DNA from: Ruania alba
Lineage (GTDB): Bacteria > Actinomycetota > Actinomycetes > Actinomycetales > Beutenbergiaceae
Assembly: GCF_900105765.1 (NCBI RefSeq)
Contig: NZ_FNTX01000001.1
Coordinates: forward strand, 434,001-498,000
Length of the DNA: 64,000 nucleotides
Reading direction: 5' to 3'
Under the pieces are notes generated by a model. The model made no database searches. It saw nothing but the letters and a program-made list of their open reading frames with translations, and was not told where the DNA came from. A program made the translations under genes and the position numbers. How positions within the stretch are numbered: position 1 is the stretch's first letter; each line of letters begins with the position of its first letter. Below, piece by piece: positions 1-64,000 of this stretch.

Positions 1-390
1 GACCTGGCGCGTGCCGACGTCGTCACCCTCGGTGCCTGGATGGAGAACCGGCTGGTGGGCTCGGTGCGGGTGGGCCTGGAGGAGGACCGCGCGCTGCTCG
101 GCCGCCTCGCCGTGGTGCCCGACCTGCAGGGCCAGGGCATCGGCACCCAGCTACTGATGGCGGTGCTGCACTACCTGCCCGAGCAGACCCAGGAGGTCTG
201 GGTGTTCACCGGGCAGGACTCCAAGCAGAACCTCTCCCTCTACGCCAAGCACGGGTTCGAGCACCAATACGACCAGAACGCCGGTGACCTCACCTACGCC
301 TACCTGCGCAAGATCCTCGGCGGGATGGCCGGTGATGACGACAGTGCCTCCGTCGACGTCCCAGGTGACGATCTGGGCGTCACGCGCTGA
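1..390 (+). CDS. GNAT family N-acetyltransferase (5' truncated by window)
   Basis: The reading frame is open from the first base, so the true start lies outside the window. The visible part is the C-terminal half of a GNAT acetyltransferase, which moves an acetyl group from acetyl-CoA to an amine. The acetyl-CoA binding motif A is clear: RLAVVPDLQGQGIGTQLL (core Q-G-x-G-I/G). It is followed by the usual C-terminal signature NLSLYAKHGF. The substrate cannot be told from the sequence. The last 25 or so residues are acidic and probably unstructured. Confidence 0.85.
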   Translation, partial: DLARADVVTLGAWMENRLVGSVRVGLEEDRALLGRLAVVPDLQGQGIGTQLLMAVLHYLPEQTQEVWVFTGQDSKQNLSLYAKHGFEHQYDQNAGDLTYAYLRKILGGMAGDDDSASVDVPGDDLGVTR

Positions 391-408
391 GGACAGAACG
401 TTGAAGGG

Positions 409-891
409 TTATGGGCGTTTGCCCGCCGGGTCAAACGTGGGAGTGGGGCCGAAGAGCACATTGTCCGTGGCTTCCCTCCTGCTGAGGTACCAGGAACCTC
501 CAAGGCAGACGTACTCGTCCTGATACGTGCCGCCCCCGCAGAGCCAGTCGTCGGCCCAGCCTCCGAATGCCTGACCGAGTTGTGTCATCACAACGACGTC
601 CGCCGTACCAGTGGCGGTGTCGCCTGAGACGGTGACGCGGTGATTCACTGTGGCGTGCTGCATCCGCGGAAACTGTGCCCACTGGTGCCGAACCGCGGCC
701 TGAATCTCGCCCAGGCCGACGAACTCGCGGGCTGGGCCCACCTTCCAGACAGCGTTGGGGGACCAGACCGACTTCCACACGTCCGCATCACGGTGGTCCG
801 CGCCCCAGCAATATCGGGCAGCAAGGTCGCGAATCTCCTCCAGCGATTCCAGGTGGTGCAGCCGTCGAGTGATCGATGCGAGTTCGTCCAT
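409..891 (-). CDS. SnoaL-like / NTF2-superfamily protein
   Basis: A 160-residue protein with the start pattern of SnoaL-like proteins: an N-terminal helix, then DLAARYCWGADHRDADVW followed by an 'APNAVW'-type strand. The family folds as an alpha+beta barrel and includes ketosteroid isomerase-like and dehydratase-like enzymes as well as non-catalytic members. The function here is unknown. It stands alone between a convergent acetyltransferase gene and the divergent glyA leader. Its base composition is slightly less GC-rich than glyA/folD, but that is only an impression. Confidence 0.7.
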   Translation of the reverse strand: MDELASITRRLHHLESLEEIRDLAARYCWGADHRDADVWKSVWSPNAVWKVGPAREFVGLGEIQAAVRHQWAQFPRMQHATVNHRVTVSGDTATGTADVVVMTQLGQAFGGWADDWLCGGGTYQDEYVCLGGSWYLSRREATDNVLFGPTPTFDPAGKRP

Positions 892-953
892 CTGAGCAAA
901 CTAGACCCGACCTGCGACATGACCGTCTCTGGCTGAGCCGTCGTCATATCGTC

Positions 954-959
954 TAGGCT
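954..959 (+). promoter_or_regulatory. -10 box of the riboswitch-glyA-folD transcript
   Basis: TAGGCT matches the actinobacterial -10 pattern TAnnnT and lies about seven bases before the point where the riboswitch aptamer begins. Transcription would therefore start near 966, giving a leader made almost only of the riboswitch. No convincing -35 box is seen. Confidence 0.5.
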
Positions 960-965
960 GGACCC

Positions 966-1042
966 ATCGCGACTGGCGCAGGTGGATCACCACCGGGGAG
1001 CGATGCAGAAGACGAGCCTCACGGTCGCCCGCCTGGGCCGCG
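966..1042 (+). promoter_or_regulatory. ZTP (pfl) riboswitch
   Basis: The leader of glyA carries the conserved blocks of the pfl/ZTP aptamer in order: GACTGGCG (971-978), a GGTGGATCACCACC stem-loop (981-994), CCGGGGAGCG (993-1002), a variable stem, and finally CCGCCTGGGC (1029-1038 region). ZTP riboswitches sense the purine intermediate ZMP/ZTP, which accumulates when 10-formyl-THF is short, and they turn on one-carbon genes. The two genes downstream, glyA and folD, are typical members of this regulon. Only about 25 bases separate the aptamer from the ribosome-binding site, so control of translation initiation is more likely than a long terminator switch. The identification is by eye, from motif and context. 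Confidence 0.85.
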
Positions 1043-1075
1043 AGGGTACCGCCGATGCATCCACCTGGAGGATCC

Positions 1076-2383
1076 ATGACCCAGTCCGTGTCCGAGCAGG
1101 CCACCACGCCGGTGCGTGACCAGAGCCTCGCCGAACTCGACCCCGAGATCGCCGCCGTCCTCGAGGGGGAGCTGGGCCGCCAGCGCGACACCCTCGAGAT
1201 GATCGCGAGCGAGAACTTCGTCCCCCGCGCCGTCCTGCAGGCCCAGGGGTCGGTGCTCACGAACAAGTACGCCGAGGGCTATCCCGGCAAGCGCTACTAC
1301 GGCGGCTGCGAGCAGGTCGACATCGCCGAGAACCTCGCGATCGACCGGGCCAAGGCGCTCTTCGGCGCCGAGTACGCCAACGTGCAGCCGCACTCCGGTG
1401 CCACGGCCAACGCCGCGGTGCTGCACGCGCTGGCCACCCCGGGCGACACCATCCTCGGGCTCTCCCTGGCCCACGGTGGGCACCTGACGCACGGGATGAA
1501 GATCAACTTCTCCGGCAAGCTCTATAACGTCGCCGCCTACGGCGTGGACCCGGACACCTACCGGGTGGACATGGACGCCGTGCGCGATGCCGCCCTCGAG
1601 CACAAGCCCAAGGTGATCATCGCCGGCTGGTCCGCCTACCCGCGCCAGCTCGACTTCGCCGCCTTCCGTGAGATCGCCGACGAGGTCGGCGCCTACCTGT
1701 GGACCGACATGGCGCATTTCGCCGGTCTGGTGGCCGCGGGGCTGCACCCGAGCCCGGTGCCGCACTCCGACGTCGTCTCCACCACCGTGCACAAGACGCT
1801 TGGCGGGCCTCGTTCCGGCCTGATCCTCGCCCGGGACGCCGAAGGCTTCGGCAAGAAGCTCAACTCGGCAGTGTTCCCCGGCCAGCAGGGTGGCCCGCTG
1901 ATGCACGTGATCGCCGCGAAGGCGGTCGCACTCAAGGTGGCCGCCGGTGAGGAGTTCGCCGCGCGGCAGGCAGCCACCGTGCAGGGAGCGCAGATCCTCG
2001 CCGAGCGGCTCACCGCTGCCGATGTCGCGGGCGCCGGGGTGTCGGTGCTCACCGGCGGCACCGACGTGCACCTGACCCTGGTGGACCTGCGGGACTCCGC
2101 CCTGGACGGTCAGCAGGCGGAGGACCTCCTGCACTCAGCCGGCATCACCGTGAACCGCAACGCGGTCCCGTTCGACCCGCGCCCGCCGCGGGTGACCTCG
2201 GGCCTGCGGATCGGCACCCCGGCGCTCGCCTCCCGCGGGTTCGGCGAGACCGAGTTCCGCGAGGTGGCCGACATCATCGGCACCGTGCTCGCCGCCGGAA
2301 CCGGTGCGGACATCGAGGCCGCCAAGGCCCGGGTGCAGAAGCTCACCGACGCGTTCCCGCTCTACCCGGGACTGGCCCAGTGA
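1076..2383 (+). CDS. glyA: Serine hydroxymethyltransferase
   Basis: GlyA converts serine and tetrahydrofolate to glycine and 5,10-methylene-THF using PLP. The protein has the family N-terminus (LEMIASENF, then [17 protein letters not shown]) and the PLP-lysine motif [14 protein letters not shown] chose the ATG at 1076 (435 residues) because GGAGG at 1067-1071 sits just before it. An upstream in-frame ATG at 1055 would start inside the riboswitch 3' side and has no ribosome-binding site. The gene overlaps folD by four bases (GTGA), so the two are co-translated and both fall under the ZTP riboswitch. Confidence 0.97.
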
Positions 2384-3252
2384 GCGCCCCGGAGCAGACC
2401 GGCGCGCGGATGATGCCCGGCAAGCCGGTCGCCGAGGCGGTCTTCGCCGACCTGGCCCCCCGGATCGAGGCGCTCGTGGCCGCCGGGCACCGCCCGGGCC
2501 TGGGCACGATCCTGGTGGGCGATGACTCGGCCAGCGCGGGCTACATCCGGATGAAGCAGGAGCGGGCCGGCGAACTCGGCTTCACCTCCCCGCACATCCA
2601 CCTCGGTCAGGACGCGTCCCAGGCGGACGTACTGGCTGCGATCACTGAGATGAACGACGCCGACGACGTGGATGCGGTGCTGATGCAGCACCCGACCCCG
2701 CCGCAGATCGACTTCGACGCCGCGCTGCTCGCCCTCGACCCGGACAAGGACGTGGACGGGCTGCACCCGGTGAACATGGGGCGCCTGGCGCTCGGCATGC
2801 CCGGCCCGGTGCCGTGCACGCCGGCCGGGATCGAGGCGATCCTCGCTCACTACGAGGTGCCGATCTCCGGCCGGGAGGTGTGCATCCTCGGCCGCGGCAC
2901 CACGCTCGGCCGTCCGCTCGCACTGCTGCTCTCCCAGAAGCGCCCGACGGCGAACGCGGCCGTGACCGTGGTGCACACCGGGGTACCGAACTGGGCCGAC
3001 TACACCCGCCGGGCCGAGGTGGTCATCGCGGCCGCCGGGGTGCCGGGGATCCTGCAGCCGGAGCACCTGACGGCGGGGGTCACCGTGGTCGGGGGAGGCG
3101 TGCGCTACGAAGGGCGCAAGCTGCTGCCGGATGTCGACGAGTCCTGCGAGGCCGTGGCCGGCGCGATCACCCCGCGGGTGGGTGGCGTGGGCCCGACCAC
3201 CATCGCGATGCTGTTCCAGAACGCCGTCGAGGCGGCCGAGCGTCGGGCGTAG
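2380..3252 (+). CDS. folD: Bifunctional methylene-THF dehydrogenase/cyclohydrolase
   Basis: FolD interconverts 5,10-methylene-THF and 10-formyl-THF through the methenyl form. The family signatures are present: [13 protein letters not shown] (catalytic Tyr and Lys region), QHPTPPQID and [13 protein letters not shown] in the catalytic domain. These are followed by the NAD(P) site [18 protein letters not shown] and a C-terminal [11 protein letters not shown]. At 290 residues it is of normal length. The GTG start overlaps the glyA stop codon. The usual GRS in the dinucleotide loop is GRG here, a small deviation. It is the last gene before a strong inverted repeat. Confidence 0.96.
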
Positions 3253-3266
3253 TTCCCACCGCCGTG

Positions 3267-3314
3267 GGCAGGGTTGTGGTCGCTTGTCGGCCTGAAAGCG
3301 ACCACAACCCTGCC
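3267..3314. terminator. Perfect 19-bp inverted repeat between convergent folD and marR
   Basis: GGCAGGGTTGTGGTCGCTT (3267-3285) is followed after ten bases by its exact reverse complement (3296-3314). It lies between two convergent genes and could end transcription from both sides. There is no T-run, which is common for actinobacterial hairpin terminators. Confidence 0.65.
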
Positions 3315-3337
3315 GTGGTTCCAAGGGAACGATCGTA

Positions 3338-3393
3338 GATCCGCCCCGGGCGGGTTGGGATCGACCATGATCCCGCCCCGGCGGGCTGGGGTC
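3338..3393. repeat. Two 25-bp direct repeats, each able to form a GC hairpin
   Basis: Units at 3338-3362 and 3369-3393 share the form GATC(C)CGCCCCGG(G)CGGGyTGGGrTC. Each contains a short CCGCCCC/CGGG stem. The second unit runs into the marR stop codon, so it may also act in ending marR transcription. Confidence 0.45.
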
Positions 3394-3868
3394 AGCCGAG
3401 GAAGCGGATCAGCAGCCGGCGCAGATCGGCGAGTTCGGTCTCGTCCAGGTCGTGCGTGACCAGGCCGTCGATCGCATCCGGCACGTTCAGCGAGCTCAGC
3501 GCCGCGAACCCCTCGCCGGTGATCTCCACGATGTGACGACGGCGGTCCTCGGGGTGCGGGTAGCGGCGCACGTAGCCGGTGCGTTCCAGGCCGAGGATGA
3601 TCCGGCTCATCGTCTGCTCGGTCACGCCCGTGTGCTCGGCGATCTCCCGCTGGGAGTGGCCACCGCCGGCCAGCACGGCCAGCACCGGCAGCGAGGCGTG
3701 GCTGAGCGACCACTGGGCGAGATAGGTGTCCCAGGCCCGTTCCACCCGCCGGGCCGCGGCGGAGAGCAACCGGCCGGTGGGCCACTCGTCCGGGCGCTCG
3801 GCCACGCCCGGGCCCGGTGCGGGCGTGGGCTCGTCAGGTAGAGGGGCAGACTGCGGCACGACGTCCAT
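3392..3868 (-). CDS. MarR-family transcriptional regulator
   Basis: A 158-residue winged-helix protein. The helix-turn-helix is HSQREIAEHTGVTEQTMSRI, followed by LERTGYVRRYPHPEDRRRHI, the MarR wing with its conserved D-R-R basic tip. The first 25 residues are proline-rich and extra to the fold. I placed the start at the ATG at 3868; the longer frame upstream runs through the divergent intergenic region and codes for low-complexity sequence. It points away from the MMPL exporter and most likely represses it, as is common for MarR/efflux pairs. Confidence 0.85.
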   Translation of the reverse strand: MDVVPQSAPLPDEPTPAPGPGVAERPDEWPTGRLLSAAARRVERAWDTYLAQWSLSHASLPVLAVLAGGGHSQREIAEHTGVTEQTMSRIILGLERTGYVRRYPHPEDRRRHIVEITGEGFAALSSLNVPDAIDGLVTHDLDETELADLRRLLIRFLG

Positions 3869-3899
3869 CCTGGCACGGGCCGCCGCCTCCACCCTTCGC

Positions 3900-3955
3900 C
3901 GAGTGCGGCCCTTCTCGCTCACCTTGTGAGATATAGCCGAAAAGGCCCGCACTCG
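3900..3955 (+). repeat. 56-bp dispersed palindromic repeat, copy A
   Basis: The ends are CGAGTGCG (3900-3907) and CGCACTCG (3948-3955). Between them is the core TCTCGCTCAC-ctt-GTGAGA (3913-3931). Copies of the same 56-bp length and layout occur at 27734-27789 and 49790-49845. This copy sits in the divergent marR/MMPL intergenic region, so it could affect regulation of either gene. Confidence 0.75.
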
Positions 3956-4007
3956 ATTCCAAAGTCGCGGTCCATTTGCTTGCGCGAAGGAGGGCTCCCG
4001 TCGCAGA

Positions 4008-6218
4008 ATGCTCAGCATGCTGACTAATGCCGGTGCGAGCAGCCGCCGACCCGCTCTGGTGCGCTCCCTCATGGTTGCCCTCGCGCTCGTCGCCTGGCTC
4101 GCCATCGGAGGCTTCGGCGGGATGGCGCAGGGCAATCTCTCGGGAGTCCAGGAGAACGACCCCGCAGCCTTCCTGCCCGAGAGTGCCGAGTCCACCCAGG
4201 CGAACGAGCTGATCGCCGATTTCTCCGAGGACACCTCGCTTCCCGCGCTGCTGGTGATCGAAGCTGATGATGGCGGGGCACTCACCCCGCAGGACCTGGC
4301 CGCCATCGGCACCCTCGCCGAATCCATCCCTGGTCTGGACCTGCCCGGCGGGGCAACAGTCGCCGACTACCTGGTCACGTCCCAGATCCCGACCGTTCCC
4401 AGCGAGGACGGTGAGGCGGCGCTCCTCCCTATCTCTCTGGATGCCGCCCAGGCGAGCGACCTGCTCGGCGAGGACGAGGAGCGGGTCTCCACCGCCGTCA
4501 CCGAACGCATCCGTGCCGAGGTAGCCGACACCCTCCCCGATGCCGACCTGGCCGGCTGGGTGACCGGACCGGCCGCCGGTGTGGCCGACCTGGTCTCGGC
4601 CTTTGCCGGGATCGACGGCATCCTGCTCGGCGTGGCGCTGGCGGTGGTGCTGGTGATTCTCGCGATCGTCTACCGGTCCCCGCTGCTGCCCTTCGCCGTC
4701 ATTCTCACCTCGGTGTTCTCCCTGTGCCTGGCGGCACTGGTGATCGTGCCGCTGGCTGGCGCCGACGTGCTCCTCCTGAACGGGCAGAGCCAGGGCATCC
4801 TCTCCATCCTCGTGATCGGCGCTGCCACCGACTACTCGCTGTTGCTGGTGGCCCGCTACCGCGAGGAGCTCACCCGCAACGAGCACCCCGCCGCCGCGAT
4901 GCGGGCCGCCTGGCGTGCCACGCTGGAGCCGATCGCGGCCAGTGCCGGCACCGTGATCGTGGGCCTGCTGTGCCTGTTGCTCTCCGACCTCGGCTCCAAC
5001 GCCAGCCTCGGTCCGATCGCCGCGATCGGCATCGTGGCCTCGGTCCTCGGTGCGCTCACGCTGTTGCCGGCCCTGTTGCTCGTGCTCGGCGCGCGGTCCC
5101 GTGCCATGTTCTGGCCGTCCCGCCCCCGTTACGCCCCGGAGAGGTCCGTGCAGGACGCGGGCGTGCCCACCACCGGCCTGTGGGCCCGGGTGGCGACCCT
5201 GGTGACCAAGCGAGCCCGGGTGGTCTGGGTGAGTACCGCCGTCGTGCTGGGTGTGCTGGCGGCCTTCGCCACGACCTTCCAGGCCGAGGGCACCAGCGAC
5301 AACGACGTCTTCCTCAGCGAGGTGGAGTCCGTGGCCGGGGAGGAGGTGCTCGCCGAGCACTTCGCCGTCGGCACCGTGCAGCCGATCCAGGTGGTCGCGC
5401 CCGAGGGGTCCACCGATGATGTCCTCGCCGCTGCCGAGAGTGTCGACGGCGTCACGTCCGCGGCCGTGGTGACCGAGGGGTCCGGCCAGGGCGTGCCTGG
5501 GCAGGGTGAGGCGATGGTGATCGACGGGCGCGTCCTGGTGGAGGTGGTCACCACCGATTCCGCGGAGAGCCAGGCCGTGCTGGCGACCGTGACCGAGGTG
5601 CGGACCGCCCTGGAAACGGTGAACGAGGACATCCTCGTCGGTGGCGAGGCTGCGCAACGCCTGGACACCCAGGAGACGGCCGAGCGCGACCTGCGCACCA
5701 TCATCCCGGTGGTCCTGCTCGTGATCGCGCTGATGTTGATGATCCTGCTGCGCTCCGTGGTGGCTCCGCTAGTCCTGCTGGCCGCGAACGTCCTGTCCTT
5801 CGCCGCCACCATGGGGCTTTCCGCCCTGGTGTTCAACCACCTGCTCGACTTCCCCGGCGCCGACGCCACGGTGCCGCTGTACGGCTTCGTGTTCCTGGTG
5901 GCGCTCGGGATCGACTACTCCATCTTCCTGATGACGCGGGTGCGAGAGGAGTCGTTGCAGCTCGGCACCCGGCCCGGGGTGCGCACGGGGCTGGCGGTGA
6001 CGGGGGGAGTGATCACCTCGGCCGGCCTGGTGCTCGCGGCCACGTTCTCCGCGCTGTGGGTGATCCCGCTGCTGTTCCTGGCTCAGCTCGCGTTCATCGT
6101 GGCCGTGGGCGTGCTGATCGATACCTTCGTGGTGCGCAGCCTGCTGGTGCCCGGTCTGGTGCACGATCTGGGTCGGCGCACCTGGTGGCCGTGGGCGCGG
6201 CGGATGCCGGCGGACTGA
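4008..6218 (+). CDS. MMPL-family RND-type exporter
   Basis: A 736-residue inner-membrane protein of the MMPL/RND superfamily, which exports lipids or drugs using the proton gradient. It shows the family's internal duplication: one N-terminal membrane helix (residues ~20-40), a soluble loop domain, five helices (about 200-360), a second soluble domain and five more helices (about 560-720). GAATDYSLLLVARYREEL and ALGIDYSIFLMTRVREE are the paired proton-relay helices with the conserved G-x-x-x-D-Y. It is divergent from a MarR regulator that probably controls it. The start could also be the second ATG at 4017. The substrate is unknown. Confidence 0.9.
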   Translation: MLSMLTNAGASSRRPALVRSLMVALALVAWLAIGGFGGMAQGNLSGVQENDPAAFLPESAESTQANELIADFSEDTSLPALLVIEADDGGALTPQDLAAIGTLAESIPGLDLPGGATVADYLVTSQIPTVPSEDGEAALLPISLDAAQASDLLGEDEERVSTAVTERIRAEVADTLPDADLAGWVTGPAAGVADLVSAFAGIDGILLGVALAVVLVILAIVYRSPLLPFAVILTSVFSLCLAALVIVPLAGADVLLLNGQSQGILSILVIGAATDYSLLLVARYREELTRNEHPAAAMRAAWRATLEPIAASAGTVIVGLLCLLLSDLGSNASLGPIAAIGIVASVLGALTLLPALLLVLGARSRAMFWPSRPRYAPERSVQDAGVPTTGLWARVATLVTKRARVVWVSTAVVLGVLAAFATTFQAEGTSDNDVFLSEVESVAGEEVLAEHFAVGTVQPIQVVAPEGSTDDVLAAAESVDGVTSAAVVTEGSGQGVPGQGEAMVIDGRVLVEVVTTDSAESQAVLATVTEVRTALETVNEDILVGGEAAQRLDTQETAERDLRTIIPVVLLVIALMLMILLRSVVAPLVLLAANVLSFAATMGLSALVFNHLLDFPGADATVPLYGFVFLVALGIDYSIFLMTRVREESLQLGTRPGVRTGLAVTGGVITSAGLVLAATFSALWVIPLLFLAQLAFIVAVGVLIDTFVVRSLLVPGLVHDLGRRTWWPWARRMPAD

Positions 6219-6266
6219 GTCTCCCGTCCGTCAGGGAGTGTCGGCGGGCCGTGATGGGATGGTTCC

Positions 6267-7088
6267 ATGTCGAGCTCTTCTCCTCCCGCACTGAGTATTG
6301 CCACCTTCAACGTCAACGGGATCCGGGCTGCCTTCCGGCGCGGGATGGCCGAATGGATCGCCGCACGCGAACCCGATGTGTTGCTGCTGCAGGAGGTCCG
6401 TGCCACCGACGAGATCGTCACTGGCTACCTCGGCGAGGGGTGGCACCTCGCGCACGAGGAAGGGGTGGCCAAGGGGCGCGCCGGCGTGGCGATCGCCTCC
6501 CGTCTCCCGCTCGACGGCGTCCGGTTCGGTGTAGGCGATCCGGCCACCCGGGCCGATGGTGAGGTGGGCCGCTGGGTGGAGGCCGACATCCAGCGCGGCG
6601 AGGAGACGATCACCGTGATCTCCACCTACATCCACTCCGGGACCGCCGGGACGCCGTCGATGGACGAGAAGTACGCGTTCCTGGACAAGGTGACCGACCG
6701 GATGGCCGAGCTGAGCAGGCAGGGGAGAGCCGCCGTCGTGGGTGGGGACGTGAACATCGCGCACACCGAGCGCGACATCAAGAACTGGAAGGGCAACCGG
6801 AAGAACGCGGGATTCCTGCCCGAGGAGCGGGCCTACCTGGATCGGTGGACCGGTGAGCATGGGTGGGTGGACCTGGGGCGCGCGTTCGCTGGAGATGTGG
6901 ACGGGCCGTACACGTGGTGGTCCTGGCGCGGGAAGGCCTTCGACAACGACTCCGGCTGGCGGATCGACTATCAGTTCGCCAGTCCTGCGCTCGCGCCCCT
7001 GGCCACTTCGGCGGTGGTGGACCGGGACCCCGCCTACGACCAACGGATCTCCGACCACGCCCCGCTGCGGGTGTCCTACGATCGCTGA
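6267..7088 (+). CDS. xth: Exodeoxyribonuclease III (AP endonuclease family)
   Basis: A 273-residue exonuclease III/AP-endonuclease that cuts DNA at abasic sites and trims 3' ends in base-excision repair. Motifs seen are IATFNVNGIRAA (catalytic Asn), LLLQEVR (metal-binding Glu), the GDVNIAHTERD loop (Asp/Asn), WRIDYQFAS, and the final SDHAPLRV with the catalytic Asp-His. The length is normal. It is followed after one base by the DUF4287/DUF5655 gene, so the two are probably transcribed together. Confidence 0.94.
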   Translation: MSSSSPPALSIATFNVNGIRAAFRRGMAEWIAAREPDVLLLQEVRATDEIVTGYLGEGWHLAHEEGVAKGRAGVAIASRLPLDGVRFGVGDPATRADGEVGRWVEADIQRGEETITVISTYIHSGTAGTPSMDEKYAFLDKVTDRMAELSRQGRAAVVGGDVNIAHTERDIKNWKGNRKNAGFLPEERAYLDRWTGEHGWVDLGRAFAGDVDGPYTWWSWRGKAFDNDSGWRIDYQFASPALAPLATSAVVDRDPAYDQRISDHAPLRVSYDR

Positions 7089-7089
7089 C

Positions 7090-7671
7090 ATGTCCGCGGA
7101 GAACGAACCCCGGTTCGCCGGGTGGCAGCAGATGGTGGATGACAGCCGGGCGATCCTGCAGCGCCGCACCGGTGCCGACGTCGCTGCCTGGGCCGACCGG
7201 GTCCGGGCCGCGGGTGCGGGGACGCCTGAGGAGGCGCGCACCTGGCTCGCCGAGCAGGACGTGCGCGGGCGCGGGCAGGACGCCGTGATCTGGGAGATGT
7301 TCGGGCCACCGGAGTTCTTCGAGCTCTCCGGGCAGGAGCTGGTGGACGATCAGTACGCCGACCGGCCCGGGCTGCGCCCGATCGCCGAGGTGGTCTTCGA
7401 GATCGCCACCGGGCTCGGCGCGCAGCTCCAGGCCCGCAAGACCTACGTCTCGCTGCGCACCGGACGGCGTCAGTTCGCCCAGGTGGTGCCGGCCGCGAAG
7501 AGTGCGCTGCACCTGCTGCTGCGTCTGGACGTGCCGGCCGACGATCGCGTGGAGGTGCTCACGCCGAACAAGGACCAGCCGCTGGACCGCCGGGTGCGGC
7601 TGCGGGATGTGACCGAGGTGGACGACCGGGTGCGTGACCTGCTCGAGGCGGCCTGGCAGCAGAGCTGGTGA
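7090..7671 (+). CDS. DUF4287 and DUF5655 domain protein
   Basis: A 193-residue protein. The N-terminal part (about residues 8-65) resembles DUF4287, a small helical domain with a W-x-x-x-V pattern. The C-terminal part (about 95-190) resembles DUF5655, a predicted transport-associated or nucleic-acid-linked domain. No catalytic residues are known for either. I placed the start at the ATG at 7090, directly after xth. Coupling to a DNA repair gene is suggestive, but no function can be given. Confidence 0.75.
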   Translation: MSAENEPRFAGWQQMVDDSRAILQRRTGADVAAWADRVRAAGAGTPEEARTWLAEQDVRGRGQDAVIWEMFGPPEFFELSGQELVDDQYADRPGLRPIAEVVFEIATGLGAQLQARKTYVSLRTGRRQFAQVVPAAKSALHLLLRLDVPADDRVEVLTPNKDQPLDRRVRLRDVTEVDDRVRDLLEAAWQQSW

Positions 7672-7677
7672 GGAGGG

Positions 7678-8889
7678 TCAGTAGCGGATCGCGTCGATCG
7701 GTTTCACCCGGACGGCGACCAGCGCGGGCAGCAGGCCGGCCAACGCCCCGACGGCGGTCGCGGCCACGAGTCCGGTCATCGCCGCTTCCATCGGGAACGG
7801 CGGCGCGTCCTGGACGCCACCCCAGCCGAGCCAGTCATCGAGGGGCATGTTCTGCACGATTGCGATAGCCATCGCCACCCCGATCACACCAGCGATGAAC
7901 GTGGCCACCACGGACTCCATCATGATGGAGAAGAACACACGTGCGGACGTGGCGCCGAATGAGCGACGGATCCCGATCTCCCGGATCCGCTGGCGCACCG
8001 TGACCAGCGCGATGTTGACCAGGCTGAGGGCGCCCAGCAGCAGCACCAGTACGCCGATGCCGGTGACGATCAGCTGGAAGGCCTGGTCGAAGGCCTCGTA
8101 GCCGAACGCATCCATCCGGTAGGCCTCGACGTGCGTGCTCGCACCGAGCATGGCCTGAAGGTCGCGGGTGATGGTCTCCTGGGCGATGTCCGCCACCTCG
8201 GGTCCGATCCACACCTCGAGCGTCGGTGGCCCCGTCATCATCGGGTCACTCATGCCCCACCGGTCGAACGCCGCGTGCAGCAGGAACGCTTCTGGCATCG
8301 CCCCGTCCCACTGATCGGGGACCACGCCGATGATGGTGGTCGTTACGTCCGGGTCACCGGTTATCGTCGCTGTGACCGGCTCGCTCAGGTCAGCAACTCC
8401 CAGTTCACGCAGGAATGCCTCGTTCACGACGACGGCGGGGGCGAACCTGTCCTCGTCCGCCGCGGTGAACCAAGTGCCGTGCACCACCTGGATACGCCGC
8501 ATGGCCCCGTAGGCAGGGTCCACCACCTGCGTCTGCACCATCATCGTTCCCGCCGGGAACCGGAAGTTGGTGGTGGTCATGGAGGTGAGGCTCGCGTGCT
8601 CGATCCGGTAACGGTCCACCACCTCGCGCATCGCGTCGGTCGTTGCCTGACCGTCCCCCTGGGGCACCCCCATACCCTCGGACCATGCGTTGACACCGAG
8701 GGTGGCCGGCCGCCCACTCTGCCGTTCGATGAGTTCGGCCTGGCCCTGCTGGGCGATCTGCCCGATCGCCGTCACGCTGGTCATCGCCGTGACTGCGATC
8801 GCGACGCCGACGAGGGAGAGCAATACCCGGAGCCGGTGCACCCGCAGCTCCTTCCACGCCTCGACGAGCGCCCCCACCAGCGAGGTCAT
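7678..8889 (-). CDS. MacB/FtsX-like ABC transporter permease
   Basis: A 403-residue permease with the MacB topology: one N-terminal helix (LRVLLSLVGVAIAVTAMTSV), a large outside domain of about 220 residues, then three C-terminal helices, including one starting LIVTGIGVLVLLLGALSLVNIAL. The conserved cytoplasmic coupling segment RQRIREIGIRRSFGA lies after the second helix. Such permeases are mechanotransducers that export peptides or drugs or act on lipoproteins. It overlaps the ATPase gene by four bases and is the last gene of a three-gene leftward operon. Confidence 0.9.
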   Translation of the reverse strand: MTSLVGALVEAWKELRVHRLRVLLSLVGVAIAVTAMTSVTAIGQIAQQGQAELIERQSGRPATLGVNAWSEGMGVPQGDGQATTDAMREVVDRYRIEHASLTSMTTTNFRFPAGTMMVQTQVVDPAYGAMRRIQVVHGTWFTAADEDRFAPAVVVNEAFLRELGVADLSEPVTATITGDPDVTTTIIGVVPDQWDGAMPEAFLLHAAFDRWGMSDPMMTGPPTLEVWIGPEVADIAQETITRDLQAMLGASTHVEAYRMDAFGYEAFDQAFQLIVTGIGVLVLLLGALSLVNIALVTVRQRIREIGIRRSFGATSARVFFSIMMESVVATFIAGVIGVAMAIAIVQNMPLDDWLGWGGVQDAPPFPMEAAMTGLVAATAVGALAGLLPALVAVRVKPIDAIRY

Positions 8890-9671
8890 GAGACGAACTC
8901 GCGTTCGTCGTCGCTCGGCTCGTCCTCGGCGGGCGACTGATCAGCGCGACTGATCGGGACGTCGTCGGGGGCGCGATCCTCAGTCGGTAGGTCCAGCGGA
9001 GTGAGCACGCCGTCGCCGAGGCGGAAGTGCCGCTTCGCCCGGGACGCGACGGCGAGATCGTGTGTGATGGCGATCAGCGCTGCGTCGTTCTCGGTGGCCA
9101 TCGAATCGAGCAGCGTCATGATCTCGGCGCCGGTCTCCAGGTCCAGGGCGCCGGTCGGCTCGTCGGCGAGGATCACCCGAGGAGTGCGCACCAGGGCGCG
9201 GGCGATGGCCACACGCTGCTGCTCGCCGCCGGAGAGGTGCTCAGGCATCGAGTCCATCCGGGTGCCGAGACCCACTCGATCGAGCATGTCGGCGGCGATC
9301 GTTCGCCGGCGCCAGAACATCCGGCCGCGGGCGTACAGCAACGGCGCGATCACGTTCTCCAGGGCGGTGCGCCCCGGCAGCAGGTGGAACTGCTGGAACA
9401 CGAAACCGAAGCCCTCGCCCCGGCGGCGGGCCCGCTGCCGGGACCGCAGCCGGCCGATCGGCACGCCGTCGAGCAGGTACTCGCCGTCCGTGGCGGCGTC
9501 GAGCAACCCGAGGATGTTCAGCAGGGTCGACTTGCCCGTGCCGGACCTGCCCACCACCGAAACGTGCTCGCCGGCGGAGACGGTCAGGTCGATCCCGCGC
9601 AGGATCTCCAGCACGGAGTCATCGGGCAGGCGGACGGACTTGGTCACGCCATGCAGCTCGAGCAGACTCAC
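8886..9671 (-). CDS. MacB/LolD-type ABC transporter ATPase
   Basis: A 261-residue ATP-binding subunit. Walker A is GRSGTGKSTLLN, the Q-loop follows FVFQQFHLLPGRT, the ABC signature is LSGGEQQRVAIARALV and Walker B is VILADEPTGALD, ending in the switch histidine ITHD. The last 40 residues are acidic and unusual for the family. It overlaps the gene on each side by four bases, so the ATPase, permease and adaptor form one unit. Confidence 0.93.
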   Translation of the reverse strand: MSLLELHGVTKSVRLPDDSVLEILRGIDLTVSAGEHVSVVGRSGTGKSTLLNILGLLDAATDGEYLLDGVPIGRLRSRQRARRRGEGFGFVFQQFHLLPGRTALENVIAPLLYARGRMFWRRRTIAADMLDRVGLGTRMDSMPEHLSGGEQQRVAIARALVRTPRVILADEPTGALDLETGAEIMTLLDSMATENDAALIAITHDLAVASRAKRHFRLGDGVLTPLDLPTEDRAPDDVPISRADQSPAEDEPSDDEREFVS

Positions 9672-10714
9672 CCGACCATCTCCTGGTCCCTGGCATACGG
9701 GTCGATCGGCTCCTCATCGCCGATCGGGATGAACTCCAGGACCAGGTCCCCAGCCTCGAGCCCGTCGGTGATCTGGACGACCTCACCATCGGTGAGCCCG
9801 AGGCTGACCTCGTGCTCAGCGGGTTCCCCCTCATCGGCGGGCAACCACACATTGCCCGTCTCGAATCGTCCCTGCACCGCGGTCACCGGCAGCACCAGGG
9901 CATCCTCGACCGAGCCCGTCGTGATCGTCAGGGTGGCAGTCAACCCGGGGAAGACGGTGACGTCGTCGGGAACGGAGCAGCTCGCCTGGACGGTGGTGCC
10001 GCCGGGCGCGTCCCCCTCAGGGGCGACGGAGTCCGGATTGGAAGGGCCGGTGCTCCCGCCGTCAGCACTGCTGCTCGTGCCCGTGGTCAGATTGGAGCAG
10101 GTGAAGGGAGCCGGTCCGTTCGGCACCGTGACCTCCCCTTCGCTCGGCGCATCGATGAGCCGGTATTGCTGCTCCGGGGTGAGTGAGCCGATCACCGAGT
10201 GCGTGCCCGGGTCCACGGTCGCCACAACGTCACCGATGGTGACGGTCTGGTTGGCCAGCACCTTGAAGTCCACGATCCCGGATGCTGGTGCCTTCACGAC
10301 CGAGCTGATCACCTGAGGCTCCTGCTCGGTGACAGTGATGTTGCCGTCCTCGTCCGTCGATTCCACAGGGTCGCGGGGGATCTCCTGCTGAACCACGAGC
10401 AACCGATCGCCTTCGGTGACCTCTGCACCGTCGCTCACCTCGAACCAGAGGATGTAGCCCTCCTGCTCGGCAGGTGCGGGCACTGCGGCGTCCGCCACGA
10501 CTGTCCCGGCGATCTCCACCGTGTTTGTGATCGAGGCGGTCGTGACCTCGATCTGCGGTTCGGTGAAGTCCGCGTGCGGCTCATCCTGGGGCGCCTCAGT
10601 GTCCGGCTGGGTGGGTGAGCCGCCCCCGAACGCGAGCTGCACCAGCGCCACGGCGATCACCGCCCAGACGAGGATTCTCAATGCTGGAAAGATGATGCGG
10701 CGCGTCACGCCCAC
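9668..10714 (-). CDS. MacA/HlyD-like membrane adaptor of the ABC exporter
   Basis: A 348-residue protein with one N-terminal membrane helix (about residues 10-32) and an extracytoplasmic part with barrel-sandwich features: EIAGTVVADAAVPAPAEQ, VSDGAEVTEGDRLL, then a second half-motif VKAPASGIVDFKVLANQTV. There is no long coiled-coil, as expected in Gram-positives where no outer-membrane duct is needed. It is first in the operon with the ATPase and permease and probably gates or senses substrate. The region around residues 225-250 is a Ser/Gly/Thr-rich linker. Confidence 0.82.
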   Translation of the reverse strand: MGVTRRIIFPALRILVWAVIAVALVQLAFGGGSPTQPDTEAPQDEPHADFTEPQIEVTTASITNTVEIAGTVVADAAVPAPAEQEGYILWFEVSDGAEVTEGDRLLVVQQEIPRDPVESTDEDGNITVTEQEPQVISSVVKAPASGIVDFKVLANQTVTIGDVVATVDPGTHSVIGSLTPEQQYRLIDAPSEGEVTVPNGPAPFTCSNLTTGTSSSADGGSTGPSNPDSVAPEGDAPGGTTVQASCSVPDDVTVFPGLTATLTITTGSVEDALVLPVTAVQGRFETGNVWLPADEGEPAEHEVSLGLTDGEVVQITDGLEAGDLVLEFIPIGDEEPIDPYARDQEMVG

Positions 10715-10849
10715 GACGACCCCCTTGTTCCGTACGGCCCCAGTTCAACGTGTGTGCAGTGTAGGGGACAAGGCACAGTCGGGGGTGAGTTCACGTGTCC
10801 CGGATCGGCCTGCGACGGGCCGGACCGGACACGAGGGCTCGATATCTCC

Positions 10850-11011
10850 TCGCGGCACCACAGTCATCCGCCACAGCGGCGATAGCACCACGGGCATCGC
10901 GGCGATCACGGTACCCACCACCCGCACACACAGGGCAGTGGTGGTGCCCCAGGTGCTGCCGAGCCCAGCACCGAGCAGCCCGCCGAACGGGGAGGTGCCC
11001 CACGATGAACC
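10850..11011 (-). pseudogene. Remnant of an MFS transporter C-terminus
   Basis: Read on the minus strand, 11005 down to 10853 translates as a stretch beginning SWGTSPFGGLLGAGLG and ending VVLSPLWRMTVVP. That is the pattern of the last helix pair and tail of MFS transporters (P-x-G-G-L-L-G, then ASPL-x-R-L). The frame hits a stop just upstream (TGA on the minus strand near 11026) and no other part of a transporter is present. I read it as decay. The similarity is recognised by eye only. Confidence 0.45.
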
Positions 11012-11181
11012 GCACGGAGGCGATCATCCGGCTCGGAGTGCGGATGCGTCCGGAGCGCCGCGCAGAGCTGATCCGCAAGATCGGCGAGTTGTTCATCGAG
11101 GCCAAGGAGGAGGAGCCGGACCCCGACGGGGAGCCGTGGTCGCTGTTCTTCGTGGCTCACGAGGATGTGGGGCGACACTAG
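11005..11181 (+). CDS. Small uncharacterised protein (58 aa)
   Basis: The ATG at 11005 is preceded by GGAGG at 10991-10995, a good ribosome-binding site with nine bases of spacing. The product begins MNRTEAIIRL and has a charged helix (about residues 14-37), an acidic turn and the segment EPWSLFFVAHEDV. The pattern 'PERRAELIRKIGELF...' recalls the helix of small tautomerases, but the N-terminal catalytic proline is absent, so I do not assign it. Its ribosome-binding site falls in the MFS remnant of the other strand, which leaves some doubt that it is a real gene. Confidence 0.45.
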   Translation: MNRTEAIIRLGVRMRPERRAELIRKIGELFIEAKEEEPDPDGEPWSLFFVAHEDVGRH

Positions 11182-11289
11182 CGACGCACCGGCGACGACG
11201 TGAGCCGTGTGGGGTGCATCGCCGTCGCGCGATGGCCGAATCGTCTCGGCAACGCACCCCATCTCCGGGGCGTCGTAGACTCGCCGCTC

Positions 11290-11739
11290 GTGGACTTCGA
11301 CACCCGGTTCGCCGCCTACGGCGTGATCATCGACCCCAGTACCGAGCAGATCCTGCTCGCCCTCTGGAATGAGAGCGACCGGCCCCGGTGGACGATGCCC
11401 GGCGGAGGTGCCGACCTCGCCGAGATCGCCGAGCAGACCATGGTCCGGGAGGTGTGGGAGGAGACCGGATACCGGGTCGAGGCGGTCCGTCTGCTCGGCA
11501 TCGATACCCATCACATTCCGGCCGAGCGTCGCCTGCACGGCACCCGGCCGATGAAGGCCGTCCGGGCCGTCTACGAAGCCGCGATCATCGGTGGGGATCT
11601 GCGGCACGAGGAGAACGGAAGCACTGACGAGGCGCGCTGGATCCCGCTCGCCGAGGTCGGCAGTCTCGACCGGGTTGAGCTGGTGGACTGCCATCGACCT
11701 CTGGCGCGCCGCGGCCGCGAACTGACCGTGCCTGCGTGA
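11290..11739 (+). CDS. NUDIX hydrolase
   Basis: A 149-residue NUDIX protein, which cleaves nucleoside diphosphates linked to another group. The NUDIX box is complete: GGADLAEIAEQTMVREVWEE followed by TGY, matching Gx5Ex7REUXEEXGU. I prefer the GTG at 11290 because TAGACT (11276-11281) lies eight bases before it, as in other leaderless genes of this window, and the fold starts at FDTRFAAYGVII. A GTG at 11200 would add 30 residues of no apparent structure. The substrate is unknown. Confidence 0.85.
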   Translation: MDFDTRFAAYGVIIDPSTEQILLALWNESDRPRWTMPGGGADLAEIAEQTMVREVWEETGYRVEAVRLLGIDTHHIPAERRLHGTRPMKAVRAVYEAAIIGGDLRHEENGSTDEARWIPLAEVGSLDRVELVDCHRPLARRGRELTVPA

Positions 11740-11758
11740 CCGCCGTGATCGCGCCGAC

Positions 11759-11812
11759 CTGACCACCACCGCCGGTAGGTCCGCCCTGACCGCCACCGCC
11801 CGTAGGTGCCGT
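11759..11812 (+). repeat. Imperfect 27-bp tandem repeat
   Basis: Two adjacent units (11759-11785 and 11786-11812) begin CTGACCrCCACCGCCsGTAGGT and agree at 21 of 27 positions. They lie in the non-coding gap between the convergent NUDIX and galK genes (11740-11969). I see no gene or other clear signal in that gap. Confidence 0.5.
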
Positions 11813-11969
11813 TGAATGTCGCTCTGGGGTGGGCGGACCGACAGCGAGCGGCACCAAGCGCGAGATCGTGCCCGGGTTGGTGCCATCCGCCGTCGCTGCC
11901 ACGGGTTCGTGGCGACGAGGAGTGGCACCTCGCGGCCGACGGCGGTGCCTGCCCTGGGAGGGAGGCCCG

Positions 11970-13166
11970 CTATCGCGCCGGGCTCGACGCCACCGCGGTG
12001 AGAAACGCCGGGGCGCCGAAACCGGCATCGGCGAACGCCTGCTCCACCGCGGCCGAGACCGCCTCGCTCGTCCCCGCCTCGATCAGCGCGATCGCCGACC
12101 CGCCGAAACCGCCACCGGTCATCCGGGCTCCGAGGGCACCTGCCTTGCGGGCGGCCGACACCGCCACGTCCAGCTCGGCACAGGAGACCTCGTAGTCCTC
12201 GGCCAGCGACGCGTGCGAGGCATCCATCAGCGGACCCACCTCCCGCACGCGTCCGGAGTCGAGCAGCTCGACGAACTGCTCCACCCGGCCGATCTCGGTC
12301 ACCACGTGCCGGACCCGCTTGCGGGACTCCGCACCGGGCAGTGCCGCCAGCGCCCCGTCCAGCAGGTCTGGCGAGATCTCGCGCAGTGTTGGGACCTCGA
12401 GCGTCTCGGCCGCCGCCTCGCAGGTGGCACGCCGCTGCGCGTACTGACCGTCCACCAGTGCGTGCTCGGCCTTGGTGTCGATCACCAGCAGCTCGAGCCC
12501 TGCGGCGGACAGGTCGAACGGGATGTGCCGAACGCCGCCGTCCCGGCAGTCCAGCAGGAGCGCGTGCCCCGGCTGGCTCCGCAGCGAGGCGGCCTGGTCC
12601 ATCCCGCCGGTGTTCGCACCGGCGATCTCGTTCTCGGCGCGGATGCAGGCGGTCACCAGCTGTACCCGCCCGGTGTCGGTGCCGGCGTCCGGTCCGGTCC
12701 ATCCCGGTGCCCCGGCGAAGGCGACTGCGAAGGCGCACTCGAGTGCTGCCGAGGAGCTGAGCCCGGAGCCGTACGGCACGGCGCTGGCCACGGCCGCGTC
12801 GAAGCCGCCCACGGCGTGCCCGAGCTGCTCGAGCGCCCACGCCACCCCGGCGGGGTAGGCGCCCCACCCGCTCACGGTGCCCGGTCCGACCTGGTCGAGC
12901 CGGGCCTCCCACCGGCCCGACTCGCGCCCGGAGATCAGCCGGATGGCGTCATCGTCCCGGCGGCGCAGCGCCACATAGGTGCGGTGCGGCAGCGCGATCG
13001 GCAGGCACAGTCCACCGTTGTAGTCGGTGTGCTCCCCGATCAGGTTCACTCGGCCCGGGGCGGACCACGCACCGTCCGGCGCGACGCCGTCGAACGCCTC
13101 GGTGAACAGTGCGCGCGCCTGTGCGGCGCCCGCGTCCTCGGTCCATGCGGTCACCACGTCGGTCAC
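11970..13166 (-). CDS. galK: Galactokinase
   Basis: A 398-residue GHMP kinase that phosphorylates galactose at C1 in the Leloir pathway. The galactokinase signature GRVNLIGEHTDYNGGLCLPI is near residue 40, followed by the GHMP ATP-binding motif VPYGSGLSSSAALE and the C-terminal GARMTGGGFGGSAIALI. The ATG start overlaps the galT stop by four bases, so galT-galK is a translationally coupled operon read leftward. Confidence 0.95.
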   Translation of the reverse strand: MTDVVTAWTEDAGAAQARALFTEAFDGVAPDGAWSAPGRVNLIGEHTDYNGGLCLPIALPHRTYVALRRRDDDAIRLISGRESGRWEARLDQVGPGTVSGWGAYPAGVAWALEQLGHAVGGFDAAVASAVPYGSGLSSSAALECAFAVAFAGAPGWTGPDAGTDTGRVQLVTACIRAENEIAGANTGGMDQAASLRSQPGHALLLDCRDGGVRHIPFDLSAAGLELLVIDTKAEHALVDGQYAQRRATCEAAAETLEVPTLREISPDLLDGALAALPGAESRKRVRHVVTEIGRVEQFVELLDSGRVREVGPLMDASHASLAEDYEVSCAELDVAVSAARKAGALGARMTGGGFGGSAIALIEAGTSEAVSAAVEQAFADAGFGAPAFLTAVASSPAR

Positions 13167-14365
13167 AGGTGGATCTCCTTCAGGCGGTCGGCGATGCGCT
13201 CGGGGGTGGTGTCGGAAATCCAGGCTCCCATGCCTGACTCGGACCCGGCCAGGTACTTGAGCTTGCCCGGTGCGCGACGGATCGAGAACAGCTGCAGGTG
13301 CAGGCGCAGGTCGTCGCGGGCGCTCGCCGGCGCCTGATGCCAGCCGGAGATGTAAGGCAACGGCATCGGTTCGCCGTCGGAATCGACGAAGAAGCGGTCC
13401 AGCCTGGAGAGCAGGCTCAGGTACAGCTCGGCGAAATCGGTGCGCTCGGCATCGGTGGTGGCCGGCAGGTCGGGCACGTCGCGCCGCGGTGCCACATGCA
13501 CCTCGACGGGCCAGCGCGCAGCCGCCGGCACGTACGCAACCCAGTGCTCGCTCTCAGCGACGATGCGCCGCCCCGAGGCCAGCTCCGCGTCCAGCACGTC
13601 GCGCAGCAGGTTGCGCCCGGTGCGCTCGCGGTGCGCACGCGCCTGGCGCAGCATCGCGTCGGTCTTCGGGGTGAGGAAGGGGTAGGCATAGATCTGCCCG
13701 TGCGGGTGGTGCAGCGTCACGCCGATCTCGGCGCCACGATTCTCGAAGCAGTACACCTGCTGCACGCCGTCGATCTGCGCGAGCGCGGCGGTCCGGTCCG
13801 CCCACGCCTCCACGATGGTGCGCATCCGGGTGGGGGACACCGAGCTCAGCGAGGCGCTGGCGTCCGGGGAGAAGCAGATCACCTCGCAGCGCCCGACGGC
13901 GGGGCGCACCGGGTAGAGGTCGTCACCATCGAGGTGGGTCACCTCGTCCGACGCCCCGGGTACCCGCATCAGGGACGGGAACCGGTTCTCGAAGACGACC
14001 ACGTCGTAATCGGTGTCCGGGATCTCGCCGTCGGAGTACTCCGCACCGGGCTTGGCGGGCGCGAGCGGGTTGGCGTTCCCGCCCGGCAGGTGCGGACGGT
14101 TCATCCGGTGCGAGGCCATCGGGACCCACTCGCCGGTGAGCACGTCGTAACGCATCTCCGGGCCGGTGACCGGCTGGGTGCTGCCGTCCGCGGACTCCAC
14201 GGGCGCGAAGCGGTCCGCGAGTGGGCGCGGGTCATCCAGGCGGCGGGTCTGCTCGCCGGAGACGTACGGCTCGGAGTCGTCGTAGTAGAAGAAGTCGCGA
14301 CCGTCGGCGAGGGTGGTGGGGGTGCGGCGCACCTGCGCGGTGCTCAAGGCGGGGAGATCACTCAC
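13163..14365 (-). CDS. galT: Galactose-1-phosphate uridylyltransferase
   Basis: This enzyme exchanges galactose-1-phosphate with UDP-glucose. The product has the family's ENRFPSL motif, the active-site nucleophile motif HHPHGQIYAYPF (His-Pro-His) and YISGWHQAP near the C-terminus. I chose the GTG at 14365 (400 residues), which reads VSDLPALSTAQ. The longer frame to 14431 would run through the four 10-bp operator-like repeats. galE is not in the window. The repeats directly upstream suggest that a dedicated regulator controls galTK. Confidence 0.92.
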   Translation of the reverse strand: MSDLPALSTAQVRRTPTTLADGRDFFYYDDSEPYVSGEQTRRLDDPRPLADRFAPVESADGSTQPVTGPEMRYDVLTGEWVPMASHRMNRPHLPGGNANPLAPAKPGAEYSDGEIPDTDYDVVVFENRFPSLMRVPGASDEVTHLDGDDLYPVRPAVGRCEVICFSPDASASLSSVSPTRMRTIVEAWADRTAALAQIDGVQQVYCFENRGAEIGVTLHHPHGQIYAYPFLTPKTDAMLRQARAHRERTGRNLLRDVLDAELASGRRIVAESEHWVAYVPAAARWPVEVHVAPRRDVPDLPATTDAERTDFAELYLSLLSRLDRFFVDSDGEPMPLPYISGWHQAPASARDDLRLHLQLFSIRRAPGKLKYLAGSESGMGAWISDTTPERIADRLKEIHL

Positions 14366-14371
14366 CGACCC

Positions 14372-14411
14372 AGTCTCGCACAAGAATGCACCAATTCGCA
14401 CACAATCGCAC
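14372..14411 (-). promoter_or_regulatory. Four phased 10-bp direct repeats upstream of galT (candidate operator)
   Basis: Read toward galT, the units are GTGCGATTGT, GTGCGAATTG, GTGCATTCTT and GTGCGAGACT, placed exactly ten bases apart and ending seven bases before the galT start. Direct repeats of about one helical turn are typical of DeoR-family binding sites. No regulator gene is adjacent. Confidence 0.6.
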
Positions 14412-14592
14412 ATGCTCGACGTGGCCCACAAACCGATCGACGCTCATACGTAGAGCCGCGCAAATAACCGAGTGGCGCTACGCATCACCGTCGATCGGGA
14501 CGAGCGAGGTCGAGTGTGGTGGTGAAGACGGCGTCGGCCCGGGTGGGAGTGAGGCACAATACGACGATGAAGTGCTCGCAGGGGTTGCACGG

Positions 14593-15198
14593 ATGGAGCG
14601 CGCGATGATGCGTGGCGCACCGTCCCTCGTCCCGCGCGCACAGGTGGCCACACCCGCGCAGCTCAATGCGGACCAGGTCACAGACGTGGTGCGAATCGGC
14701 GTCGCGATCCCCATCCCGGAGCCGTACGCGGCGAGCCTGGTCCGTGCCCGGATCCACGCCCGGGACCCCCTGGCTCACGCCATCCCGCCGCACATCACAT
14801 TGCTACCACCTACCGATGTGCCGGCCGATGCCGTCGCCGATGTGCACCACCACCTGGCTAGCATCGCCTCTCAGCAGAGCCCGTTCGTCGTGGAGTTGCA
14901 CGGTACCGACACTTTTCGCCCGATCTCGCCGGTGGTGTTCGTCCGGCTGGACTCCGGGGTAGCGGAGTGCGCCCAGTTGCAGGCGGCGGTGAACGACGGG
15001 CCTGTCGCACAGACCCTCCGGTTCCCGTACCACCCGCACGTGACCCTTGCGCACGAGGTCGACGATGCGGCGCTCGACGCGGCGTTCCACGACATGGCCG
15101 GCTTCGACGCTGTCTTCCCGGTGGCCCACTTCTGCCTCTACGAGCACGGCGACGACGGCGTGTGGCGGGACGTCAGCACCTACGTGCTGACCTCCTGA
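14593..15198 (+). CDS. 2H phosphoesterase / 2'-5' RNA ligase-like protein
   Basis: A 201-residue protein of the 2H family with both catalytic H-x-T motifs: PPHITLLPP in the first half and HPHVTLAHEV in the second. Members hydrolyse 2',3'-cyclic phosphates of RNA or similar small cyclic nucleotides. I chose the ATG at 14593, eight bases after AGGGG (14580-14584). The first 30 residues are not part of the fold, so an internal start is possible. It stands alone, and its in vivo substrate is unknown. Confidence 0.8.
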   Translation: MERAMMRGAPSLVPRAQVATPAQLNADQVTDVVRIGVAIPIPEPYAASLVRARIHARDPLAHAIPPHITLLPPTDVPADAVADVHHHLASIASQQSPFVVELHGTDTFRPISPVVFVRLDSGVAECAQLQAAVNDGPVAQTLRFPYHPHVTLAHEVDDAALDAAFHDMAGFDAVFPVAHFCLYEHGDDGVWRDVSTYVLTS

Positions 15199-15278
15199 TC
15201 CCGCCCGCACATCGCCCGGCCGGTGGACACGGGTGAGCCAGACGTGCGCCGTCGGCTCGGTTTCGACATGCTGGAGCC

Positions 15279-16358
15279 ATGGCAGGTGAAAAGACAGGGG
15301 TAGCACGGTTCGTCGACTGGCTGAAGAACACCCGGGTGATGCGGGCGCTGGCCCGGTACGGCACGGCGAACGGCAATCTCCTCTCCGGGGGCATCGCCTT
15401 CGCCGCTCTCTTCTCCGTGTTCGCGGCCCTGACGATCGCCTATGTCGCGTTCATGGCGGTGCTCGGTGACAACGAGGAGCTCCGCCAGCGGGTGATCGAT
15501 GCTGTTGCCGATTCCCTGCCCGGTCTCATCAAGACGCCCGAATACGAGAACGGCATGATCAGCCCGGACGACCTGACGCTCTCCCGCGGGGCAGGGGTGG
15601 CCGGGATCATCTCCGTGCTCGTGCTCTTCTTCACCGCCGTCCGTGTGCCCGCCGCGCTGCGATCGTCGATCCGCGTCATGTTCGGCATGGTCGCCCCGCC
15701 GGAGAACCCGGTACTCGGCAAGCTGCGCGACTTCCTCGGGTTCCTCGGCCTCGCGCTCTCGGTGATCCTCACCTCCGCGATGGGCATCGCGGCCGGTGCA
15801 GCTGCGCAGTGGTTGCTCTCGCTGGCCGGATGGGAAGACACCTCCGCCGGCAAGTGGCTGCTGCGCATCGCCGGCCTGGCGGTAGTGCTCGTTGTGGACA
15901 CGCTGGTGTTCGTCTGGATCTATCGCACGCTGGCCGGGATCCGGCCACCGAAGCGCGACCTGTGGCTGGGTGCCCTGATCGCCGCAGTCGGCGCCGGCGT
16001 GCTCCGCTACCTCGGCACGTCTGTGGTGGGGGGCAATCTGAGCGAGAACCCGTTGTTCGCCTCCGGTGCCGCGCTCGGCACCCTCCTGCTGTGGATCAAC
16101 CTCGTCGTTCGGCTCACCCTGCTGGTCGCGTCCTGGACCTCGAACCCGCCGCCGCACCCCGTGGTGGCCGACGACATGATCACCCACTTCGACGAAACCC
16201 CGAACTACGTCACGATGAGCGAACCCGAGACCCTCGAGTGGCAGCACGACCCGGTGACCGGCCGGGTGCAGCCGGAGGAGCCGCCGCCCCCGGAGCCGTA
16301 CTGGGGCGGGCTGATCGGCTGGTTGGGCCGCAAGATCACCGGGGCCCGCCGCGCCTGA
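15279..16358 (+). CDS. YihY/BrkB-family membrane protein
   Basis: A 359-residue protein with six predicted membrane helices. It starts with a short basic segment and GNLLSGGIAFAALFSVFAAL, typical of the YihY family (formerly annotated as RNase BN or BrkB). Later helices include one around IISVLVLFFTAVRVPAALR and a C-terminal one around ALGTLLLWINLVVRLTLL. The last 60 residues are a proline-rich cytoplasmic tail. The biochemical role of the family is not settled. manC starts 13 bases downstream but has its own -10 box. Confidence 0.85.
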   Translation: MAGEKTGVARFVDWLKNTRVMRALARYGTANGNLLSGGIAFAALFSVFAALTIAYVAFMAVLGDNEELRQRVIDAVADSLPGLIKTPEYENGMISPDDLTLSRGAGVAGIISVLVLFFTAVRVPAALRSSIRVMFGMVAPPENPVLGKLRDFLGFLGLALSVILTSAMGIAAGAAAQWLLSLAGWEDTSAGKWLLRIAGLAVVLVVDTLVFVWIYRTLAGIRPPKRDLWLGALIAAVGAGVLRYLGTSVVGGNLSENPLFASGAALGTLLLWINLVVRLTLLVASWTSNPPPHPVVADDMITHFDETPNYVTMSEPETLEWQHDPVTGRVQPEEPPPPEPYWGGLIGWLGRKITGARRA

Positions 16359-16371
16359 CTACGCTGAGCCG

Positions 16372-17463
16372 ATGCAGCCCTCGTTCTACGCCGTCGTGCC
16401 CGCCGGCGGCGCCGGCACCCGCCTCTGGCCGCTCTCGCGGCAGGACCACCCGAAGTTCCTGCACGACCTCACCGGCACCGGCCGCACCCTGATCCAGGCG
16501 ACGGCGGACCGACTTCTCCCACTCAGTGACGGTCTCGTCGTGGTCACCGGAGACAAACACGCCGACGCCGTCGCAGCTCAGCTGGACCTCGACGTCAGCG
16601 ACCTGCTCACCGAACCCTCCCCGCGGGACTCGATGGCAGCGATCGGTCTCGCGGCCGCACTGCTCGCCCACCGCCACCCGGACCAGGACGTGATCCTCGG
16701 CTCCTTCGCGGCCGACCACGTGATCACCGACACCGATGCCTTCGCCCGGGCGGTCCGCACCGCGGTGGCTGCGGCGACCGAGGACTACGTGGTGACGATC
16801 GGCATCCGCGCCACCGCACCCTCGACCGCCTTCGGCTACATCCGCATGGGCGACCCGCTCGCCAGTGGCGTCGGCGCCCACCACGTGCACGGCTTCACCG
16901 AGAAACCCGACGCTGCGACTGCCGAGGAGTACCTGGCCACCGGCGCGTACCGGTGGAACGCCGGCATGTTCGTGGTCCGTGCCCGGGTGCTGCTCGACCA
17001 CCTCGCGCGCCTGCAACCTACCCTCGCCGCAGGCCTCGAGCGGATCGCCGCCGCCTGGGACACCAGCGAGCGCACCGCCGTCCTCGACCGTGAGTGGCCC
17101 GCGCTCACCAAGATCGCCATCGACCACGCGATCGCCGAACCCGTGGCCGCCGCCGGGGGAGTAGCCGTAGTTCCCGGCGAGTTCGATTGGGACGATGTGG
17201 GGGACTGGCAGTCACTTGGCGACCTTCTCCCCGCCGGCCTGGGCGACGTCCGGGTGCTCGGTGAGGAGAGCGACGTGCTGGCCCTCGACTCCCCTGGAGC
17301 GCTCGCAGTGACCGGCTCCGGGAGGCGCCTGGTGCTGCTCGGGGTACCGGACGCCGTCGTGGTGGACACCGCGGACGCGGTGCTGGTGACCACGCGCGAC
17401 CAGGCGCAGCGGGTGAAGGAGATCGTGGCGCGACTGTCCGATGACGACGGTGGGCTCACCTGA
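16372..17463 (+). CDS. manC: Mannose-1-phosphate guanylyltransferase
   Basis: This enzyme makes GDP-mannose from GTP and mannose-1-phosphate for glycan and glycolipid synthesis. The product has the nucleotidyltransferase signature VPAGGAGTRLWPLSRQDHPK, then EPSPRDSMAAIGLAA, GFTEKPDAATAEEYL and EFDWDDVGDWQSL, all diagnostic of this family. At 363 residues it lacks the C-terminal isomerase domain of bifunctional ManC. TACGCT (16360-16365) sits six bases before the ATG, so it is probably a leaderless transcript. Confidence 0.94.
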   Translation: MQPSFYAVVPAGGAGTRLWPLSRQDHPKFLHDLTGTGRTLIQATADRLLPLSDGLVVVTGDKHADAVAAQLDLDVSDLLTEPSPRDSMAAIGLAAALLAHRHPDQDVILGSFAADHVITDTDAFARAVRTAVAAATEDYVVTIGIRATAPSTAFGYIRMGDPLASGVGAHHVHGFTEKPDAATAEEYLATGAYRWNAGMFVVRARVLLDHLARLQPTLAAGLERIAAAWDTSERTAVLDREWPALTKIAIDHAIAEPVAAAGGVAVVPGEFDWDDVGDWQSLGDLLPAGLGDVRVLGEESDVLALDSPGALAVTGSGRRLVLLGVPDAVVVDTADAVLVTTRDQAQRVKEIVARLSDDDGGLT

Positions 17464-17500
17464 GCCTGCGTCAGCCCTTGTCACGGGTAACCTCGGGAAG

Positions 17501-18753
17501 GTGCTCTCCCGATCCGACCTGACCGACCGGCTCTCCGCCCTGCTCGCCGACCTCAACGCCGAGCTGATCGGATTCCGGCGGGACGTGCATGCCCACCCCG
17601 AGCTGGGCCGCACCGAGACACGGACCTGTGAGCTGCTCGCGGAACGGTTCGCGGACGCTGGGCTAGCTGTCCACCGGTTCAGCCCCACCGGCCTCTCGGT
17701 GGACATCGACCCGCCCGGTACGCACGGTGGCCCGCAGGCACGCAAGCGCCGCCGGGTGGCGCTGCGCGCCGACCTCGACGCCCTCGCCGTCCAGGAGGCC
17801 ACTGGACTGGAGTACGCCTCCACAGTCCGGGGCGTGAGCCATGCCTGCGGCCACGACGTGCACACCACAGTGGTGCTCGGCGCCGGGCTGGCCCTGGCGC
17901 AGCTCGCTCAGGACGACTTGTTGCCGGCCGGGGTGCGGCTGATCTTCCAGCCGGCCGAGGAGATCCAGCCCGGGGAGCGCTCGATCTGCTCGCCGCCGGG
18001 GCACTGGACGGGGTGGACCGGATCTTCGCCGTGCACTGTGACCCAAAGCTCGACGTCGGATTCGTCGGGACCCGGATCGGACCGATCACCTCCGCCTCCG
18101 ACACCGTGACGGTGACGGTCAGCTCGACCGGTGGGCACACCTCCCGCCCGCACCTGACCGGGGACGTGGTCTATGCGCTCGGCCTGGTCGCCACGATGAC
18201 CCCCGCGGTGCTCGGCCGCCGACTGGACCCGCGCACCGGCGTCAATCTCACCTGGGGCGCCATCAAGGCGGGCACCGCCTCGAACGCCATCCCGACCACC
18301 GGCACGATCACCGGGACCCTGCGGTGCCTGGACGTGCGAGCCTGGGACCGCGCCGAATCACTCCTGCACGAGGTGATCGAGCAGATCGTCGGCCCCACCG
18401 GGGTGGAGGTGGACCTGCAGATCGTGCGTGGTGTGCCGCCGGTGGACAACGACGCCGAGAGCGTGCGGTTGATGGAGCAGGCAGCCGGCGCGGTGCTCGG
18501 CGATGAGGCGGTCCAGCTCACCGAGCAGTCCCTGGGCGGTGAGGACTTCGGCTGGTACCTCACGCAGGTTCGTGGGTCGATGGCCCGCCTGGGTACCCGC
18601 ACCCCGGGTGGTCGCAGCTACGACCTGCACCAACCGGAGCTCGTGGTGGACGAACGAGCGATCAGCGTCGGTGCACGGTTCCTCGCCCAGGTGGCCCTGG
18701 ACGCCGGCCGCCGGTTGCACGCGGGCGACGCCGACGAGGTACCAGTTCGGTAA
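17501..18753 (+). pseudogene. M20-family amidohydrolase, interrupted by a one-base frameshift
   Basis: The N-terminal part (17501 to about 17975) reads as an M20 metallo-amidohydrolase: FRRDVHAHPELGRTE, RADLDALAVQE, HACGHDVHTTVV and IFQPAEEIQPG. The rest (about 17976-18753) continues in the next frame from GALDLLAAGALDGVDRIFAV through the dimerisation domain to LGGEDFGWYL near the C-terminus. Adding one G to the GGGG run at 17972-17975 restores a single frame of about 417 residues. It is either a recent inactivating mutation or a sequencing error in a G run. TAACCT at 17488-17493 supports the GTG at 17501 as the start; a start at 17441 overlapping manC is also possible. Confidence 0.85.
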
Positions 18754-18872
18754 CAACTCGCGCCAGGTGTCTCACGATGTAACACAGGTGCCATGGTGGG
18801 TGTCTAAGGTACGGGGCAGCCTCTCGGCGTCACACCCCCGACCGCCGAGCCGCCCCACCGAGGAGTGACCAC

Positions 18873-19958
18873 GTGAAGAAGTCCATCCCCGCAGCTCTCA
18901 CCGCTGCCGCAGCCCTGACCTTGGCGGCGTGTGGTGCCGCCCCCGAGGAGACCGGAGGCTCCGGCGAGGACAACAGCGACTTCCTCGCCTGCATGATCTC
19001 CGACGAAGGCGGCTGGGACGACGCCTCGTTCAACGAGTCCGGCTACAACGGGCTCACCCAGGCTGAGACCGACCTGGGCGTGACGATCCGCGATGCCGAG
19101 TCCACCGACCCGGGCCAGTACGCCTCCAACGCCGATGCCATGGTGCAGGCGGGCTGCTCGCTGACGATCGGTGTGGGCTTCGCCCTCGAGGACACCATCC
19201 AGGAGGTCGCCGAGGCCAACGAGGACCTCAACTTCGCGCTCGTGGACTCCGGCTTCTCCGACGACGAGTTCAACCCCGTGGAGTACGACAACGCCAAGCC
19301 GCTGTTGTTCAACACCCAGGAGGCCGCCTACCTGGCCGGCTACCTGGCTGCCGGGATGACCGAGACCGGCACCGTGGCCACCTACGGCGGCCAGCCTTTC
19401 CCGTCCGTGACGATCTTCATGGACGGGTTCGTCGACGGCGTCGCTGCCTACAACGAGGCGCACGGCACCGACGTACAGACCCTCGGCTGGGACAAGGACG
19501 CCCAGAACGGATCCATGACCGGTGACTTCACCAACACCGAGAACGGGTACAACACCACCCAGCAGTTCATCGCCGACGGTGCCGACATCATCCTCCCGGT
19601 CGCCGGGCCGGTGGGCGGCGGGTCGCTGCGGGCAGCAGCCGAGCACGAGGATGTCTCGGTGATCTGGGTGGACTCCGACGGGTATGAGCAGCCGGCCAAC
19701 GCCGACTACCAGCACCTGATCCTCACCTCGGTGCTCAAGCAGATCCAGACCGCCGTGTTCGACACCATCGAGTCGTCGGTGGAGGGTGATTTCAGCGCCG
19801 AGCCGTACGTGGGCACGCTGGAGAACGGTGGCGTGGGGCTGGCCCCGTTCCACGACTTCGAGGATGCAGTGCCGGCCGAGCTGCAGACCGAGATCGAGGA
19901 CCTGCAGGCGCAGATCGTCGCGGGAGATCTCGAGATCACCTCGCCCAGCGCCAACTGA
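18873..19958 (+). CDS. BMP-family nucleoside-binding lipoprotein of an ABC importer
   Basis: A 361-residue binding protein of the PnrA/BMP (basic membrane protein) family, known to bind purine and other nucleosides. It has a lipoprotein signal peptide with lipobox LAAC at residues 17-20, then CMISDEGGWDDASFNESGYN, typical of the family (ligand-contacting Asp and Phe). The GTG start follows GAGGAG (18860-18865). A strong hairpin separates it from the ATPase and permease genes, so it may be made in excess of them. Cytidine deaminase and thymidine phosphorylase downstream support nucleosides as ligands. Confidence 0.92.
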   Translation: MKKSIPAALTAAAALTLAACGAAPEETGGSGEDNSDFLACMISDEGGWDDASFNESGYNGLTQAETDLGVTIRDAESTDPGQYASNADAMVQAGCSLTIGVGFALEDTIQEVAEANEDLNFALVDSGFSDDEFNPVEYDNAKPLLFNTQEAAYLAGYLAAGMTETGTVATYGGQPFPSVTIFMDGFVDGVAAYNEAHGTDVQTLGWDKDAQNGSMTGDFTNTENGYNTTQQFIADGADIILPVAGPVGGGSLRAAAEHEDVSVIWVDSDGYEQPANADYQHLILTSVLKQIQTAVFDTIESSVEGDFSAEPYVGTLENGGVGLAPFHDFEDAVPAELQTEIEDLQAQIVAGDLEITSPSAN

Positions 19959-19972
19959 TCGACCGCACCACA

Positions 19973-20006
19973 GCGGCCCGGGCGATCACGACCTCGCCCG
20001 GGCCGC
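19973..20006. terminator. 13-bp perfect hairpin between binding protein and ABC genes
   Basis: GCGGCCCGGGCGA and its exact complement flank an eight-base loop. No T-run follows. In binding-protein transporter operons such hairpins usually protect the upstream mRNA or cause partial termination. Confidence 0.65.
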
Positions 20007-20125
20007 GGCCTCGTTCCGGCGACCGAGCAGGTTCGCGGCAAGGGATCGGCAAGCGTGGCCGACCACGCGCGGGCTACAGTGCGGGCAGACCAGCAACGGC
20101 GCCGGCAGGAGAGGGGAGGGACGAG

Positions 20126-21694
20126 ATGACGCTCGAGCTTCGCGGGATCACCAAGCGGTTCGGGTCCCTCGTGGCCAACGACCGGATCGATCTCACGTTC
20201 GAGCCGGGCCGGATCCACGCACTCCTCGGGGAGAACGGTGCCGGCAAGTCCACGATGATGAACGTGCTCTACGGGCTCTACACCCCGGACGAGGGTGAAC
20301 TCATCATCGATGGGAAGATCGTGAGCTTCGCCGGCCCGGGTGAGGCGATGGCTGCGGGCATCGGGATGGTGCACCAGCACTTCATGCTCGTGCCCGTGTT
20401 CACGGTGGCCGAGAACGTGGTGCTCGGGCACGAACCGACCGGCCCGCTGGGCATCATCGGCATCGAGGAGGCGCGCACCCTGGTGCGCGAGATCTCGGCC
20501 CGGTTCGGTTTCGACGTGGACCCGGACGCCAAGGTCGAGGACCTCCCCGTCGGTGTGCAGCAGCGGGTGGAGATCATCAAGGCCCTCTCCCGGGACGCCA
20601 AGGTGCTCATCCTGGACGAGCCGACGGCGGTGCTCACCCCGCAGGAGACCGATGAGCTGATCGAGATCATGCGCCAGCTCCGCGACTCCGGCACGGCGAT
20701 CGTGTTCATCACGCACAAGTTGCGCGAAGTGCGTGCGGTCGCGGACGAGATCACCGTGATCCGCCGCGGCAAGGTGGTCGGCACGGCCACCCCGGAGGAC
20801 TCCCAGGCCGAGCTCGCCGCGCTGATGGTGGGCCGGGAGGTCTCCCTCGGCGTGCACAAGGAGGCACCGGAGACGAACGACCGGGCGCTCCAGGTGGACG
20901 GTCTCACCGTGCTGGACGCGGTGGGCACCCCGGTGGTGCGCGATGTCTCGTTCACCGTCCATGGTGGCGAGGTGCTCGCCGTGGCCGGTGTGCAGGGCAA
21001 CGGGCAGTCCGAGCTCGCCGAAGCGATCCTGGGGCTGCGGCCCGCCGCGGCCGGGTCGGTGCAGCTGGACGGTACCGAGCTGCTCGGCAAGACGGTGGAC
21101 CAGGTGCTTCGCTCCGGTGTCGGGTTCGTGCCCGAGGACCGCAGCAAGGACGGCCTGATCGCCTCCTTCTCCATCATCGAGAACTTCGTGCTGGATCAGT
21201 ACGCGCAGCCGCCGTATGCGAAAGGTCCGGCGATGCAGCTCGCCGTGGCGCGGGAGAAGACCGAGGAGTACGTCGACGCCTTCGACGTGCGGATCACCTC
21301 GGTCGACGACCCGGTGAGCACGCTCTCCGGCGGGAACCAGCAGAAGGTGGTGCTGGCGCGGGAGATGTCCCGGCCGTTGCGGCTGCTGATCGCCTCTCAA
21401 CCCACTCGTGGCCTGGACGTGGGCTCAATCGAGTTCGTGCACCAGCGGATCGTGGCCGAACGTGACAGTGGCACGCCGGTGATGATCGTCTCCACCGAGC
21501 TGGACGAGGTGATCTCCCTCGCGGACCGGATCGCGGTGATGTACCGCGGTGCCATCATCGGCATCGTCGACTCCGACACCGACCGTGACGTGCTCGGTCT
21601 GATGATGGCCGGTGTACCGCCGGAGGAGGCGCAGCACGAAGCCGAGGAACACCCGACGGCGATGCATGAGGTCGAGGGCGAGGAACCGAGTTGA
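20126..21694 (+). CDS. Nucleoside ABC importer, duplicated ATPase subunit
   Basis: A 522-residue protein with two ABC domains, as in the NupO/YufO and sugar RbsA type. Domain 1 has Walker A GENGAGKSTMMN and a degenerate signature LPVGVQQRVEIIKAL with Walker B VLILDEPTAVL. Domain 2 has a weakened Walker A (GVQGNGQSELAEAILG) but a full signature LSGGNQQKVVLAREM. Its Walker B position reads LLIASQPTRGLDVGS. This asymmetry is normal for the family. GGGGAGGGACGAG precedes the ATG. The permease gene overlaps its stop codon. Confidence 0.95.
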   Translation: MTLELRGITKRFGSLVANDRIDLTFEPGRIHALLGENGAGKSTMMNVLYGLYTPDEGELIIDGKIVSFAGPGEAMAAGIGMVHQHFMLVPVFTVAENVVLGHEPTGPLGIIGIEEARTLVREISARFGFDVDPDAKVEDLPVGVQQRVEIIKALSRDAKVLILDEPTAVLTPQETDELIEIMRQLRDSGTAIVFITHKLREVRAVADEITVIRRGKVVGTATPEDSQAELAALMVGREVSLGVHKEAPETNDRALQVDGLTVLDAVGTPVVRDVSFTVHGGEVLAVAGVQGNGQSELAEAILGLRPAAAGSVQLDGTELLGKTVDQVLRSGVGFVPEDRSKDGLIASFSIIENFVLDQYAQPPYAKGPAMQLAVAREKTEEYVDAFDVRITSVDDPVSTLSGGNQQKVVLAREMSRPLRLLIASQPTRGLDVGSIEFVHQRIVAERDSGTPVMIVSTELDEVISLADRIAVMYRGAIIGIVDSDTDRDVLGLMMAGVPPEEAQHEAEEHPTAMHEVEGEEPS

Positions 21695-23076
21695 CGGGCG
21701 AGAGCACCGGGCGCGACGAGCCGGAGAACACCGAGGACGGCCAGCGGGACGGCGAGGAGCCGCAGGGTGCCCCGAAGTCCCCGAGGCCGGTGGTGCCCGA
21801 TTCTGCACCACGCCCGCACACGGTCGATGACGGACCAACGACCAGCCAGGCCAGGTGGGCCACGTTCCGGCACGAGATGCTCACCGGGAACTGGGTGATC
21901 ACCCTGCTGGCCATCGTCGCCGCCATGCTGATCAGCTCGGTCCTGATTGCGGTGGCCGACTCCGACGTGCGCAGCAGCGCCGGCTACTTCTTCAGCCGCC
22001 CCTCGGACATGCTCGCGGCCGTGGGGGACAGTGTGGCCGGCACCTACATCGCCCTGTTCCGCGGTTCGGTCCTCGACTACGCGGTGCTGCGGCAGGGATT
22101 CAGCCTCGCCGCCCTCGGACAAGCCATCGCACCGCTGACCAAGACCATGGTGGAGGCCACTCCGCTGATCTTCGCCGCGCTCGGGATCGGGATCGGGTTC
22201 CGGTCCGGACTGTTCAACATCGGCGCCCAGGGGCAGGTGCTGATGGGTGCGGCCACGGCGTCCCTGGTGGGGTTCACCTTCGTTCCGCCCGGGGGCACCG
22301 GGTTCTTCCCCAGCCTGCTGCACGTGGTGGTCGCGATCGGTGCCGCAGTCCTGGTCGCCGGACTGTGGGCCGGGATCGCGGGCTTCCTGAAGGCGCGCAC
22401 GGGTGCCAACGAGGTGATCGTGACGATCATGTTGAACTGGATCGCCACCTATCTGGTGGCCTATCTGCTCACCACCTCGGTGTACCGGATCCAGGGCAAC
22501 CGCCCGATCGCGCCGCATGTGCTCGGCACCGCCGAGCTGCCCTCGCTGCTCGGTGGCTGGTCCCCGCTGCACTGGGGTTTCCCGCTCGCGCTGCTCGCCG
22601 CCGTCGGGGGGTGGTGGCTGATGGAGCGCTCGACGGTCGGCTTCCAGTTCCGTGCCGTCGGTGCGAACTCGCACGCCGCCCGGACCGCCGGGATCACCGT
22701 GAACCGGGTGTTCGTGATGGTGATGGTGGCCGCCGGAATGCTCGCCGGTGCCGGTGGCGCCATGCAGATCCTCGGTGTGGAGGGCACCTTCCGGGGGTCC
22801 AGCGCCGGAACGATCGGCTTCGACGCCATTACCGTGGCCCTGCTCGGCAGGAACCGGCCCGGGGGCATCGTCGCCTCGGCCATGCTGTTCGGCGCGCTGC
22901 GTGCCGGTGCCGCCCTGATGCAGACCGAGGCGGACACCCCGGTCGACATCATCCTGGTGATCCAGGCAGTGATCGTGCTGTTCATCGCTGCCCCGCCCCT
23001 CGTGCGGTCCATGTTCCGGCTACCGGGCAGGACCACCCGTGCCCGCACCGTGACGGCCAAGGAGGCGACCTCATGA
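21691..23076 (+). CDS. Nucleoside ABC importer permease 1
   Basis: A 461-residue permease of the BPD_transp_2 type. The first 65 residues are charged and disordered, then come nine or ten membrane helices. The family motif GIGIGFRSGLFNIGAQGQVL is near residue 165, with GANEVIVTIMLNWIATYLVA following and AAGMLAGAGGAMQILGVEG near residue 350. I use the TTG at 21691 because it overlaps the ATPase stop codon (TTGA). Alternative starts downstream would remove only part of the disordered leader. Confidence 0.92.
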   Translation: MTGESTGRDEPENTEDGQRDGEEPQGAPKSPRPVVPDSAPRPHTVDDGPTTSQARWATFRHEMLTGNWVITLLAIVAAMLISSVLIAVADSDVRSSAGYFFSRPSDMLAAVGDSVAGTYIALFRGSVLDYAVLRQGFSLAALGQAIAPLTKTMVEATPLIFAALGIGIGFRSGLFNIGAQGQVLMGAATASLVGFTFVPPGGTGFFPSLLHVVVAIGAAVLVAGLWAGIAGFLKARTGANEVIVTIMLNWIATYLVAYLLTTSVYRIQGNRPIAPHVLGTAELPSLLGGWSPLHWGFPLALLAAVGGWWLMERSTVGFQFRAVGANSHAARTAGITVNRVFVMVMVAAGMLAGAGGAMQILGVEGTFRGSSAGTIGFDAITVALLGRNRPGGIVASAMLFGALRAGAALMQTEADTPVDIILVIQAVIVLFIAAPPLVRSMFRLPGRTTRARTVTAKEATS

Positions 23077-24350
23077 GTGCCCCCACCACCGAGCGCGAGC
23101 TGATCGGCCGGAGTGTGCTGGCCCCCATCTCCTGGCGCACGCCGATCATCATGGCGACCCTCGCCGCCCTCGCCCTGTTCGGCTTCGCGCTGTTCACCCC
23201 CGCCGACCTGGACTCCCAAATCGAGCTCACCGGCGGCGGTGCCGCCTGGCAGCTGCCTGATCTGGTGCTCCCCTCGCGCGCTTCCGCGCTCGCCCTCGTG
23301 TTGGTGGCCTTCGCGCTCGCCGGGCTGAGTTTCTGGACCACTCAGAACCGACGGCGGTCCGTGGCCGTCCCGGTGGTCTTCGGGGTCTGCCTGGTGCTGG
23401 CCTTCCTGATCTGGGCGGTGGCCGGCAACGCCTCCGGGCTGCCGCTGCCGTTCCTGCTCAGCACGGCCATGACGGCGGCCCTACCGTTGATCTTCGGCGC
23501 GTTCGCCGGCCTGCTGTGCGAGCGCTCCGGCGTCATCAACATCGCTATCGAGGGCCAGCTGCTCGCCGGCGCCTTCCTCACCGCCGTGCTCGCCACGGTG
23601 GCCGGTAACCCCTACATCGGGCTGATCGCTGCCCCAGTGGGTGGCGCCCTGGTGGGTCTGCTGCTCGCCGTCTTCGCGATCAAGTACCGGGTGGACCAGA
23701 TCATCGTCGGCGTGGTGGTGAACGTGCTGGTGCTGGGCCTGACCAGCTACCTGTTCTCCACCGTGCTCAGCGACAACCCGCTCCGGTTGAACAGTCCGCC
23801 GCAGCTGCCCTCTCTGCGCATCCCGCTCCTGGCCGACATCCCGGTGATCGGCCAGGCGCTGTTCAACCAGAACCTCATCGTCTACGTGATGTACGTGGCC
23901 GTGGTGCTGCTGCACATCGGGCTCTTCCGCAGCCGCTGGGGGCTGCGGGTGCGTGCGGTGGGGGAGCACCCCAAGGCTGCCGACACCGTCGGCATCGACG
24001 TCAACCGGACCCGGTACCGGAACGTCGTGTTCGGCTCCGCGGTCGCCGGGTTCGGCGGCGCGTCGATGGTGGCCGCCGGGCTGGCGTTCACCAAGGAGGT
24101 CACCGAGGGGCGCGGCTACATCGCGCTCGCGGCGATGATCCTCGGCCGGTGGAGCCCCACCGGGGCGCTCGCCGCGGCGCTGCTGTTCGGCTTCGCCGAT
24201 TCCCTGAACCGGGTGTTGAACAACATCGGCTCCCCGGTGCCGTACGAGATCCTCGCGATGCTTCCCTACCTGGCCACGATCTTCGCCGTGGCGGGCCTGG
24301 TCGGGCGGGTGCGCCCGCCAGCGGGCGCCGGGAAGGCGTACCCCTCATGA
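23073..24350 (+). CDS. Nucleoside ABC importer permease 2
   Basis: A 425-residue second permease of the same family, paired with the first as a heterodimer. The conserved CERSGVINIAIEGQLLAGAF motif lies near residue 150, followed by YRVDQIIVGVVVNVLVLGLT. A C-terminal segment GRGYIALAAMILGRWSPTGA is also typical. It starts at an ATG overlapping the previous stop (ATGA), and its own stop overlaps the cdd start, so the four genes are translationally coupled. Confidence 0.94.
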   Translation: MSAPTTERELIGRSVLAPISWRTPIIMATLAALALFGFALFTPADLDSQIELTGGGAAWQLPDLVLPSRASALALVLVAFALAGLSFWTTQNRRRSVAVPVVFGVCLVLAFLIWAVAGNASGLPLPFLLSTAMTAALPLIFGAFAGLLCERSGVINIAIEGQLLAGAFLTAVLATVAGNPYIGLIAAPVGGALVGLLLAVFAIKYRVDQIIVGVVVNVLVLGLTSYLFSTVLSDNPLRLNSPPQLPSLRIPLLADIPVIGQALFNQNLIVYVMYVAVVLLHIGLFRSRWGLRVRAVGEHPKAADTVGIDVNRTRYRNVVFGSAVAGFGGASMVAAGLAFTKEVTEGRGYIALAAMILGRWSPTGALAAALLFGFADSLNRVLNNIGSPVPYEILAMLPYLATIFAVAGLVGRVRPPAGAGKAYPS

Positions 24351-24796
24351 CGGCGGAGCCTCCAGCCGAGGTGACCTCGCCTGACCAGGACGGGGTCGCC
24401 GTCGACTGGGCAGCCCTGCGGGAGGCGGCGCGGCAGGTGATGACGCGTGCCTACGCGCCCTACTCGGGCTACCCGGTGGGTGCGGCCGCGCTTACCGACG
24501 CAGGGGACGTCGTCGTGGGCGCCAACGTGGAGAACGCCGCCTACGGGGTGACCCTCTGCGCGGAGTGCTCCCTGGTCTCGGCGCTGATCACCGGCGGCGG
24601 TGGCCGGCTGGTGGCGTTCACCTGCACGGACTCGCGCGGGCAGCAGATCATGCCGTGCGGGCGGTGCCGGCAGCTGCTCTGGGAGCACGGCGGGCCGGAG
24701 CTGCTGGTGGACACCCCCCGCGGGATCCGGCCGATGACCGAGGTACTGCCGGACGCCTTCGGGCCGGACGATCTCACCCGCGGGCAGCGCCCCTGA
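24347..24796 (+). CDS. cdd: Cytidine deaminase
   Basis: A 149-residue zinc enzyme that deaminates cytidine and deoxycytidine to the uridines. Seen are YAPYSGYPVGAAAL (substrate loop), ANVENAAYG, the zinc/catalytic motif CAECSLVSAL (C-A-E) and PCGRCRQLLWE with the other two zinc cysteines. The N-terminus carries about 20 extra residues. It is coupled to the importer permease gene by a four-base overlap, so imported cytidine would be processed at once. Confidence 0.95.
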   Translation: MTAEPPAEVTSPDQDGVAVDWAALREAARQVMTRAYAPYSGYPVGAAALTDAGDVVVGANVENAAYGVTLCAECSLVSALITGGGGRLVAFTCTDSRGQQIMPCGRCRQLLWEHGGPELLVDTPRGIRPMTEVLPDAFGPDDLTRGQRP

Positions 24797-24912
24797 CCGA
24801 CGGTATGGGCACCGCTGCCCATGCCCCGGTGCTCTGTTGGCCACCCGGCTCGGTGATGATGGACCCGGTCGCATCAGCGGCCGATCCTGCCGAGTGCTGA
24901 GGAGCACAGTCC

Positions 24913-25599
24913 GTGAAGACGACCAGCATCGTTCCTGCCCTTGCCGCGGCCACGGCCATCGCGCTGGTGTCGGCGTGCGGAGGGTCCCCCGAAGCGGAGG
25001 TGGTGCAGCCCGCCGAGCCGCTCGAGAGCTATCAGATCGTCGACTGGGCGGTCGACGCGCAGCCCACCGGTACGTGGGTAGGGGCCATGGAGAGCGACGC
25101 GCTGCGCCTGGACGTGTATCAGGTGGGCGTGGCGGAGGCGCCCGAGGCTTCCGGCTGGGAGTCGGATGACACCGGTGAGCCGCTGTTCGCCGCAGGCGAC
25201 CCGGTGGTGGCGCTGCAGTACGTGGTGACCACCGTGGCTGAGGAGCCCGTGGTGCTCCAGAACGGCGAGGTGACGACCACGCTGCGATACGACGGGTCCG
25301 ACCGGCGCAGCGAGCCGGACGAGCCCAGTATCGCTGTGGCACTTTTCGCAGGCGGCGGGGCGTTCGCCGAGACCGGACTGGCTAGCTCGCCCATCGACTA
25401 CGATCAGGTCGATTCCGGGTCCGGCTACGACCTGGAGCTTCCTCCGGGTGAGTCCGCGTCGTGGGCCGCGGTGTACGGCTACAGCGCCGGGGAGCAGTAC
25501 ACGGTCAGCGCCGAGGCACACCTGGTGACCGACGGCGAGGCCGACTACGACACGACCGCCATCGACGGGGCGATCGAGGTGGCACTGAGCGAGGGCTGA
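24913..25599 (+). CDS. Uncharacterised lipoprotein in the nucleoside cluster
   Basis: A 228-residue protein with a clear lipoprotein signal (GTG start after GAGGAG, hydrophobic stretch, lipobox VSAC at about residues 16-19). After it comes an acidic domain of mixed strands without a family I recognise. It lies between cdd and deoA in the same direction but with gaps of 116 and 39 bases. A role as an accessory surface protein is possible only by position. Confidence 0.75.
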   Translation: MKTTSIVPALAAATAIALVSACGGSPEAEVVQPAEPLESYQIVDWAVDAQPTGTWVGAMESDALRLDVYQVGVAEAPEASGWESDDTGEPLFAAGDPVVALQYVVTTVAEEPVVLQNGEVTTTLRYDGSDRRSEPDEPSIAVALFAGGGAFAETGLASSPIDYDQVDSGSGYDLELPPGESASWAAVYGYSAGEQYTVSAEAHLVTDGEADYDTTAIDGAIEVALSEG

Positions 25600-25638
25600 G
25601 CATCCGTCGATCCGTCGGTGCGGCCGTAGGGTGAGGTC

Positions 25639-26928
25639 ATGACCGACCACGACGCCGTCGACGTGATCCGCACCAAACGCGACGGCGGTGCGCTCAGCGC
25701 GGACCAGATCGACTGGGTGATCAACGCCTACACCCGGGGCGGAGTGGCCGAGGAGCAGATGGCCGCGCTCGCGATGGCGATCGTGCTGCGTGGGATGACC
25801 GAGGCGGAAGTGGCCCGGTGGACCCGGGCGATGATCGCCAGCGGGGAGCGGATGGACTTCTCGTCCCTGACCCGGCCCACGGTGGACAAGCACTCCACCG
25901 GCGGGGTGGGAGACAAGATCACCCTGCCGCTCGCGCCGCTGGTGGCGGTGTTCGACGTGGCGGTGCCGCAGCTCTCCGGGCGCGGGCTGGGGCACACCGG
26001 CGGCACGCTGGACAAGCTGGAGGCGATCCCGGGGTGGCGGGCCGCGCTGAGCAACGACGAGATGCTCGCCCAGCTCGAGGGCGTCGGCGCCGTGATCTGC
26101 CAGGCAGGATCCGGGCTCGCACCCGCGGACCGCAAGCTGTACGCGCTGCGGGACGTGACCGGCACCGTGGAGTCGATCCCGCTGATTGCCTCCTCGATCA
26201 TGAGCAAGAAGATCGCTGAGGGCACCGGCGCGCTGGTGCTGGACGTGAAGGTCGGGTCCGGTGCGTTCATGGACGAGCTGGAGCAGGCGCGTCAGCTCGC
26301 GCGCACGATGGTGACGCTGGGAACCGAGGCGGGTGTGCGCACGACGGCGCTGCTCACGGACATGTCCACCCCGCTGGGCCTGACCGCCGGGAACGCGCTG
26401 GAGGTGCGCGAGTCGGTGGAGGTGCTCGCCGGGGGCGGACCTGCGGACGTGGTGGAGCTGACCCTCGCACTGGCCCGGGACATGCTGGACGCCGCGGGCC
26501 GCACGGACGCCGATCCCGCGGCGGCGCTCGCGGACGGGCGGGCGATGGACGTCTGGCGGGCGATGATCGCCGCCCAAGACGGGGACCCGGACGCTCCGCT
26601 TCCGGTGGCTCAGCACACCGAGCAACTGCTCGCCCCCGCGGACGGTGTGGTGGTGCAGTTGGACGCGCGCGCCGTGGGCGTGGCGGCGTGGCGGCTCGGC
26701 GCCGGTCGGGCCCGCAAGGAAGACCCGGTGCAGGCCGCGGCCGGGGTGGAGTTGCACGCCAAGCCGGGCGCCCTGGTGCGCGCCGGTGAACCGCTGATGA
26801 CCCTGCACACCGACACCCCGGAGCGGTTCGCCCACGCGATGGCCGCGCTCGACGGTGCGGTGGAGCTCGCACCGGACGAGGACCGGCCCGCCGGTGGCGG
26901 TATCGTGCTCGAGCGAGTGGGAGTGTGA
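25639..26928 (+). CDS. deoA: Thymidine (pyrimidine-nucleoside) phosphorylase
   Basis: DeoA splits thymidine or deoxyuridine with phosphate to the base and deoxyribose-1-phosphate. The 429-residue product has the family signature SGRGLGHTGGTLDKLEAIPG, the phosphate site KHSTGGVGDKITL and SSIMSKKIAEG, plus the C-terminal barrel-sandwich domain with GRARKEDPVQAAAGVELH. TAGGGT (25627-25632) lies six bases before the ATG, indicating a leaderless transcript of its own. It acts with cdd and the importer, and deoC is 9 kb away. Confidence 0.95.
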   Translation: MTDHDAVDVIRTKRDGGALSADQIDWVINAYTRGGVAEEQMAALAMAIVLRGMTEAEVARWTRAMIASGERMDFSSLTRPTVDKHSTGGVGDKITLPLAPLVAVFDVAVPQLSGRGLGHTGGTLDKLEAIPGWRAALSNDEMLAQLEGVGAVICQAGSGLAPADRKLYALRDVTGTVESIPLIASSIMSKKIAEGTGALVLDVKVGSGAFMDELEQARQLARTMVTLGTEAGVRTTALLTDMSTPLGLTAGNALEVRESVEVLAGGGPADVVELTLALARDMLDAAGRTDADPAAALADGRAMDVWRAMIAAQDGDPDAPLPVAQHTEQLLAPADGVVVQLDARAVGVAAWRLGAGRARKEDPVQAAAGVELHAKPGALVRAGEPLMTLHTDTPERFAHAMAALDGAVELAPDEDRPAGGGIVLERVGV

Positions 26929-26952
26929 ACCGAGCAGAGGGAGGCACCAGGC

Positions 26953-27420
26953 GTGGAGCCGGCCGAGTACGACGATGAGCACGACGATCCGGCTGAGGCG
27001 GGCTCCCACGACGAGAGCTCCAGCGGTTCCTCCGGCGAGGACGAGGAGAAGGACACCCGCCGGCCGCAGTCCGTCTACGGTGTGGGCACCGAGCCGGATG
27101 TGCGTTTCTCTCTGGCGAACGAGCGCACGGCGTTGGCGTGGTTGCGCACCGGGCTGACGCTGGTGGCCGGCGGGGTCGCGCTCACCACGCTCGCCTCGTT
27201 CGCCGGGGGCAACGCCGTCCTCGACGTGATTGCGGCATTCGCGTGCCTCGGCGGTGGGGTGCTGGCCCTGGCGGCGATCTCCGGGTGGCGCCGCCGGGAG
27301 CGTGCGCTGCGGCTGAGTGAACCGCTGCCCGCGCCGCGGATCCTGCCCGTGCTGGTGGCTGCAGTGGCTGTGTTCGCGCTGCTGATGGCCGGGTACGCGG
27401 TGTATCAGGTCCTCACATGA
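26953..27420 (+). CDS. DUF202 (YidH-like) membrane protein
   Basis: A 155-residue protein: an acidic N-terminal tail of about 45 residues, then the DUF202 motif RFSLANERTALAWLRTGLTL and three membrane helices. The family's function is unknown; some members are linked to oxidative stress or vacuolar transport in eukaryotes. The GTG start follows GGGAGG. It overlaps the next DUF202 gene by four bases. Confidence 0.82.
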   Translation: MEPAEYDDEHDDPAEAGSHDESSSGSSGEDEEKDTRRPQSVYGVGTEPDVRFSLANERTALAWLRTGLTLVAGGVALTTLASFAGGNAVLDVIAAFACLGGGVLALAAISGWRRRERALRLSEPLPAPRILPVLVAAVAVFALLMAGYAVYQVLT

Positions 27421-27728
27421 CGGTAGGGCTCGAGGGTGACCGCGGTGCGCAGCCGCAGCGCACCATCTTGTCCTGGCACCGGACCGTGCTCGCGGTGACC
27501 TTGGGTGCTCTGGTGGTCTCGCTCACCGCGCAGCGCCAGGAGCACGCGCTGATCGCGGCGATCGCGGCGATCACTGCATTCGTGCTGCTCGTGCTCGTGC
27601 TGCGCAGCCTGCGCCGGTGGGGGCCGTTCGAGCAGGCCCGGTGGACCGTGCTGCAGATGACCTGCACCTCGGTGATCGTGCTCGCCGCCCTCGGGCTGCT
27701 GCTCTCGCTCGCGAACCTGCTCGCCTAA
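27417..27728 (+). CDS. DUF202 membrane protein, second of the pair
   Basis: A 103-residue protein with three predicted helices and a reduced DUF202 motif (QRTILSWHRTVLAV). DUF202 proteins often occur as a large and small pair like this one and probably form a heteromeric membrane complex. It starts at an ATG overlapping the upstream stop codon (ATGA). Confidence 0.82.
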   Translation: MTVGLEGDRGAQPQRTILSWHRTVLAVTLGALVVSLTAQRQEHALIAAIAAITAFVLLVLVLRSLRRWGPFEQARWTVLQMTCTSVIVLAALGLLLSLANLLA

Positions 27729-27733
27729 CACCG

Positions 27734-27789
27734 CGAGTGCGGCCCATCTCGCTCACATGGCGAGATATGCCCGAGATCTCGGGCACTCG
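27734..27789 (+). repeat. 56-bp dispersed palindromic repeat, copy B
   Basis: Same layout as the copy at 3900: CGAGTGCGGCCC at the left, core TCTCGCTCAC-atg-GCGAGA at 27747-27765 and GGGCACTCG at the right. An extra half-arm CGAGTGCGGGC follows at 27798-27808 and touches the add -10 box. It starts six bases after the DUF202 stop codon. Confidence 0.75.
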
Positions 27790-27808
27790 TGGACCGCCGA
27801 GTGCGGGC

Positions 27809-27814
27809 TAGGCT
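27809..27814 (+). promoter_or_regulatory. -10 box of a leaderless add transcript
   Basis: TAGGCT ends six bases before the add ATG, leaving no room for a ribosome-binding site. This spacing is the usual one for leaderless actinobacterial genes. The box overlaps the end of the extra repeat arm. Confidence 0.6.
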
Positions 27815-27820
27815 CAGGGT

Positions 27821-28912
27821 ATGACGCTGACCCCTCGCACGATCGCCGCCCTGCCCAAGGTGCTGCTGCACGACCATCTCGACGGCGGCCTTCGCCCGGC
27901 CACCATGATCGAGCTCGCCGCTGCGGTCGGCCACGAGCTGCCCAGCACCGACCCCGATGAACTGGGGCGCTGGTTTGTTGATGCCGCCGACTCCGGCTCA
28001 CTCGTGCGGTACCTGGAGACTTTCGAGCACACCGTTGCGGTGATGCAGACCGAGGAAGGGCTGCACCGGGTGGCGAAGGAGGCCGTACTGGACCTGGCGG
28101 CCGATGGCGTGGTCTACGCCGAGCTGCGGTATGCCCCCGTGCAGCATCTGCAGGGTGGGCTGAGCCTGCAGCAGGTGGTCGATGCGGTGCACGCGGGGAT
28201 CGCCGACGGCGTTGCGCAGGCTGGCGAGGAGGAGGGGCGCCGCATCGAGGTGGGCACCCTTCTCTCCGCGATGCGGCAGGCCGACAATGCCGATGAGATC
28301 GCTGCGTTGACCATCGCGAACCGCGACTCTGGTGCGGTCGGTTTCGACATTGCCGGACCGGAGGACGGGTTCCCACCCTCGCGCCAGCTCACCGCGTTCC
28401 GCACCCTGCGTGAGGCGAACATTCCCGCCACCGCGCACGCCGGCGAGGCCGCTGGCGTGGAGAGCGTCTGGGAAGCGCTGCAGGTGTGCGGTGCCCTGCG
28501 GCTCGGACACGGGGTGCGGATCATCGAGGACATCCAGGTGGACCGCGAGGACGACGAGATCGACGCCACCTTCGGCGAGGTCGCGGCCTGGGTGCTGGAC
28601 CGGCAGATCCCGCTTGAGGTGTGCCCCTGCTCGAACCTGCAGACCGGCATCGCCGGCACCATCGCCGAACACCCGGTGAGCACTTTGCGGAACCTGGGCT
28701 TCGCCGTCACCATCAACACCGACAACCGGCTGATGTCCGGCACCTCGATGAGCCACGAGATGCAGCTCCTGGTGGACGAGGCCGGCTGGGACCTGGACGA
28801 CCTCGAGGAAGTCACGTTGCAAGCCGCCTGGAACGCGTTCGCGCCCTTCCACGTGAAGCAGGCGATCGTCACCGAGCAGATCATTCCCGGGTTCGAGGCG
28901 GCGCGGGTCTGA
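27821..28912 (+). CDS. add: Adenosine deaminase
   Basis: A 363-residue zinc enzyme that turns adenosine and deoxyadenosine into the inosines. Metal ligands and active-site motifs are in order: LLHDHLDGGLRP (H-x-H), HAGEAAG with the third histidine, LRLGHGVRI, EVCPCSNLQTG and TINTDNRLMSG with the metal-binding Asp. It has its own promoter after copy B of the repeat and ends before a long hairpin. It completes purine salvage together with the purine nucleoside phosphorylase at 54-55 kb. Confidence 0.95.
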   Translation: MTLTPRTIAALPKVLLHDHLDGGLRPATMIELAAAVGHELPSTDPDELGRWFVDAADSGSLVRYLETFEHTVAVMQTEEGLHRVAKEAVLDLAADGVVYAELRYAPVQHLQGGLSLQQVVDAVHAGIADGVAQAGEEEGRRIEVGTLLSAMRQADNADEIAALTIANRDSGAVGFDIAGPEDGFPPSRQLTAFRTLREANIPATAHAGEAAGVESVWEALQVCGALRLGHGVRIIEDIQVDREDDEIDATFGEVAAWVLDRQIPLEVCPCSNLQTGIAGTIAEHPVSTLRNLGFAVTINTDNRLMSGTSMSHEMQLLVDEAGWDLDDLEEVTLQAAWNAFAPFHVKQAIVTEQIIPGFEAARV

Positions 28913-28934
28913 GCCGAGCCCCCATCTGCGCCCG

Positions 28935-28984
28935 GGGCGGACTTCTGGTCGATCTCGACGTCGAGAACGACCAGAGGTCTGCCC
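28935..28984. terminator. 24-bp imperfect hairpin after add
   Basis: The arms 28935-28958 and 28961-28984 pair at 21 of 24 positions around a two-base loop. The strongest blocks are TCTGGTCG/CGACCAGA and TCTCGA/TCGAGA. It follows add by 22 bases and has no T-run. Confidence 0.65.
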
Positions 28985-29134
28985 GCCTCAGGGCTCAGGT
29001 GATGCGCACCACGACGCCCCCGCCGAGCATCGGTGAGACACCTCACCCGGTCGGTCCCGCGTGCACCGGCGATGGCATAGCCTCGTCGAAGAACCGCCGT
29101 GACCCACCGGCGTGACGACCACCGAGGAGATCCC

Positions 29135-29986
29135 TTGCGCGCACGCGCTCTCATCATCGTTGGAGCAGTCGGCCTCACCCTGGCCGCCTGCACCGATCCC
29201 AGCGGCAGCACCGATGGAACAGGCACCTCCGCACCGGCGGCGGAATGCACCGCGGGCGAGTTGCCCACCCTCACCGACGGCGTCCTCACCGTCGGCACGT
29301 CCGTGCCCTACGAGCCCTGGTACGTGGGGGAGGACCACAGCACCGGTGAGGGCTTCGAGTCCGCGCTCGTGTACGCCGTGGCCGAGGAGCTGGGGTACGC
29401 GGCGGAGGACGTGGTCTGGGAGGACGTCACCTTCGAGCAGATCATCGCCCCGAGCATCAAGCCGTTCGACTTCGCCGCCTACCAGACCACCATCACCGAC
29501 GAGCGGGCCGAGGTGGTGGACTTCTCCTCGCCGTACCTGACCACCGCCCAGGGTGTGGTGGTCGATGAGGGTGGCGACTACGCCGATGCCGCAGCACTCG
29601 CCGACTTCGAGGGCGCACGGATCGGGGTCACTGCCGGACAGACCTCGATGCCGATCGCCGAGGCCGCCTGGGGAGATGCCGCCGAGCTGGTCCCCTACGA
29701 CGACGCCGGCCAGGCGATGCAGGCGATGACCAACGGGCAGATCGACGCCGTCGTCATGGACGTGAACCAGGCCGTTGCCGCCTCCACGGTGTACTTCCCT
29801 GAGTCCGATGTGATCGGCACCCTCCCGGAGGAGGGCGACCCCTCCCAGCTCGGCTTCGTGCTGGACCAGGATTCGCCGCTGACTGCCTGCGTGTCCGAGG
29901 CCGTCGAGACGCTCCAGTCCGAGGGCACCATCGACGAGCTCAACACCGAGTGGCTGCGCACCGACGGCATCGACGAGCTCGGCTGA
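29135..29986 (+). CDS. Amino-acid ABC transporter binding lipoprotein
   Basis: A 283-residue family-3 solute-binding protein for polar amino acids. I chose the TTG at 29135, five bases after GAGGAGA, because it begins a proper signal peptide with lipobox LAAC (residues 19-22 region). Domain motifs are LTVGTSVPYEPWYVG, EGFESALVYAVAEELGY and FDFAAYQTTITDERAEVVDFSSPY, the last being the classic family segment. It heads a three-gene operon with a permease and an ATPase. The exact amino acid is not predictable. Confidence 0.9.
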   Translation: MRARALIIVGAVGLTLAACTDPSGSTDGTGTSAPAAECTAGELPTLTDGVLTVGTSVPYEPWYVGEDHSTGEGFESALVYAVAEELGYAAEDVVWEDVTFEQIIAPSIKPFDFAAYQTTITDERAEVVDFSSPYLTTAQGVVVDEGGDYADAAALADFEGARIGVTAGQTSMPIAEAAWGDAAELVPYDDAGQAMQAMTNGQIDAVVMDVNQAVAASTVYFPESDVIGTLPEEGDPSQLGFVLDQDSPLTACVSEAVETLQSEGTIDELNTEWLRTDGIDELG

Positions 29987-30017
29987 GGCGCCCACCCGGA
30001 CCTGAACCGAGGAGCCG

Positions 30018-30878
30018 ATGAGCACCTGGCAGCCCAGTACACGCGCACGGGAGCGGACCGCCTACCGTGAGGGCCGCCGTCGGCGATCATTTGCCGTAGC
30101 GCTGCTCAGCACGGTGATCGTGGCCGCCCTGGCCTGGTGGGTGCTGGTCACCTCACCGGGCTGGGAGCGCGCCCGGGAGACGTTCTTCGATCCGGCCGAG
30201 TTCGTCGACGTGCTCCCCGGGATCGCCGAGGGACTGTGGCTGAATCTGCGCGTGTGGATTATCGCCGGTGCGATCTCGATCGTGCTCGGTCTGCTGCTGG
30301 CGATCGCGCGGACCACTGCAGCGCCGGCGCTCTTCCCATTGCGCGCACTGGTCGTGGTGTACGTCGACATCTTCCGTGGAGTCCCCGTGCTGTTGGTGCT
30401 GCTGCTGGTGGGCTTCGGGCTGCCCGCCCTGCGATTACCGTGGCTGCCCGGGAATGCCGCCTTCCTCGGCTCGCTCGCCCTGGTGCTGACCTACTCGGCC
30501 TACCTGTCCGAGATCTTCCGCTCCGGGATCGAATCGGTGCACCCCTCGCAGGTGGCGGCCGCCCGCGCGCTCGGGCTCACCCGGGGGCAGACCACCCGGC
30601 GCGTGGTGGTGCCCCAAGCCGTGCGGAACGTGGTGCCGGCCTTGTTGAACATGGTGGTGGCGCTGCAGAAGGACTCCGGTCTGATCTCGGTGCTTGGCGC
30701 GGTAGACGCGATCCGGGTGGCCGAGATCGAGGTGACCGGCAGCTACAACTTCACCCCGTACGTGGCCGCCGGATTCCTGTTCCTGCTGGTCTCGGTGCCG
30801 CTCACCCGGGCCGTGGACACGTTCAACGCCCGCCGCGGTTGGCGCGGTGCCCGTGGGCCCGCGGGAGGTATCCGATGA
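30018..30878 (+). CDS. Amino-acid ABC transporter permease
   Basis: A 286-residue permease of the HisM/GlnP type with about five helices. Motifs are GLWLNLRVWIIAGAISIVLG at the start of the core domain, DIFRGVPVLLVLLLVGFGLP and the EAA-loop EIFRSGIESVHPSQVAAARA followed by LGLTRGQTTRRVVVPQA. The next helix region VVALQKDSGLISVLGAVD is also conserved. It overlaps the ATPase gene by four bases. Confidence 0.94.
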   Translation: MSTWQPSTRARERTAYREGRRRRSFAVALLSTVIVAALAWWVLVTSPGWERARETFFDPAEFVDVLPGIAEGLWLNLRVWIIAGAISIVLGLLLAIARTTAAPALFPLRALVVVYVDIFRGVPVLLVLLLVGFGLPALRLPWLPGNAAFLGSLALVLTYSAYLSEIFRSGIESVHPSQVAAARALGLTRGQTTRRVVVPQAVRNVVPALLNMVVALQKDSGLISVLGAVDAIRVAEIEVTGSYNFTPYVAAGFLFLLVSVPLTRAVDTFNARRGWRGARGPAGGIR

Positions 30879-31636
30879 CGGCGCCTGTTCCGTCCGCTGT
30901 CGGCTCGTCATTGCTGCGGGTGAGCGGGCTGCGCAAGAGCTTCGGTGAGCATGTGGTGCTCGATGATCTGGACCTCGAGGTGCCCGAGCACGGATGCGTG
31001 GTGCTGATCGGGGCTTCCGGTTCGGGCAAGTCCACGCTGCTGCGTGCGATCGACCTGCTCGAGGACGTCGACGACGGGTCCATCGAGCTGCGCGGCGTGG
31101 ACGTGGCGGATCCGTGGGTGGACGCCGATGCCGCCCGGGCGCGGATGGGCATGGTGTTCCAGGCCTACAATCTGTTCGGGCACATGAGCGTGCTGGACAA
31201 CGTGACCCTGGCGCCGCGGCTCGTGCACGGGCGCGATCGTGCCGAGGCCGAAGATGCTGCGGTGGAGATGCTCACCCGCGTGGGGCTGGCGGACAAGATC
31301 CGCGCCTACCCGGACCAGCTTTCCGGCGGCCAGCAGCAGCGCGCGGCGATCGCCCGGGCCCTGGTGAACGATCCGGAACTGCTGTTGCTGGACGAGGTGA
31401 CCTCGGCCCTGGACCCGGAGCTGGTGGGGGAGGTGCTGGAACTGCTGGCCGAGCTGCGCCGCGAGGGGATGACGATGCTCATCGCCACCCACGAGATGGC
31501 GTTCGCGCGGGACGTCGCCGACCAGGTGTGCTTCCTGCACGAAGGGCGCGTGCACGAGTCGGGCACGCCGGCTCAGGTGCTCGGCGATCCGCAGGAGACG
31601 AGGACGCGGGAGTTCCTCGCGCGGCTGCACGCCTGA
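30875..31636 (+). CDS. Amino-acid ABC transporter ATPase
   Basis: A 253-residue ATP-binding subunit of the GlnQ/HisP class: Walker [19 protein letters not shown]-loop [18 protein letters not shown], signature [15 protein letters not shown] and Walker [17 protein letters not shown]. The switch region is [13 protein letters not shown]. The Walker B Pro of most ABCs is Val here (DEVTSAL), which is typical of this amino-acid class. I placed the start at the ATG at 30875. Confidence 0.95.
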
Positions 31637-31677
31637 ACTGAAGGCGTAGGGCGGCTGGTTGTCCACAGTCTTGCGGA

Positions 31678-31692
31678 CATGTGCAGCACATG
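31678..31692. promoter_or_regulatory. 15-bp perfect palindrome upstream of vapBC (candidate operator)
   Basis: CATGTGC-A-GCACATG lies 13 bases before the antitoxin start. VapB-type antitoxins repress their own operon by binding such palindromes, so it is the natural candidate site. Confidence 0.5.
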
Positions 31693-31705
31693 AAACCCTG
31701 ATCGA

Positions 31706-31960
31706 GTGAAGATGCTTCAGGTACGCAACCTCCCGGACGAGCTGCACGCGGCTCTGCGGGAGCGTGCCCGAAGCGAAGGGATGACGATGTCGGACTACGT
31801 GACCAAGGTGCTGGAGCGAGACCTCTCCAAGCCGTCGCTCGCGGAATGGATCGCCGAGCAGAGGCGGAACAATGAGCCGCGACGGGAGATCGATGTGCTC
31901 GCTGCTCTTGATGCTGCGCGTACCGAGTATGACCCTGACGAGCGCTTTCCGAACCGGTGA
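31706..31960 (+). CDS. vapB: VapB/FitA-like antitoxin
   Basis: An 84-residue protein with an N-terminal ribbon-helix-helix fold: LQVRNLPDELHAALRERARS and GMTMSDYVTKVLERDL. The C-terminal tail (about residues 50-84) is charged and would wrap the toxin. It overlaps the toxin gene by four bases (GTGA), the usual arrangement. The start may be the GTG at 31706 or the ATG at 31712; no strong ribosome-binding site is seen. Confidence 0.85.
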   Translation: MKMLQVRNLPDELHAALRERARSEGMTMSDYVTKVLERDLSKPSLAEWIAEQRRNNEPRREIDVLAALDAARTEYDPDERFPNR

Positions 31961-32349
31961 GGGTTGTCCTGGACGCGAGTGCAGGGGTCGATGCTGTGCT
32001 CGCGAACTATCGCGGTTCTCGGGTGCTCGACGCGATGCAGGGGGCCGAGCTCTTGGCGCCGTGTTTGATCGACTCCGAGGTGATGTCGGCCTTGGCCCGC
32101 ATGGAGCGGGCGAGTTCCATCAGCGCGGCTGAGGCGAGGCGCGGGCTGGATGCCTGGCTGCGGCTCGCATGCGAACGAGTGCCCTCAGAACACCTACTCC
32201 ACGACGCGTGGTCTCGAAGAGCGGCCCTGCGCGTCTCGGACGCTCAGTACGTGGCGCTTGCCGCTGGGCTAGGCGCGCCGCTGCTCACGTGTGATGCTCG
32301 ACTGGCGCGGTCGCCGGTCGCCGGTGTGCAGATCCAGCTGATCGCCTGA
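31957..32349 (+). CDS. vapC: VapC-like PIN-domain toxin
   Basis: A 130-residue PIN nuclease, expected to cleave RNA when not bound by VapB. The acidic active site is visible: Asp in VVLDASAGVDAVL, the Glu/Asp pair in LIDSEVMSALAR, then SDAQYVALAAGLGAPLLTCD with two more Asp. Its target RNA cannot be read from the sequence. Confidence 0.87.
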   Translation: MRVVLDASAGVDAVLANYRGSRVLDAMQGAELLAPCLIDSEVMSALARMERASSISAAEARRGLDAWLRLACERVPSEHLLHDAWSRRAALRVSDAQYVALAAGLGAPLLTCDARLARSPVAGVQIQLIA

Positions 32350-32364
32350 AGCCGGAGGCACCCC

Positions 32365-33255
32365 TCACATCCCCTTCGGGTGCCATACCGTCTTCGTCTC
32401 GGTGAATGCGAGGATCGCCGCCAGCGACTGCTCGTTCTTCCAGTTCGGCTCGCTCTCGGTGGCCGGTCGTCGCACCCGCTTGAGGTTCTCGGCAGCGTCC
32501 GCCTCCACCTCGCCCCAGGTCGCGTCCGCGGCTCCGACGGCACCGGCCAGGTCCAGGGCGTTCACGTCCAGGTGACGCGCCAGGGGAGTGGCGAGCTCCG
32601 CCGTCCTGCCGGTGAGCACGTTGACCACACCGCCGGGGACGTCGGAGGTGGCGAGCACCTCGGAGAGGGTGATCGCGGGCAGCGGGCGGTCCTCGGAGGA
32701 CACCAGGACGGCCGTATTCCCGGTCACCAGGATCGGTGCGAGCACCGAGACCAGTCCGAGCAGTGAGGACTTCTGCGGCGCAAGCACTGCCACCACACCG
32801 GTGGGCTCGGGCACCGAGAGGTTGAAGTACGGGCCGGCCACCGGGTTCGCGTTCCCGGCCACCTGGGCCACCTTGTCCGTCCAGCCCGCGTACCAGACCC
32901 ACCGGTCGATCGCGGCGGAGACGGCATCCTCAGCCCGCCGCGGGGTGAGCCCCTCCCCGGCAGCCACATCGGCCACGAACTGGGCCCGGCGTCCCTCCAG
33001 CAGCTCGGCCACCCGGTACAGCACCTGCCCGCGGTTGTACGCCGTCGCCCCTGCCCACCCGGGCTGTGCCGCCCGGGCGGCGCGAACGGCATCGCGTGCG
33101 TCCTTGCGGGAGGCCTGGGCAGCGTTCGCCGCGAACTTTCCCTTGGCGTCGACCACCTCGTAGGTGCGGCCGGACTCCGAGCGGGGGAACTTCCCGCCGA
33201 TGAACAGCTTGTACGTCTTGCGCACGTCCACCCGTGCCGCCGTCGTGGTGCTCAT
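32365..33255 (-). CDS. Short aldehyde dehydrogenase-like protein lacking the catalytic cysteine
   Basis: A 296-residue ALDH-fold protein. It has the N-terminal part (YKLFIGGKFPRSESGRTYEV), the cofactor region GVVAVLAPQKSSLLGLVSVL and VNVLTGRTAEL, and then ends early. There is no cysteine anywhere in it, so it cannot form the thiohemiacetal of ALDH catalysis. Its start overlaps the stop codon of a complete ALDH gene by four bases. In the ALDH16 family a catalytic and a Cys-less ALDH domain are fused; this may be the split form. I infer a structural or regulatory partner of the full enzyme. Confidence 0.82.
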   Translation of the reverse strand: MSTTTAARVDVRKTYKLFIGGKFPRSESGRTYEVVDAKGKFAANAAQASRKDARDAVRAARAAQPGWAGATAYNRGQVLYRVAELLEGRRAQFVADVAAGEGLTPRRAEDAVSAAIDRWVWYAGWTDKVAQVAGNANPVAGPYFNLSVPEPTGVVAVLAPQKSSLLGLVSVLAPILVTGNTAVLVSSEDRPLPAITLSEVLATSDVPGGVVNVLTGRTAELATPLARHLDVNALDLAGAVGAADATWGEVEADAAENLKRVRRPATESEPNWKNEQSLAAILAFTETKTVWHPKGM

Positions 33256-34700
33256 CGGCCGATCCCTCCCTTGAGGTAGGGCGCCAAGCCATGGCGGCCC
33301 CCTTCGCGCCCGTACCCGGACTCCTTGTACCCACCGAACGGGCTGGTCGGGTCGAACCGGTTGAAGGTGTTCGCCCACACCACCCCGGCGCGCAGCTTGT
33401 CCGCCATCGCGAGGATGCGCGACCCCTTCTCGGTCCAGATGCCGGCCGACAGGCCGTAGGGGGTGTTGTTCGCCTTCGCTACCGCCTCGTCCGGGGTGCG
33501 GAACGTCAGCACCGACAGGACCGGCCCGAAGATCTCCTCCCGGGCGATCCGGTGCGCAGCCGAGACGTCGGTGAACACCGTGGGGGCGAAGAACCACCCG
33601 GTCTCCGGCATCGGGCAGTCACTGGTCCAGCGTGTGGCGCCCTCGTCCTCCCCGGCCTGGGTGAGCTCGCGGATCCGGTCCAGCTGGCGGGCGGAGTTGA
33701 TGGCGCCCACATCGGTGTTCTTGTCCATCGGGTCGCCCACCCGGAGGGTGCCGAGGCGGTCCTTGAGCCGGTCGGTCAGCTCGTCGGCGATCGACTCCTG
33801 CACCAGCAGCCGGGACCCGGCGCAGCACACCTGCCCCTGGTTGAAGAAGATGCCGTTCACGATGCCCTCGATGGCCTGGTCGATCGCGGCGTCCTCGAAC
33901 ACGATGTTCGCGGCCTTGCCGCCCAGTTCCAGGGTGGCGGGCACCCGGGAGCCGGCCAGCTGCCGAGCGATCTGCCGCCCGACGGCGGTGCTCCCGGTGA
34001 AGGCCACCTTGTCCACTCCCGGATGGGTCACCAGCGCCTGGCCGGTCGCACCGGCCCCGGTGACGATGTTCACCACCCCGGCCGGCAGGTCGGCCTGGCG
34101 CACCAGGTCGGCGAACAGCAGCGCCGTCAGCGGAGTGGTCTCGGCCGGCTTGAGCACCACCGTGTTCCCGGCGGCCAGCGCGGGGGCGATCTTCCACGCC
34201 AGCATCAGCAGCGGGAAGTTCCACGGGATCACCTGCGCGGCCACCCCGTGCGGCGTGGGGTTCGCCCCGAACCCGGCGTGCTCGAGCTTGTCCGCCCAGC
34301 CGGCGTAGTAGAAGAAGTGCGCGGCCGCCGTCGGGATGTCGACATCGCGGGATTCCCGGATCGGCTTGCCGTTGTCGAGGGTTTCCAGCACGGCGAACTC
34401 GCGGGCGCGCTCGGCCAGCAGCCGGGCGATCCGGAACAGGTACTTGGCTCGTTCGGAGCCCGGCATCGGGCCCCACACCTGGGTCTGCGCCTTGCGGGCG
34501 GCCTTGATAGCGCGGTCGATGTCGGCCTCGTCCGCCTCGGCAACTTCGGCGAGGACCTCCTCGGTGGCCGGGTTGATGGTCTTCATCGCCTGCCCGGAGG
34601 AGGCTTGCGTGAACTCGCCGTCGATGAACAGCCCGTAGGAGGAGTCGATGTCGACGACAGCGCGCGACTCCGGGGCGGGGGCGTACTCGAAGCGGGACAT
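33252..34700 (-). CDS. NAD-dependent aldehyde dehydrogenase
   Basis: A 482-residue complete ALDH. NAD-site motifs are VIPWNFPLLMLAWKIAPALA and FTGSTAVGRQIARQLA; the general-base Glu is in LELGGKAANIVF and the nucleophile is Cys292 in NQGQVCCAGSR. The EEIFGPVLSVL segment is also present. It lies 14 bases downstream of deoC, whose product acetaldehyde is the obvious substrate, giving acetate. It is coupled by overlap to the Cys-less ALDH-like gene. Confidence 0.93.
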   Translation of the reverse strand: MSRFEYAPAPESRAVVDIDSSYGLFIDGEFTQASSGQAMKTINPATEEVLAEVAEADEADIDRAIKAARKAQTQVWGPMPGSERAKYLFRIARLLAERAREFAVLETLDNGKPIRESRDVDIPTAAAHFFYYAGWADKLEHAGFGANPTPHGVAAQVIPWNFPLLMLAWKIAPALAAGNTVVLKPAETTPLTALLFADLVRQADLPAGVVNIVTGAGATGQALVTHPGVDKVAFTGSTAVGRQIARQLAGSRVPATLELGGKAANIVFEDAAIDQAIEGIVNGIFFNQGQVCCAGSRLLVQESIADELTDRLKDRLGTLRVGDPMDKNTDVGAINSARQLDRIRELTQAGEDEGATRWTSDCPMPETGWFFAPTVFTDVSAAHRIAREEIFGPVLSVLTFRTPDEAVAKANNTPYGLSAGIWTEKGSRILAMADKLRAGVVWANTFNRFDPTSPFGGYKESGYGREGGRHGLAPYLKGGIGR

Positions 34701-34714
34701 AGCAGCCTTCAGTC

Positions 34715-35749
34715 TCAGTCGATCGTGGCGTAGTCGGGGCCGGAGTAGGCGCCGTGGGCGAGCTTCTGGCGCTGCAGCAGCACATCGTTGAGCAGTGAGG
34801 AAGCGCCGAACCGGAAGAACGCCGGGTCCAGCCATGCTTCCCCGGCTACCTCGTTCACGGCCACCAGGTACTTGATCGCATCCTTGGAGGTGCGGATCCC
34901 ACCGGCGGGTTTCACCCCCACCTGCACTCCGGTGGCGGCGAGGAAGTCGCGCACTGCCTCGAGCATGAGCACCGTCACCGGCAGGGTCGCGGCGGGGGAG
35001 ACCTTCCCGGTGGAGGTCTTGATGAAGTCGGCCCCGGCCAGCATGGAGAGCCAGGAGGCGCGGCGCACATTGTCATAGGTGGACAGCTCGCCGGTCTCCA
35101 GGATCACCTTCAGGTGCGCGGGTTCTCCGGTGCGCTGCTGGCAGATCTCCCGGACGGCGACGATGTCATCGAAGGCCTTCCGGTAATCGCCGGACAGGAA
35201 GGCGCCCCGGTCGATCACCATGTCGATCTCCTCGGCGCCGGCCTCCACCGCATCGGTGGTGTCAGCGAGACGGGAGGTGTGTCCTGCTCGCCCGGCGGGG
35301 AACGCCGTCGCCACGGCTGCCACGTTGATCGGTGACGAGCCTACGGCCTCCTTCGCCACGGTCACCATGTCCCCGTACACGCAGACGGCGGCCGGTCGGG
35401 GGCAGGAGAGATCGCCCGGTTCCGGGGTGCGCGCCTTCGCGACGAGGGAACGCACCCGACCCGGGGTGTCGGCGCCTTCGAGCGTGGTGAGGTCGATCAT
35501 CGCGATGACCATGTCGAGTGCCCACGCCTTCGACGTGGTCTTAATCGACCGCGTGCCGAGCACGGCCGCCCGGCCATCCAGGCCCACCTTGTCCACGCCC
35601 GGCAGGCCGTGCAGGAAGGTGCGCAAGGCGCGGTTGCTCAGGTCGGCCGATCCGACGACGGCAGTCGCGTCCGCCGCGACCTGATCCGCCGTGCGCGTGG
35701 CCGGGTGGGTGCCGCCGCTGGTCGAGCGCGCTGGGGACGTCACAGTCAT
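34715..35749 (-). CDS. deoC: Deoxyribose-phosphate aldolase
   Basis: DeoC splits 2-deoxyribose-5-phosphate into glyceraldehyde-3-phosphate and acetaldehyde. The 344-residue product has the Schiff-base lysine motif ADFIKTSTGKV and the second catalytic lysine in VGVKPAGGIRTSKDA, along with EIDMVIDRGAFLSGDY. It is longer at the N-terminus than E. coli DeoC, as in other actinobacteria. The ATG at 35749 was chosen. It is 32 bases after the deoxyribosyltransferase gene and heads the aldehyde dehydrogenase pair. Confidence 0.95.
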   Translation of the reverse strand: MTVTSPARSTSGGTHPATRTADQVAADATAVVGSADLSNRALRTFLHGLPGVDKVGLDGRAAVLGTRSIKTTSKAWALDMVIAMIDLTTLEGADTPGRVRSLVAKARTPEPGDLSCPRPAAVCVYGDMVTVAKEAVGSSPINVAAVATAFPAGRAGHTSRLADTTDAVEAGAEEIDMVIDRGAFLSGDYRKAFDDIVAVREICQQRTGEPAHLKVILETGELSTYDNVRRASWLSMLAGADFIKTSTGKVSPAATLPVTVLMLEAVRDFLAATGVQVGVKPAGGIRTSKDAIKYLVAVNEVAGEAWLDPAFFRFGASSLLNDVLLQRQKLAHGAYSGPDYATID

Positions 35750-35781
35750 GGGGCGAGTGTATGTCACGTGTTCTTGCCTTC

Positions 35782-36351
35782 TCAGTGGTCGGTGCGCAAG
35801 GCAGATCTGGCGCGGTCGAGGCACTCGGTGAACACCTCCAGATCCCGCCACAGGTCCTCTGGGCGGACAGTGGTGCGGACCATCGCCCAGCCGCGCGACG
35901 CGATACCGCCTTCCATCATGAGGTTGTCGGACCAGCCGTGGTTCTCCACGACCCCGCCATCGGCGAGCCGCAGCGCCCCGTCTGACTCCTCGAGGGGGCC
36001 GAACACCTCGGCTACCCGATCGGCGTAGCTGCGCGGGTCGTTCGTGTAGGCGAAGGTGGGCTTCTTGCTGGCAATCATGTACCCGACCTCGTAGACGGTG
36101 CCCGGATCGGCGCTGATGCCGCGGAAGGGTGTGAGATTGGCGATGCACAGGTCGGCCGAGTCCATCAGTACCTCGTTGCGACGGCTGATAGCTAATCCGA
36201 GGTGATCGGTGTCGGCGTGCGCCGCGAACTCACCGTGCAACTCGGCGGGAGCGAAGCCGTAGGTACAGGCCAGCTCTCGCTTGTGTTCGATGAGTTCACG
36301 GCCGTCGTGGAGGAATACCTCAGGGCCGGCGAGATAGACGGTCAATGTCAC
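35782..36351 (-). CDS. Nucleoside 2-deoxyribosyltransferase family protein
   Basis: A 189-residue protein of the NDT family, which moves or hydrolyses the deoxyribose of nucleosides through a covalent Glu intermediate. It shows YLAGPEVF at the N-terminus, SADLCIANLTPFRG and the catalytic segment DPGTVYEVGYMIASKKP. The start overlaps the ribokinase stop by four bases. In this setting it could release or exchange the base from a deoxynucleoside, or act on an analogue; the true substrate is not known. Confidence 0.85.
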   Translation of the reverse strand: MTLTVYLAGPEVFLHDGRELIEHKRELACTYGFAPAELHGEFAAHADTDHLGLAISRRNEVLMDSADLCIANLTPFRGISADPGTVYEVGYMIASKKPTFAYTNDPRSYADRVAEVFGPLEESDGALRLADGGVVENHGWSDNLMMEGGIASRGWAMVRTTVRPEDLWRDLEVFTECLDRARSALRTDH

Positions 36352-37328
36352 GAGTGCCCCTGGATTGTCGCGGGGGTAAGATCTCGATCTGCTCCCCGGT
36401 CCAGGAGGGCGTCGACGTCGCCAGCTGTGGGGATGCTTGGTGAGGCACCTGCGACGGTGACGGCGAGGGTGCCGGCGGCCATCCCACGTCGGACGGCGTC
36501 GTCGGGGGTGAGTCCAGCAGCCAACGAGCCGGCCAGGTAGCCCGCAAACGCGTCACCGGCCGCCGTCGTGTCGACCACGACGATCTCGTGTTGGGCATCG
36601 AGGGCGTGAGAGTCGGACTTGGTGACGACGACAGCCCCGTCCCCAGCCCGAGTGATGATCGCCGTGCCCACACCGTGGGCGGTGAACCAGTGGCCCGCGG
36701 TCACGGCACTCTCGACGTCCGTTACCTGGATCCCGGTGAGTTCGGTGGCCTCGGTCTCGTTCGGCGTCACGATGTCCACCAGGGCCCAGATTTTCTCGGG
36801 TAGTGGCGCTGCTGGCGCTGGGTCCAGGATTGTGGTCAGACCTGCCGAGCGTCCGCACTGCAACGTGTGAGCCACGATGTCCAACGGTGTCTCCAGCTGT
36901 GTCAGCAGCACGCGGCAGTTCCGTCGAGTCGATGCCACCGCGGTGTCGACGTTCTCGACTGTCAGCGCCGCATTCGCGTTCGGGACGATGACGATGTCGT
37001 TCTCTCCGTCCTCGGTCACGCGAATATGGGCGAGGCCGGTCGGCCCTTCGACAGGAATGAGATGGCTCAGGTCGATCCTGTGATCGGAGAGCTCGTCGTT
37101 GATCATCGTCCCGAAGGCATCGGTGCCCACGCAGCCGACGAAGTAGGTGGGCGCGCCGCTCGCTGCCGAAGCGATGGCCTGATTGGCGCCTTTCCCGCCG
37201 GGAACGAGCGTGGAACCGCCACCTCGGACCGTCTCTCCTGGGCGCGGGCTTCGGGCGCTCCGGGCAGTGACGTCGATCGTCGCGCTGCCTACGACGAGGA
37301 CGCCGGAGTCAGGAACGCGAGCATTCAT
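36348..37328 (-). CDS. rbsK: Ribokinase (PfkB family)
   Basis: A 326-residue PfkB kinase that phosphorylates a pentose at O5. The two PfkB signatures are present: GGKGANQAIASAASGAP at the N-terminal side, with GCVGTDAFG after it, and DTTAAGDAFAGYLAGSLA with the catalytic Asp at the C-terminal side. Ribose is the default substrate, but with deoC three genes downstream it could equally be a deoxyribokinase; the two cannot be told apart by eye. It follows the LacI gene by 11 bases. Confidence 0.9.
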   Translation of the reverse strand: MNARVPDSGVLVVGSATIDVTARSARSPRPGETVRGGGSTLVPGGKGANQAIASAASGAPTYFVGCVGTDAFGTMINDELSDHRIDLSHLIPVEGPTGLAHIRVTEDGENDIVIVPNANAALTVENVDTAVASTRRNCRVLLTQLETPLDIVAHTLQCGRSAGLTTILDPAPAAPLPEKIWALVDIVTPNETEATELTGIQVTDVESAVTAGHWFTAHGVGTAIITRAGDGAVVVTKSDSHALDAQHEIVVVDTTAAGDAFAGYLAGSLAAGLTPDDAVRRGMAAGTLAVTVAGASPSIPTAGDVDALLDRGADRDLTPATIQGHS

Positions 37329-37339
37329 GCATGGACCTT

Positions 37340-38428
37340 TCAGCTCGGATGGTCACGACGAGTGATCGCGCGGTACAGCGAGACGGTGTAATCGTCCCGG
37401 TCGGTCGCAGCGCAACCGCAGGACTCACGGCGGACGAGATGGACCGGGAGTAAAGTGGCCGCGCTCATCCGTCCCGGGTCTGCAATGCGTTCGATGAGCC
37501 GCTCGACGGCCGCCCTGCCGATCTCAGCGAACGGTTGAGCCATCGTGGTCAACGAGGGGGTGACATCCGCTCCGGTGGGGATGCCGTCGAAGGAGACCAG
37601 CGCGACGTCCTCGGGGCAGCGCAGCCCCAGATCATTGAGCGCTCGCATCACGCCGAGTGCTTGCTCGTCGCTGGCGCAGAAGATCGCATCGACCTCAGCG
37701 GACTCGATCATGCGGGTGGTCTCGCGATATCCCGCTGCTCGCTGGAAGACGGCATGTCGGAGGAGATGGTTCTCTGGCTCGATCCCCCGGCTGGTCATCG
37801 CGGACCGCCACCCCGATACCCGCTCGACTGTTGAGCGCACGTTGGCAGGGCCAGCGATGCACCCGATTCTGCGCCGCCCGTGCTCGAGCAGGTGATTCGT
37901 TGCTTGAAATCCGCCCTCCCAGTTGCCCACCATGACCGTGGCTACTTCGGCCCCTCCCGGGACGTACCGGTCGATCGCGACCCACGGAAGGCCCCGCTCC
38001 TTGAGATGCTCCAATCCGCTCATCCCGGCGTGCGCAGGGAGCAGGATCAGCCCGTCGACGCGGCGCTCGACGAAACTGCGGATGTACTGCTCCTGCAGTG
38101 CGCCGTCCTCGCCGGAGTCGCCCACCATGAGCGCCAGCGAGGATTCGAATGCCTCCCGTTGAATCGAGTGCATCAGCTCGGTGAAGAACGGGTTTGCCAG
38201 GTCGGGCACGATCAGCCCGATCGTCATAGTTCGTTGCGTGCGCAGTGACCGGGCAACGTGGTTCGGCCGGTAGTCAAGGTCCCTGACGGCTTTCAGGACG
38301 CGATCGCGAGTGTCGGGCGAGACCTTGCGTGGGCCGCCATTCAGGACATAACTCACCACGGCCGGGGACACGCCGGCGCGTTCGGCGACGTCGGCCCGCC
38401 GGGCCGGCGGCTGAGATCCTCCGTTCAT
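37340..38428 (-). CDS. LacI-family transcriptional regulator
   Basis: A 362-residue repressor. The DNA-binding headpiece is ADVAERAGVSPAVVSYVLNG followed by the hinge YRPNHVARSLRTQRT. The ligand domain starts TIGLIVPDLANPFFTELMHS and is of the periplasmic-binding type. The C-terminal tail RRESCGCAATD is unusual in having Cys-Gly-Cys. The ATG at 38428 has GGAGG a few bases before it. It is the first gene of the leftward set and divergent from the sugar importer, so it most likely controls both directions. Confidence 0.92.
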   Translation of the reverse strand: MNGGSQPPARRADVAERAGVSPAVVSYVLNGGPRKVSPDTRDRVLKAVRDLDYRPNHVARSLRTQRTMTIGLIVPDLANPFFTELMHSIQREAFESSLALMVGDSGEDGALQEQYIRSFVERRVDGLILLPAHAGMSGLEHLKERGLPWVAIDRYVPGGAEVATVMVGNWEGGFQATNHLLEHGRRRIGCIAGPANVRSTVERVSGWRSAMTSRGIEPENHLLRHAVFQRAAGYRETTRMIESAEVDAIFCASDEQALGVMRALNDLGLRCPEDVALVSFDGIPTGADVTPSLTTMAQPFAEIGRAAVERLIERIADPGRMSAATLLPVHLVRRESCGCAATDRDDYTVSLYRAITRRDHPS

Positions 38429-38451
38429 GTGTCCTCCTTCAGCAACACGAG

Positions 38452-38525
38452 TTGATCGTATCAGACGTTGAAAGACTGCGGAAAAATGACGCACTCTTGA
38501 CACAGAATCAACAGAATGCTCTACT
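38452..38525. promoter_or_regulatory. Divergent control region: two candidate LacI operators and a -35/-10 pair
   Basis: TGAT-cgt-ATCA (38453-38463) and TTGA-cacagaa-TCAA (38497-38511) are inverted repeats between the LacI gene and the importer. TTGACA (38497-38502) with TCTACT 17 bases later (38520-38525) forms a plausible rightward promoter, and the second palindrome overlaps its -35 box, where a repressor would block it. The region is visibly more AT-rich than its surroundings. Confidence 0.5.
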
Positions 38526-38554
38526 CGTATTGCTCACAACGAGGTGGTGATGAC

Positions 38555-39556
38555 ATGTCAGGGTCGATGACTCTGCAGGAACCGCGGACCGATCCGCGAA
38601 CCCGTGGACGGGCGGCACAGGCGCGAGCCCTTCGCGCTCGTCGACCAGGCTGGTCCTTTGTGCTTGCCGGTGCGATCGTGATCGGTGTCTTCCACGTCGG
38701 CGCGATCATCTTCGACGTGGTGATGTCGTTCACGGACTGGAGTCTCGCGGGAGCGACGTTCAACTACGGTCAGAACTATGCGGACCTGATCGCCAGTGCC
38801 GAGTTCGTCAACGCGTTGGCTGTGACCCTGTTCTATGTGCTCGGCACCGTTCCGGTGACCTTGGCGCTGGCGATGCCGATCGCGTACTTGATGCACACCA
38901 CGCTGGCGCGGTACTCGATCTATCGAATCCTGGTTTTTACGCCGTACGTGGTGCCGACCGTTGCCGGCGCGCTGATCTTTCAGACAGTGTTCGGACCGAC
39001 GCCCGGCAGTCTCGCGAACGCGTTGCTCGGGATCTTCGGTGCGGAACCGCGCACCTGGCTGCTGGATGGCAACGGACTCTTCGCCATCCTCCTGGACCCG
39101 CTCGGCGTACAGCTGAGCGGCCTCTGGGCGGGACCCAGCGTGGCGCTGATGGTGGTGACCGTGGTTCAGGTCTGGAACCTGCTCGGCTTCACTGTGGTGG
39201 TGCTGCTGGGGGCCCTATCCAACGTCGATCCGAGCATGTTCGAGGCTGCTCGCATCGATGGTGCGGGTGGGGTCCGGTTGTTCCGCAACATCGCCATGCC
39301 GCTGGTCAAGCCGACCCTGCTCTTCCTCTCCGTGGCGCTAACGGTGTTCACGATGCGTGAGTTCAACCTGCCGTATGTGCTCGCCGGCGGCGGCCCGTTC
39401 GGCAGCACCGAGACCCTCTCGCTGATGATGGTGCGCCAATTCTGGGAAGACAACCAATTGGGCATGGGCGCGACCACGGCGATCGTCCTTGCCCTGCTGA
39501 TCGTGGGTCTGAGCTGGGTTCAGTTCAAGGTGAGCAAGGGAGAGCAGTATGACTGA
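38555..39556 (+). CDS. Sugar-type ABC transporter permease (MalF-like)
   Basis: A 333-residue permease with six helices and the EAA loop EAARIDGAGGVRLFRNIAMP. It belongs to the carbohydrate-uptake class-1 family, whose members import sugars, glycosides and glycerol-phosphate compounds. I chose the ATG at 38555 after GAGGTGGTG; the upstream ATG at 38516 lies at the promoter. It overlaps the second permease gene by eight bases. No ATPase gene is in the cluster, so a shared ATPase (MsiK-like) encoded elsewhere would be needed. Confidence 0.92.
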   Translation: MSGSMTLQEPRTDPRTRGRAAQARALRARRPGWSFVLAGAIVIGVFHVGAIIFDVVMSFTDWSLAGATFNYGQNYADLIASAEFVNALAVTLFYVLGTVPVTLALAMPIAYLMHTTLARYSIYRILVFTPYVVPTVAGALIFQTVFGPTPGSLANALLGIFGAEPRTWLLDGNGLFAILLDPLGVQLSGLWAGPSVALMVVTVVQVWNLLGFTVVVLLGALSNVDPSMFEAARIDGAGGVRLFRNIAMPLVKPTLLFLSVALTVFTMREFNLPYVLAGGGPFGSTETLSLMMVRQFWEDNQLGMGATTAIVLALLIVGLSWVQFKVSKGEQYD

Positions 39557-40424
39557 GAACGCTGTCCGAAGTCGACCTGCTGCACCGGTGGCTCGACGCC
39601 GACCTCGGGGTAGAAACAGGGGTCTCGTCGCCTCCCATATCGTGATCGGGCTGGCCGTCCTCGTGATGATCTTCCCGTTGTACTGGATGCTCTCGACGGC
39701 GCTGAAGGATCTGCAGGAAGCGCTCGCCGTCCCGCCGACGCTCTGGCCAACCTCGCCCAGCCTGGAGGCCTTCCCGGACGCACTCAGCGAGGCGCCGTTC
39801 GGGCGCTACGTGGCCAATACCGTCCTGGTCGCCAGCGTGACGGCGGTCGCGAACGTGTTCATCGGCGCGATGACAGGGTACGGGCTCGCCCGCGGCGCGT
39901 TTCGCGGTAAGCGGCTCGTCCTCGCGATGATCCTGATCGCTGCCATGGTGCCGAGCGAAGCCACGTTCATCCCCAACTACGTTTTGATCCGGGAACTCGG
40001 CTGGTACGACACCTACGCAGCCCTGATTGTGCCGTGGCTGGTCACCGCATTCAGCATCTTCTTGTTCCGCCAGAGCTTCCTCACCTTCCCCGAGTCGCTC
40101 GCCGAGGCAGGTCGCCTCGACGGCGCCTCCGAGTGGCGGATCTTCTGGTCCATCGTGTTCCCGATCGCGCGGTCGACCTCGCTGACCGTTCTCATCCTCA
40201 GCTTCCTGTGGTCGTGGAACGCCTTCCTCTGGCCCCTGCTCGTCACCTCGAGCACCGAGATGCGCACCCTGCAACTGGGGTTGTCCGTGTTCCAGACCGA
40301 GGGCGGGGTCTACGTGAACCTCCTAATGGCTGCGACGACGCTCGCCGTGATCCCTGTGATCGTCATGTTCGCCATCACTCAGAAGTACGTCATCAACGGG
40401 ATCGGTCAAGGAGCAATCAAATGA
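39549..40424 (+). CDS. Sugar-type ABC transporter permease (MalG-like)
   Basis: A 291-residue partner permease with six helices and the EAA loop EAGRLDGASEWRIFWSIVFP. The first 30 residues are basic and cytoplasmic. It overlaps the binding protein gene by four bases (ATGA), so the order is permease, permease, binding protein, the reverse of most such operons. Confidence 0.93.
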   Translation: MTENAVRSRPAAPVARRRPRGRNRGLVASHIVIGLAVLVMIFPLYWMLSTALKDLQEALAVPPTLWPTSPSLEAFPDALSEAPFGRYVANTVLVASVTAVANVFIGAMTGYGLARGAFRGKRLVLAMILIAAMVPSEATFIPNYVLIRELGWYDTYAALIVPWLVTAFSIFLFRQSFLTFPESLAEAGRLDGASEWRIFWSIVFPIARSTSLTVLILSFLWSWNAFLWPLLVTSSTEMRTLQLGLSVFQTEGGVYVNLLMAATTLAVIPVIVMFAITQKYVINGIGQGAIK

Positions 40425-41755
40425 CACGCAGACGCACCCGTGTACTCGCGGGCACGAGCATGGCAGCCGCACTGGTGCTGGCGGGCTGTGCTCCCAGCGA
40501 GGAAGACGGTCCCACCGACATTGCTACAGCAATCGAAGAGGACGTGACCATTTCCTTCTGGCACGTCTATCAGGGTGCTGACCAGGAGGCCATCGATGCA
40601 CTTGTCGCATCGTTCGAGGACGAGCACCCACAGGTCAGCGTCGAGGTGCAGTACACCGGCGGCTTCGGGGAGCAGAATCAGAAGATCATCTCCTCGCTCC
40701 AGGCGGGCGACCCTCCGAACGTCGCGATCGCATTTCCGGCCCAGGTGCTCGACTACGAGACCTCCGGTCTTGTGCTCGACCTCACCTCGTATATCGAGAG
40801 TCCCGAGGTGGGCCTCGGCGAGGATGAGCTCGCCGACATCTTCGAGATCGAGCGAACCATCAATCGCTACGACGTGGCAGACGGCAACTACCTGAGTTTC
40901 CCGTTCACCGCCAACGTCATGGTCATGTACTACAACGAAGACCTGTTGGGCTCGGTGGGGATCGACGATCCGCCGGCTACCTGGGACGACTTCGCTGAGC
41001 AGTGCGCCATCATCAAGGACGAGCTGGATCTGCCCTGCTTCTCCGCCCGGGGCGACGGATCGTCGATGAACGGTGTGGCCGGAGCTTTCGGTGGGCTGAT
41101 CCGGGACGAGACAGGCGCTCCCGCCGTGGACAGTGCGGAGTGGCTTGAGGCATTGCAGATGTTCGAGGATCTCGCCGCCTCCGGGTACGTCGAGGTGGCG
41201 GGCGGTGGCACGGCGCAGGTGACCGGCCCCGACCTGCAGTCCTTCATCTCCGAACGTGCGGCGTTCGTTCTCGGGACCAGCCGGAACATCGGCTTCTTCC
41301 CGGACGCGATCGGAGATGCATTCTCCTGGCAGGCAGCACCGCCGCCACAGGCCGCCGCGACCGACGCGCCCGTCACGGTGCTGTACGGCCCAGGTGTGAC
41401 TGCCTTCGACTCGGACACCGCACAGGAGGACCTCGCGTCCTGGCTGTTCATGGAGCACCTGGCCAGCGCCGAGTCGCAGGAGGCGTGGGCGCTGTCGACA
41501 GGACAGCTGCCGATTCGCGAGTCGGTGGCAAACTCGGAGGCGTTCCAGGCCGAGCTCACCGACGACCCCGCCACCGCGGTCGCCTACGGATTGGTCCCAG
41601 ACACCGTATGGGACGGAGCGCTCGGACCCAACGGCGTGATCGCCGGCATCTCCCAGCAGGAGCGTGAGTTGCTCGCCAGCGTGATGAACGCCGTCCTGCT
41701 GGGCGACATGGACGCTGAAACTGCGCAGCAACAGCTGATCACCGGGGTCTCGTGA
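40421..41755 (+). CDS. Sugar-type ABC transporter binding lipoprotein
   Basis: A 444-residue family-1 extracellular binding protein. It has a signal peptide with lipobox LAGC (residues 20-23), then VTISFWHVYQGADQEAIDAL, and the central PFTANVMVMYYNEDLL typical of this family. Since the next genes encode cytosolic sulfatases and a nucleoside hydrolase, the ligand is probably a sulfated nucleoside-like or ribosyl compound rather than a plain sugar. That is inference from context only. It overlaps the sulfatase gene by four bases. Confidence 0.92.
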   Translation: MTRRRTRVLAGTSMAAALVLAGCAPSEEDGPTDIATAIEEDVTISFWHVYQGADQEAIDALVASFEDEHPQVSVEVQYTGGFGEQNQKIISSLQAGDPPNVAIAFPAQVLDYETSGLVLDLTSYIESPEVGLGEDELADIFEIERTINRYDVADGNYLSFPFTANVMVMYYNEDLLGSVGIDDPPATWDDFAEQCAIIKDELDLPCFSARGDGSSMNGVAGAFGGLIRDETGAPAVDSAEWLEALQMFEDLAASGYVEVAGGGTAQVTGPDLQSFISERAAFVLGTSRNIGFFPDAIGDAFSWQAAPPPQAAATDAPVTVLYGPGVTAFDSDTAQEDLASWLFMEHLASAESQEAWALSTGQLPIRESVANSEAFQAELTDDPATAVAYGLVPDTVWDGALGPNGVIAGISQQERELLASVMNAVLLGDMDAETAQQQLITGVS

Positions 41756-44067
41756 CGACAGGACCGTCCGTTCTGGCCAATCGTGGCCCGGACGGACGGT
41801 CCGAGACCAAGGCCAGGGACGGCGTCGGGACAAGAGGAAGGACTCACGAGATCGTGTACGGAGATGGACATAGGAGCGGGCGAACGGTTGCAGACGCGGA
41901 GCCGTCGTGGCCGGCGCACCACGTTGCCAAGAACGATCGACCGAACGTGCTGGTGGTGATGCTGGACGACACGGGCTTCTCCGATCTTGGCTGCTACGGC
42001 TCCGAGATCCGCACGCCTACGATTGACAGGCTCGCCGCCGCCGGGCTGCGGTACTCCAACTTCCACGTGACACCGCTGTGCTCGCCGACCCGCGCCAGTC
42101 TGCTGACGGGACGGAACCATCACTCGGTCGGGATGCGATTCCTCGCTGACCTCGACACCGGGTACCAGAATTCCCGGGGCCGCGTCGACCCCGACGTGAC
42201 GACCTTGCCAGCGGCGCTCCGCGAACGCAGCTACGGCACCTATCTCGTGGGGAAGTGGCACCTGACCCCTGCGCACGAGATCACGCCGTCAGGGCCCTAC
42301 CAGAACTGGCCGCTGGCCAAGGGTTTCGACCGCTTCTACGGTTTCCTCGACGGATGCACCGATCAGCACACACCCGAGTTGTACGAGGACCACCACCAGG
42401 TCTCGCCTGGTGCCGACGGGTACCACCTGTCCACCGACCTGTGCGACCGCGCGATCGGTTACGTCACCGAGCATGTGACGTTCCGCCCTCACGACCCGTT
42501 CTACCTGCAACTGGCCTTCGGGGCGACCCATGCGCCGTTCCAAGCCCCAGAGGAGTACATCGCCCCCTACCGCGACATCTTTGCGAAGGGCTGGGACCGC
42601 ACGCGTACGGACCGGCTGCACCGCCAAGTCGAACTCGGCATCGTGCCGGAGGAGACCGCTCTGGCGGACCGGAACCCGAGCGTGCCGGCGTGGTCCGATC
42701 TCAGCGACGATGAGCAAGAACTGTACGTGCACCTCCAAGCCGCCTACGCCGGGTTCCTCGAGCATGCGGACGCCCAGCTCGGCCGCGTGATCGAGGCACT
42801 TGAGCGGACTGGCGAGCTCGACAACACGATCGTCATGGTGATGTCGGACAACGGCGCCAGCCGTGAGGGTGCCCGCAACGGTGGTGTGGACACGAATGTG
42901 GTGTACTCCCACGTGCCGTACTCGCTCGAACAACAGCGCCGGCGTCTCGGCGAGATCGGCGGCCCTGGTGCCGGTGCGCACTACCCAGAAGGGTGGGCGA
43001 TGGCGGGGAACACGCCGTTCCGGTACTGGAAGCAGTTCGTCGACCTCGGCGGGGTTCGGTCACCGTTGATCGTTCACTGGCCCGAGGGTGTTGCCGACGT
43101 GGACGCGGTACGTTCGCAGTTCGCACATGTGATCGATCTGGCGCCGACGGTGCTGGACTGTGCGGGCGCTGAGCCTTCCCCGCAGATGCATGGCGAGTCG
43201 ATCGCCGAGTCGTTCCGACGGTCTGCCGCGCCCCCCACGCGCAGCACGCAGTATTGGGAGATGTTCGGGCACCGAGCGATCCTGCACGGGCGCTGGCGGG
43301 CTGTGACTGCGCACGAGGAAGGAGCCGGGTACGACCTGAGCGAGTGGCGTCTGTACGACACCGAGACCGACTTCGCCGAGACCACCGATGTCGCGGCTGA
43401 CCACCCCGATGTGGTGCAGCTGCTCGATGAGTTGTGGTGGCGCGAAGCGGAGCTGCACGGTGTCTTCCCCGTCGACGACCGCCCCTTGAAGCTCCTGCTC
43501 AACGAGGGAGTCGGAGTTCGGCTCGGGCTGGCCGGTCAGGACCAGGTGGTGCTGCGTCCGGGGGCTGGGCATGTGCCGGTGTCGACCAAGCTTGCCGGCA
43601 TCGGGCGCTCGCAGCGCGTGCGCGCGCATCTGCACGCGTGGGACTCCTCGCACGAAGGCGTGATGCTGGCCAGTGGGACCGGCTATGGCGGGTATGTCCT
43701 CTACATTCAGGGCGGGCAGCTCGTCTTCGAGCATGTTGCGATAGGGGAACGCGTTCGCGTCCAAGGCCGGCTCACCACAGCCGGTGATGTCACGGTCGGA
43801 TTCGAGGTCCGCACCGCCGATGACCATTCGGCACAGGTGCGCTTGTTGCAGGGTGAGGAGGAGATCGGGAAGGTCGATGTTCCCTTCACGTTCGGGCATC
43901 TCTCCTTCTGGGGTGTGGATGTGGGCCGGGACCGCCTGTGCCAGGTCTCCGACGCCTATCCGGGTGAGTTCGCGTTTCCGGACGAGGTCCTGGATCGGGT
44001 GGAGATCACCGTGTTGTCTGCCTTGAACGAGGACGATCTGGTCGATCTCGCGATGCGGGAGTCGTGA
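41752..44067 (+). CDS. Type-I (formylglycine) sulfatase, arylsulfatase-like, 771 aa
   Basis: A large alkaline-phosphatase-fold sulfatase. The active-site motif is CSPTRASLLTGR with Cys110, which must be oxidised to formylglycine. Calcium ligands lie in MLDDTGFSDLGC and MSDNGASREG. After the catalytic domain (about residues 60-560) there is a C-terminal beta domain of about 200 residues, as in the long arylsulfatase class. No signal peptide is present, so it should act in the cytosol. The start may be the GTG at 41752 (overlap) or the GTG at 41854 after AGGAAGGA. No formylglycine-generating enzyme is encoded in the window. Confidence 0.92.
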   Translation: MTTGPSVLANRGPDGRSETKARDGVGTRGRTHEIVYGDGHRSGRTVADAEPSWPAHHVAKNDRPNVLVVMLDDTGFSDLGCYGSEIRTPTIDRLAAAGLRYSNFHVTPLCSPTRASLLTGRNHHSVGMRFLADLDTGYQNSRGRVDPDVTTLPAALRERSYGTYLVGKWHLTPAHEITPSGPYQNWPLAKGFDRFYGFLDGCTDQHTPELYEDHHQVSPGADGYHLSTDLCDRAIGYVTEHVTFRPHDPFYLQLAFGATHAPFQAPEEYIAPYRDIFAKGWDRTRTDRLHRQVELGIVPEETALADRNPSVPAWSDLSDDEQELYVHLQAAYAGFLEHADAQLGRVIEALERTGELDNTIVMVMSDNGASREGARNGGVDTNVVYSHVPYSLEQQRRRLGEIGGPGAGAHYPEGWAMAGNTPFRYWKQFVDLGGVRSPLIVHWPEGVADVDAVRSQFAHVIDLAPTVLDCAGAEPSPQMHGESIAESFRRSAAPPTRSTQYWEMFGHRAILHGRWRAVTAHEEGAGYDLSEWRLYDTETDFAETTDVAADHPDVVQLLDELWWREAELHGVFPVDDRPLKLLLNEGVGVRLGLAGQDQVVLRPGAGHVPVSTKLAGIGRSQRVRAHLHAWDSSHEGVMLASGTGYGGYVLYIQGGQLVFEHVAIGERVRVQGRLTTAGDVTVGFEVRTADDHSAQVRLLQGEEEIGKVDVPFTFGHLSFWGVDVGRDRLCQVSDAYPGEFAFPDEVLDRVEITVLSALNEDDLVDLAMRES

Positions 44068-45059
44068 CGATGAGCGCCCCATACATTCTGGACGTCGATA
44101 CCGGGACCGATGACGCGCTCGCGCTGATCCTGGCAGCGCGCCACCCAGACATCGATCTGCGCGCCGTCACATGCGTGGCTGGGAACACCAGCATCGAGAA
44201 CGTCGTCCGAAACACCGGTGCGGTCCTGCAAGCGATCGGCGCCCCCGGTATGCCGGTGGCAGGCGGTGCCGAGCGACCGCTGCTGGAGCCGCATCGGGAT
44301 GCCGATCACGTGCACGGCGTGAATGGACTCGCCGGGATCGACCTCCCTGCTTCGCTGGTGCCGCCAGCGCGGGTCCATGCAGTGGAACTGCTCCGGCAGC
44401 AACTGACCTCAAGCGAACAGCCGATCACTCTGGTGGCGCTGGGCCCCTTGACCAACGTGGCGCTGCTACTGCGCATGTACCCGGCGGCAGCAGCACGGAT
44501 CGGACGGATCGTGCTGATGGGTGGGTCAGCCTCGGTGGGAAACGCCACCCCAGTGGCAGAGTTCAACGTGTGGCACGATCCCGAGGCCGCCGCCGTCGTG
44601 TTCGGCACGTCCGTGCCGCTGACCATGTACGGGTTGGACGTCTTCACCGGCCTGCAACTGACGGACGATCAGGTCGCGAATATGGCGGGAGCGGAGGATC
44701 CTGGGGCGAACCTCGTCCACCGGATCCTGACCGGTCGGCCGACGCTCGTCGACGAAGGGTATGGATTGGGCGACGCCGGCGCAGTCTGTGCGGCTGTTGA
44801 CCCGGCAGGCATGGAGACGGAGCGTGCACGGGTTGCCGTGGAGTGCGGCGGTGTCCTCGCGCGTGGTCAGACGATCGTAGACCGTCGTGCTCGGCCGGGA
44901 GAGGCGGACCTGCGCGGTGCGCGCTTCGGCGAGTACGCCGAGGTGGGCCTGGCTATCGACGTGGACCGATACCGCGAGCTGTTCCTGCGACATGCATGCC
45001 AGGTCGAGAGCGGTGTCCATGGACGTCGTGATGCGCGTGCGCAGGTCCGGGCAGGGTGA
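44064..45059 (+). CDS. Nucleoside hydrolase (IunH family)
   Basis: A 331-residue N-ribosyl hydrolase that cleaves nucleosides to ribose and base. The calcium-binding signature DVDTGTDDALAL is at the N-terminus and the remaining motifs follow: VAGNTSIENVVRNTGAVL, LVALGPLTNVALLL, MGGSASVGNATPVAEFNVW and DPEAAAVVF. It overlaps the first sulfatase gene by four bases (GTGA) and precedes the second. It has no signal peptide. The gene order suggests that the sulfatases first remove sulfate from its substrate. Confidence 0.93.
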   Translation: MTMSAPYILDVDTGTDDALALILAARHPDIDLRAVTCVAGNTSIENVVRNTGAVLQAIGAPGMPVAGGAERPLLEPHRDADHVHGVNGLAGIDLPASLVPPARVHAVELLRQQLTSSEQPITLVALGPLTNVALLLRMYPAAAARIGRIVLMGGSASVGNATPVAEFNVWHDPEAAAVVFGTSVPLTMYGLDVFTGLQLTDDQVANMAGAEDPGANLVHRILTGRPTLVDEGYGLGDAGAVCAAVDPAGMETERARVAVECGGVLARGQTIVDRRARPGEADLRGARFGEYAEVGLAIDVDRYRELFLRHACQVESGVHGRRDARAQVRAG

Positions 45060-45102
45060 ACGCCGTCGAACAGCGAGAGTACGGACGTAGGAGGAGAACG
45101 AG

Positions 45103-46479
45103 ATGACGACAGAGCACGGAGCCGATGCGGCACCCGGAAGCCCATCTGGCTCGGCAGCGAATCGGCGGCCGGACGTTGTCCTGCTCATCTGTGATCAGAT
45201 GCAGGCACAGCGATTGTCCTGGGGTGACCCCTCCCTGACCCCCAACATCGACGGCCTCGCGGCCCGCGGTGCTACTTTCGACCGGGCGTACTGCTCCTCC
45301 GCGCAGTGCACCCCGTCGCGGGCGTCTTTGCAGACAGGGCTGTATCCGCACGAGGCAGGTGTGATGGTCATCTACGGCTTTGGTGGGCACACCGGCCACC
45401 TGGACGACCGGCACACCACGATCGCTCATGCGTTCTCCGAGGCCGGCTATTCCACCGCCCTGTTCGGGAAGTCGCACTTCGGCTATCCGATCGACCGTCT
45501 GGGGTACGACGGCGGTGTCGAACGCGGGGCGGGGAGTTCCATGGCGAAGGTCGACCGCCAGATCTCCGACGACGCCATCGAGTACGTTGCTGACCACGAC
45601 CCGGACCGGCCGATGTTCCTGGTGGTTTCGTGGCACCAGCCGCATCCACCGTTCGAACCGGTCGAGGAGTATCTCGAGCGGGCGCGGGATGCGGTCGAGA
45701 TCCCGGCCTCGTTCGACGACGATCTCGCCGGTCGACCGCTCTACCAGACGGCGCGACGTAGCCACCGTGAGGGTAGCTACACGGAGGAGGGACTGCGCGA
45801 GGAGCAGGCCGAGTACCTGTCGATGATCGCGGCCATGGATCACGAGGTGGGCCGGGTGTTGGATGCCGTGGCGGCCAGAGAGCGGGAGTCCGTGGTGGCG
45901 TTCACCTCTGACCACGGCGACATGATGGGTGGCCACGGGTTGCGACTGAAGGGGACGTTCCCGTACGAGGAACTGTTCAGAGTTCCATTGATCATTTCGG
46001 CACCACAGATCACTCCCGGGACCCGGGTGGACGGACTGACCGTCAACGTGGAGCTACCCGGCACGCTGCTCGATCTGGCGGGGGTGCAACGACCGGAGGT
46101 ATGGCCCGATCGCCCTTCGGTTCCAAGTGTCGCCGGCGGTGGTGCCGGACCGGAACAGATCTTCATGGAGCATTATGGCTCGTACTGGGGTTTCCACCCG
46201 TTCCGCATGGTGCGCACTGATCGGTACAAGTATGTGCGGCACTACGGACCCGGTGAGGGTGACGCTGAGCTGTACGACCTGGTGGCGGACCCGCACGAGA
46301 TGGTCAACCGTGCCTACGACCCCGACTTTCGACCCATTCGTGACGACCTGCACGAGCGGGTGGACACCTGGTGGGAGCAGACTGGTGGCCGGGACTGGAA
46401 GTACTACGAGTCCGACGAGTTCCGGCTCGGTGGTGCAGACACGCTCAGCTGGGACAACGAGCTGTGGGCACCGACCTGA
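45103..46479 (+). CDS. Type-I (formylglycine) sulfatase, 458 aa
   Basis: A shorter sulfatase than the one upstream, of a different subfamily resembling choline-sulfatase and iduronate-sulfatase types. The motif is CTPSRASLQTG with Cys69. Metal ligands are in LLICDQMQAQ and FTSDHGDMMGGHG, and KGTFPYEELFRVPLI is the conserved central segment. There is no signal peptide. It starts after GGAGGAG and is the last gene of the rightward operon; its stop directly abuts the stop of the convergent CYTH gene. Confidence 0.92.
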   Translation: MTTEHGADAAPGSPSGSAANRRPDVVLLICDQMQAQRLSWGDPSLTPNIDGLAARGATFDRAYCSSAQCTPSRASLQTGLYPHEAGVMVIYGFGGHTGHLDDRHTTIAHAFSEAGYSTALFGKSHFGYPIDRLGYDGGVERGAGSSMAKVDRQISDDAIEYVADHDPDRPMFLVVSWHQPHPPFEPVEEYLERARDAVEIPASFDDDLAGRPLYQTARRSHREGSYTEEGLREEQAEYLSMIAAMDHEVGRVLDAVAARERESVVAFTSDHGDMMGGHGLRLKGTFPYEELFRVPLIISAPQITPGTRVDGLTVNVELPGTLLDLAGVQRPEVWPDRPSVPSVAGGGAGPEQIFMEHYGSYWGFHPFRMVRTDRYKYVRHYGPGEGDAELYDLVADPHEMVNRAYDPDFRPIRDDLHERVDTWWEQTGGRDWKYYESDEFRLGGADTLSWDNELWAPT

Positions 46480-47118
46480 TCAGCGCCCCGAGACGTTCGG
46501 CCCGAACGCCTGCAGGTAGCGAGGTCCATGCGCTGACAGTTCACTCTTGAACTGGCGTGCCCAGGCCGAGTACGGGCGGGCGGCGAGCTGTTCGTTGGCG
46601 AACCGGTCGTCGTCGGAGATCTCGGTGGTGCAGAACGCCGGGATGGTCAGGTCCGTGACCGGGCCCTCGCGCTCACACTCGGCGATCACCAGCGGGGCGT
46701 TGGTGCCGAGGAACTGATCCAGCACCCAGCCGTCCTCGCCGAGCCAGACGGCGTGCCGCAGCTTGATCACCTTCGCTCCACCGCGGCGCACCATCTCCTC
46801 GGCCACGATCGGGTCGAGCTCGCGTTCGGCCTCGTAGCGAGTGCCGCCGGCGGCCGGGCCCTTGGCGGTGAGGGTGCACAACTCCCACTGCCCGGAGAGC
46901 TCGTTCAGGATGGTGGCGGCGTCGGTGGCCGTGTCGGCGCGGGCGAGCGTCGCGGGGGCGGGTGCCTGCAACCGCACCCGCAGGGCATACCCCTCGGAGG
47001 CGAGGAAGTAGGACTGCACGATCACGTCCGGCGTCGGTTCGTCCCACAGGTCGGTGGGCAGCGCGCGCACGAAGAACTTGCGCTCGAACTCGAAGTCGCC
47101 GTATCCGGCTTCACTCAT
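46480..47118 (-). CDS. CYTH (triphosphate tunnel) domain protein
   Basis: A 212-residue protein with the CYTH N-terminal motif FEFERKFFV (E-x-E-x-K), LRVRLQ, TAKGP, and the alternating Glu/Lys/Arg strands (YEAERELD, VIKLRHAVW, ECEREG) of triphosphate tunnel enzymes. Members hydrolyse inorganic triphosphate or thiamine triphosphate or make cAMP. Two short insertions separate the strands. It is convergent with the sulfatase operon and functionally unrelated as far as can be seen. Confidence 0.8.
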   Translation of the reverse strand: MSEAGYGDFEFERKFFVRALPTDLWDEPTPDVIVQSYFLASEGYALRVRLQAPAPATLARADTATDAATILNELSGQWELCTLTAKGPAAGGTRYEAERELDPIVAEEMVRRGGAKVIKLRHAVWLGEDGWVLDQFLGTNAPLVIAECEREGPVTDLTIPAFCTTEISDDDRFANEQLAARPYSAWARQFKSELSAHGPRYLQAFGPNVSGR

Positions 47119-47229
47119 ACCGCTCAGGCTACCCGTCTGCCCCGGAATTGCCTGCGATCCCGCGCTGGTGGATGGGCGGACGGATAGAGAAGGATCCCCG
47201 ATGTTCGCTGGAGCCCCGTCGCGGGTCGT

Positions 47230-47898
47230 TCAGGTGCGAGCCTCGTGCCGCGCCGGCTTCAGCCGCTGCGGCGCATCGGCGGCCGGCGTCCACTCGCAGG
47301 TGAACGTGCCGCGGTAGCCGAACAGGAACCCGAACACCGAGTTCACCACCCGCAGATCGATGTGGAACTGCCCCTCGGCGTCGTCATACCACTCCCGCAG
47401 CCGCGCCCGCCCGCTGAACAGCATCGGAAAGGGGAATCCGATCGGGCCGGCGTAGAAGCGTTGCGCGTCGGAGGTGAGCACCAGGCCGCCGCGATCGTCG
47501 GCGTGCAGCTCCAGGTCCACGGCCAGGTGCTGATGGGTGCCCAGGTAGTCCACGATCCCGCCGTCGGCGAGGATCATCGTGGCGTCGAAGCGACGCTGCC
47601 TGCCGCCGATCTCGTACTCGCGCACCACCGTCACGGTCTCGCGGCCGAACGGATCCAGGTAGGGATAGTTCTCCACCGCGAACGGCACGTGCGTGCCGAC
47701 GTCCGGCACCAGGATGTTGCGCAGCCGGCCGATCTGCAGGAACGGGACCGTCCACCACGGGCCGCGGCGGATCTCCCACATCACCCCACGACCCGTGCAT
47801 GCCTCACCGGAGTCCAGCCCCACACCGAACCGGCGCTGCATCATCGGGTGCAGGCGCTCGAACTCGGCCCCCATCGCACGGGCGAAGATCGACGTCAT
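47230..47898 (-). CDS. DUF4166 protein
   Basis: A 222-residue protein resembling DUF4166: FERLHPMMQRRFGVG at the start, then RFYAGPIGFPFPMLFSGRAR and a C-terminal strand-rich part ending GYRGTFTCEW. The family has no known activity and is often found next to SRPBCC or saccharopine-dehydrogenase-like proteins. It starts one base into the stop region of the SRPBCC gene, so the two are coupled. Confidence 0.75.
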   Translation of the reverse strand: MTSIFARAMGAEFERLHPMMQRRFGVGLDSGEACTGRGVMWEIRRGPWWTVPFLQIGRLRNILVPDVGTHVPFAVENYPYLDPFGRETVTVVREYEIGGRQRRFDATMILADGGIVDYLGTHQHLAVDLELHADDRGGLVLTSDAQRFYAGPIGFPFPMLFSGRARLREWYDDAEGQFHIDLRVVNSVFGFLFGYRGTFTCEWTPAADAPQRLKPARHEART

Positions 47899-48533
47899 CA
47901 GTGGTGTCCCTTCGGTTCGGCCAGCGTGGCGAGCGTGGCAGGTGCATCAGCCAGGTGATTGGCCCGACGGCGGTTCCCGGGCGGGCCGCGCAGGCACCGC
48001 TTGGCCCGGGGTCGCTCCGCGCGCCAGACCCACAGCACACTATGCAGCGGCCAGACCTCGGGCGGTTCGTCCCGCTCGGCCCAGATGCGCAGCCGGTCGA
48101 AGCTCCACGCGGTCGCCCAGCCGAGCAGCGGCCGGGCAATGAGGTCCAGCAGCCGCCCCCAGCCCGGCTCGTAGTCGTATCCGGTGAGGAAACGCACCCC
48201 GGCCTGGGTGGGCACATAGCGCCAGTAGCCGCGCCCGGAGCGGATGGGGGAGAGGCGGTCGGTCGTGGCGAAGCGCAGCGCCGAGGTGCGGGTGCCATCC
48301 GGGCGGTGGGTCTCGCCGATGCTGATCCCGTCGCCGGCCACCGTATGCAGCGGCACCCTGCGGGTGTAGGTGAACCGCATCGCGCCGTCCGCCGTGGGTG
48401 TGGTCGGTGTGATCGAGGAGAACCGCAGGTCCCACCGGGCGTGCAGGGTTGGCTCCTGACTCAGCTGCCACACCCGATCGAGGGGCGCGGCGACCCCGAT
48501 CTCCACATAGATCCCCCGCCGCCCCATACCCAC
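47898..48533 (-). CDS. SRPBCC-fold (START-like) protein
   Basis: A 211-residue protein whose N-terminal 150 residues fit the SRPBCC lipid- or ligand-binding fold: EIGVAAPLDRVWQLSQEPTL, HARWDLRF and the C-terminal helix region RPLLGWATAWSFDRLRIWAE. The last 50 residues are Arg/Pro-rich and probably unstructured. It is followed directly by the DUF4166 gene. No ligand is known. Confidence 0.72.
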   Translation of the reverse strand: MGMGRRGIYVEIGVAAPLDRVWQLSQEPTLHARWDLRFSSITPTTPTADGAMRFTYTRRVPLHTVAGDGISIGETHRPDGTRTSALRFATTDRLSPIRSGRGYWRYVPTQAGVRFLTGYDYEPGWGRLLDLIARPLLGWATAWSFDRLRIWAERDEPPEVWPLHSVLWVWRAERPRAKRCLRGPPGNRRRANHLADAPATLATLAEPKGHH

Positions 48534-48588
48534 GGAGCCTACGCCCGGGTGAGCCGTACTCGCCCGGGCGCGCTCCGCCGTCGGGAAG

Positions 48589-48963
48589 TTACACCCACTG
48601 CACCAGCTGGTAGATCACCCCGTTCGGGTCGGCCATCTGGAAGTACCGTTCACTCCACGGTTCGGTCTCGATCGGGGTGACGATCTCGGCACCCTCCCCG
48701 CGCAGGCGGGAGTAGTCAGCCTCGATGTCATCCACCTCGAAGACCACCAGCAGACCGTCAGCGGGCCCCGCAGCCGAGGCAGGCTTGAACGAGGACAAGC
48801 CGGTACGCAGGAAGATGAGATTGAGCGGGCTCTCGGTGTGGGTCAGCGAGACGAACCCCTCCGCGGACATCTGCTCGGTGAAACCGAGGTAGCGGGTGGC
48901 CCATGCGGCCGAGGTGGTCTCGTCGGCGACGTTCAGGGACAGGGCGGTGGCGGTGATGGCCAT
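48589..48963 (-). CDS. VOC-family (glyoxalase-like) protein
   Basis: A 124-residue vicinal-oxygen-chelate protein with two beta-alpha-beta-beta-beta modules: LSLNVADETTSAAWATRYLG in the first and LLVVFEVDDIEADYSRLRGE with YFQMADPNGVIYQLVQWV in the second. The C-terminal Glu usual for metal binding is Gln here (YQLVQW), so it may bind or sequester a compound instead of acting on it. It is divergent from a TetR regulator with a palindromic site between them. Confidence 0.82.
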   Translation of the reverse strand: MAITATALSLNVADETTSAAWATRYLGFTEQMSAEGFVSLTHTESPLNLIFLRTGLSSFKPASAAGPADGLLVVFEVDDIEADYSRLRGEGAEIVTPIETEPWSERYFQMADPNGVIYQLVQWV

Positions 48964-48974
48964 GGAACTCCAAT

Positions 48975-48997
48975 CTATGTACGGTGTACGAAGATAG
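48975..48997. promoter_or_regulatory. Candidate TetR operator between VOC and TetR genes
   Basis: An inverted repeat with outer arms CTAT/ATAG and inner arms GTAC-ggt-GTAC, typical in size for TetR-family sites. It lies 11 bases before the VOC start and about 30 before the TetR start, so it could control both. Confidence 0.6.
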
Positions 48998-49026
48998 AGA
49001 ACGGCCGGGTGCCAGAATGTATTCCC

Positions 49027-49773
49027 ATGACCGTCGAACCTGAGCCAGACCGCCTGCTCGCACTGCTCTGGCGGGGGACCGTGACGGCGCCGAAGCGCCG
49101 CGGGCCGGTGCCGTCGCGGTCTGTGGATCAGTTGGTCCGCGCGGCGGTCGAGCTGGCCGATCAGGACGGCGTCCGGTCGCTCTCTGTCCGAGCCCTTGCC
49201 ACCGCCGTCGGGATCGCGCCGATGTCGGTGTACACCCACGTGCCCGATAAGGACGGACTGCTGGTGCTGATGGTCGATGCGGTGCTGGGTGAGCTGCCCA
49301 CCGGGCCCTGGGAGCGGTGGGGCTGGCGACGGCGGGTGCGTGAGGTGGCCGACGCGCACCGGGCCTTGCTCGTCGCGCACCCATGGCTGATCGATGCCGA
49401 GGCGTTGAACCGACCAGCGCTGGGGCCTGGGGGAATCGCTGCCTACGAGTGGGAGCTCGGGGCACTCACCCCGCTCGGACTGGACGACCTGAGCACCGAC
49501 CACGCGCGCACCCTGGTGCTCTCGTTCGTGCGAGCACACGCCCGTTCCGAGCAGAACGTGGCGCGTGCGGTCGCTGCGTCCGGGATGGACGACATGCAGT
49601 GGTGGGCGGTGAACGGTCCACTGCTGGAGCAGGTGATCGACCCCACCCGATACCCGCTGGCCACCCGCATCGGTGCAGCGGCCGGCGCTGCCCAGGGCTC
49701 GGCGTATGACGGCGATCGGGCCTATGAGTTCAGCCTCGCGAGGATCCTGGACGGGATCGCGACAGCCTCCTGA
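49027..49773 (+). CDS. TetR-family transcriptional regulator
   Basis: A 248-residue repressor. The helix-turn-helix lies at about residues 35-80: AVELADQDGVRSLSVRALAT, AVGIAPMSVYTHVPDKDGLL. The rest is the TetR_C type ligand domain with WRRRVREVADAHRALLVAHP. It is divergent from the VOC gene, which it probably represses. The start at 49027 gives a normal N-terminus. Confidence 0.9.
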   Translation: MTVEPEPDRLLALLWRGTVTAPKRRGPVPSRSVDQLVRAAVELADQDGVRSLSVRALATAVGIAPMSVYTHVPDKDGLLVLMVDAVLGELPTGPWERWGWRRRVREVADAHRALLVAHPWLIDAEALNRPALGPGGIAAYEWELGALTPLGLDDLSTDHARTLVLSFVRAHARSEQNVARAVAASGMDDMQWWAVNGPLLEQVIDPTRYPLATRIGAAAGAAQGSAYDGDRAYEFSLARILDGIATAS

Positions 49774-49789
49774 GGCACTGGCGCCCCAT

Positions 49790-49845
49790 CGAGTGCGTCC
49801 GATCTCGCCCATTTCTCACCAGGTGAGCGAGAAGCGCCGCACTCG
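49790..49845 (-). repeat. 56-bp dispersed palindromic repeat, copy C (inverted)
   Basis: Ends CGAGTGCG (49790-49797) and CGCACTCG (49838-49845), with the core TCTCGCTCAC-ctg-GTGAGA on the minus strand at 49814-49832. The core is offset 13 bases from the right end, the mirror image of copies A and B. It fills the gap between the convergent TetR and ilvA genes and stops two bases before the ilvA stop codon. Confidence 0.75.
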
Positions 49846-49847
49846 CG

Positions 49848-51116
49848 TCAGGTGAAGAAGCGGAACAGCGGGGAGTCGGGGGCGATCACCTCGTAGGTGA
49901 GCCCCGAGGCGTCCATCCGCTCCAGCAGCGGCACGTAGCCGTCCGCCGAGCCGAGGGTGAGGCCCACGAACGCTGGCCCGGTCTCCCTGTTCGAGCGCTT
50001 GGTGTACTCGAACAGGGAGATGTCGTCCTCCGGCCCGAGTACGTGGTCGAGGAACCGGCGCAACGCCCCGGGCTCCTGCGGGAAGTCGATCACGAAGTAG
50101 TGCCGCAGCCCCGCGTGCACCAGTGCCCGCTCCTCCACCTCGGCGTACCGGGAGATGTCGTTGTTGCCGCCGGAGAGCACGCACACCACGGTCGACCCCG
50201 GGTGCACCTCCACCGCCGCCCCCGATCCCATCGGGCCCACGGCAGCCAGTGTCAACGCCCCGGCCGGCTCGGCCACGATCCCCTCGGTCTGGTACAGCGA
50301 GAGCAGCTCGGCACACAGACGCCCCTCGGGCACCGCCGTCATCGGCAGCCCCAACCGGGAGACCATCTCGAACGGTACGTCGCCCACCCGGCGCACGGCG
50401 GCGCCGTCCACGAAGGTGTCGATGTCGGTGAGGGCGACCGGTTCCCCGGCCGCCAGGGCGGCGGCCATGCTCGCCGCGCCGCCGGGCTCGATGCCCACCA
50501 CCCGGGTCTGCGGGCACGCCTCGGCCAGATAGGCGCCCATGCCGGCGATCAAGCCGCCACCGCCCACCGGCACCACCACGACGTCCGGCGGGTGCCCGAG
50601 CTGATCGTGCAGCTCCTTGGCCACGGTGCCCTGCCCCGCGATGGTGCGGGCGTCGTCGAACGGGTGCACCTGCACGGCACCGTCGGTGGTGGCGAACTCA
50701 CGCGCCGCAGTGGACGCCTCGTCGAAAGTGGAGCCCACCGGCACCAAGGTCACATGGTCGCCGCCCAGGTCGGCGATCCTGTCCAGCTTCTGCTTGGGCG
50801 TGGTGCGCGGTACGAAGATCCGGCCCGCGATCCCCAGCTCGTGGCATGCCTTGGCGACGCCCTGGGCGTGGTTGCCGGCACTGGCGCAGACCACGCCGCG
50901 GTCCCGTTCGGCCCCGTCCAGGTGCAGCATCAGGTTGAACGCACCGCGGATCTTGTACGAGCGCACCTGCTGCTGATCCTCGCGCTTGAGCAGCACCTGG
51001 GCACCGGTCGCGGCGCTCATCCGTTCCCAGCGTTGTAGCGGGGTGCGGCTGACGGCGTGCTGGATCCGCTGAGCCGCCTCGCGGACGGAGGCGGCGGTCA
51101 CGGCTTCGTTCGGCAT
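49848..51116 (-). CDS. ilvA: Threonine ammonia-lyase (threonine dehydratase)
   Basis: A PLP enzyme that deaminates threonine to 2-oxobutyrate, the first step of isoleucine synthesis. The 422-residue product has the PLP-lysine motif VRSYKIRGAFNLM, the VCASAGNHAQGVA loop and the phosphate-binding VPVGGGGLIAGMG. The C-terminal 80 residues (FVIDFPQEPGALRRFLDHVL onward) form one ACT-like regulatory domain, so feedback control is likely. The -10 box TAGACT (51128-51123) is six bases before the ATG, a leaderless transcript. Confidence 0.95.
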   Translation of the reverse strand: MPNEAVTAASVREAAQRIQHAVSRTPLQRWERMSAATGAQVLLKREDQQQVRSYKIRGAFNLMLHLDGAERDRGVVCASAGNHAQGVAKACHELGIAGRIFVPRTTPKQKLDRIADLGGDHVTLVPVGSTFDEASTAAREFATTDGAVQVHPFDDARTIAGQGTVAKELHDQLGHPPDVVVVPVGGGGLIAGMGAYLAEACPQTRVVGIEPGGAASMAAALAAGEPVALTDIDTFVDGAAVRRVGDVPFEMVSRLGLPMTAVPEGRLCAELLSLYQTEGIVAEPAGALTLAAVGPMGSGAAVEVHPGSTVVCVLSGGNNDISRYAEVEERALVHAGLRHYFVIDFPQEPGALRRFLDHVLGPEDDISLFEYTKRSNRETGPAFVGLTLGSADGYVPLLERMDASGLTYEVIAPDSPLFRFFT

Positions 51117-51233
51117 CCTCGAAGTCTAGGAGTGCGCGATCACCACCGTGGCTGGACGGCCGGTGCCCAGCGTGGGCGTGCGACACATCACAACTATTGC
51201 CCCGGCCCGGCCGCAGTGTGTTAGGCAGGGGCC

Positions 51234-52289
51234 ATGGATGTGATGGAAGTCGTGCGGTGGGTCGCCGCTGTCGGAGCCTCGGCCGCCGTGGTGGTCGCGG
51301 TGCTGATCGTCGCCAACATCGTGGTCGGCCGGGTCGGTCGCCGCGTGCCCTTCCTGGCGCGCGCCTGGCGCAAGGTCCGCCGCCCGCTGGCCGCCCTTGT
51401 GCTGGCCATCGCGCTCCGCGTCAGCTTCGCCCAGACCGCTGAGGACGGCACGTTCCGCGACGTCGGTCTGCACGTGCTGCTGATCGCGGTGATCATCGCC
51501 GCGGTCTGGCTGGTGGAGACCGTGGTGCTGGCCTGGCTCGCGCACCTGCAGCACGAGGCGGTCCAGCGGAAGTCCGACGACGATCGCGCTCGCCGCCGGG
51601 TGGAGACGCAGATGCGGCTGATCACCCGGGTGGTGGACGTCGCCTTCCTGGTCGTCGGTGTGGCGATGGTGCTGCTCACCTTCCCCGGGGTGGAACAGAT
51701 CGGCGGCGCCATCCTGGCCTCGGCCGGCGTGCTGTCGGTGGTGCTCGGCATTGCCGCGCAGACCAGCCTGGGCAACCTGTTCGCCGGCCTCCAGCTGGCG
51801 TTCACCGACGCCATCCGGATCGGCGATGTGGTGGAGGTGGACGGCACCTGGAGCACCATCGAGGACATCACGCTCTCCTACGTGGTGGTGAGCATCTGGG
51901 ACGAACGGCACAAGGTGCTTCCCTCCACGTACTTCACCACTACCCCGTTCATCAACTGGAGCCGCACCGGCGACACTGTCACCGGCGTCGTCTACTTCTC
52001 GCTCGACTGGCGGGTGGACCTGACCCGGTTGCGGGCAGCGTTCGAGGAGATCGTCGACGAGAGTGGCCTGTGGGACGGACGTGCCCGCTCGATCCTGGTG
52101 ACCGACTCCTCCGGCGACCGGCTGACCGTGCGAGCCCTGGTGACCAGCGTGAACACCGACGCCGACTGGACCCTGCGCTGCTATGTGCGCGAGCACCTGG
52201 CCACCTGGCTGCGGGAGAACAACCCGGCGGCGCTCCCGATCCAGCGGGTCGTGCTCGGCGACCCGGCTGACTCGGCCGAGCGTTCCTGA
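51234..52289 (+). CDS. MscS-family mechanosensitive channel
   Basis: A 351-residue membrane protein with about four helices and an MscS core. The pore-lining helix is GAILASAGVLSVVLGIAAQT, followed by SLGNLFAGLQLAFTDAIRIG and the beta domain starting GDVVEVDGTWSTIEDITL. It would open under osmotic downshock. TAGGCA lies six bases before the ATG. The cytosolic C-terminal domain appears complete. Confidence 0.92.
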   Translation: MDVMEVVRWVAAVGASAAVVVAVLIVANIVVGRVGRRVPFLARAWRKVRRPLAALVLAIALRVSFAQTAEDGTFRDVGLHVLLIAVIIAAVWLVETVVLAWLAHLQHEAVQRKSDDDRARRRVETQMRLITRVVDVAFLVVGVAMVLLTFPGVEQIGGAILASAGVLSVVLGIAAQTSLGNLFAGLQLAFTDAIRIGDVVEVDGTWSTIEDITLSYVVVSIWDERHKVLPSTYFTTTPFINWSRTGDTVTGVVYFSLDWRVDLTRLRAAFEEIVDESGLWDGRARSILVTDSSGDRLTVRALVTSVNTDADWTLRCYVREHLATWLRENNPAALPIQRVVLGDPADSAERS

Positions 52290-52302
52290 CCTCAGTTCCC
52301 GG

Positions 52303-54180
52303 TCAAGTGAGGCCGGCCGCCGTTGCCATGTCGGCCCGGAGCGCGACCAGGCGCTCCGCTGCCCGGGTGCGGGACGCCGTCACGGGCTCGCCCGGGGCGA
52401 CCGGTTCGACCACCTCGAGGTAGAACTTCAGCTTCGGTTCGGTGCCACTGGGGCGCACGATCACCCGGTCCCCGGCCTTGGTGAGGTAGAGCAGGCCGTC
52501 CGTGGGCGGCAGGTCCGGGTAGGTCTGCCCGCCCCCGTCGTTCAGGTCGAGGGAGGTCACGACGGCGGAGCCCGCCAAGGTGCGCGGGCCCGCCATCCGT
52601 AGCCGCGCCATCGTGGCGGTGATCTCGTCGGTGTTCTCCACCCGGACCGTCAGTGGGGCGGTGGCGTGCACGCCGTGGGTGACGGCGAGGTCGTCCAGGG
52701 CATCGAGCAGGGTGCGGCCCTGAGCGCGAAGATCGGCGGCGAGTTCGGCGATGCGCACTGCGGCTGAGATCCCGTCCTTGTCCCGGACAGCTGCCGGATC
52801 GACGCAGTAGCCGAGGGCTTCCTCGTAGCCGTAGACCGCTCCGGGGACGCGGCTGATCCACTTGAACCCGGTGAGGGTGGCCCGGTGCGCCAGACCGTGG
52901 GCGTCGGCGATCGACGCCAGCATCCGGGAGGAGACGATCGAGCTGACCAGCACAGGCCTCGCGGCCCTGCCGGTATCGGCGCCACCCTCCCCGGGGGTGT
53001 CAACTTCACCCCCGGTGGGTTTGTTGTCGGTGGAGGAGCGGTCAGCGACGTGGTCGTCGGTGACGCCGTGGCTAGTGGTGGCCAGGCGGGCGGCCTGCTC
53101 GCCGAGCAGCGAGCCCACCTCGTCTCCGGTGAGCTGGCGCCAGCCGCCCTCGGCCGTGGGGTCGGGCACCGCGACCGAGCAGCGGTCGGCGTCCGGGTCG
53201 TTCGCCAGCACCAGGTCGGCGCCGTTCGCCCGAGCGGTCGCGAACGCCAGATCGAGCGCGCCCGGTTCCTCCGGGTTCGGGAACGCGACCGTGGGGAAGT
53301 CGGGATCGGGCTCGGCCTGCTCGCGCACCAGGTGCACCGTGGTGAAACCGGCCGCACGCAACACCCGGGTTGCGAGCGCCCCTCCTACCCCGTGCATGGG
53401 GGTCAGCACGATGCTCAGCCCAGCACGCGCCGACGCCGGCGCCGGCGCGGTGACCAGGCTTGCCGCGCGATCGGCGTAGGCGTCCACCAGTGAACGCTCC
53501 GCGATCTCCACCGAACCGCCCTGCCGGTCGCCCTCCTCGGCGCTGCGCGGCACGGAGGCCACCGATGGCACCGCGGCGATCTGCGCCGCGATCCGTTCAT
53601 CCGCCGGCGGCACGATCTGCGCACCTTGGCCGGCGTCGGTGATCACCCGGCCACCGAGGTAGACCTTGTACCCGTTGTCCTCGGGAGGGTTGTGCGAGGC
53701 CGTCACCATCACACCGGCGTCCGCGCCGAGCTCGCGGACGGCGAACGCCAGCACCGGGGTGGGCAGCGCCTCGGGCAGCAGCACGGACCGTCCACCGGCA
53801 GCCGCGACTACGTCCGCGGTGTCCCGGGCGAACGTCGCGGAGCCGTAGCGCGCGTCGTAGCCGATCACCACCACCGGAGCAGCACCATCCAGGACCTCGT
53901 GCAGGTACGCCGTCAGGCCGGCCGCAGCCTGGATCACCACGGCGCGGTTCATCCGGTGCGGGCCGGCGCCGAGGCGGCCGCGCAGGCCCGCCGTGCCGAA
54001 GGTGAGTGGTCCGGAGAACCGGTCGGCCAACGCATCGAGCGCCTGCTCCCGCTCGCTCGGCTCGACCCCGCCCCCCTCGGCGTAGCCGAGCAACTCGCGC
54101 AGCTCGTCGACGGTGGCAGGGTCCGGGTCGTCCTCGATCCACGTGCGCACCTGGCTCAGCAGCGCGTCATCGGGCCTCAT
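52303..54180 (-). CDS. Phosphomannomutase/phosphoglucomutase (phosphohexomutase family)
   Basis: A 625-residue phosphosugar mutase. Domain 1 has FGTAGLRGRLGAGPHRMN and the phosphoserine loop GVMVTASHNPPEDNGYKVYL; the metal loop is ANDPDADRCSVA; the sugar-specific region is GYEEALGYCVDP and the phosphate-binding C-terminus is RPSGTEPKLKFYLE. A stretch of about 40 low-complexity residues (rich in Thr, Gly, Asp and Glu) is inserted after the GDEVGSLL segment. The ATG at 54180 overlaps the purine nucleoside phosphorylase stop. In nucleoside breakdown it could act as a phosphopentomutase for ribose-1-phosphate. Confidence 0.93.
   Translation of the reverse strand: MRPDDALLSQVRTWIEDDPDPATVDELRELLGYAEGGGVEPSEREQALDALADRFSGPLTFGTAGLRGRLGAGPHRMNRAVVIQAAAGLTAYLHEVLDGAAPVVVIGYDARYGSATFARDTADVVAAAGGRSVLLPEALPTPVLAFAVRELGADAGVMVTASHNPPEDNGYKVYLGGRVITDAGQGAQIVPPADERIAAQIAAVPSVASVPRSAEEGDRQGGSVEIAERSLVDAYADRAASLVTAPAPASARAGLSIVLTPMHGVGGALATRVLRAAGFTTVHLVREQAEPDPDFPTVAFPNPEEPGALDLAFATARANGADLVLANDPDADRCSVAVPDPTAEGGWRQLTGDEVGSLLGEQAARLATTSHGVTDDHVADRSSTDNKPTGGEVDTPGEGGADTGRAARPVLVSSIVSSRMLASIADAHGLAHRATLTGFKWISRVPGAVYGYEEALGYCVDPAAVRDKDGISAAVRIAELAADLRAQGRTLLDALDDLAVTHGVHATAPLTVRVENTDEITATMARLRMAGPRTLAGSAVVTSLDLNDGGGQTYPDLPPTDGLLYLTKAGDRVIVRPSGTEPKLKFYLEVVEPVAPGEPVTASRTRAAERLVALRADMATAAGLT
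52991..53015. repeat. Perfect 9-bp hairpin inside the mutase coding region
   Basis: CCGGGGGTG and CACCCCCGG flank a seven-base loop. It lies exactly in the low-complexity insertion of the mutase gene, so the insertion may derive from a palindromic element captured in frame. Confidence 0.4.
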
Positions 54181-55049
54181 GGCACCGCCCGGCGCACGAT
54201 CTGCGCCAGCAGCTCCGAGATGCGGGGTGCGGCCGCCTGCCCTGCCTCGATCACCTCGGCGTGGGAGAGCGGTTGGGCGGAGATCCCGGCGGCCAGGTTC
54301 GTCACCAGGGAGATCCCCAGGATCTCCAGACCCGCGTGCCGGGCCGCGATGGCCTCCAGGGCTGTGGACATGCCCACCAGATCCCCACCGATCCGCCTGG
54401 CCATCTGTACCTCGGCCGGGGTCTCGTAGTGCGGCCCGCGGAACTGGCAGTACACGCCCTCGGCCAGGCTGGGGTCCACCTCGCGGGCGATCTCCCGCAG
54501 CCGGGGGGAGTACAGGTCGGTGAGGTCCACGAACGTCGCACCCTCCAGCGGGGAGGCGGCGGTGAGGTTGATGTGGTCGCTGAGCAGCACCGGGGTACCG
54601 GGAACCCACTCCGGGCGCAGCCCACCGCACCCGTTGGTCAGCACCACGGTCTGCGCGCCGGCGGCAGCGGCCGTGCGTACCCCGTGCGCCACCCGGCGCA
54701 CCCCGCGGCCCTCGTAGAAATGCGTCCGCGCACCCAGCACGAGGGCATGTCGGGTGATGCCGGCGTGGTCGGAGTACCGGATCGAGCGCAGCGTGCCCGA
54801 ATGACCGGGCACGCCGGAACGAGAGAACCCCGGCACCTCGCCGGCATCGATCTCGGCCACTGTCTCCCCGAGCACGTCGGCCGCCGGGCCCCAGCCCGAT
54901 CCGAGCACCAGGGCGATGTCGTGCCGGTCCACCCCGCTGCGTGCGGCGATGGTGCGCGCCGCCTGAGCGGCCGCCTCGAACGGGTCGGTGCCGGGATCAT
55001 CCAGGTCCACGACCGCATGTGCAGGGTCGGTGCTCGCGTTCTCACTCAC
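54177..55049 (-). CDS. Purine nucleoside phosphorylase (trimeric type)
   Basis: Splits inosine, guanosine and their deoxy forms into base and (deoxy)ribose-1-phosphate. The product has LVLGSGWGPAADVL (phosphate site), HFYEGRGVRRVAHGVR, VLTNGCGGLRPEW, FRGPHYETPAEVQMAR and GMSTALEAIAARH, all characteristic of the trimeric class. The GTG at 55049 gives 290 residues. A start at 55178 would extend through the divergent promoter. It is coupled to the mutase gene by a four-base overlap, a sensible pair for feeding ribose-1-phosphate onward. Confidence 0.94.
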   Translation of the reverse strand: MSENASTDPAHAVVDLDDPGTDPFEAAAQAARTIAARSGVDRHDIALVLGSGWGPAADVLGETVAEIDAGEVPGFSRSGVPGHSGTLRSIRYSDHAGITRHALVLGARTHFYEGRGVRRVAHGVRTAAAAGAQTVVLTNGCGGLRPEWVPGTPVLLSDHINLTAASPLEGATFVDLTDLYSPRLREIAREVDPSLAEGVYCQFRGPHYETPAEVQMARRIGGDLVGMSTALEAIAARHAGLEILGISLVTNLAAGISAQPLSHAEVIEAGQAAAPRISELLAQIVRRAVP

Positions 55050-55086
55050 ATGCCCGAAGATACCGCCCACCGTGCACAATGAACGG

Positions 55087-56544
55087 GTGACCTCCACACC
55101 CGATGCACCTGCACCATCCGAACAGAGCAGTGGCGTGGGCCGCTCGAGCACCCGCGAAGGCTCCCGCGTCGTCATCATCGGCGGCGGCCCCGGGGGATAC
55201 GAGGCCGCGCTGGTGGCCCGTCAGCTCGGTGCCGACGTCACGCTGGTGGAGCGCCAAGGGGTCGGTGGGTCGGCCGTGCTCACCGACGTGGTGCCCTCCA
55301 AGACGCTCATCGCGACCGCCGAATGGATGACCCTCACCGAGAGCGCCAGCGAACTCGGCATCCGGCCGCGCGGGGAGGAGGCGATCTCCTACACGGCCGA
55401 CTTCAGCACCGTGAACGCCCGCGTGGTCGCCCTCGCGAACAAGCAGAGCACCGACATCCACACCCGCCTGGAGCGCGAAGGGGTGCGCCTGGTGGACGGC
55501 ACCGGCCGCCTGGACGGGCCGCACCGGGTGATCGCCACCACCGCGCACGGGGACATGCAACTCCCCGCCGATGTGGTGCTGCTCGCCACCGGAGCCCGCC
55601 CGCGTGAACTCCCGACGGCGCAACCGGACGGAGAGCGCATCCTCACCTGGACGCAGCTGTACCACCTCACCGAGATCCCGGAACGGCTGATCGTGGTCGG
55701 CTCCGGGGTGACCGGCGCCGAGTTCGCCGGCGCCTACAACGCCCTCGGTGCCGACGTGGTGCTGGTCTCCAGCCGGGACCGGGTGCTGCCAGGGGAGGAC
55801 GCCGACGCCGCCGAGCTGATCGAGCAGGTCTTCAAGCGCCGCGGCATGGAGGTGCTCTCCCGGTCCCGCGCGGCATCTGCACGCCGCACCGAGAACGGGG
55901 TGGAGGTTGAGCTGGCCGACGGGCGCATGGTCAGCGGCTCGCACTGCCTCATCGCCGTGGGTGGGGTGCCGAACACCGAGGACCTCGGCCTGGCCGAGAC
56001 CGGGGTGGCGGTGAACGAGCGCGGCCACATCCAGGTGGACCGGGTCTCGCGCACCACGGTGCGCGGGGTCTACGCCGCGGGCGACTGCACCGGGGTGCTG
56101 CCGCTGGCCTCCGTCGCAGCCATGCAGGGGCGGATCGCCATGTGGCACTCCCTCGGCGACGCGGTGTCCCCGCTCGACCTCGGGCAGGTCTCGGCAAACA
56201 TCTTCACCGCCCCGGAGATCGCCACCGTGGGAATCCCGCAGCACAAGATCGACTCCGGCGCGGTGGACGGCGCCGTAACCACTCTGCCCTTGGCCCGCAA
56301 CCCACGCGCAAAGATGCAGGGGATCAATGAAGGTTTCGTGAAGCTGTTCTCTCGCCGATCCTCCGGCACAGTGATCGGGGGCGTGGTGGTAGCGCCGAGG
56401 GCGAGCGAGCTGATCTTCCCGATCACGCTGGCCATCTCCAACCGGCTCACCGTGGACCAGATCGCGGGGGCGTTCACCGTGTACCCGTCGCTGTCCGGGT
56501 CGATCGCTGAGGCCGCCAGGACACTGCACGACGCCCGCGGGTAG
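55087..56544 (+). CDS. lpdA: NAD(P)H-quinone dehydrogenase, LpdA-type (no redox disulfide)
   Basis: A 485-residue flavoprotein of the disulfide-reductase family: FAD site VVIIGGGPGGYEAALVARQL, NAD site LIVVGSGVTGAEFAGAYNAL, second FAD motif GVYAAGDCTGVLPLAS and a C-terminal dimer domain. Where lipoamide dehydrogenases have C-x4-C it reads GVGGSAVLTDVVPSKTLIA, with no cysteine. This matches the mycobacterial LpdA (Rv3303c) class, which reduces quinones. The GTG at 55087 follows CACAAT by six bases (leaderless). Confidence 0.88.
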   Translation: MTSTPDAPAPSEQSSGVGRSSTREGSRVVIIGGGPGGYEAALVARQLGADVTLVERQGVGGSAVLTDVVPSKTLIATAEWMTLTESASELGIRPRGEEAISYTADFSTVNARVVALANKQSTDIHTRLEREGVRLVDGTGRLDGPHRVIATTAHGDMQLPADVVLLATGARPRELPTAQPDGERILTWTQLYHLTEIPERLIVVGSGVTGAEFAGAYNALGADVVLVSSRDRVLPGEDADAAELIEQVFKRRGMEVLSRSRAASARRTENGVEVELADGRMVSGSHCLIAVGGVPNTEDLGLAETGVAVNERGHIQVDRVSRTTVRGVYAAGDCTGVLPLASVAAMQGRIAMWHSLGDAVSPLDLGQVSANIFTAPEIATVGIPQHKIDSGAVDGAVTTLPLARNPRAKMQGINEGFVKLFSRRSSGTVIGGVVVAPRASELIFPITLAISNRLTVDQIAGAFTVYPSLSGSIAEAARTLHDARG

Positions 56545-56557
56545 CACACCCTCGGCC

Positions 56558-57310
56558 TCAGCCGATGCTCGTCGACTCACCCAACGGCACCGACTCCAGC
56601 TGGGTGGCGTCGTCGGCACCGATCAGGCCCCGCTCACGCAGCCGTCGGATCGCCCGACGGCGGTCGTCGAGCAGCTTCTCGCGCTCCCGTGGATCCAGGG
56701 CATCGATGAGTTCGGCAGCGGTGCGCTGGTCCGGGGTGCCGATCGTGCGGAAATGGTCCGGGATGGGCACCCGGCGCCCACGGGACCCGAGCACGATCGC
56801 CGCAAGGATGATCGCCGCCGCGGCGGACGCCACCCAGACCGGGAGGGAGGGCACGGCGAAGGCGGCGATGTCCACTCCCCGCACCGTCTCCAACTGCAGG
56901 AGGGCGAGACCGCCGCAGACGATCGTGCCCGCCAAGTACACGATCTCGACCGGCGCGGCGTGCCGGTCGCTGCGCAGCCACCGAACGGCGACCACTACCA
57001 CCCCGACCACGGCGACCGCGAACGCCCACGCGGTCACGGGCACCCCCAGAGAGTCGTCCAACCCGTCCCCGAACCGGCCCGCACCACCGAGCGTGCTCAC
57101 GCCGGTGATCGGGGCCATCATCAGCACCACGATCGCGACCGCACGCAGCAGCCGCCGGGTGGTAGCGGAGTCCGTGACCCGTTGACGCCCGAGGGCGCGC
57201 AGGATCTCGTCGTGGTTCTTCAGCACATACAGGTCGAGGTCGCCCAGCGCCAAGCCGTACGCCGGAACCTGCTTCGACCAGGTACGCACATTGATCGTCT
57301 GATTCGCCAT
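56558..57310 (-). CDS. Uncharacterised four-helix membrane protein
   Basis: A 250-residue protein. Residues 1-50 are soluble, then come four hydrophobic stretches (around 60-80, 95-115, 128-145 and 160-180). The cytosolic tail of 65 residues is charged (DALDPREREKLLDDRRRAIR). I recognise no family. It has its own start (ATG at 57310) after GAAGGGAC and stands alone between the lpdA and dapE genes. Confidence 0.7.
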   Translation of the reverse strand: MANQTINVRTWSKQVPAYGLALGDLDLYVLKNHDEILRALGRQRVTDSATTRRLLRAVAIVVLMMAPITGVSTLGGAGRFGDGLDDSLGVPVTAWAFAVAVVGVVVVAVRWLRSDRHAAPVEIVYLAGTIVCGGLALLQLETVRGVDIAAFAVPSLPVWVASAAAAIILAAIVLGSRGRRVPIPDHFRTIGTPDQRTAAELIDALDPREREKLLDDRRRAIRRLRERGLIGADDATQLESVPLGESTSIG

Positions 57311-57423
57311 CGGCGTCCCTTCGGTCGACCGGCGGACTCGAGATGTCAATCACACGCTACTGACCTGCGCAATCGTGACCGTTGGCGGTCGTCGAAGCAT
57401 CGTGTGATCGTTACGCTCAAGTC

Positions 57424-58554
57424 ATGCCAGTCGCACTGCCCGACCCCCGCGAGGTCGACGTTGTCACCCTGACCCGCGCGATCTGCGACATCCCCAGCGT
57501 CAGCGGGAACGAGACCGCGCTCGCGAACGCCGTCGAGGACCTGCTGCTCAGCGCCGACCACCTCGAGGTGCTCCGCGACGGGGACGCCGTGGTGGCCCGC
57601 ACCCACCTGGGACGAGACCGCCGGGTCGTCATCGCCGGCCACTTGGACACCGTGCCCATCCAGGACAACCTGCCTACCCAGCTGCTGCAGCGCGACGGCG
57701 AGGAGATCCTCACCGGCCGAGGCACCGTGGACATGAAAGGCGGCGTCGCGGTCGCGCTGCACCTCGCCGTCACCCTCACCGATCCGGGCGTCGACGTGAC
57801 CTGGGTCTTCTACGACCACGAAGAGGTCGAAGCGACGAAGAACGGGCTCGGCCGCGTGGTGCGTACCCACCCGGACTGGCTGACCGGTGACTTCGCCGTG
57901 CTTGGTGAACCCACCGCCGGGGGCATCGAAGGCGGCTGCAACGGCACCCTGCGTGTGGAGGTGCGCACCCACGGCACCACGGCTCACTCCGCCCGCGCCT
58001 GGAAGGGGCACAATGCCATCCACGACGCCGCCGACGTACTGGCCCGGCTGGCCGCGTACAGCCCGGGCGAGGTCGAGGTGGACGGGCTGGTCTACCGGGA
58101 GGGGATGAACGCCGTCGGGATCCGTGGCGGGATCGCCACCAATATGATCCCGGACGAGTGCGTGGTCACCGTGAACTACCGGTTCGCGCCCTCGGCGAGC
58201 GTGGAGCAGGCGTATGCCCACGTGTGCGAGCTGTTCGACGGCTACGAGCTCGCACTGACCGACTCCTCACCGGGCGCCCGGCCCGGGATGGACTCCCCAG
58301 CCGCCCGTGACTTCCTGGAGGCCGTCACCGCTGTGACGGGCGGGGAGCTCGGCCCCAAGTACGGCTGGACCGATGTCGCCCGGTTCAGCGAGCTGGGGGT
58401 CCCCGCCGTCAACTTCGGCCCCGGCGACCCCTCGCTCGCCCACGCCGACGACGAGCACGTCCCCACCGAGCAGATCCGACAGTGTGCAGCCGCCCTGGCT
58501 GCGTGGTTGACCGCCCCGGCTCACGGCCCGGGCGAGAAGAGGAGCCCACAATGA
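57424..58554 (+). CDS. dapE: Succinyl-diaminopimelate desuccinylase
   Basis: A 376-residue M20 metallopeptidase that removes succinate in lysine and meso-diaminopimelate synthesis. Metal and catalytic residues are seen in VIAGHLDTVPIQDN, GRGTVDMKGGVAV, FYDHEEVEATKNGL and LGEPTAGGIEGGCNG. GWTDVARFSELGVPAVNFGP is at the C-terminal end. TACGCT (57412-57417) lies six bases before the ATG (leaderless). It overlaps the LOG-family gene by four bases. Confidence 0.94.
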   Translation: MPVALPDPREVDVVTLTRAICDIPSVSGNETALANAVEDLLLSADHLEVLRDGDAVVARTHLGRDRRVVIAGHLDTVPIQDNLPTQLLQRDGEEILTGRGTVDMKGGVAVALHLAVTLTDPGVDVTWVFYDHEEVEATKNGLGRVVRTHPDWLTGDFAVLGEPTAGGIEGGCNGTLRVEVRTHGTTAHSARAWKGHNAIHDAADVLARLAAYSPGEVEVDGLVYREGMNAVGIRGGIATNMIPDECVVTVNYRFAPSASVEQAYAHVCELFDGYELALTDSSPGARPGMDSPAARDFLEAVTAVTGGELGPKYGWTDVARFSELGVPAVNFGPGDPSLAHADDEHVPTEQIRQCAAALAAWLTAPAHGPGEKRSPQ

Positions 58555-59354
58555 CCGCTGACCGCAAGCACAATTACTGGAAGGGCCCGGTGCAGCTTCG
58601 GGGCCGGCAGATCCCGGAGAAGACCACCGATGAGCGACTCCTCGAGCCCTCCGAGGGTGCCGACTGGGTGCACTCCGACCCGTGGCGGGTGCTGCGGATC
58701 CAGTCCGAGTTCGTGGAGGGCTTCGGCGCGCTTGCCGAGCTCGGCCCCGCGGTGAGCGTGTTCGGCTCCGCCCGGACACGCCCGGAGGACCCCGAGTACG
58801 CACTCGCCGAAGAGGTGGCCCAGAACATCACTGCCGCCGGGTACGCGGTGATCACCGGCGGTGGCCCGGGCGTGATGGAGGCTGCCAACAAGGGGGCGCA
58901 CGAGTCCGGCGGCATCTCGGTAGGGCTGGGGATCGAGCTCCCGTTCGAGCAGGGCCTCAACGAGTACGTCGACCTCGGTGTGAACTTCCGGTACTTCTTC
59001 GCTCGCAAGACGATGTTCGTGAAGTACTCCGAAGGTTTCATCGTGCTCCCCGGTGGTTTCGGCACCATGGACGAACTGTTCGAGTCGCTCACTCTGGTGC
59101 AGACGAAGAAGGTGAAGCGGTTCCCGATCGTGCTCGTGGGCACCGAGTTCTGGGGCGGCCTGGTGGACTGGATCCGGCACTCGCTCGCCGGTCGCGGCAC
59201 GATCTCCGAGCACGACCTGGATCTGGTGCACCTCACCGACGACCCGGCCGAGGCCGTGGATGTGGTGGTCAAGGCGAACCGGAGCCGCCGCCGCCAGGAG
59301 ATGGCTGCGGCCGCCGATGCTGCGGCGCGCGCCGGTGCCGCCGGTCCCGAGTGA
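58551..59354 (+). CDS. LOG-family protein (TIGR00730-like)
   Basis: A 267-residue Rossmann-fold protein with the LOG signatures GGGPGVMEAANKGAHESGG and VLPGGFGTMDELFESLTLVQ. Related proteins release cytokinin bases from nucleotides by N-ribosyl hydrolysis, and the wider family acts on AMP-like nucleotides. It follows dapE with overlap, an arrangement common in actinobacteria. An N-terminal part of about 55 residues precedes the fold. Confidence 0.9.
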   Translation: MTADRKHNYWKGPVQLRGRQIPEKTTDERLLEPSEGADWVHSDPWRVLRIQSEFVEGFGALAELGPAVSVFGSARTRPEDPEYALAEEVAQNITAAGYAVITGGGPGVMEAANKGAHESGGISVGLGIELPFEQGLNEYVDLGVNFRYFFARKTMFVKYSEGFIVLPGGFGTMDELFESLTLVQTKKVKRFPIVLVGTEFWGGLVDWIRHSLAGRGTISEHDLDLVHLTDDPAEAVDVVVKANRSRRRQEMAAAADAAARAGAAGPE

Positions 59355-59361
59355 GCACCCG

Positions 59362-59616
59362 ATGATCTGGGTCACGGCCATCACCTGGATGCTGCTCGGT
59401 GTATGCGCATTCGTCGCGTGCGTCGCGGTGGCCGTCTCCAGCGGGCAGTGGCAGGTGACCTTCGACGACCCCTCCGACCCTGACCAGGCCGAGATGATGG
59501 AGTCCCGCGTCACACCTGGCATAGAATGGGACATGAACCGCACCACAGGTGGGTCGTCAGGGGAGATCACGCCCGCGACCACCGAGGGCGCATCACGCAC
59601 TCAGAACAGGGAGTAA
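59362..59616 (+). CDS. Small single-helix membrane protein
   Basis: An 84-residue protein with one membrane helix at residues 3-25 (begins MIWVTAITWMLLG) and an acidic cytosolic or outer tail. Similar small proteins follow LOG genes in actinobacteria, often annotated as DivIVA-related leaders or hypotheticals. No ribosome-binding site stands out, and I cannot assign a function. Confidence 0.6.
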   Translation: MIWVTAITWMLLGVCAFVACVAVAVSSGQWQVTFDDPSDPDQAEMMESRVTPGIEWDMNRTTGGSSGEITPATTEGASRTQNRE

Positions 59617-59620
59617 CCCC

Positions 59621-59788
59621 ATGGCCGCCATGAAGCCCAGAACCGGTGACGGACCGCTCGAGGTCACCAAGGAGGGCCGTGGGATCATCATGCGCGTGCC
59701 GCTCGAAGGTGGTGGTCGTCTCGTGGTCGAGCTCAAGCCCGGCGAGGCGGACGAACTGAGCGCTGCGCTCTCCGCCGTCGCCGGCTGA
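59621..59788 (+). CDS. DUF3117 protein
   Basis: A 55-residue protein: MAAMKPRTGDGPLEVTKEGR followed by a strand-rich second half ending in an Ala-rich helix. It matches the actinobacteria-specific DUF3117 family, conserved in almost all members of the phylum, including its length. AGGGAG precedes the ATG. The function is unknown. It is followed by pepA after two bases. Confidence 0.92.
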   Translation: MAAMKPRTGDGPLEVTKEGRGIIMRVPLEGGGRLVVELKPGEADELSAALSAVAG

Positions 59789-59790
59789 GG

Positions 59791-61314
59791 ATGGTTCACG
59801 CCCCCACACTCACCGTAGGACCTGCCACTCCCGGCTCGGACGACCTGAGCGCATGGGGTGAGGACGCCACGCTTGCGCTCGCCGTCGCCCCGGCCATGCC
59901 CGACGGCGCAGGGGAGCACTCCCTGCGCGTCGCCGGGGTGCATGGGTACGACATCGACCTTGCCGAGTGGGCCGGCACAGCGGGCGTCACCGGCAGGGCC
60001 GGTGAGTCCGTCGTGGTGTCGTTGCCCCGCCTCGAGCGTTGGGCGGGCCTGCCGCGCAGGGTCGTGTTCCTCGGGATCGGGGACGGGTCGGACCGTTCCT
60101 CACGCCGCGCCGGTGCGGCACTGGCCACGACCTCGGTGGGGCAGGAGCATGCCGTCCTGGTGCTTGCCGATCTGCTCGACGGCGATGCTTCCGCCCTGGT
60201 CGAAGGCGTGCTGCTGGGCGCCTACGCGCCCCCGTCTCAGGGATCGGCGGTCACGAGATCAGCGTCACTGGCAGCACTGACATTGTGCGGCGCAGCGGTC
60301 GATCTCGATGCTGCGGTCGCCGACGGGGCGATCGCAGCGGAGACCACGCTGGTGGCTCGTCGCCTCGCGGCGACGCCGTCGAACGTGAAGAACCCGCAGT
60401 GGATGGCCGAGCAAGCGGCCGAGCTCGCCGAGGGGACCGGACTACTTGTGCAGTCCCGGGACGAGACCTGGCTCGCACAGCACGGCTTCGGCGGGATCCT
60501 CGCCGTCGGCGGTGGTTCCGACAGTCCACCGCGCCTGGTGACCGTGGAGCACCCTGGAGCCCCGGGAGCCGACGACTCGGCACCTGTGGTGCTGGTGGGC
60601 AAGGGCATCACCTATGACACCGGTGGCATCTCGCTGAAACCACGCGAGGCGATGATCCCGATGAAGACGGACATGGCCGGTGCCGCGGCTGTGCTGGGCA
60701 CCGTCCTCGGCGCCGCACGTGCCCAGCTTCCGGTGCGGGTGGTGGCAGTACTGCCGTTGGCCGAGAACGCCATCGGCGCCGCGTCCTACCGGCCCAGCGA
60801 CGTCGTCGAGATGGTCGACGGCACCACCGTGGAGATCGGGAACACCGATGCCGAAGGGCGCATGGTGCTCGCCGACGCGATGGCGTGGGCGCGAGCGACC
60901 TACGCCCCGGCAGCGCTCGTGGACGTGGCCACGTTGACCGGCGCAGCGAGCCTTGGTCTGGGCAAGCGGCACGCAGCGCTGTATGCCACCGACGACGTGC
61001 TCACCACTGGTCTGCAGACGGCGGCCGAACGCACCGGCGAGCAGGTGTGGCCGATGCCGCTGGTGCCCGAGTACCGTCGCGCCCTCGAGTCCTCGGTGGC
61101 TGATCTGTCCCACATCGCCACCGACGCCACGGTCGGCGGTGGCTCCATCACCGCGGCCCTGTTCCTGCAGCATTTCGCGGGGGAGCAGCCGTGGGCGCAC
61201 CTGGACATCGCCGGCCCTGGCCGCTCACCCAAGGCGGAGCACGAGGTGAGCGAAGGGGCGACCGGATTCGGCGCGCGCCTGCTGTTCCGTTGGCTGCAAT
61301 CGCTGGGCCAGTAA
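59791..61314 (+). CDS. pepA: Leucyl aminopeptidase (M17)
   Basis: A 507-residue M17 aminopeptidase with two metal ions. The catalytic domain carries VGKGITYDTGGISLKPREAM (Lys and Asp ligands), MKTDMAGAAAVLGT and NTDAEGRMVLADAM with the Asp-Glu-Arg of the active site. The N-terminal macro-like domain (residues 1-190) is more divergent. It removes N-terminal residues from peptides in the cytosol. It starts two bases after the DUF3117 stop, so the two are likely co-transcribed. Confidence 0.94.
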   Translation: MVHAPTLTVGPATPGSDDLSAWGEDATLALAVAPAMPDGAGEHSLRVAGVHGYDIDLAEWAGTAGVTGRAGESVVVSLPRLERWAGLPRRVVFLGIGDGSDRSSRRAGAALATTSVGQEHAVLVLADLLDGDASALVEGVLLGAYAPPSQGSAVTRSASLAALTLCGAAVDLDAAVADGAIAAETTLVARRLAATPSNVKNPQWMAEQAAELAEGTGLLVQSRDETWLAQHGFGGILAVGGGSDSPPRLVTVEHPGAPGADDSAPVVLVGKGITYDTGGISLKPREAMIPMKTDMAGAAAVLGTVLGAARAQLPVRVVAVLPLAENAIGAASYRPSDVVEMVDGTTVEIGNTDAEGRMVLADAMAWARATYAPAALVDVATLTGAASLGLGKRHAALYATDDVLTTGLQTAAERTGEQVWPMPLVPEYRRALESSVADLSHIATDATVGGGSITAALFLQHFAGEQPWAHLDIAGPGRSPKAEHEVSEGATGFGARLLFRWLQSLGQ

Positions 61315-61360
61315 GAGCTCCAGCCCGCGCTCACCCCTATGCTGCGGCCGTCCACCCAGC

Positions 61361-61420
61361 GCCGAACGCAATGTTGTGCGGCGTTTCCCGCATCAGACGC
61401 CGCACACAGTTGCGTTCGGC
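61361..61420. terminator. Long inverted repeat between convergent pepA and methyltransferase
   Basis: The arms 61361-61384 and 61397-61420 pair at 21 of 24 positions, beginning GCCGAACGCAA and ending TTGCGTTCGGC, around a 12-base loop. It could end both transcripts. Confidence 0.6.
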
Positions 61421-61478
61421 GGGGTGGGGAGTGGTGCTCGGCGGGGTGGGGAGTGGTGCTCGGCGGGGTGGGGAGCGG
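61421..61478 (+). repeat. 22-bp tandem repeat (2.6 units)
   Basis: GGGGTGGGGAGTGGTGCTCGGC begins at 61421 and 61443, with a partial third unit from 61465 (the first 11 bases identical). It follows directly on the inverted repeat and reaches to the stop of the methyltransferase gene. Variable copy number between strains is likely. Confidence 0.7.
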
Positions 61479-61482
61479 CGCC

Positions 61483-62208
61483 TCAGCGCAGGATCGCGAC
61501 CAGGAGGCCGTCGCCGACCGGGAGCAGCGTGGGCATCAGGCGTTCGTCCTCGCGGAGACGGCGCCCCAGCTCGCGCATCGCGACCGTCTGCTCGTCACGT
61601 CGCGCCGGGTCGGCGACCCGGTCGCGGGCGAGCGCGTCCGTGACGGCGAGGATTCCCCCGGCACGCAGCATCCGGACGGCCTGGTCGGCGTCGTCAGCGG
61701 CCTCGGCCGGGTCCCCGTCGACCACGACCATGTCGTAGGCGGTGTCCGCCAGCCGGGGGAGGACATCCAGGGCTCGGCCGGAGATGGTGCGCGTCCGGGT
61801 CGGCCGGACATGGGCTGCAGCGAAGCTCTCCTTGGCGGCGCGCTGGTGCTCGACCTCGACGTCGATCGTGGTGAGCACACCGTCCTCGAGCATGCCCTCG
61901 AGCAGCCAGAGCCCGGAGACGCCAGTCCCGGTACCGACCTCGGCCACCGCTCGAGCCTTCGCCGCAGCGGCGAGCATCCGCAGGGCTGCGCCGGTGCCGG
62001 TCGAGACCGGGGTGATGCCGAACTCCTCTGCGCGGCCACGCGCGGCCTGCATCTGCTCGGGTTCGGTGAGGAAGTCCTCGGTGTAGGCCCAGCTCTGGGC
62101 CTTGTCGGCAGCGATGGTGGGCCTCCCGGAAGGTGCCGGCGGAGCCGGAACGAAACTGTCGGTGATAGTCGGTGACCTCGATGGTAGCGCCGATGCCCCG
62201 TCTCGCAC
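61483..62208 (-). CDS. O-methyltransferase (class I, SAM-dependent)
   Basis: A 241-residue methyltransferase of the caffeoyl-CoA/catechol type. The SAM-binding loop is [20 protein letters not shown], followed by [18 protein letters not shown] and the metal/substrate segment [20 protein letters not shown]. The first 40 residues are extra. The only strong upstream start is at 62208. It is divergent from sigE, a neighbourhood seen in many actinobacteria (SAM methyltransferase next to sigE). The methyl acceptor is unknown. Confidence 0.88.
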
Positions 62209-62298
62209 GCGGCGTGCCCGGCCAGGCGGCGGGTCGCTTCTCGCGGTGAGTGGCGCCGTCGGTCCTCTCCCAGGAAGTTCTCAGGTACTGCCTCTACG

Positions 62299-62988
62299 AT
62301 GGACGGTGACATGGACACGCTTACTTCTGTCACGACCGACGGCGACCCGGACCAGACCGCGGACGCCACAACGGGCTGGCAACCGCCCACCTGGGAGCAG
62401 GTGGTGCGCGAGAACTCCGATCGGGTCTATCGGCTTGCCTACCGCCTCACCGGTAACCGGGCAGATGCGGAAGACCTGACCCAGGAAGTGTTCGTGCGGG
62501 TGTTCCGCTCATTGAGCTCATACGCTCCGGGCACCTTCGAGGGGTGGCTGCACCGGATCACCACCAACCTGTTCCTGGACGGCCAGCGCCGCAAGAAGCG
62601 CATCCGGTTCGACGCCCTGGGCCCCGCTGCCGAGCGGGTCCCGGCCACCGGCGAGGCGGGGTCTCCCGAGCGCCGGTACGAGCACGAGAACCTCGACACC
62701 GACATCCAAGCGGCCCTGGACGGGCTCAAGCCGCAATACCGTGCGGCCGTGGTGCTGTGCGACATCGAAGGTCTCTCTTACGAGGAGATCGGGGCAACCC
62801 TCGGCATCTCCATGGGGACCGTGCGCTCGCGGATCCACCGGGGCCGGGCTCAGTTGCGCAAGGTATTGGCGCACCGTGCACCCGGCGCCCCGGACGGTGG
62901 TCTGCTCGTCGGGCCCGGACCCGAACACGACGCTCCGGCCGCCACAACTCCCGTCCTCTCACCGGTGTCTCCCGGAGGCGCCGGATGA
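62299..62988 (+). CDS. sigE: ECF RNA polymerase sigma factor SigE
   Basis: A 229-residue extracytoplasmic-function sigma factor. Region 2 is [35 protein letters not shown]; region 4 is [20 protein letters not shown] followed by the recognition helix [20 protein letters not shown]. In mycobacteria SigE handles envelope stress. The start may be the ATG at 62299 or at 62311; TACGAT just before would suit the second. It overlaps its anti-sigma gene by four bases. Confidence 0.92.
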
Positions 62989-63878
62989 GCCATCTGGGAC
63001 CGCTCGTCTCCCCGTTCGTCGACGGACAGCTCTCCGCTGCGCGGGTGGCCAAGGCAGAACAGCACCTCGCGCAGTGCCAAGCGTGCCGTGCCCAGGTCGA
63101 GGCCGAGCGGTCCTGCCGAGACGCCGCACGCGCCGCTCGAGCGGTCCCGGTCAACCCAGACCTCACCGAGAAGCTGCTGGCCCTGAGCATCCCGGACGCC
63201 TCGCCCGGTCGGCTGAACACCGGAACGGGAGAGGTCGAGCGTGCCGTGCGCGGTACCCGGGTACGGGTGATCTCCGGTGCGCTCGCCTCGGCGGGCGTGT
63301 TCGCCGTGGCCCTGTTCGTGCTCGGCGGGCAGCAGCGCCAGGTGGACGACCTCACCGCCATGGTGCCGACCATCAAGGATCCGGTCGGCCTGACGGCGAT
63401 GCCAGGCCTGGCGAATGCCCCCTCCACCGCGAGCACCGCCTCGGACGGCAGCGGCGACGAGATCTCCGGCACGGTCCTGGACTGGATGAGTACCTCCGGG
63501 TGGTCTACCCCCAGCGACCTCCCGGCCGGGATGCGGGTGGAGAACGTCAGCGTCGCCGAGAGCGCTGACGCCGGCGGTCAGGTGCTGCAGCTGGACCTCG
63601 TCTCCGGTCAGGCGGTCGTGCACGTGATGGAGCAGCGCGGGGTGCTCGACACATCGATGATCGCAGCCCTCGAACCGGTCCAGGTGGGCGAGCACGAGGC
63701 CTACTTGGTGGCCGAGGACTGGTGGATCCTCCAGTGCGGCGGGTCCGTCGTGGCCGTGTCCTCCGGCCCGGACCCGACGGCGGCGCACGAGGTGATCGTG
63801 CGGATGGCCGAGAACGACGACCCCGGTGTCGTGGACCGGATGGCGAACGGTCTGCACGTCCTGCTCGCCGGCTCGTGA
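62985..63878 (+). CDS. Zinc-type anti-sigma factor (RseA-like)
   Basis: A 297-residue partner of SigE. The N-terminal anti-sigma domain has the zinc motif [14 protein letters not shown] (H-x3-C-x2-C) that holds the sigma factor. A membrane helix lies at about residues 100-118, with an extracytoplasmic domain after it, suggesting a sensor outside the membrane. The outer part (residues 160-295) is more complex than usual and could bind a signal. Coupled translation with sigE keeps the two in balance. Confidence 0.9.
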
Positions 63879-64000
63879 CCGCCCCGCAGGAGCCGCACGG
63901 GCCGGCACAGGGGCACGGCTCCGCGGCCTGGCACCCGCCCGCAGCATCGTCGGCACCAGCCCAGCGCCCCCAGCCCTCGCCGACGGTGCCCGCGGACGGG
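63875..64000 (+). CDS. Start of a probable HtrA-like protease (3' truncated by window)
   Basis: The GTG at 63875 overlaps the anti-sigma stop (GTGA) and the frame stays open for all 42 codons to the window end. What is visible is a Pro/Ala/Gln/His-rich segment with no domain. In the actinobacterial sigE locus the next gene is usually the membrane-anchored HtrA protease, which starts with such a disordered cytosolic tail. The identification rests on that context alone. Confidence 0.5.
   Translation, partial: MTAPQEPHGPAQGHGSAAWHPPAASSAPAQRPQPSPTVPADG

What the first reader, a model, noticed from the sequence alone, without database searches (positions are those of the whole stretch)
35782..46479. 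Locus combining two cytosolic sulfatases, a nucleoside hydrolase, ribokinase and a deoxyribosyltransferase: candidate sulfated-nucleoside catabolism
Seen: a sugar-type importer (no ATPase), a 771-aa sulfatase (Cys110, CSPTR), an IunH-type nucleoside hydrolase and a 458-aa sulfatase (Cys69, CTPSR) run rightward with overlaps of four to eight bases (43-base gap before the last gene). A LacI regulator, ribokinase and nucleoside deoxyribosyltransferase run leftward. Known: the sulfatases need formylglycine, the hydrolase gives pentose plus base, and ribokinase makes the 5-phosphate. Inferred: because no sulfatase carries a signal peptide, the sulfated compound must be imported whole, desulfated in two positions or from two compounds, then split. 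Sulfated nucleosides or N-ribosides fit all the parts. I know of no described pathway with this set. A sulfated pentoside of algal or animal origin is an alternative.
Basis: partly seen in the sequence, partly recalled or inferred. Interest (0 to 1): 0.82.

Follow-up and report, generated by a model that had tools for sequence, protein, structure and literature searches.

The report
Acquired sulfated-nucleoside breakdown gene island
An actinobacterium carries an acquired nine-gene block that looks built to import sulfated nucleosides (compounds reported from spider venom), strip off the sulfate inside the cell and feed on the sugar; related blocks with interchangeable parts occur in other actinobacteria, but no substrate has yet been tested.

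Summary
In detail: all named genes are present with the stated overlaps and sulfatase motifs. The block is a discrete insertion: 6 of 8 fetched relatives have deoC directly beside the gene that follows it, and its G+C, 65.1%, lies below all 65 sampled segments outside it, 69.3-70.8%. It adjoins native deoC and aldehyde dehydrogenase genes.

Comparison supports sulfated nucleosides. The seven closest 771-aa sulfatases form one clade (100/100). Six have the nucleoside hydrolase next door; the seventh has a dedicated second purine nucleoside phosphorylase plus phosphosugar mutase instead. A second sulfatase family recurs with phosphorylase+mutase or with hydrolase. In two Streptomyces-genus loci one palindrome precedes each unit. 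Seven of seven more distant Streptomyces-genus relatives lack the hydrolase.

Mechanism (inferred): import intact, cytosolic desulfation, N-glycosidic cleavage, phosphorylation to pentose-5-phosphate. Natural candidates exist: 2-sulfo- and 2,5-disulfoguanosine of spider venom. The searches made found no such pathway in print. No assay exists.

The parts
35770..46479 (.). Inserted island of nine genes; left junction between about 35736 and 35782, right junction at 46480
   Evidence: Flanks align to four relatives at 85.6-90.2% up to 35729-35741 and from 46480-46482 on, with nothing aligned between apart from one 188-base 69% match elsewhere in L157; adjacency of the flanking genes in 6 of 8 fetched relatives; G+C 65.1%
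37340..38428 (-). LacI-family regulator, RbsR-like
   Evidence: Pfam LacI/Peripla_BP_3; best NCBIfam RbsR 250.1 bits, below its cut-off 382; ATG start
36348..37328 (-). Ribokinase-type PfkB kinase
   Evidence: PF00294; TIGR02152 276.9 bits, cut-off 299.65; best solved relatives ribokinases
35782..36351 (-). Nucleoside 2-deoxyribosyltransferase relative
   Evidence: PF05014 92.4 bits; distant to solved 6QAI, 1.9e-8; absent at E<=1e-10 from 23 other family genomes
38429..38554 (.). 126-base divergent regulatory region
   Evidence: Between LacI and permease ATG starts; operator not identified
38555..39556 (+). ABC permease A
   Evidence: PF00528; 56% to L127 permease
39549..40424 (+). ABC permease B
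   Evidence: PF00528; 64% to L127 permease
40421..41755 (+). Solute-binding lipoprotein
   Evidence: PF13416/PF01547 on the longer ORF; 43% to L127 binding protein; LVLAGC start
41752..44067 (+). 771-aa formylglycine sulfatase (sulfatase A), Cys110
   Evidence: PF00884 207.8 bits; catalytic residues invariant in three relatives; clade
44064..45059 (+). IunH-type nucleoside hydrolase
   Evidence: PF01156 276.9 bits; DVDTGTDD, Gly236-Asp237
45103..46479 (+). 458-aa formylglycine sulfatase, Cys69
   Evidence: PF00884 153.7 bits; CTPSR
34715..35749 (-). Native deoC (deoxyribose-phosphate aldolase) adjoining the island
   Evidence: TIGR00126 156.2 bits, cut-off 117.3; in 18 of 24 family genomes
33252..34700 (-). 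Native aldehyde dehydrogenase
   Evidence: PF00171; 81-96% identical copy beside deoC in all 8 fetched relatives
32365..33255 (-). Native second aldehyde dehydrogenase
   Evidence: PF00171 on the longer ORF; 82-95% identical copy in all 8 fetched relatives

Best explanation
The block is a horizontally acquired catabolic island for sulfated nucleosides. The binding protein and two permeases, with an ATPase encoded elsewhere, import the sulfated nucleoside whole. The two formylglycine sulfatases remove sulfate in the cytosol, probably from two hydroxyls of the pentose or from mono- and disulfated forms. The nucleoside hydrolase splits the free nucleoside into base and ribose, and the kinase makes ribose-5-phosphate. 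The deoxyribosyltransferase relative with the adjoining native deoC and aldehyde dehydrogenases could take a deoxyribose branch. The LacI protein represses the two divergent units. Shown here: gene content, insertion, catalytic motifs, linkage and part-swapping across lineages, a formylglycine-generating enzyme in the genome. Inferred: substrate, order of steps, regulation in this strain, the shared ATPase, the deoxyribose branch.
For: 1. Linkage partly found without selecting for it: searches with sulfatase A alone brought in 11 further genomes; 4 belong to the near clade, of which 3 have the hydrolase adjacent and 1 a phosphorylase and mutase. 2. The seven near sulfatases are one clade, 100/100, and the six hydrolase-linked ones another, 99/97. 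3. Swap: L126 has two sulfatases, an ABC importer, GntR, a purine nucleoside phosphorylase above equivalog cut-offs and a phosphosugar mutase; that phosphorylase is an extra copy, since G585 has two and the 19 other genomes searched one each. A protein nearest to solved guanine deaminases stands beside it. 4. The second sulfatases of L126, L127 and L162 are 53-65% identical and the GntR of L126 and L162 51%, although one locus uses phosphorylase+mutase and the other hydrolase+ribokinase. 5. L127 repeats the window's importer-sulfatase-hydrolase content with an FGE gene added. 6. TGAAATCGATTTCA-type sites precede the importer, FGE and sulfatase A-hydrolase units of L127, and the transporter and sulfatase A-hydrolase units of L122; none in 20 simulated sequences for either. 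7. The five sulfatase A N-termini printed (window, L122, L123, L126, L127) show no signal peptide by eye. 8. An FGE is encoded in this genome.
Against: No substrate, expression or growth data. Among linked loci a kinase gene was seen only in the window and L162, and the deoxyribosyltransferase only in the window. The window's 458-aa sulfatase is only 30-32% identical to the second sulfatases elsewhere, and L123-L125 show one sulfatase only. The linked hydrolases are not one clade (4 label changes, at least 3 forced; 3 and 2). Of the 80 best hydrolase relatives 76 show no sulfatase in the stretch held. Unlinked near cases: L043, sister of the linked Nonomuraea hydrolases, L163, L189. Three congeners have a hydrolase relative, 57-58%, without a sulfatase A or B match in the 3.9 kb held. 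Five plasmid relatives of the second sulfatase family, 35-52% identical, show no linked hydrolase or phosphorylase. Gly stands for the usual active-site His in 68 of 68 hydrolase rows, so hydrolysis itself is untested. In L126 the phosphorylase follows a 142-base gap and the guanine-deaminase relative runs opposite to the operon; whether it is an extra copy was not tested.
Confidence: 0.72

Rival explanations
1. Ordinary nucleoside uptake plus sulfate scavenging: the importer and hydrolase handle plain nucleosides, and the sulfatases act on unrelated sulfate esters that happen to share the island in a sulfatase-rich genome.
For: 57 PF00884 matches in this genome, so chance neighbours are likelier than usual; hydrolase relatives stand without sulfatases in 76 of 80 loci; the linked hydrolases are not one clade.
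Against: The sulfatase lies inside the operon, overlapping the hydrolase by four bases; the same sulfatase clade keeps the hydrolase in six genomes and a phosphorylase in a seventh; one palindrome precedes the units of L122 and L127.
Confidence: 0.12
2. A sulfated pentoside or other sulfated glycoside of algal or animal origin, with the IunH protein cleaving a non-nucleoside bond.
For: Sugar-type importer and SBP_bac_8 binding protein; hydrolase subfamily lacks the usual active-site His.
Against: No glycosidase was identified in the near loci among the proteins scanned; L126 replaces the hydrolase with a purine nucleoside phosphorylase above its cut-offs, which acts on N-glycosides of purines (recalled).
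Confidence: 0.07
3. Phosphorylated rather than sulfated nucleosides: the formylglycine enzymes are phosphodiesterases or phosphonate hydrolases and the pathway eats nucleotides.
For: The sulfatase fold family includes phosphonate monoester hydrolases; weak PF01663 scores; 2W8S matches the 458-aa protein at 4.1e-26.
Against: Sulfatase A matches arylsulfatases best (7ALL 7e-81, 1HDH 3.5e-77), and neither 2W8S nor 2VQR is among the 60 best rows; the 458-aa protein matches choline sulfatase and a carrageenan sulfatase best, nearly tied.
Confidence: 0.05

Closest known systems
Ribonucleoside utilisation operons (hydrolase, ribokinase, regulator; rih/uri type)
   Same: Nucleoside hydrolase, ribokinase-type kinase, RbsR-like regulator and importer in one unit
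   Different: Two formylglycine sulfatases lie inside the unit; RihA, RihC and UriH scores are below cut-off
Deo-type salvage (purine nucleoside phosphorylase, phosphopentomutase, DeoC)
   Same: L126 uses phosphorylase and phosphosugar mutase; the window island adjoins native deoC
   Different: The L126 phosphorylase is an additional copy tied to two sulfatases and an importer
Bacteroides ribokinase-nucleoside hydrolase locus (BT2804 region)
   Same: Ribokinase and nucleoside hydrolase in one nutrient-uptake locus (PMC10434189, passage)
   Different: The passage names no sulfatase in that locus; outer-membrane Sus-type uptake instead of an ABC or MFS importer
Choline-O-sulfate utilisation (betC)
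   Same: Sulfate ester cleaved by a formylglycine sulfatase in the cytosol (recalled)
   Different: Here the product would go to N-glycosidic cleavage; choline-sulfatase scores 82.5 and 183.1 against a cut-off of 433.45
Pseudomonas arylsulfatase AtsA (1HDH)
   Same: Among the nearest solved relatives of sulfatase A, catalytic residues kept
   Different: About 190 further C-terminal residues and a conserved nucleoside-gene context

Membership tests
S1 formylglycine sulfatase (PF00884) | C-x-P/A-x-R cysteine motif and catalytic residues | tested here: met
   CSPTR and CTPSR; ten residues equivalent to the AtsA set invariant in three sulfatase A sequences; residue roles recalled
S1 formylglycine sulfatase (PF00884) | formylglycine-generating enzyme in the cell | tested here: met
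   PF03781, 259.1 bits at G000 C1:593014-593844
S1 formylglycine sulfatase (PF00884) | hydrolyses a sulfate ester | not testable with these tools
   needs an enzyme assay
IunH-type nucleoside hydrolase (PF01156) | family score and DxDxxxDD motif | tested here: met
   276.9 bits; DVDTGTDD
IunH-type nucleoside hydrolase, group I | active-site His before the C-terminal Asp (group definition recalled) | tested here: not met
   Gly236-Asp237 where RihA 4WR2 has His-Asp; Gly in 68 of 68 rows
Ribokinase (TIGR02152) | equivalog score over cut-off | tested here: not met
   276.9 against 299.65 bits; the next model that is not ribokinase scores 89.5
Nucleoside 2-deoxyribosyltransferase (PF05014) | family score over gathering cut-off | tested here: met
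   92.4 against 28.8 bits; no NCBIfam match
DeoC (TIGR00126), native neighbour | equivalog score over cut-off | tested here: met
   156.2 against 117.3 bits
Purine nucleoside phosphorylase (L126 variant) | equivalog scores over cut-off | tested here: met
   NF006054 308.5/218 and TIGR01698 305.7/302.6
Phosphopentomutase role of the L126 PGM_PMM protein | a model that names the substrate, over cut-off | tested here: inconclusive
   only phosphohexose/phosphoglucosamine mutase models, all below cut-off; role inferred from its 4-base overlap with the phosphorylase gene
Sulfated-nucleoside utilisation system (proposed) | activity on sulfated nucleosides | not testable with these tools
   needs an assay

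The most novel reading that the evidence does not exclude
The true substrates are sulfated guanosines (2'-sulfate and 2',5'-disulfate), the compounds so far reported from spider venoms, and actinobacteria have repeatedly assembled and exchanged pathways to eat them, which implies a sizeable, unrecognised environmental pool of sulfated nucleosides from arthropods or from unknown microbial or plant sources.
Probability: 0.3. Interest if true: 0.9.

Novelty: new variant of a known kind. Interest (0 to 1): 0.76.

Why it matters
Sulfated nucleosides are known as natural products, but I found no route by which microbes break them down. If right, this gives the first genetic handle on their recycling, sulfatases with a new substrate class that could serve as tools for making or analysing nucleoside sulfates, and a marker for finding where such compounds occur. 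It also turns a question about the environmental reach of sulfated nucleosides into one that a few assays can settle. The swap of hydrolase+kinase for phosphorylase+mutase is a clear example of two chemistries serving one inferred purpose.

Tried and rejected
Close copies of the whole nine-gene island: none seen. The 458-aa sulfatase has no match at E<=1e-100 in the 23 other family genomes and the deoxyribosyltransferase none at E<=1e-10. Of 434 hydrolase relatives in genome contigs only the 80 best were kept and looked at; the other 354 were not seen, and the 80 loci range from 4.6 to 21.0 kb, 62 of them 20 kb or more.

Plasmid relatives of sulfatase A: I opened 4 of the 722 records with a match (L095-L098); no nucleoside gene is named beside them. 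Plasmid relatives of the hydrolase: 2 of 402 records opened; L162 has a sulfatase and ribokinase, L163 no sulfatase. Plasmid relatives of the second sulfatase family, besides L162 itself: 5 of the remaining 894 records opened (L191-L195); none shows a hydrolase or phosphorylase match, but L192, L194 and L195 carry no gene annotation and were only scanned with my own queries; L191 has a phosphopentomutase annotated about 8 kb away.

Arthrobacter-genus hydrolases at E<=1e-75: 4 of 204 genomes; three are the linked ones, the fourth (G440, L189) has no sulfatase match in 19.5 kb.

Window operator: the L122/L127 palindrome is absent from the window, and the inverted repeats at 38380-38600 are short. 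Sites at two mismatches also occur inside genes: L124 9908, L125 9846, L126 9707, and far from the hydrolase in L063 and L079.

In the 26-row sulfatase tree L107 is a fragment on a very long branch. No structure prediction was run.

Control for sulfatase A: 7 of 7 Streptomyces-genus loci at 43-45% identity to the window's lack the hydrolase in the 19.5 kb fetched. One of them, L133, was partly scanned with Pfam: oligopeptide-type importer and short-chain dehydrogenase, with an aldehyde dehydrogenase match.

The confidence of the best explanation and of the novel case is unchanged.


Full report
WHAT IS THERE. The finding's genes are present as described. Rightward: two sugar-type ABC permeases, a lipoprotein-type binding protein, a 771-aa sulfatase (Cys110, CSPTR; here 'sulfatase A'), an IunH-type hydrolase and a 458-aa sulfatase (Cys69, CTPSR), with overlaps of 8, 4, 4 and 4 bases and one 43-base gap. 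Leftward: a LacI regulator, a ribokinase-type kinase and a deoxyribosyltransferase relative. The leftward run goes on, after 32 bases, into deoC (TIGR00126 over cut-off) and two aldehyde dehydrogenase genes. Thymidine phosphorylase (25639-26928), adenosine deaminase (27821-28912), a phosphosugar mutase (52303-54180) and purine nucleoside phosphorylase (54177-55097) stand near, so the region is a nucleoside-salvage neighbourhood. The genus is probably Ruania: hydrolase rows from two congeners are identical to rows from named Ruania genomes.

AN INSERTION. DeoC is found in 18 of 24 family genomes at E<=1e-60; the deoxyribosyltransferase relative only in this genome (1 of 24 at E<=1e-10), and a close homologue of the 458-aa sulfatase only in this genome (1 of 24 at E<=1e-100). 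At E<=1e-80 the hydrolase has relatives (57-58%) in three congeners (4 of 24 with this genome), with no match to the island's sulfatases in the 3.9 kb held around each. I fetched the deoC surroundings of 8 of the 18. In 6 of the 8 the gene that follows the island (46480-47118) lies directly beside deoC; in L159 two other called genes intervene and in L161 that gene was not called. In four relatives the sequence aligns up to 35729-35741 and again from 46480-46482, at 85.6-90.2%, with nothing aligned between, apart from a 188-base stretch at 69% that lies elsewhere in L157. Island G+C is 65.1% against 69.3-70.8% in 65 overlapping segments of the same length outside it. The nine genes thus form a lineage-specific unit set beside deoC.

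THE LINKAGE IS CONSERVED. Of 434 hydrolase relatives in genome contigs the best 80 were kept. With eleven sulfatase queries 4 of the 80 show a sulfatase in the stretch held (L017, L024, L063, L079) and 76 none; in L017 and L024 it is sulfatase A, directly upstream. I then searched with sulfatase A of those two loci alone: 4 of 206 genomes of the Arthrobacter genus and 9 of 392 of the Streptomyces genus have a relative at E<=1e-220, the query genomes included; with the window's own protein 1 of 394 class genomes, this one, at E<=1e-200. All 13 places were fetched. Seven sulfatases, the window's included, form the near group (the six others are 50-61% identical to it). Six of the seven have the hydrolase immediately adjacent: window, L122, L123, L124, L125, L127. 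The seventh, L126, has a nucleoside phosphorylase instead. The other seven, all of the Streptomyces genus and 43-45% identical, have no hydrolase in the 19.5 kb fetched, 7 of 7. In a 26-row tree the near seven are one clade (100/100) and the six hydrolase-linked ones another (99/97). The hydrolases themselves are not one clade: the label needs 3 changes in the 68-row tree and 4 in a 27-row tree, so the linkage has probably arisen more than once, or been lost.

PARTS ARE SWAPPED, CHEMISTRY IS KEPT. L127: permease, permease, binding protein, 461-aa sulfatase, FGE, sulfatase A, hydrolase, LacI on one strand, with gaps of 360, 81 and 219 bases among the last five genes. L122: MFS, sulfatase A, hydrolase, LacI, with FGE, a different sulfatase, a second MFS and a GntR beside them. 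L123-L125: MFS, sulfatase A, hydrolase, and LacI in L123 and L125; none was called in L124. Nonomuraea L063 and L079: hydrolase divergent from an MFS and a sulfatase 71% identical to the other sulfatase of L122. L162, on an Arthrobacter plasmid: sulfatase, MFS, GntR, hydrolase, ribokinase. L126: two sulfatases, ABC importer, purine nucleoside phosphorylase and phosphosugar mutase on one strand, with gaps of 140 and 142 bases; on the other strand GntR, a guanine-deaminase relative and FGE. Its phosphorylase is not the housekeeping gene: G585 carries two, and each of the 19 other genomes searched carries one, 60-63% identical to it. The second sulfatases of L126, L127 and L162 are 53-65% identical and the GntR of L126 and L162 51%. 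The same regulator-sulfatase pair thus goes once with phosphorylase+mutase and once with hydrolase+ribokinase. Both sets turn a nucleoside into pentose-5-phosphate (established biochemistry, recalled). This is the strongest argument for a nucleoside core.

REGULATION. TGAAATCGATTTCA, at up to two mismatches, occurs in L122 at 12184, 13650 and 13710 and in L127 at 10642, 11826, 16690 and 16778: upstream of sulfatase A-hydrolase and of MFS in L122, and of sulfatase A-hydrolase, FGE and importer in L127. In 20 first-order simulated sequences for each locus none occurred. The LacI proteins of the two loci are 67% identical. Related sites lie before the MFS gene twice in L123 and L124 and once in L125. 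The window has no such site; its LacI is 31-33% identical to theirs.

ENZYMES. Sulfatase A keeps the catalytic set in three relatives and matches arylsulfatase structures best (7ALL, 1HDH). The 458-aa protein matches a choline sulfatase and a carrageenan sulfatase best, nearly tied. An FGE is encoded elsewhere in the genome. The hydrolase carries the DxDxxxDD motif but has Gly in place of the active-site His, as do all 68 rows aligned; group names and residue roles are recalled. The kinase is ribokinase-like but under the equivalog cut-off. Where the other linked loci get a kinase was not tested.

SUBSTRATE. A review passage reports 2,5-disulfated and 2-sulfated guanosine from brown recluse venom, with sulfated guanosine derivatives as its major small molecules (PMC3202818, passages). 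[quoted passage not shown] Sulfated purine glucosides come from a beetle pupal case (PMC6940665, passages); those are glucosides, not ribosides. Two sulfatases would suit a disulfate. Guanosine is hinted at by the class of the L126 phosphorylase and by the guanine-deaminase relative. The ecological source is open.

IS IT IN PRINT? Nine searches of the held library gave no such pathway. Most papers were judged from the listing alone; passages were read in six (PMC6832493, PMC6940665, PMC6116190, PMC9038784, PMC3202818, PMC10434189), and in PMC8155685 the term stood only in a reference. One passage shows a Bacteroides locus with ribokinase and nucleoside hydrolase and names no sulfatase in it. 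The library holds open-licence papers only, and the primary spider paper was not held.

VERDICT. It stays a hypothesis without assay: known enzyme families in a combination I did not find described.

Noticed in passing
whole genome G000: 57 PF00884 matches in 4.83 Mb, among them a 978-aa open frame with two sulfatase matches (C1:2138150-2140510).
   Followed up: no
window 44064-45059 and 67 relatives: Gly stands where RihA has the active-site His in 68 of 68 aligned rows of this nucleoside hydrolase subfamily.
   Followed up: partly
window 31706-32349: Two small overlapping ORFs (84 and 130 aa) next to the aldehyde dehydrogenase genes that look like an RHH-PIN toxin-antitoxin pair by eye; not scanned.
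   Followed up: no
L095-L098: Plasmid relatives of sulfatase A: three haloarchaeal loci with an FGE gene, two of them with a bile acid:sodium symporter gene, and Paracoccus L097 with an ABC importer, FGGY kinase and class II aldolase.
   Followed up: no
L128-L134: Seven Streptomyces-genus relatives of sulfatase A, each beside an aldehyde dehydrogenase match; L133 also has an oligopeptide-type importer and a short-chain dehydrogenase. Probably another, unknown sulfate ester.
   Followed up: partly
L127 3997-5409: D-hydantoinase/dihydropyrimidinase (TIGR02033 over cut-off) near the L127 module.
   Followed up: no
window 46480-47118: 212-aa gene without a Pfam match that lies beside deoC in 6 of 8 fetched relatives.
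   Followed up: no
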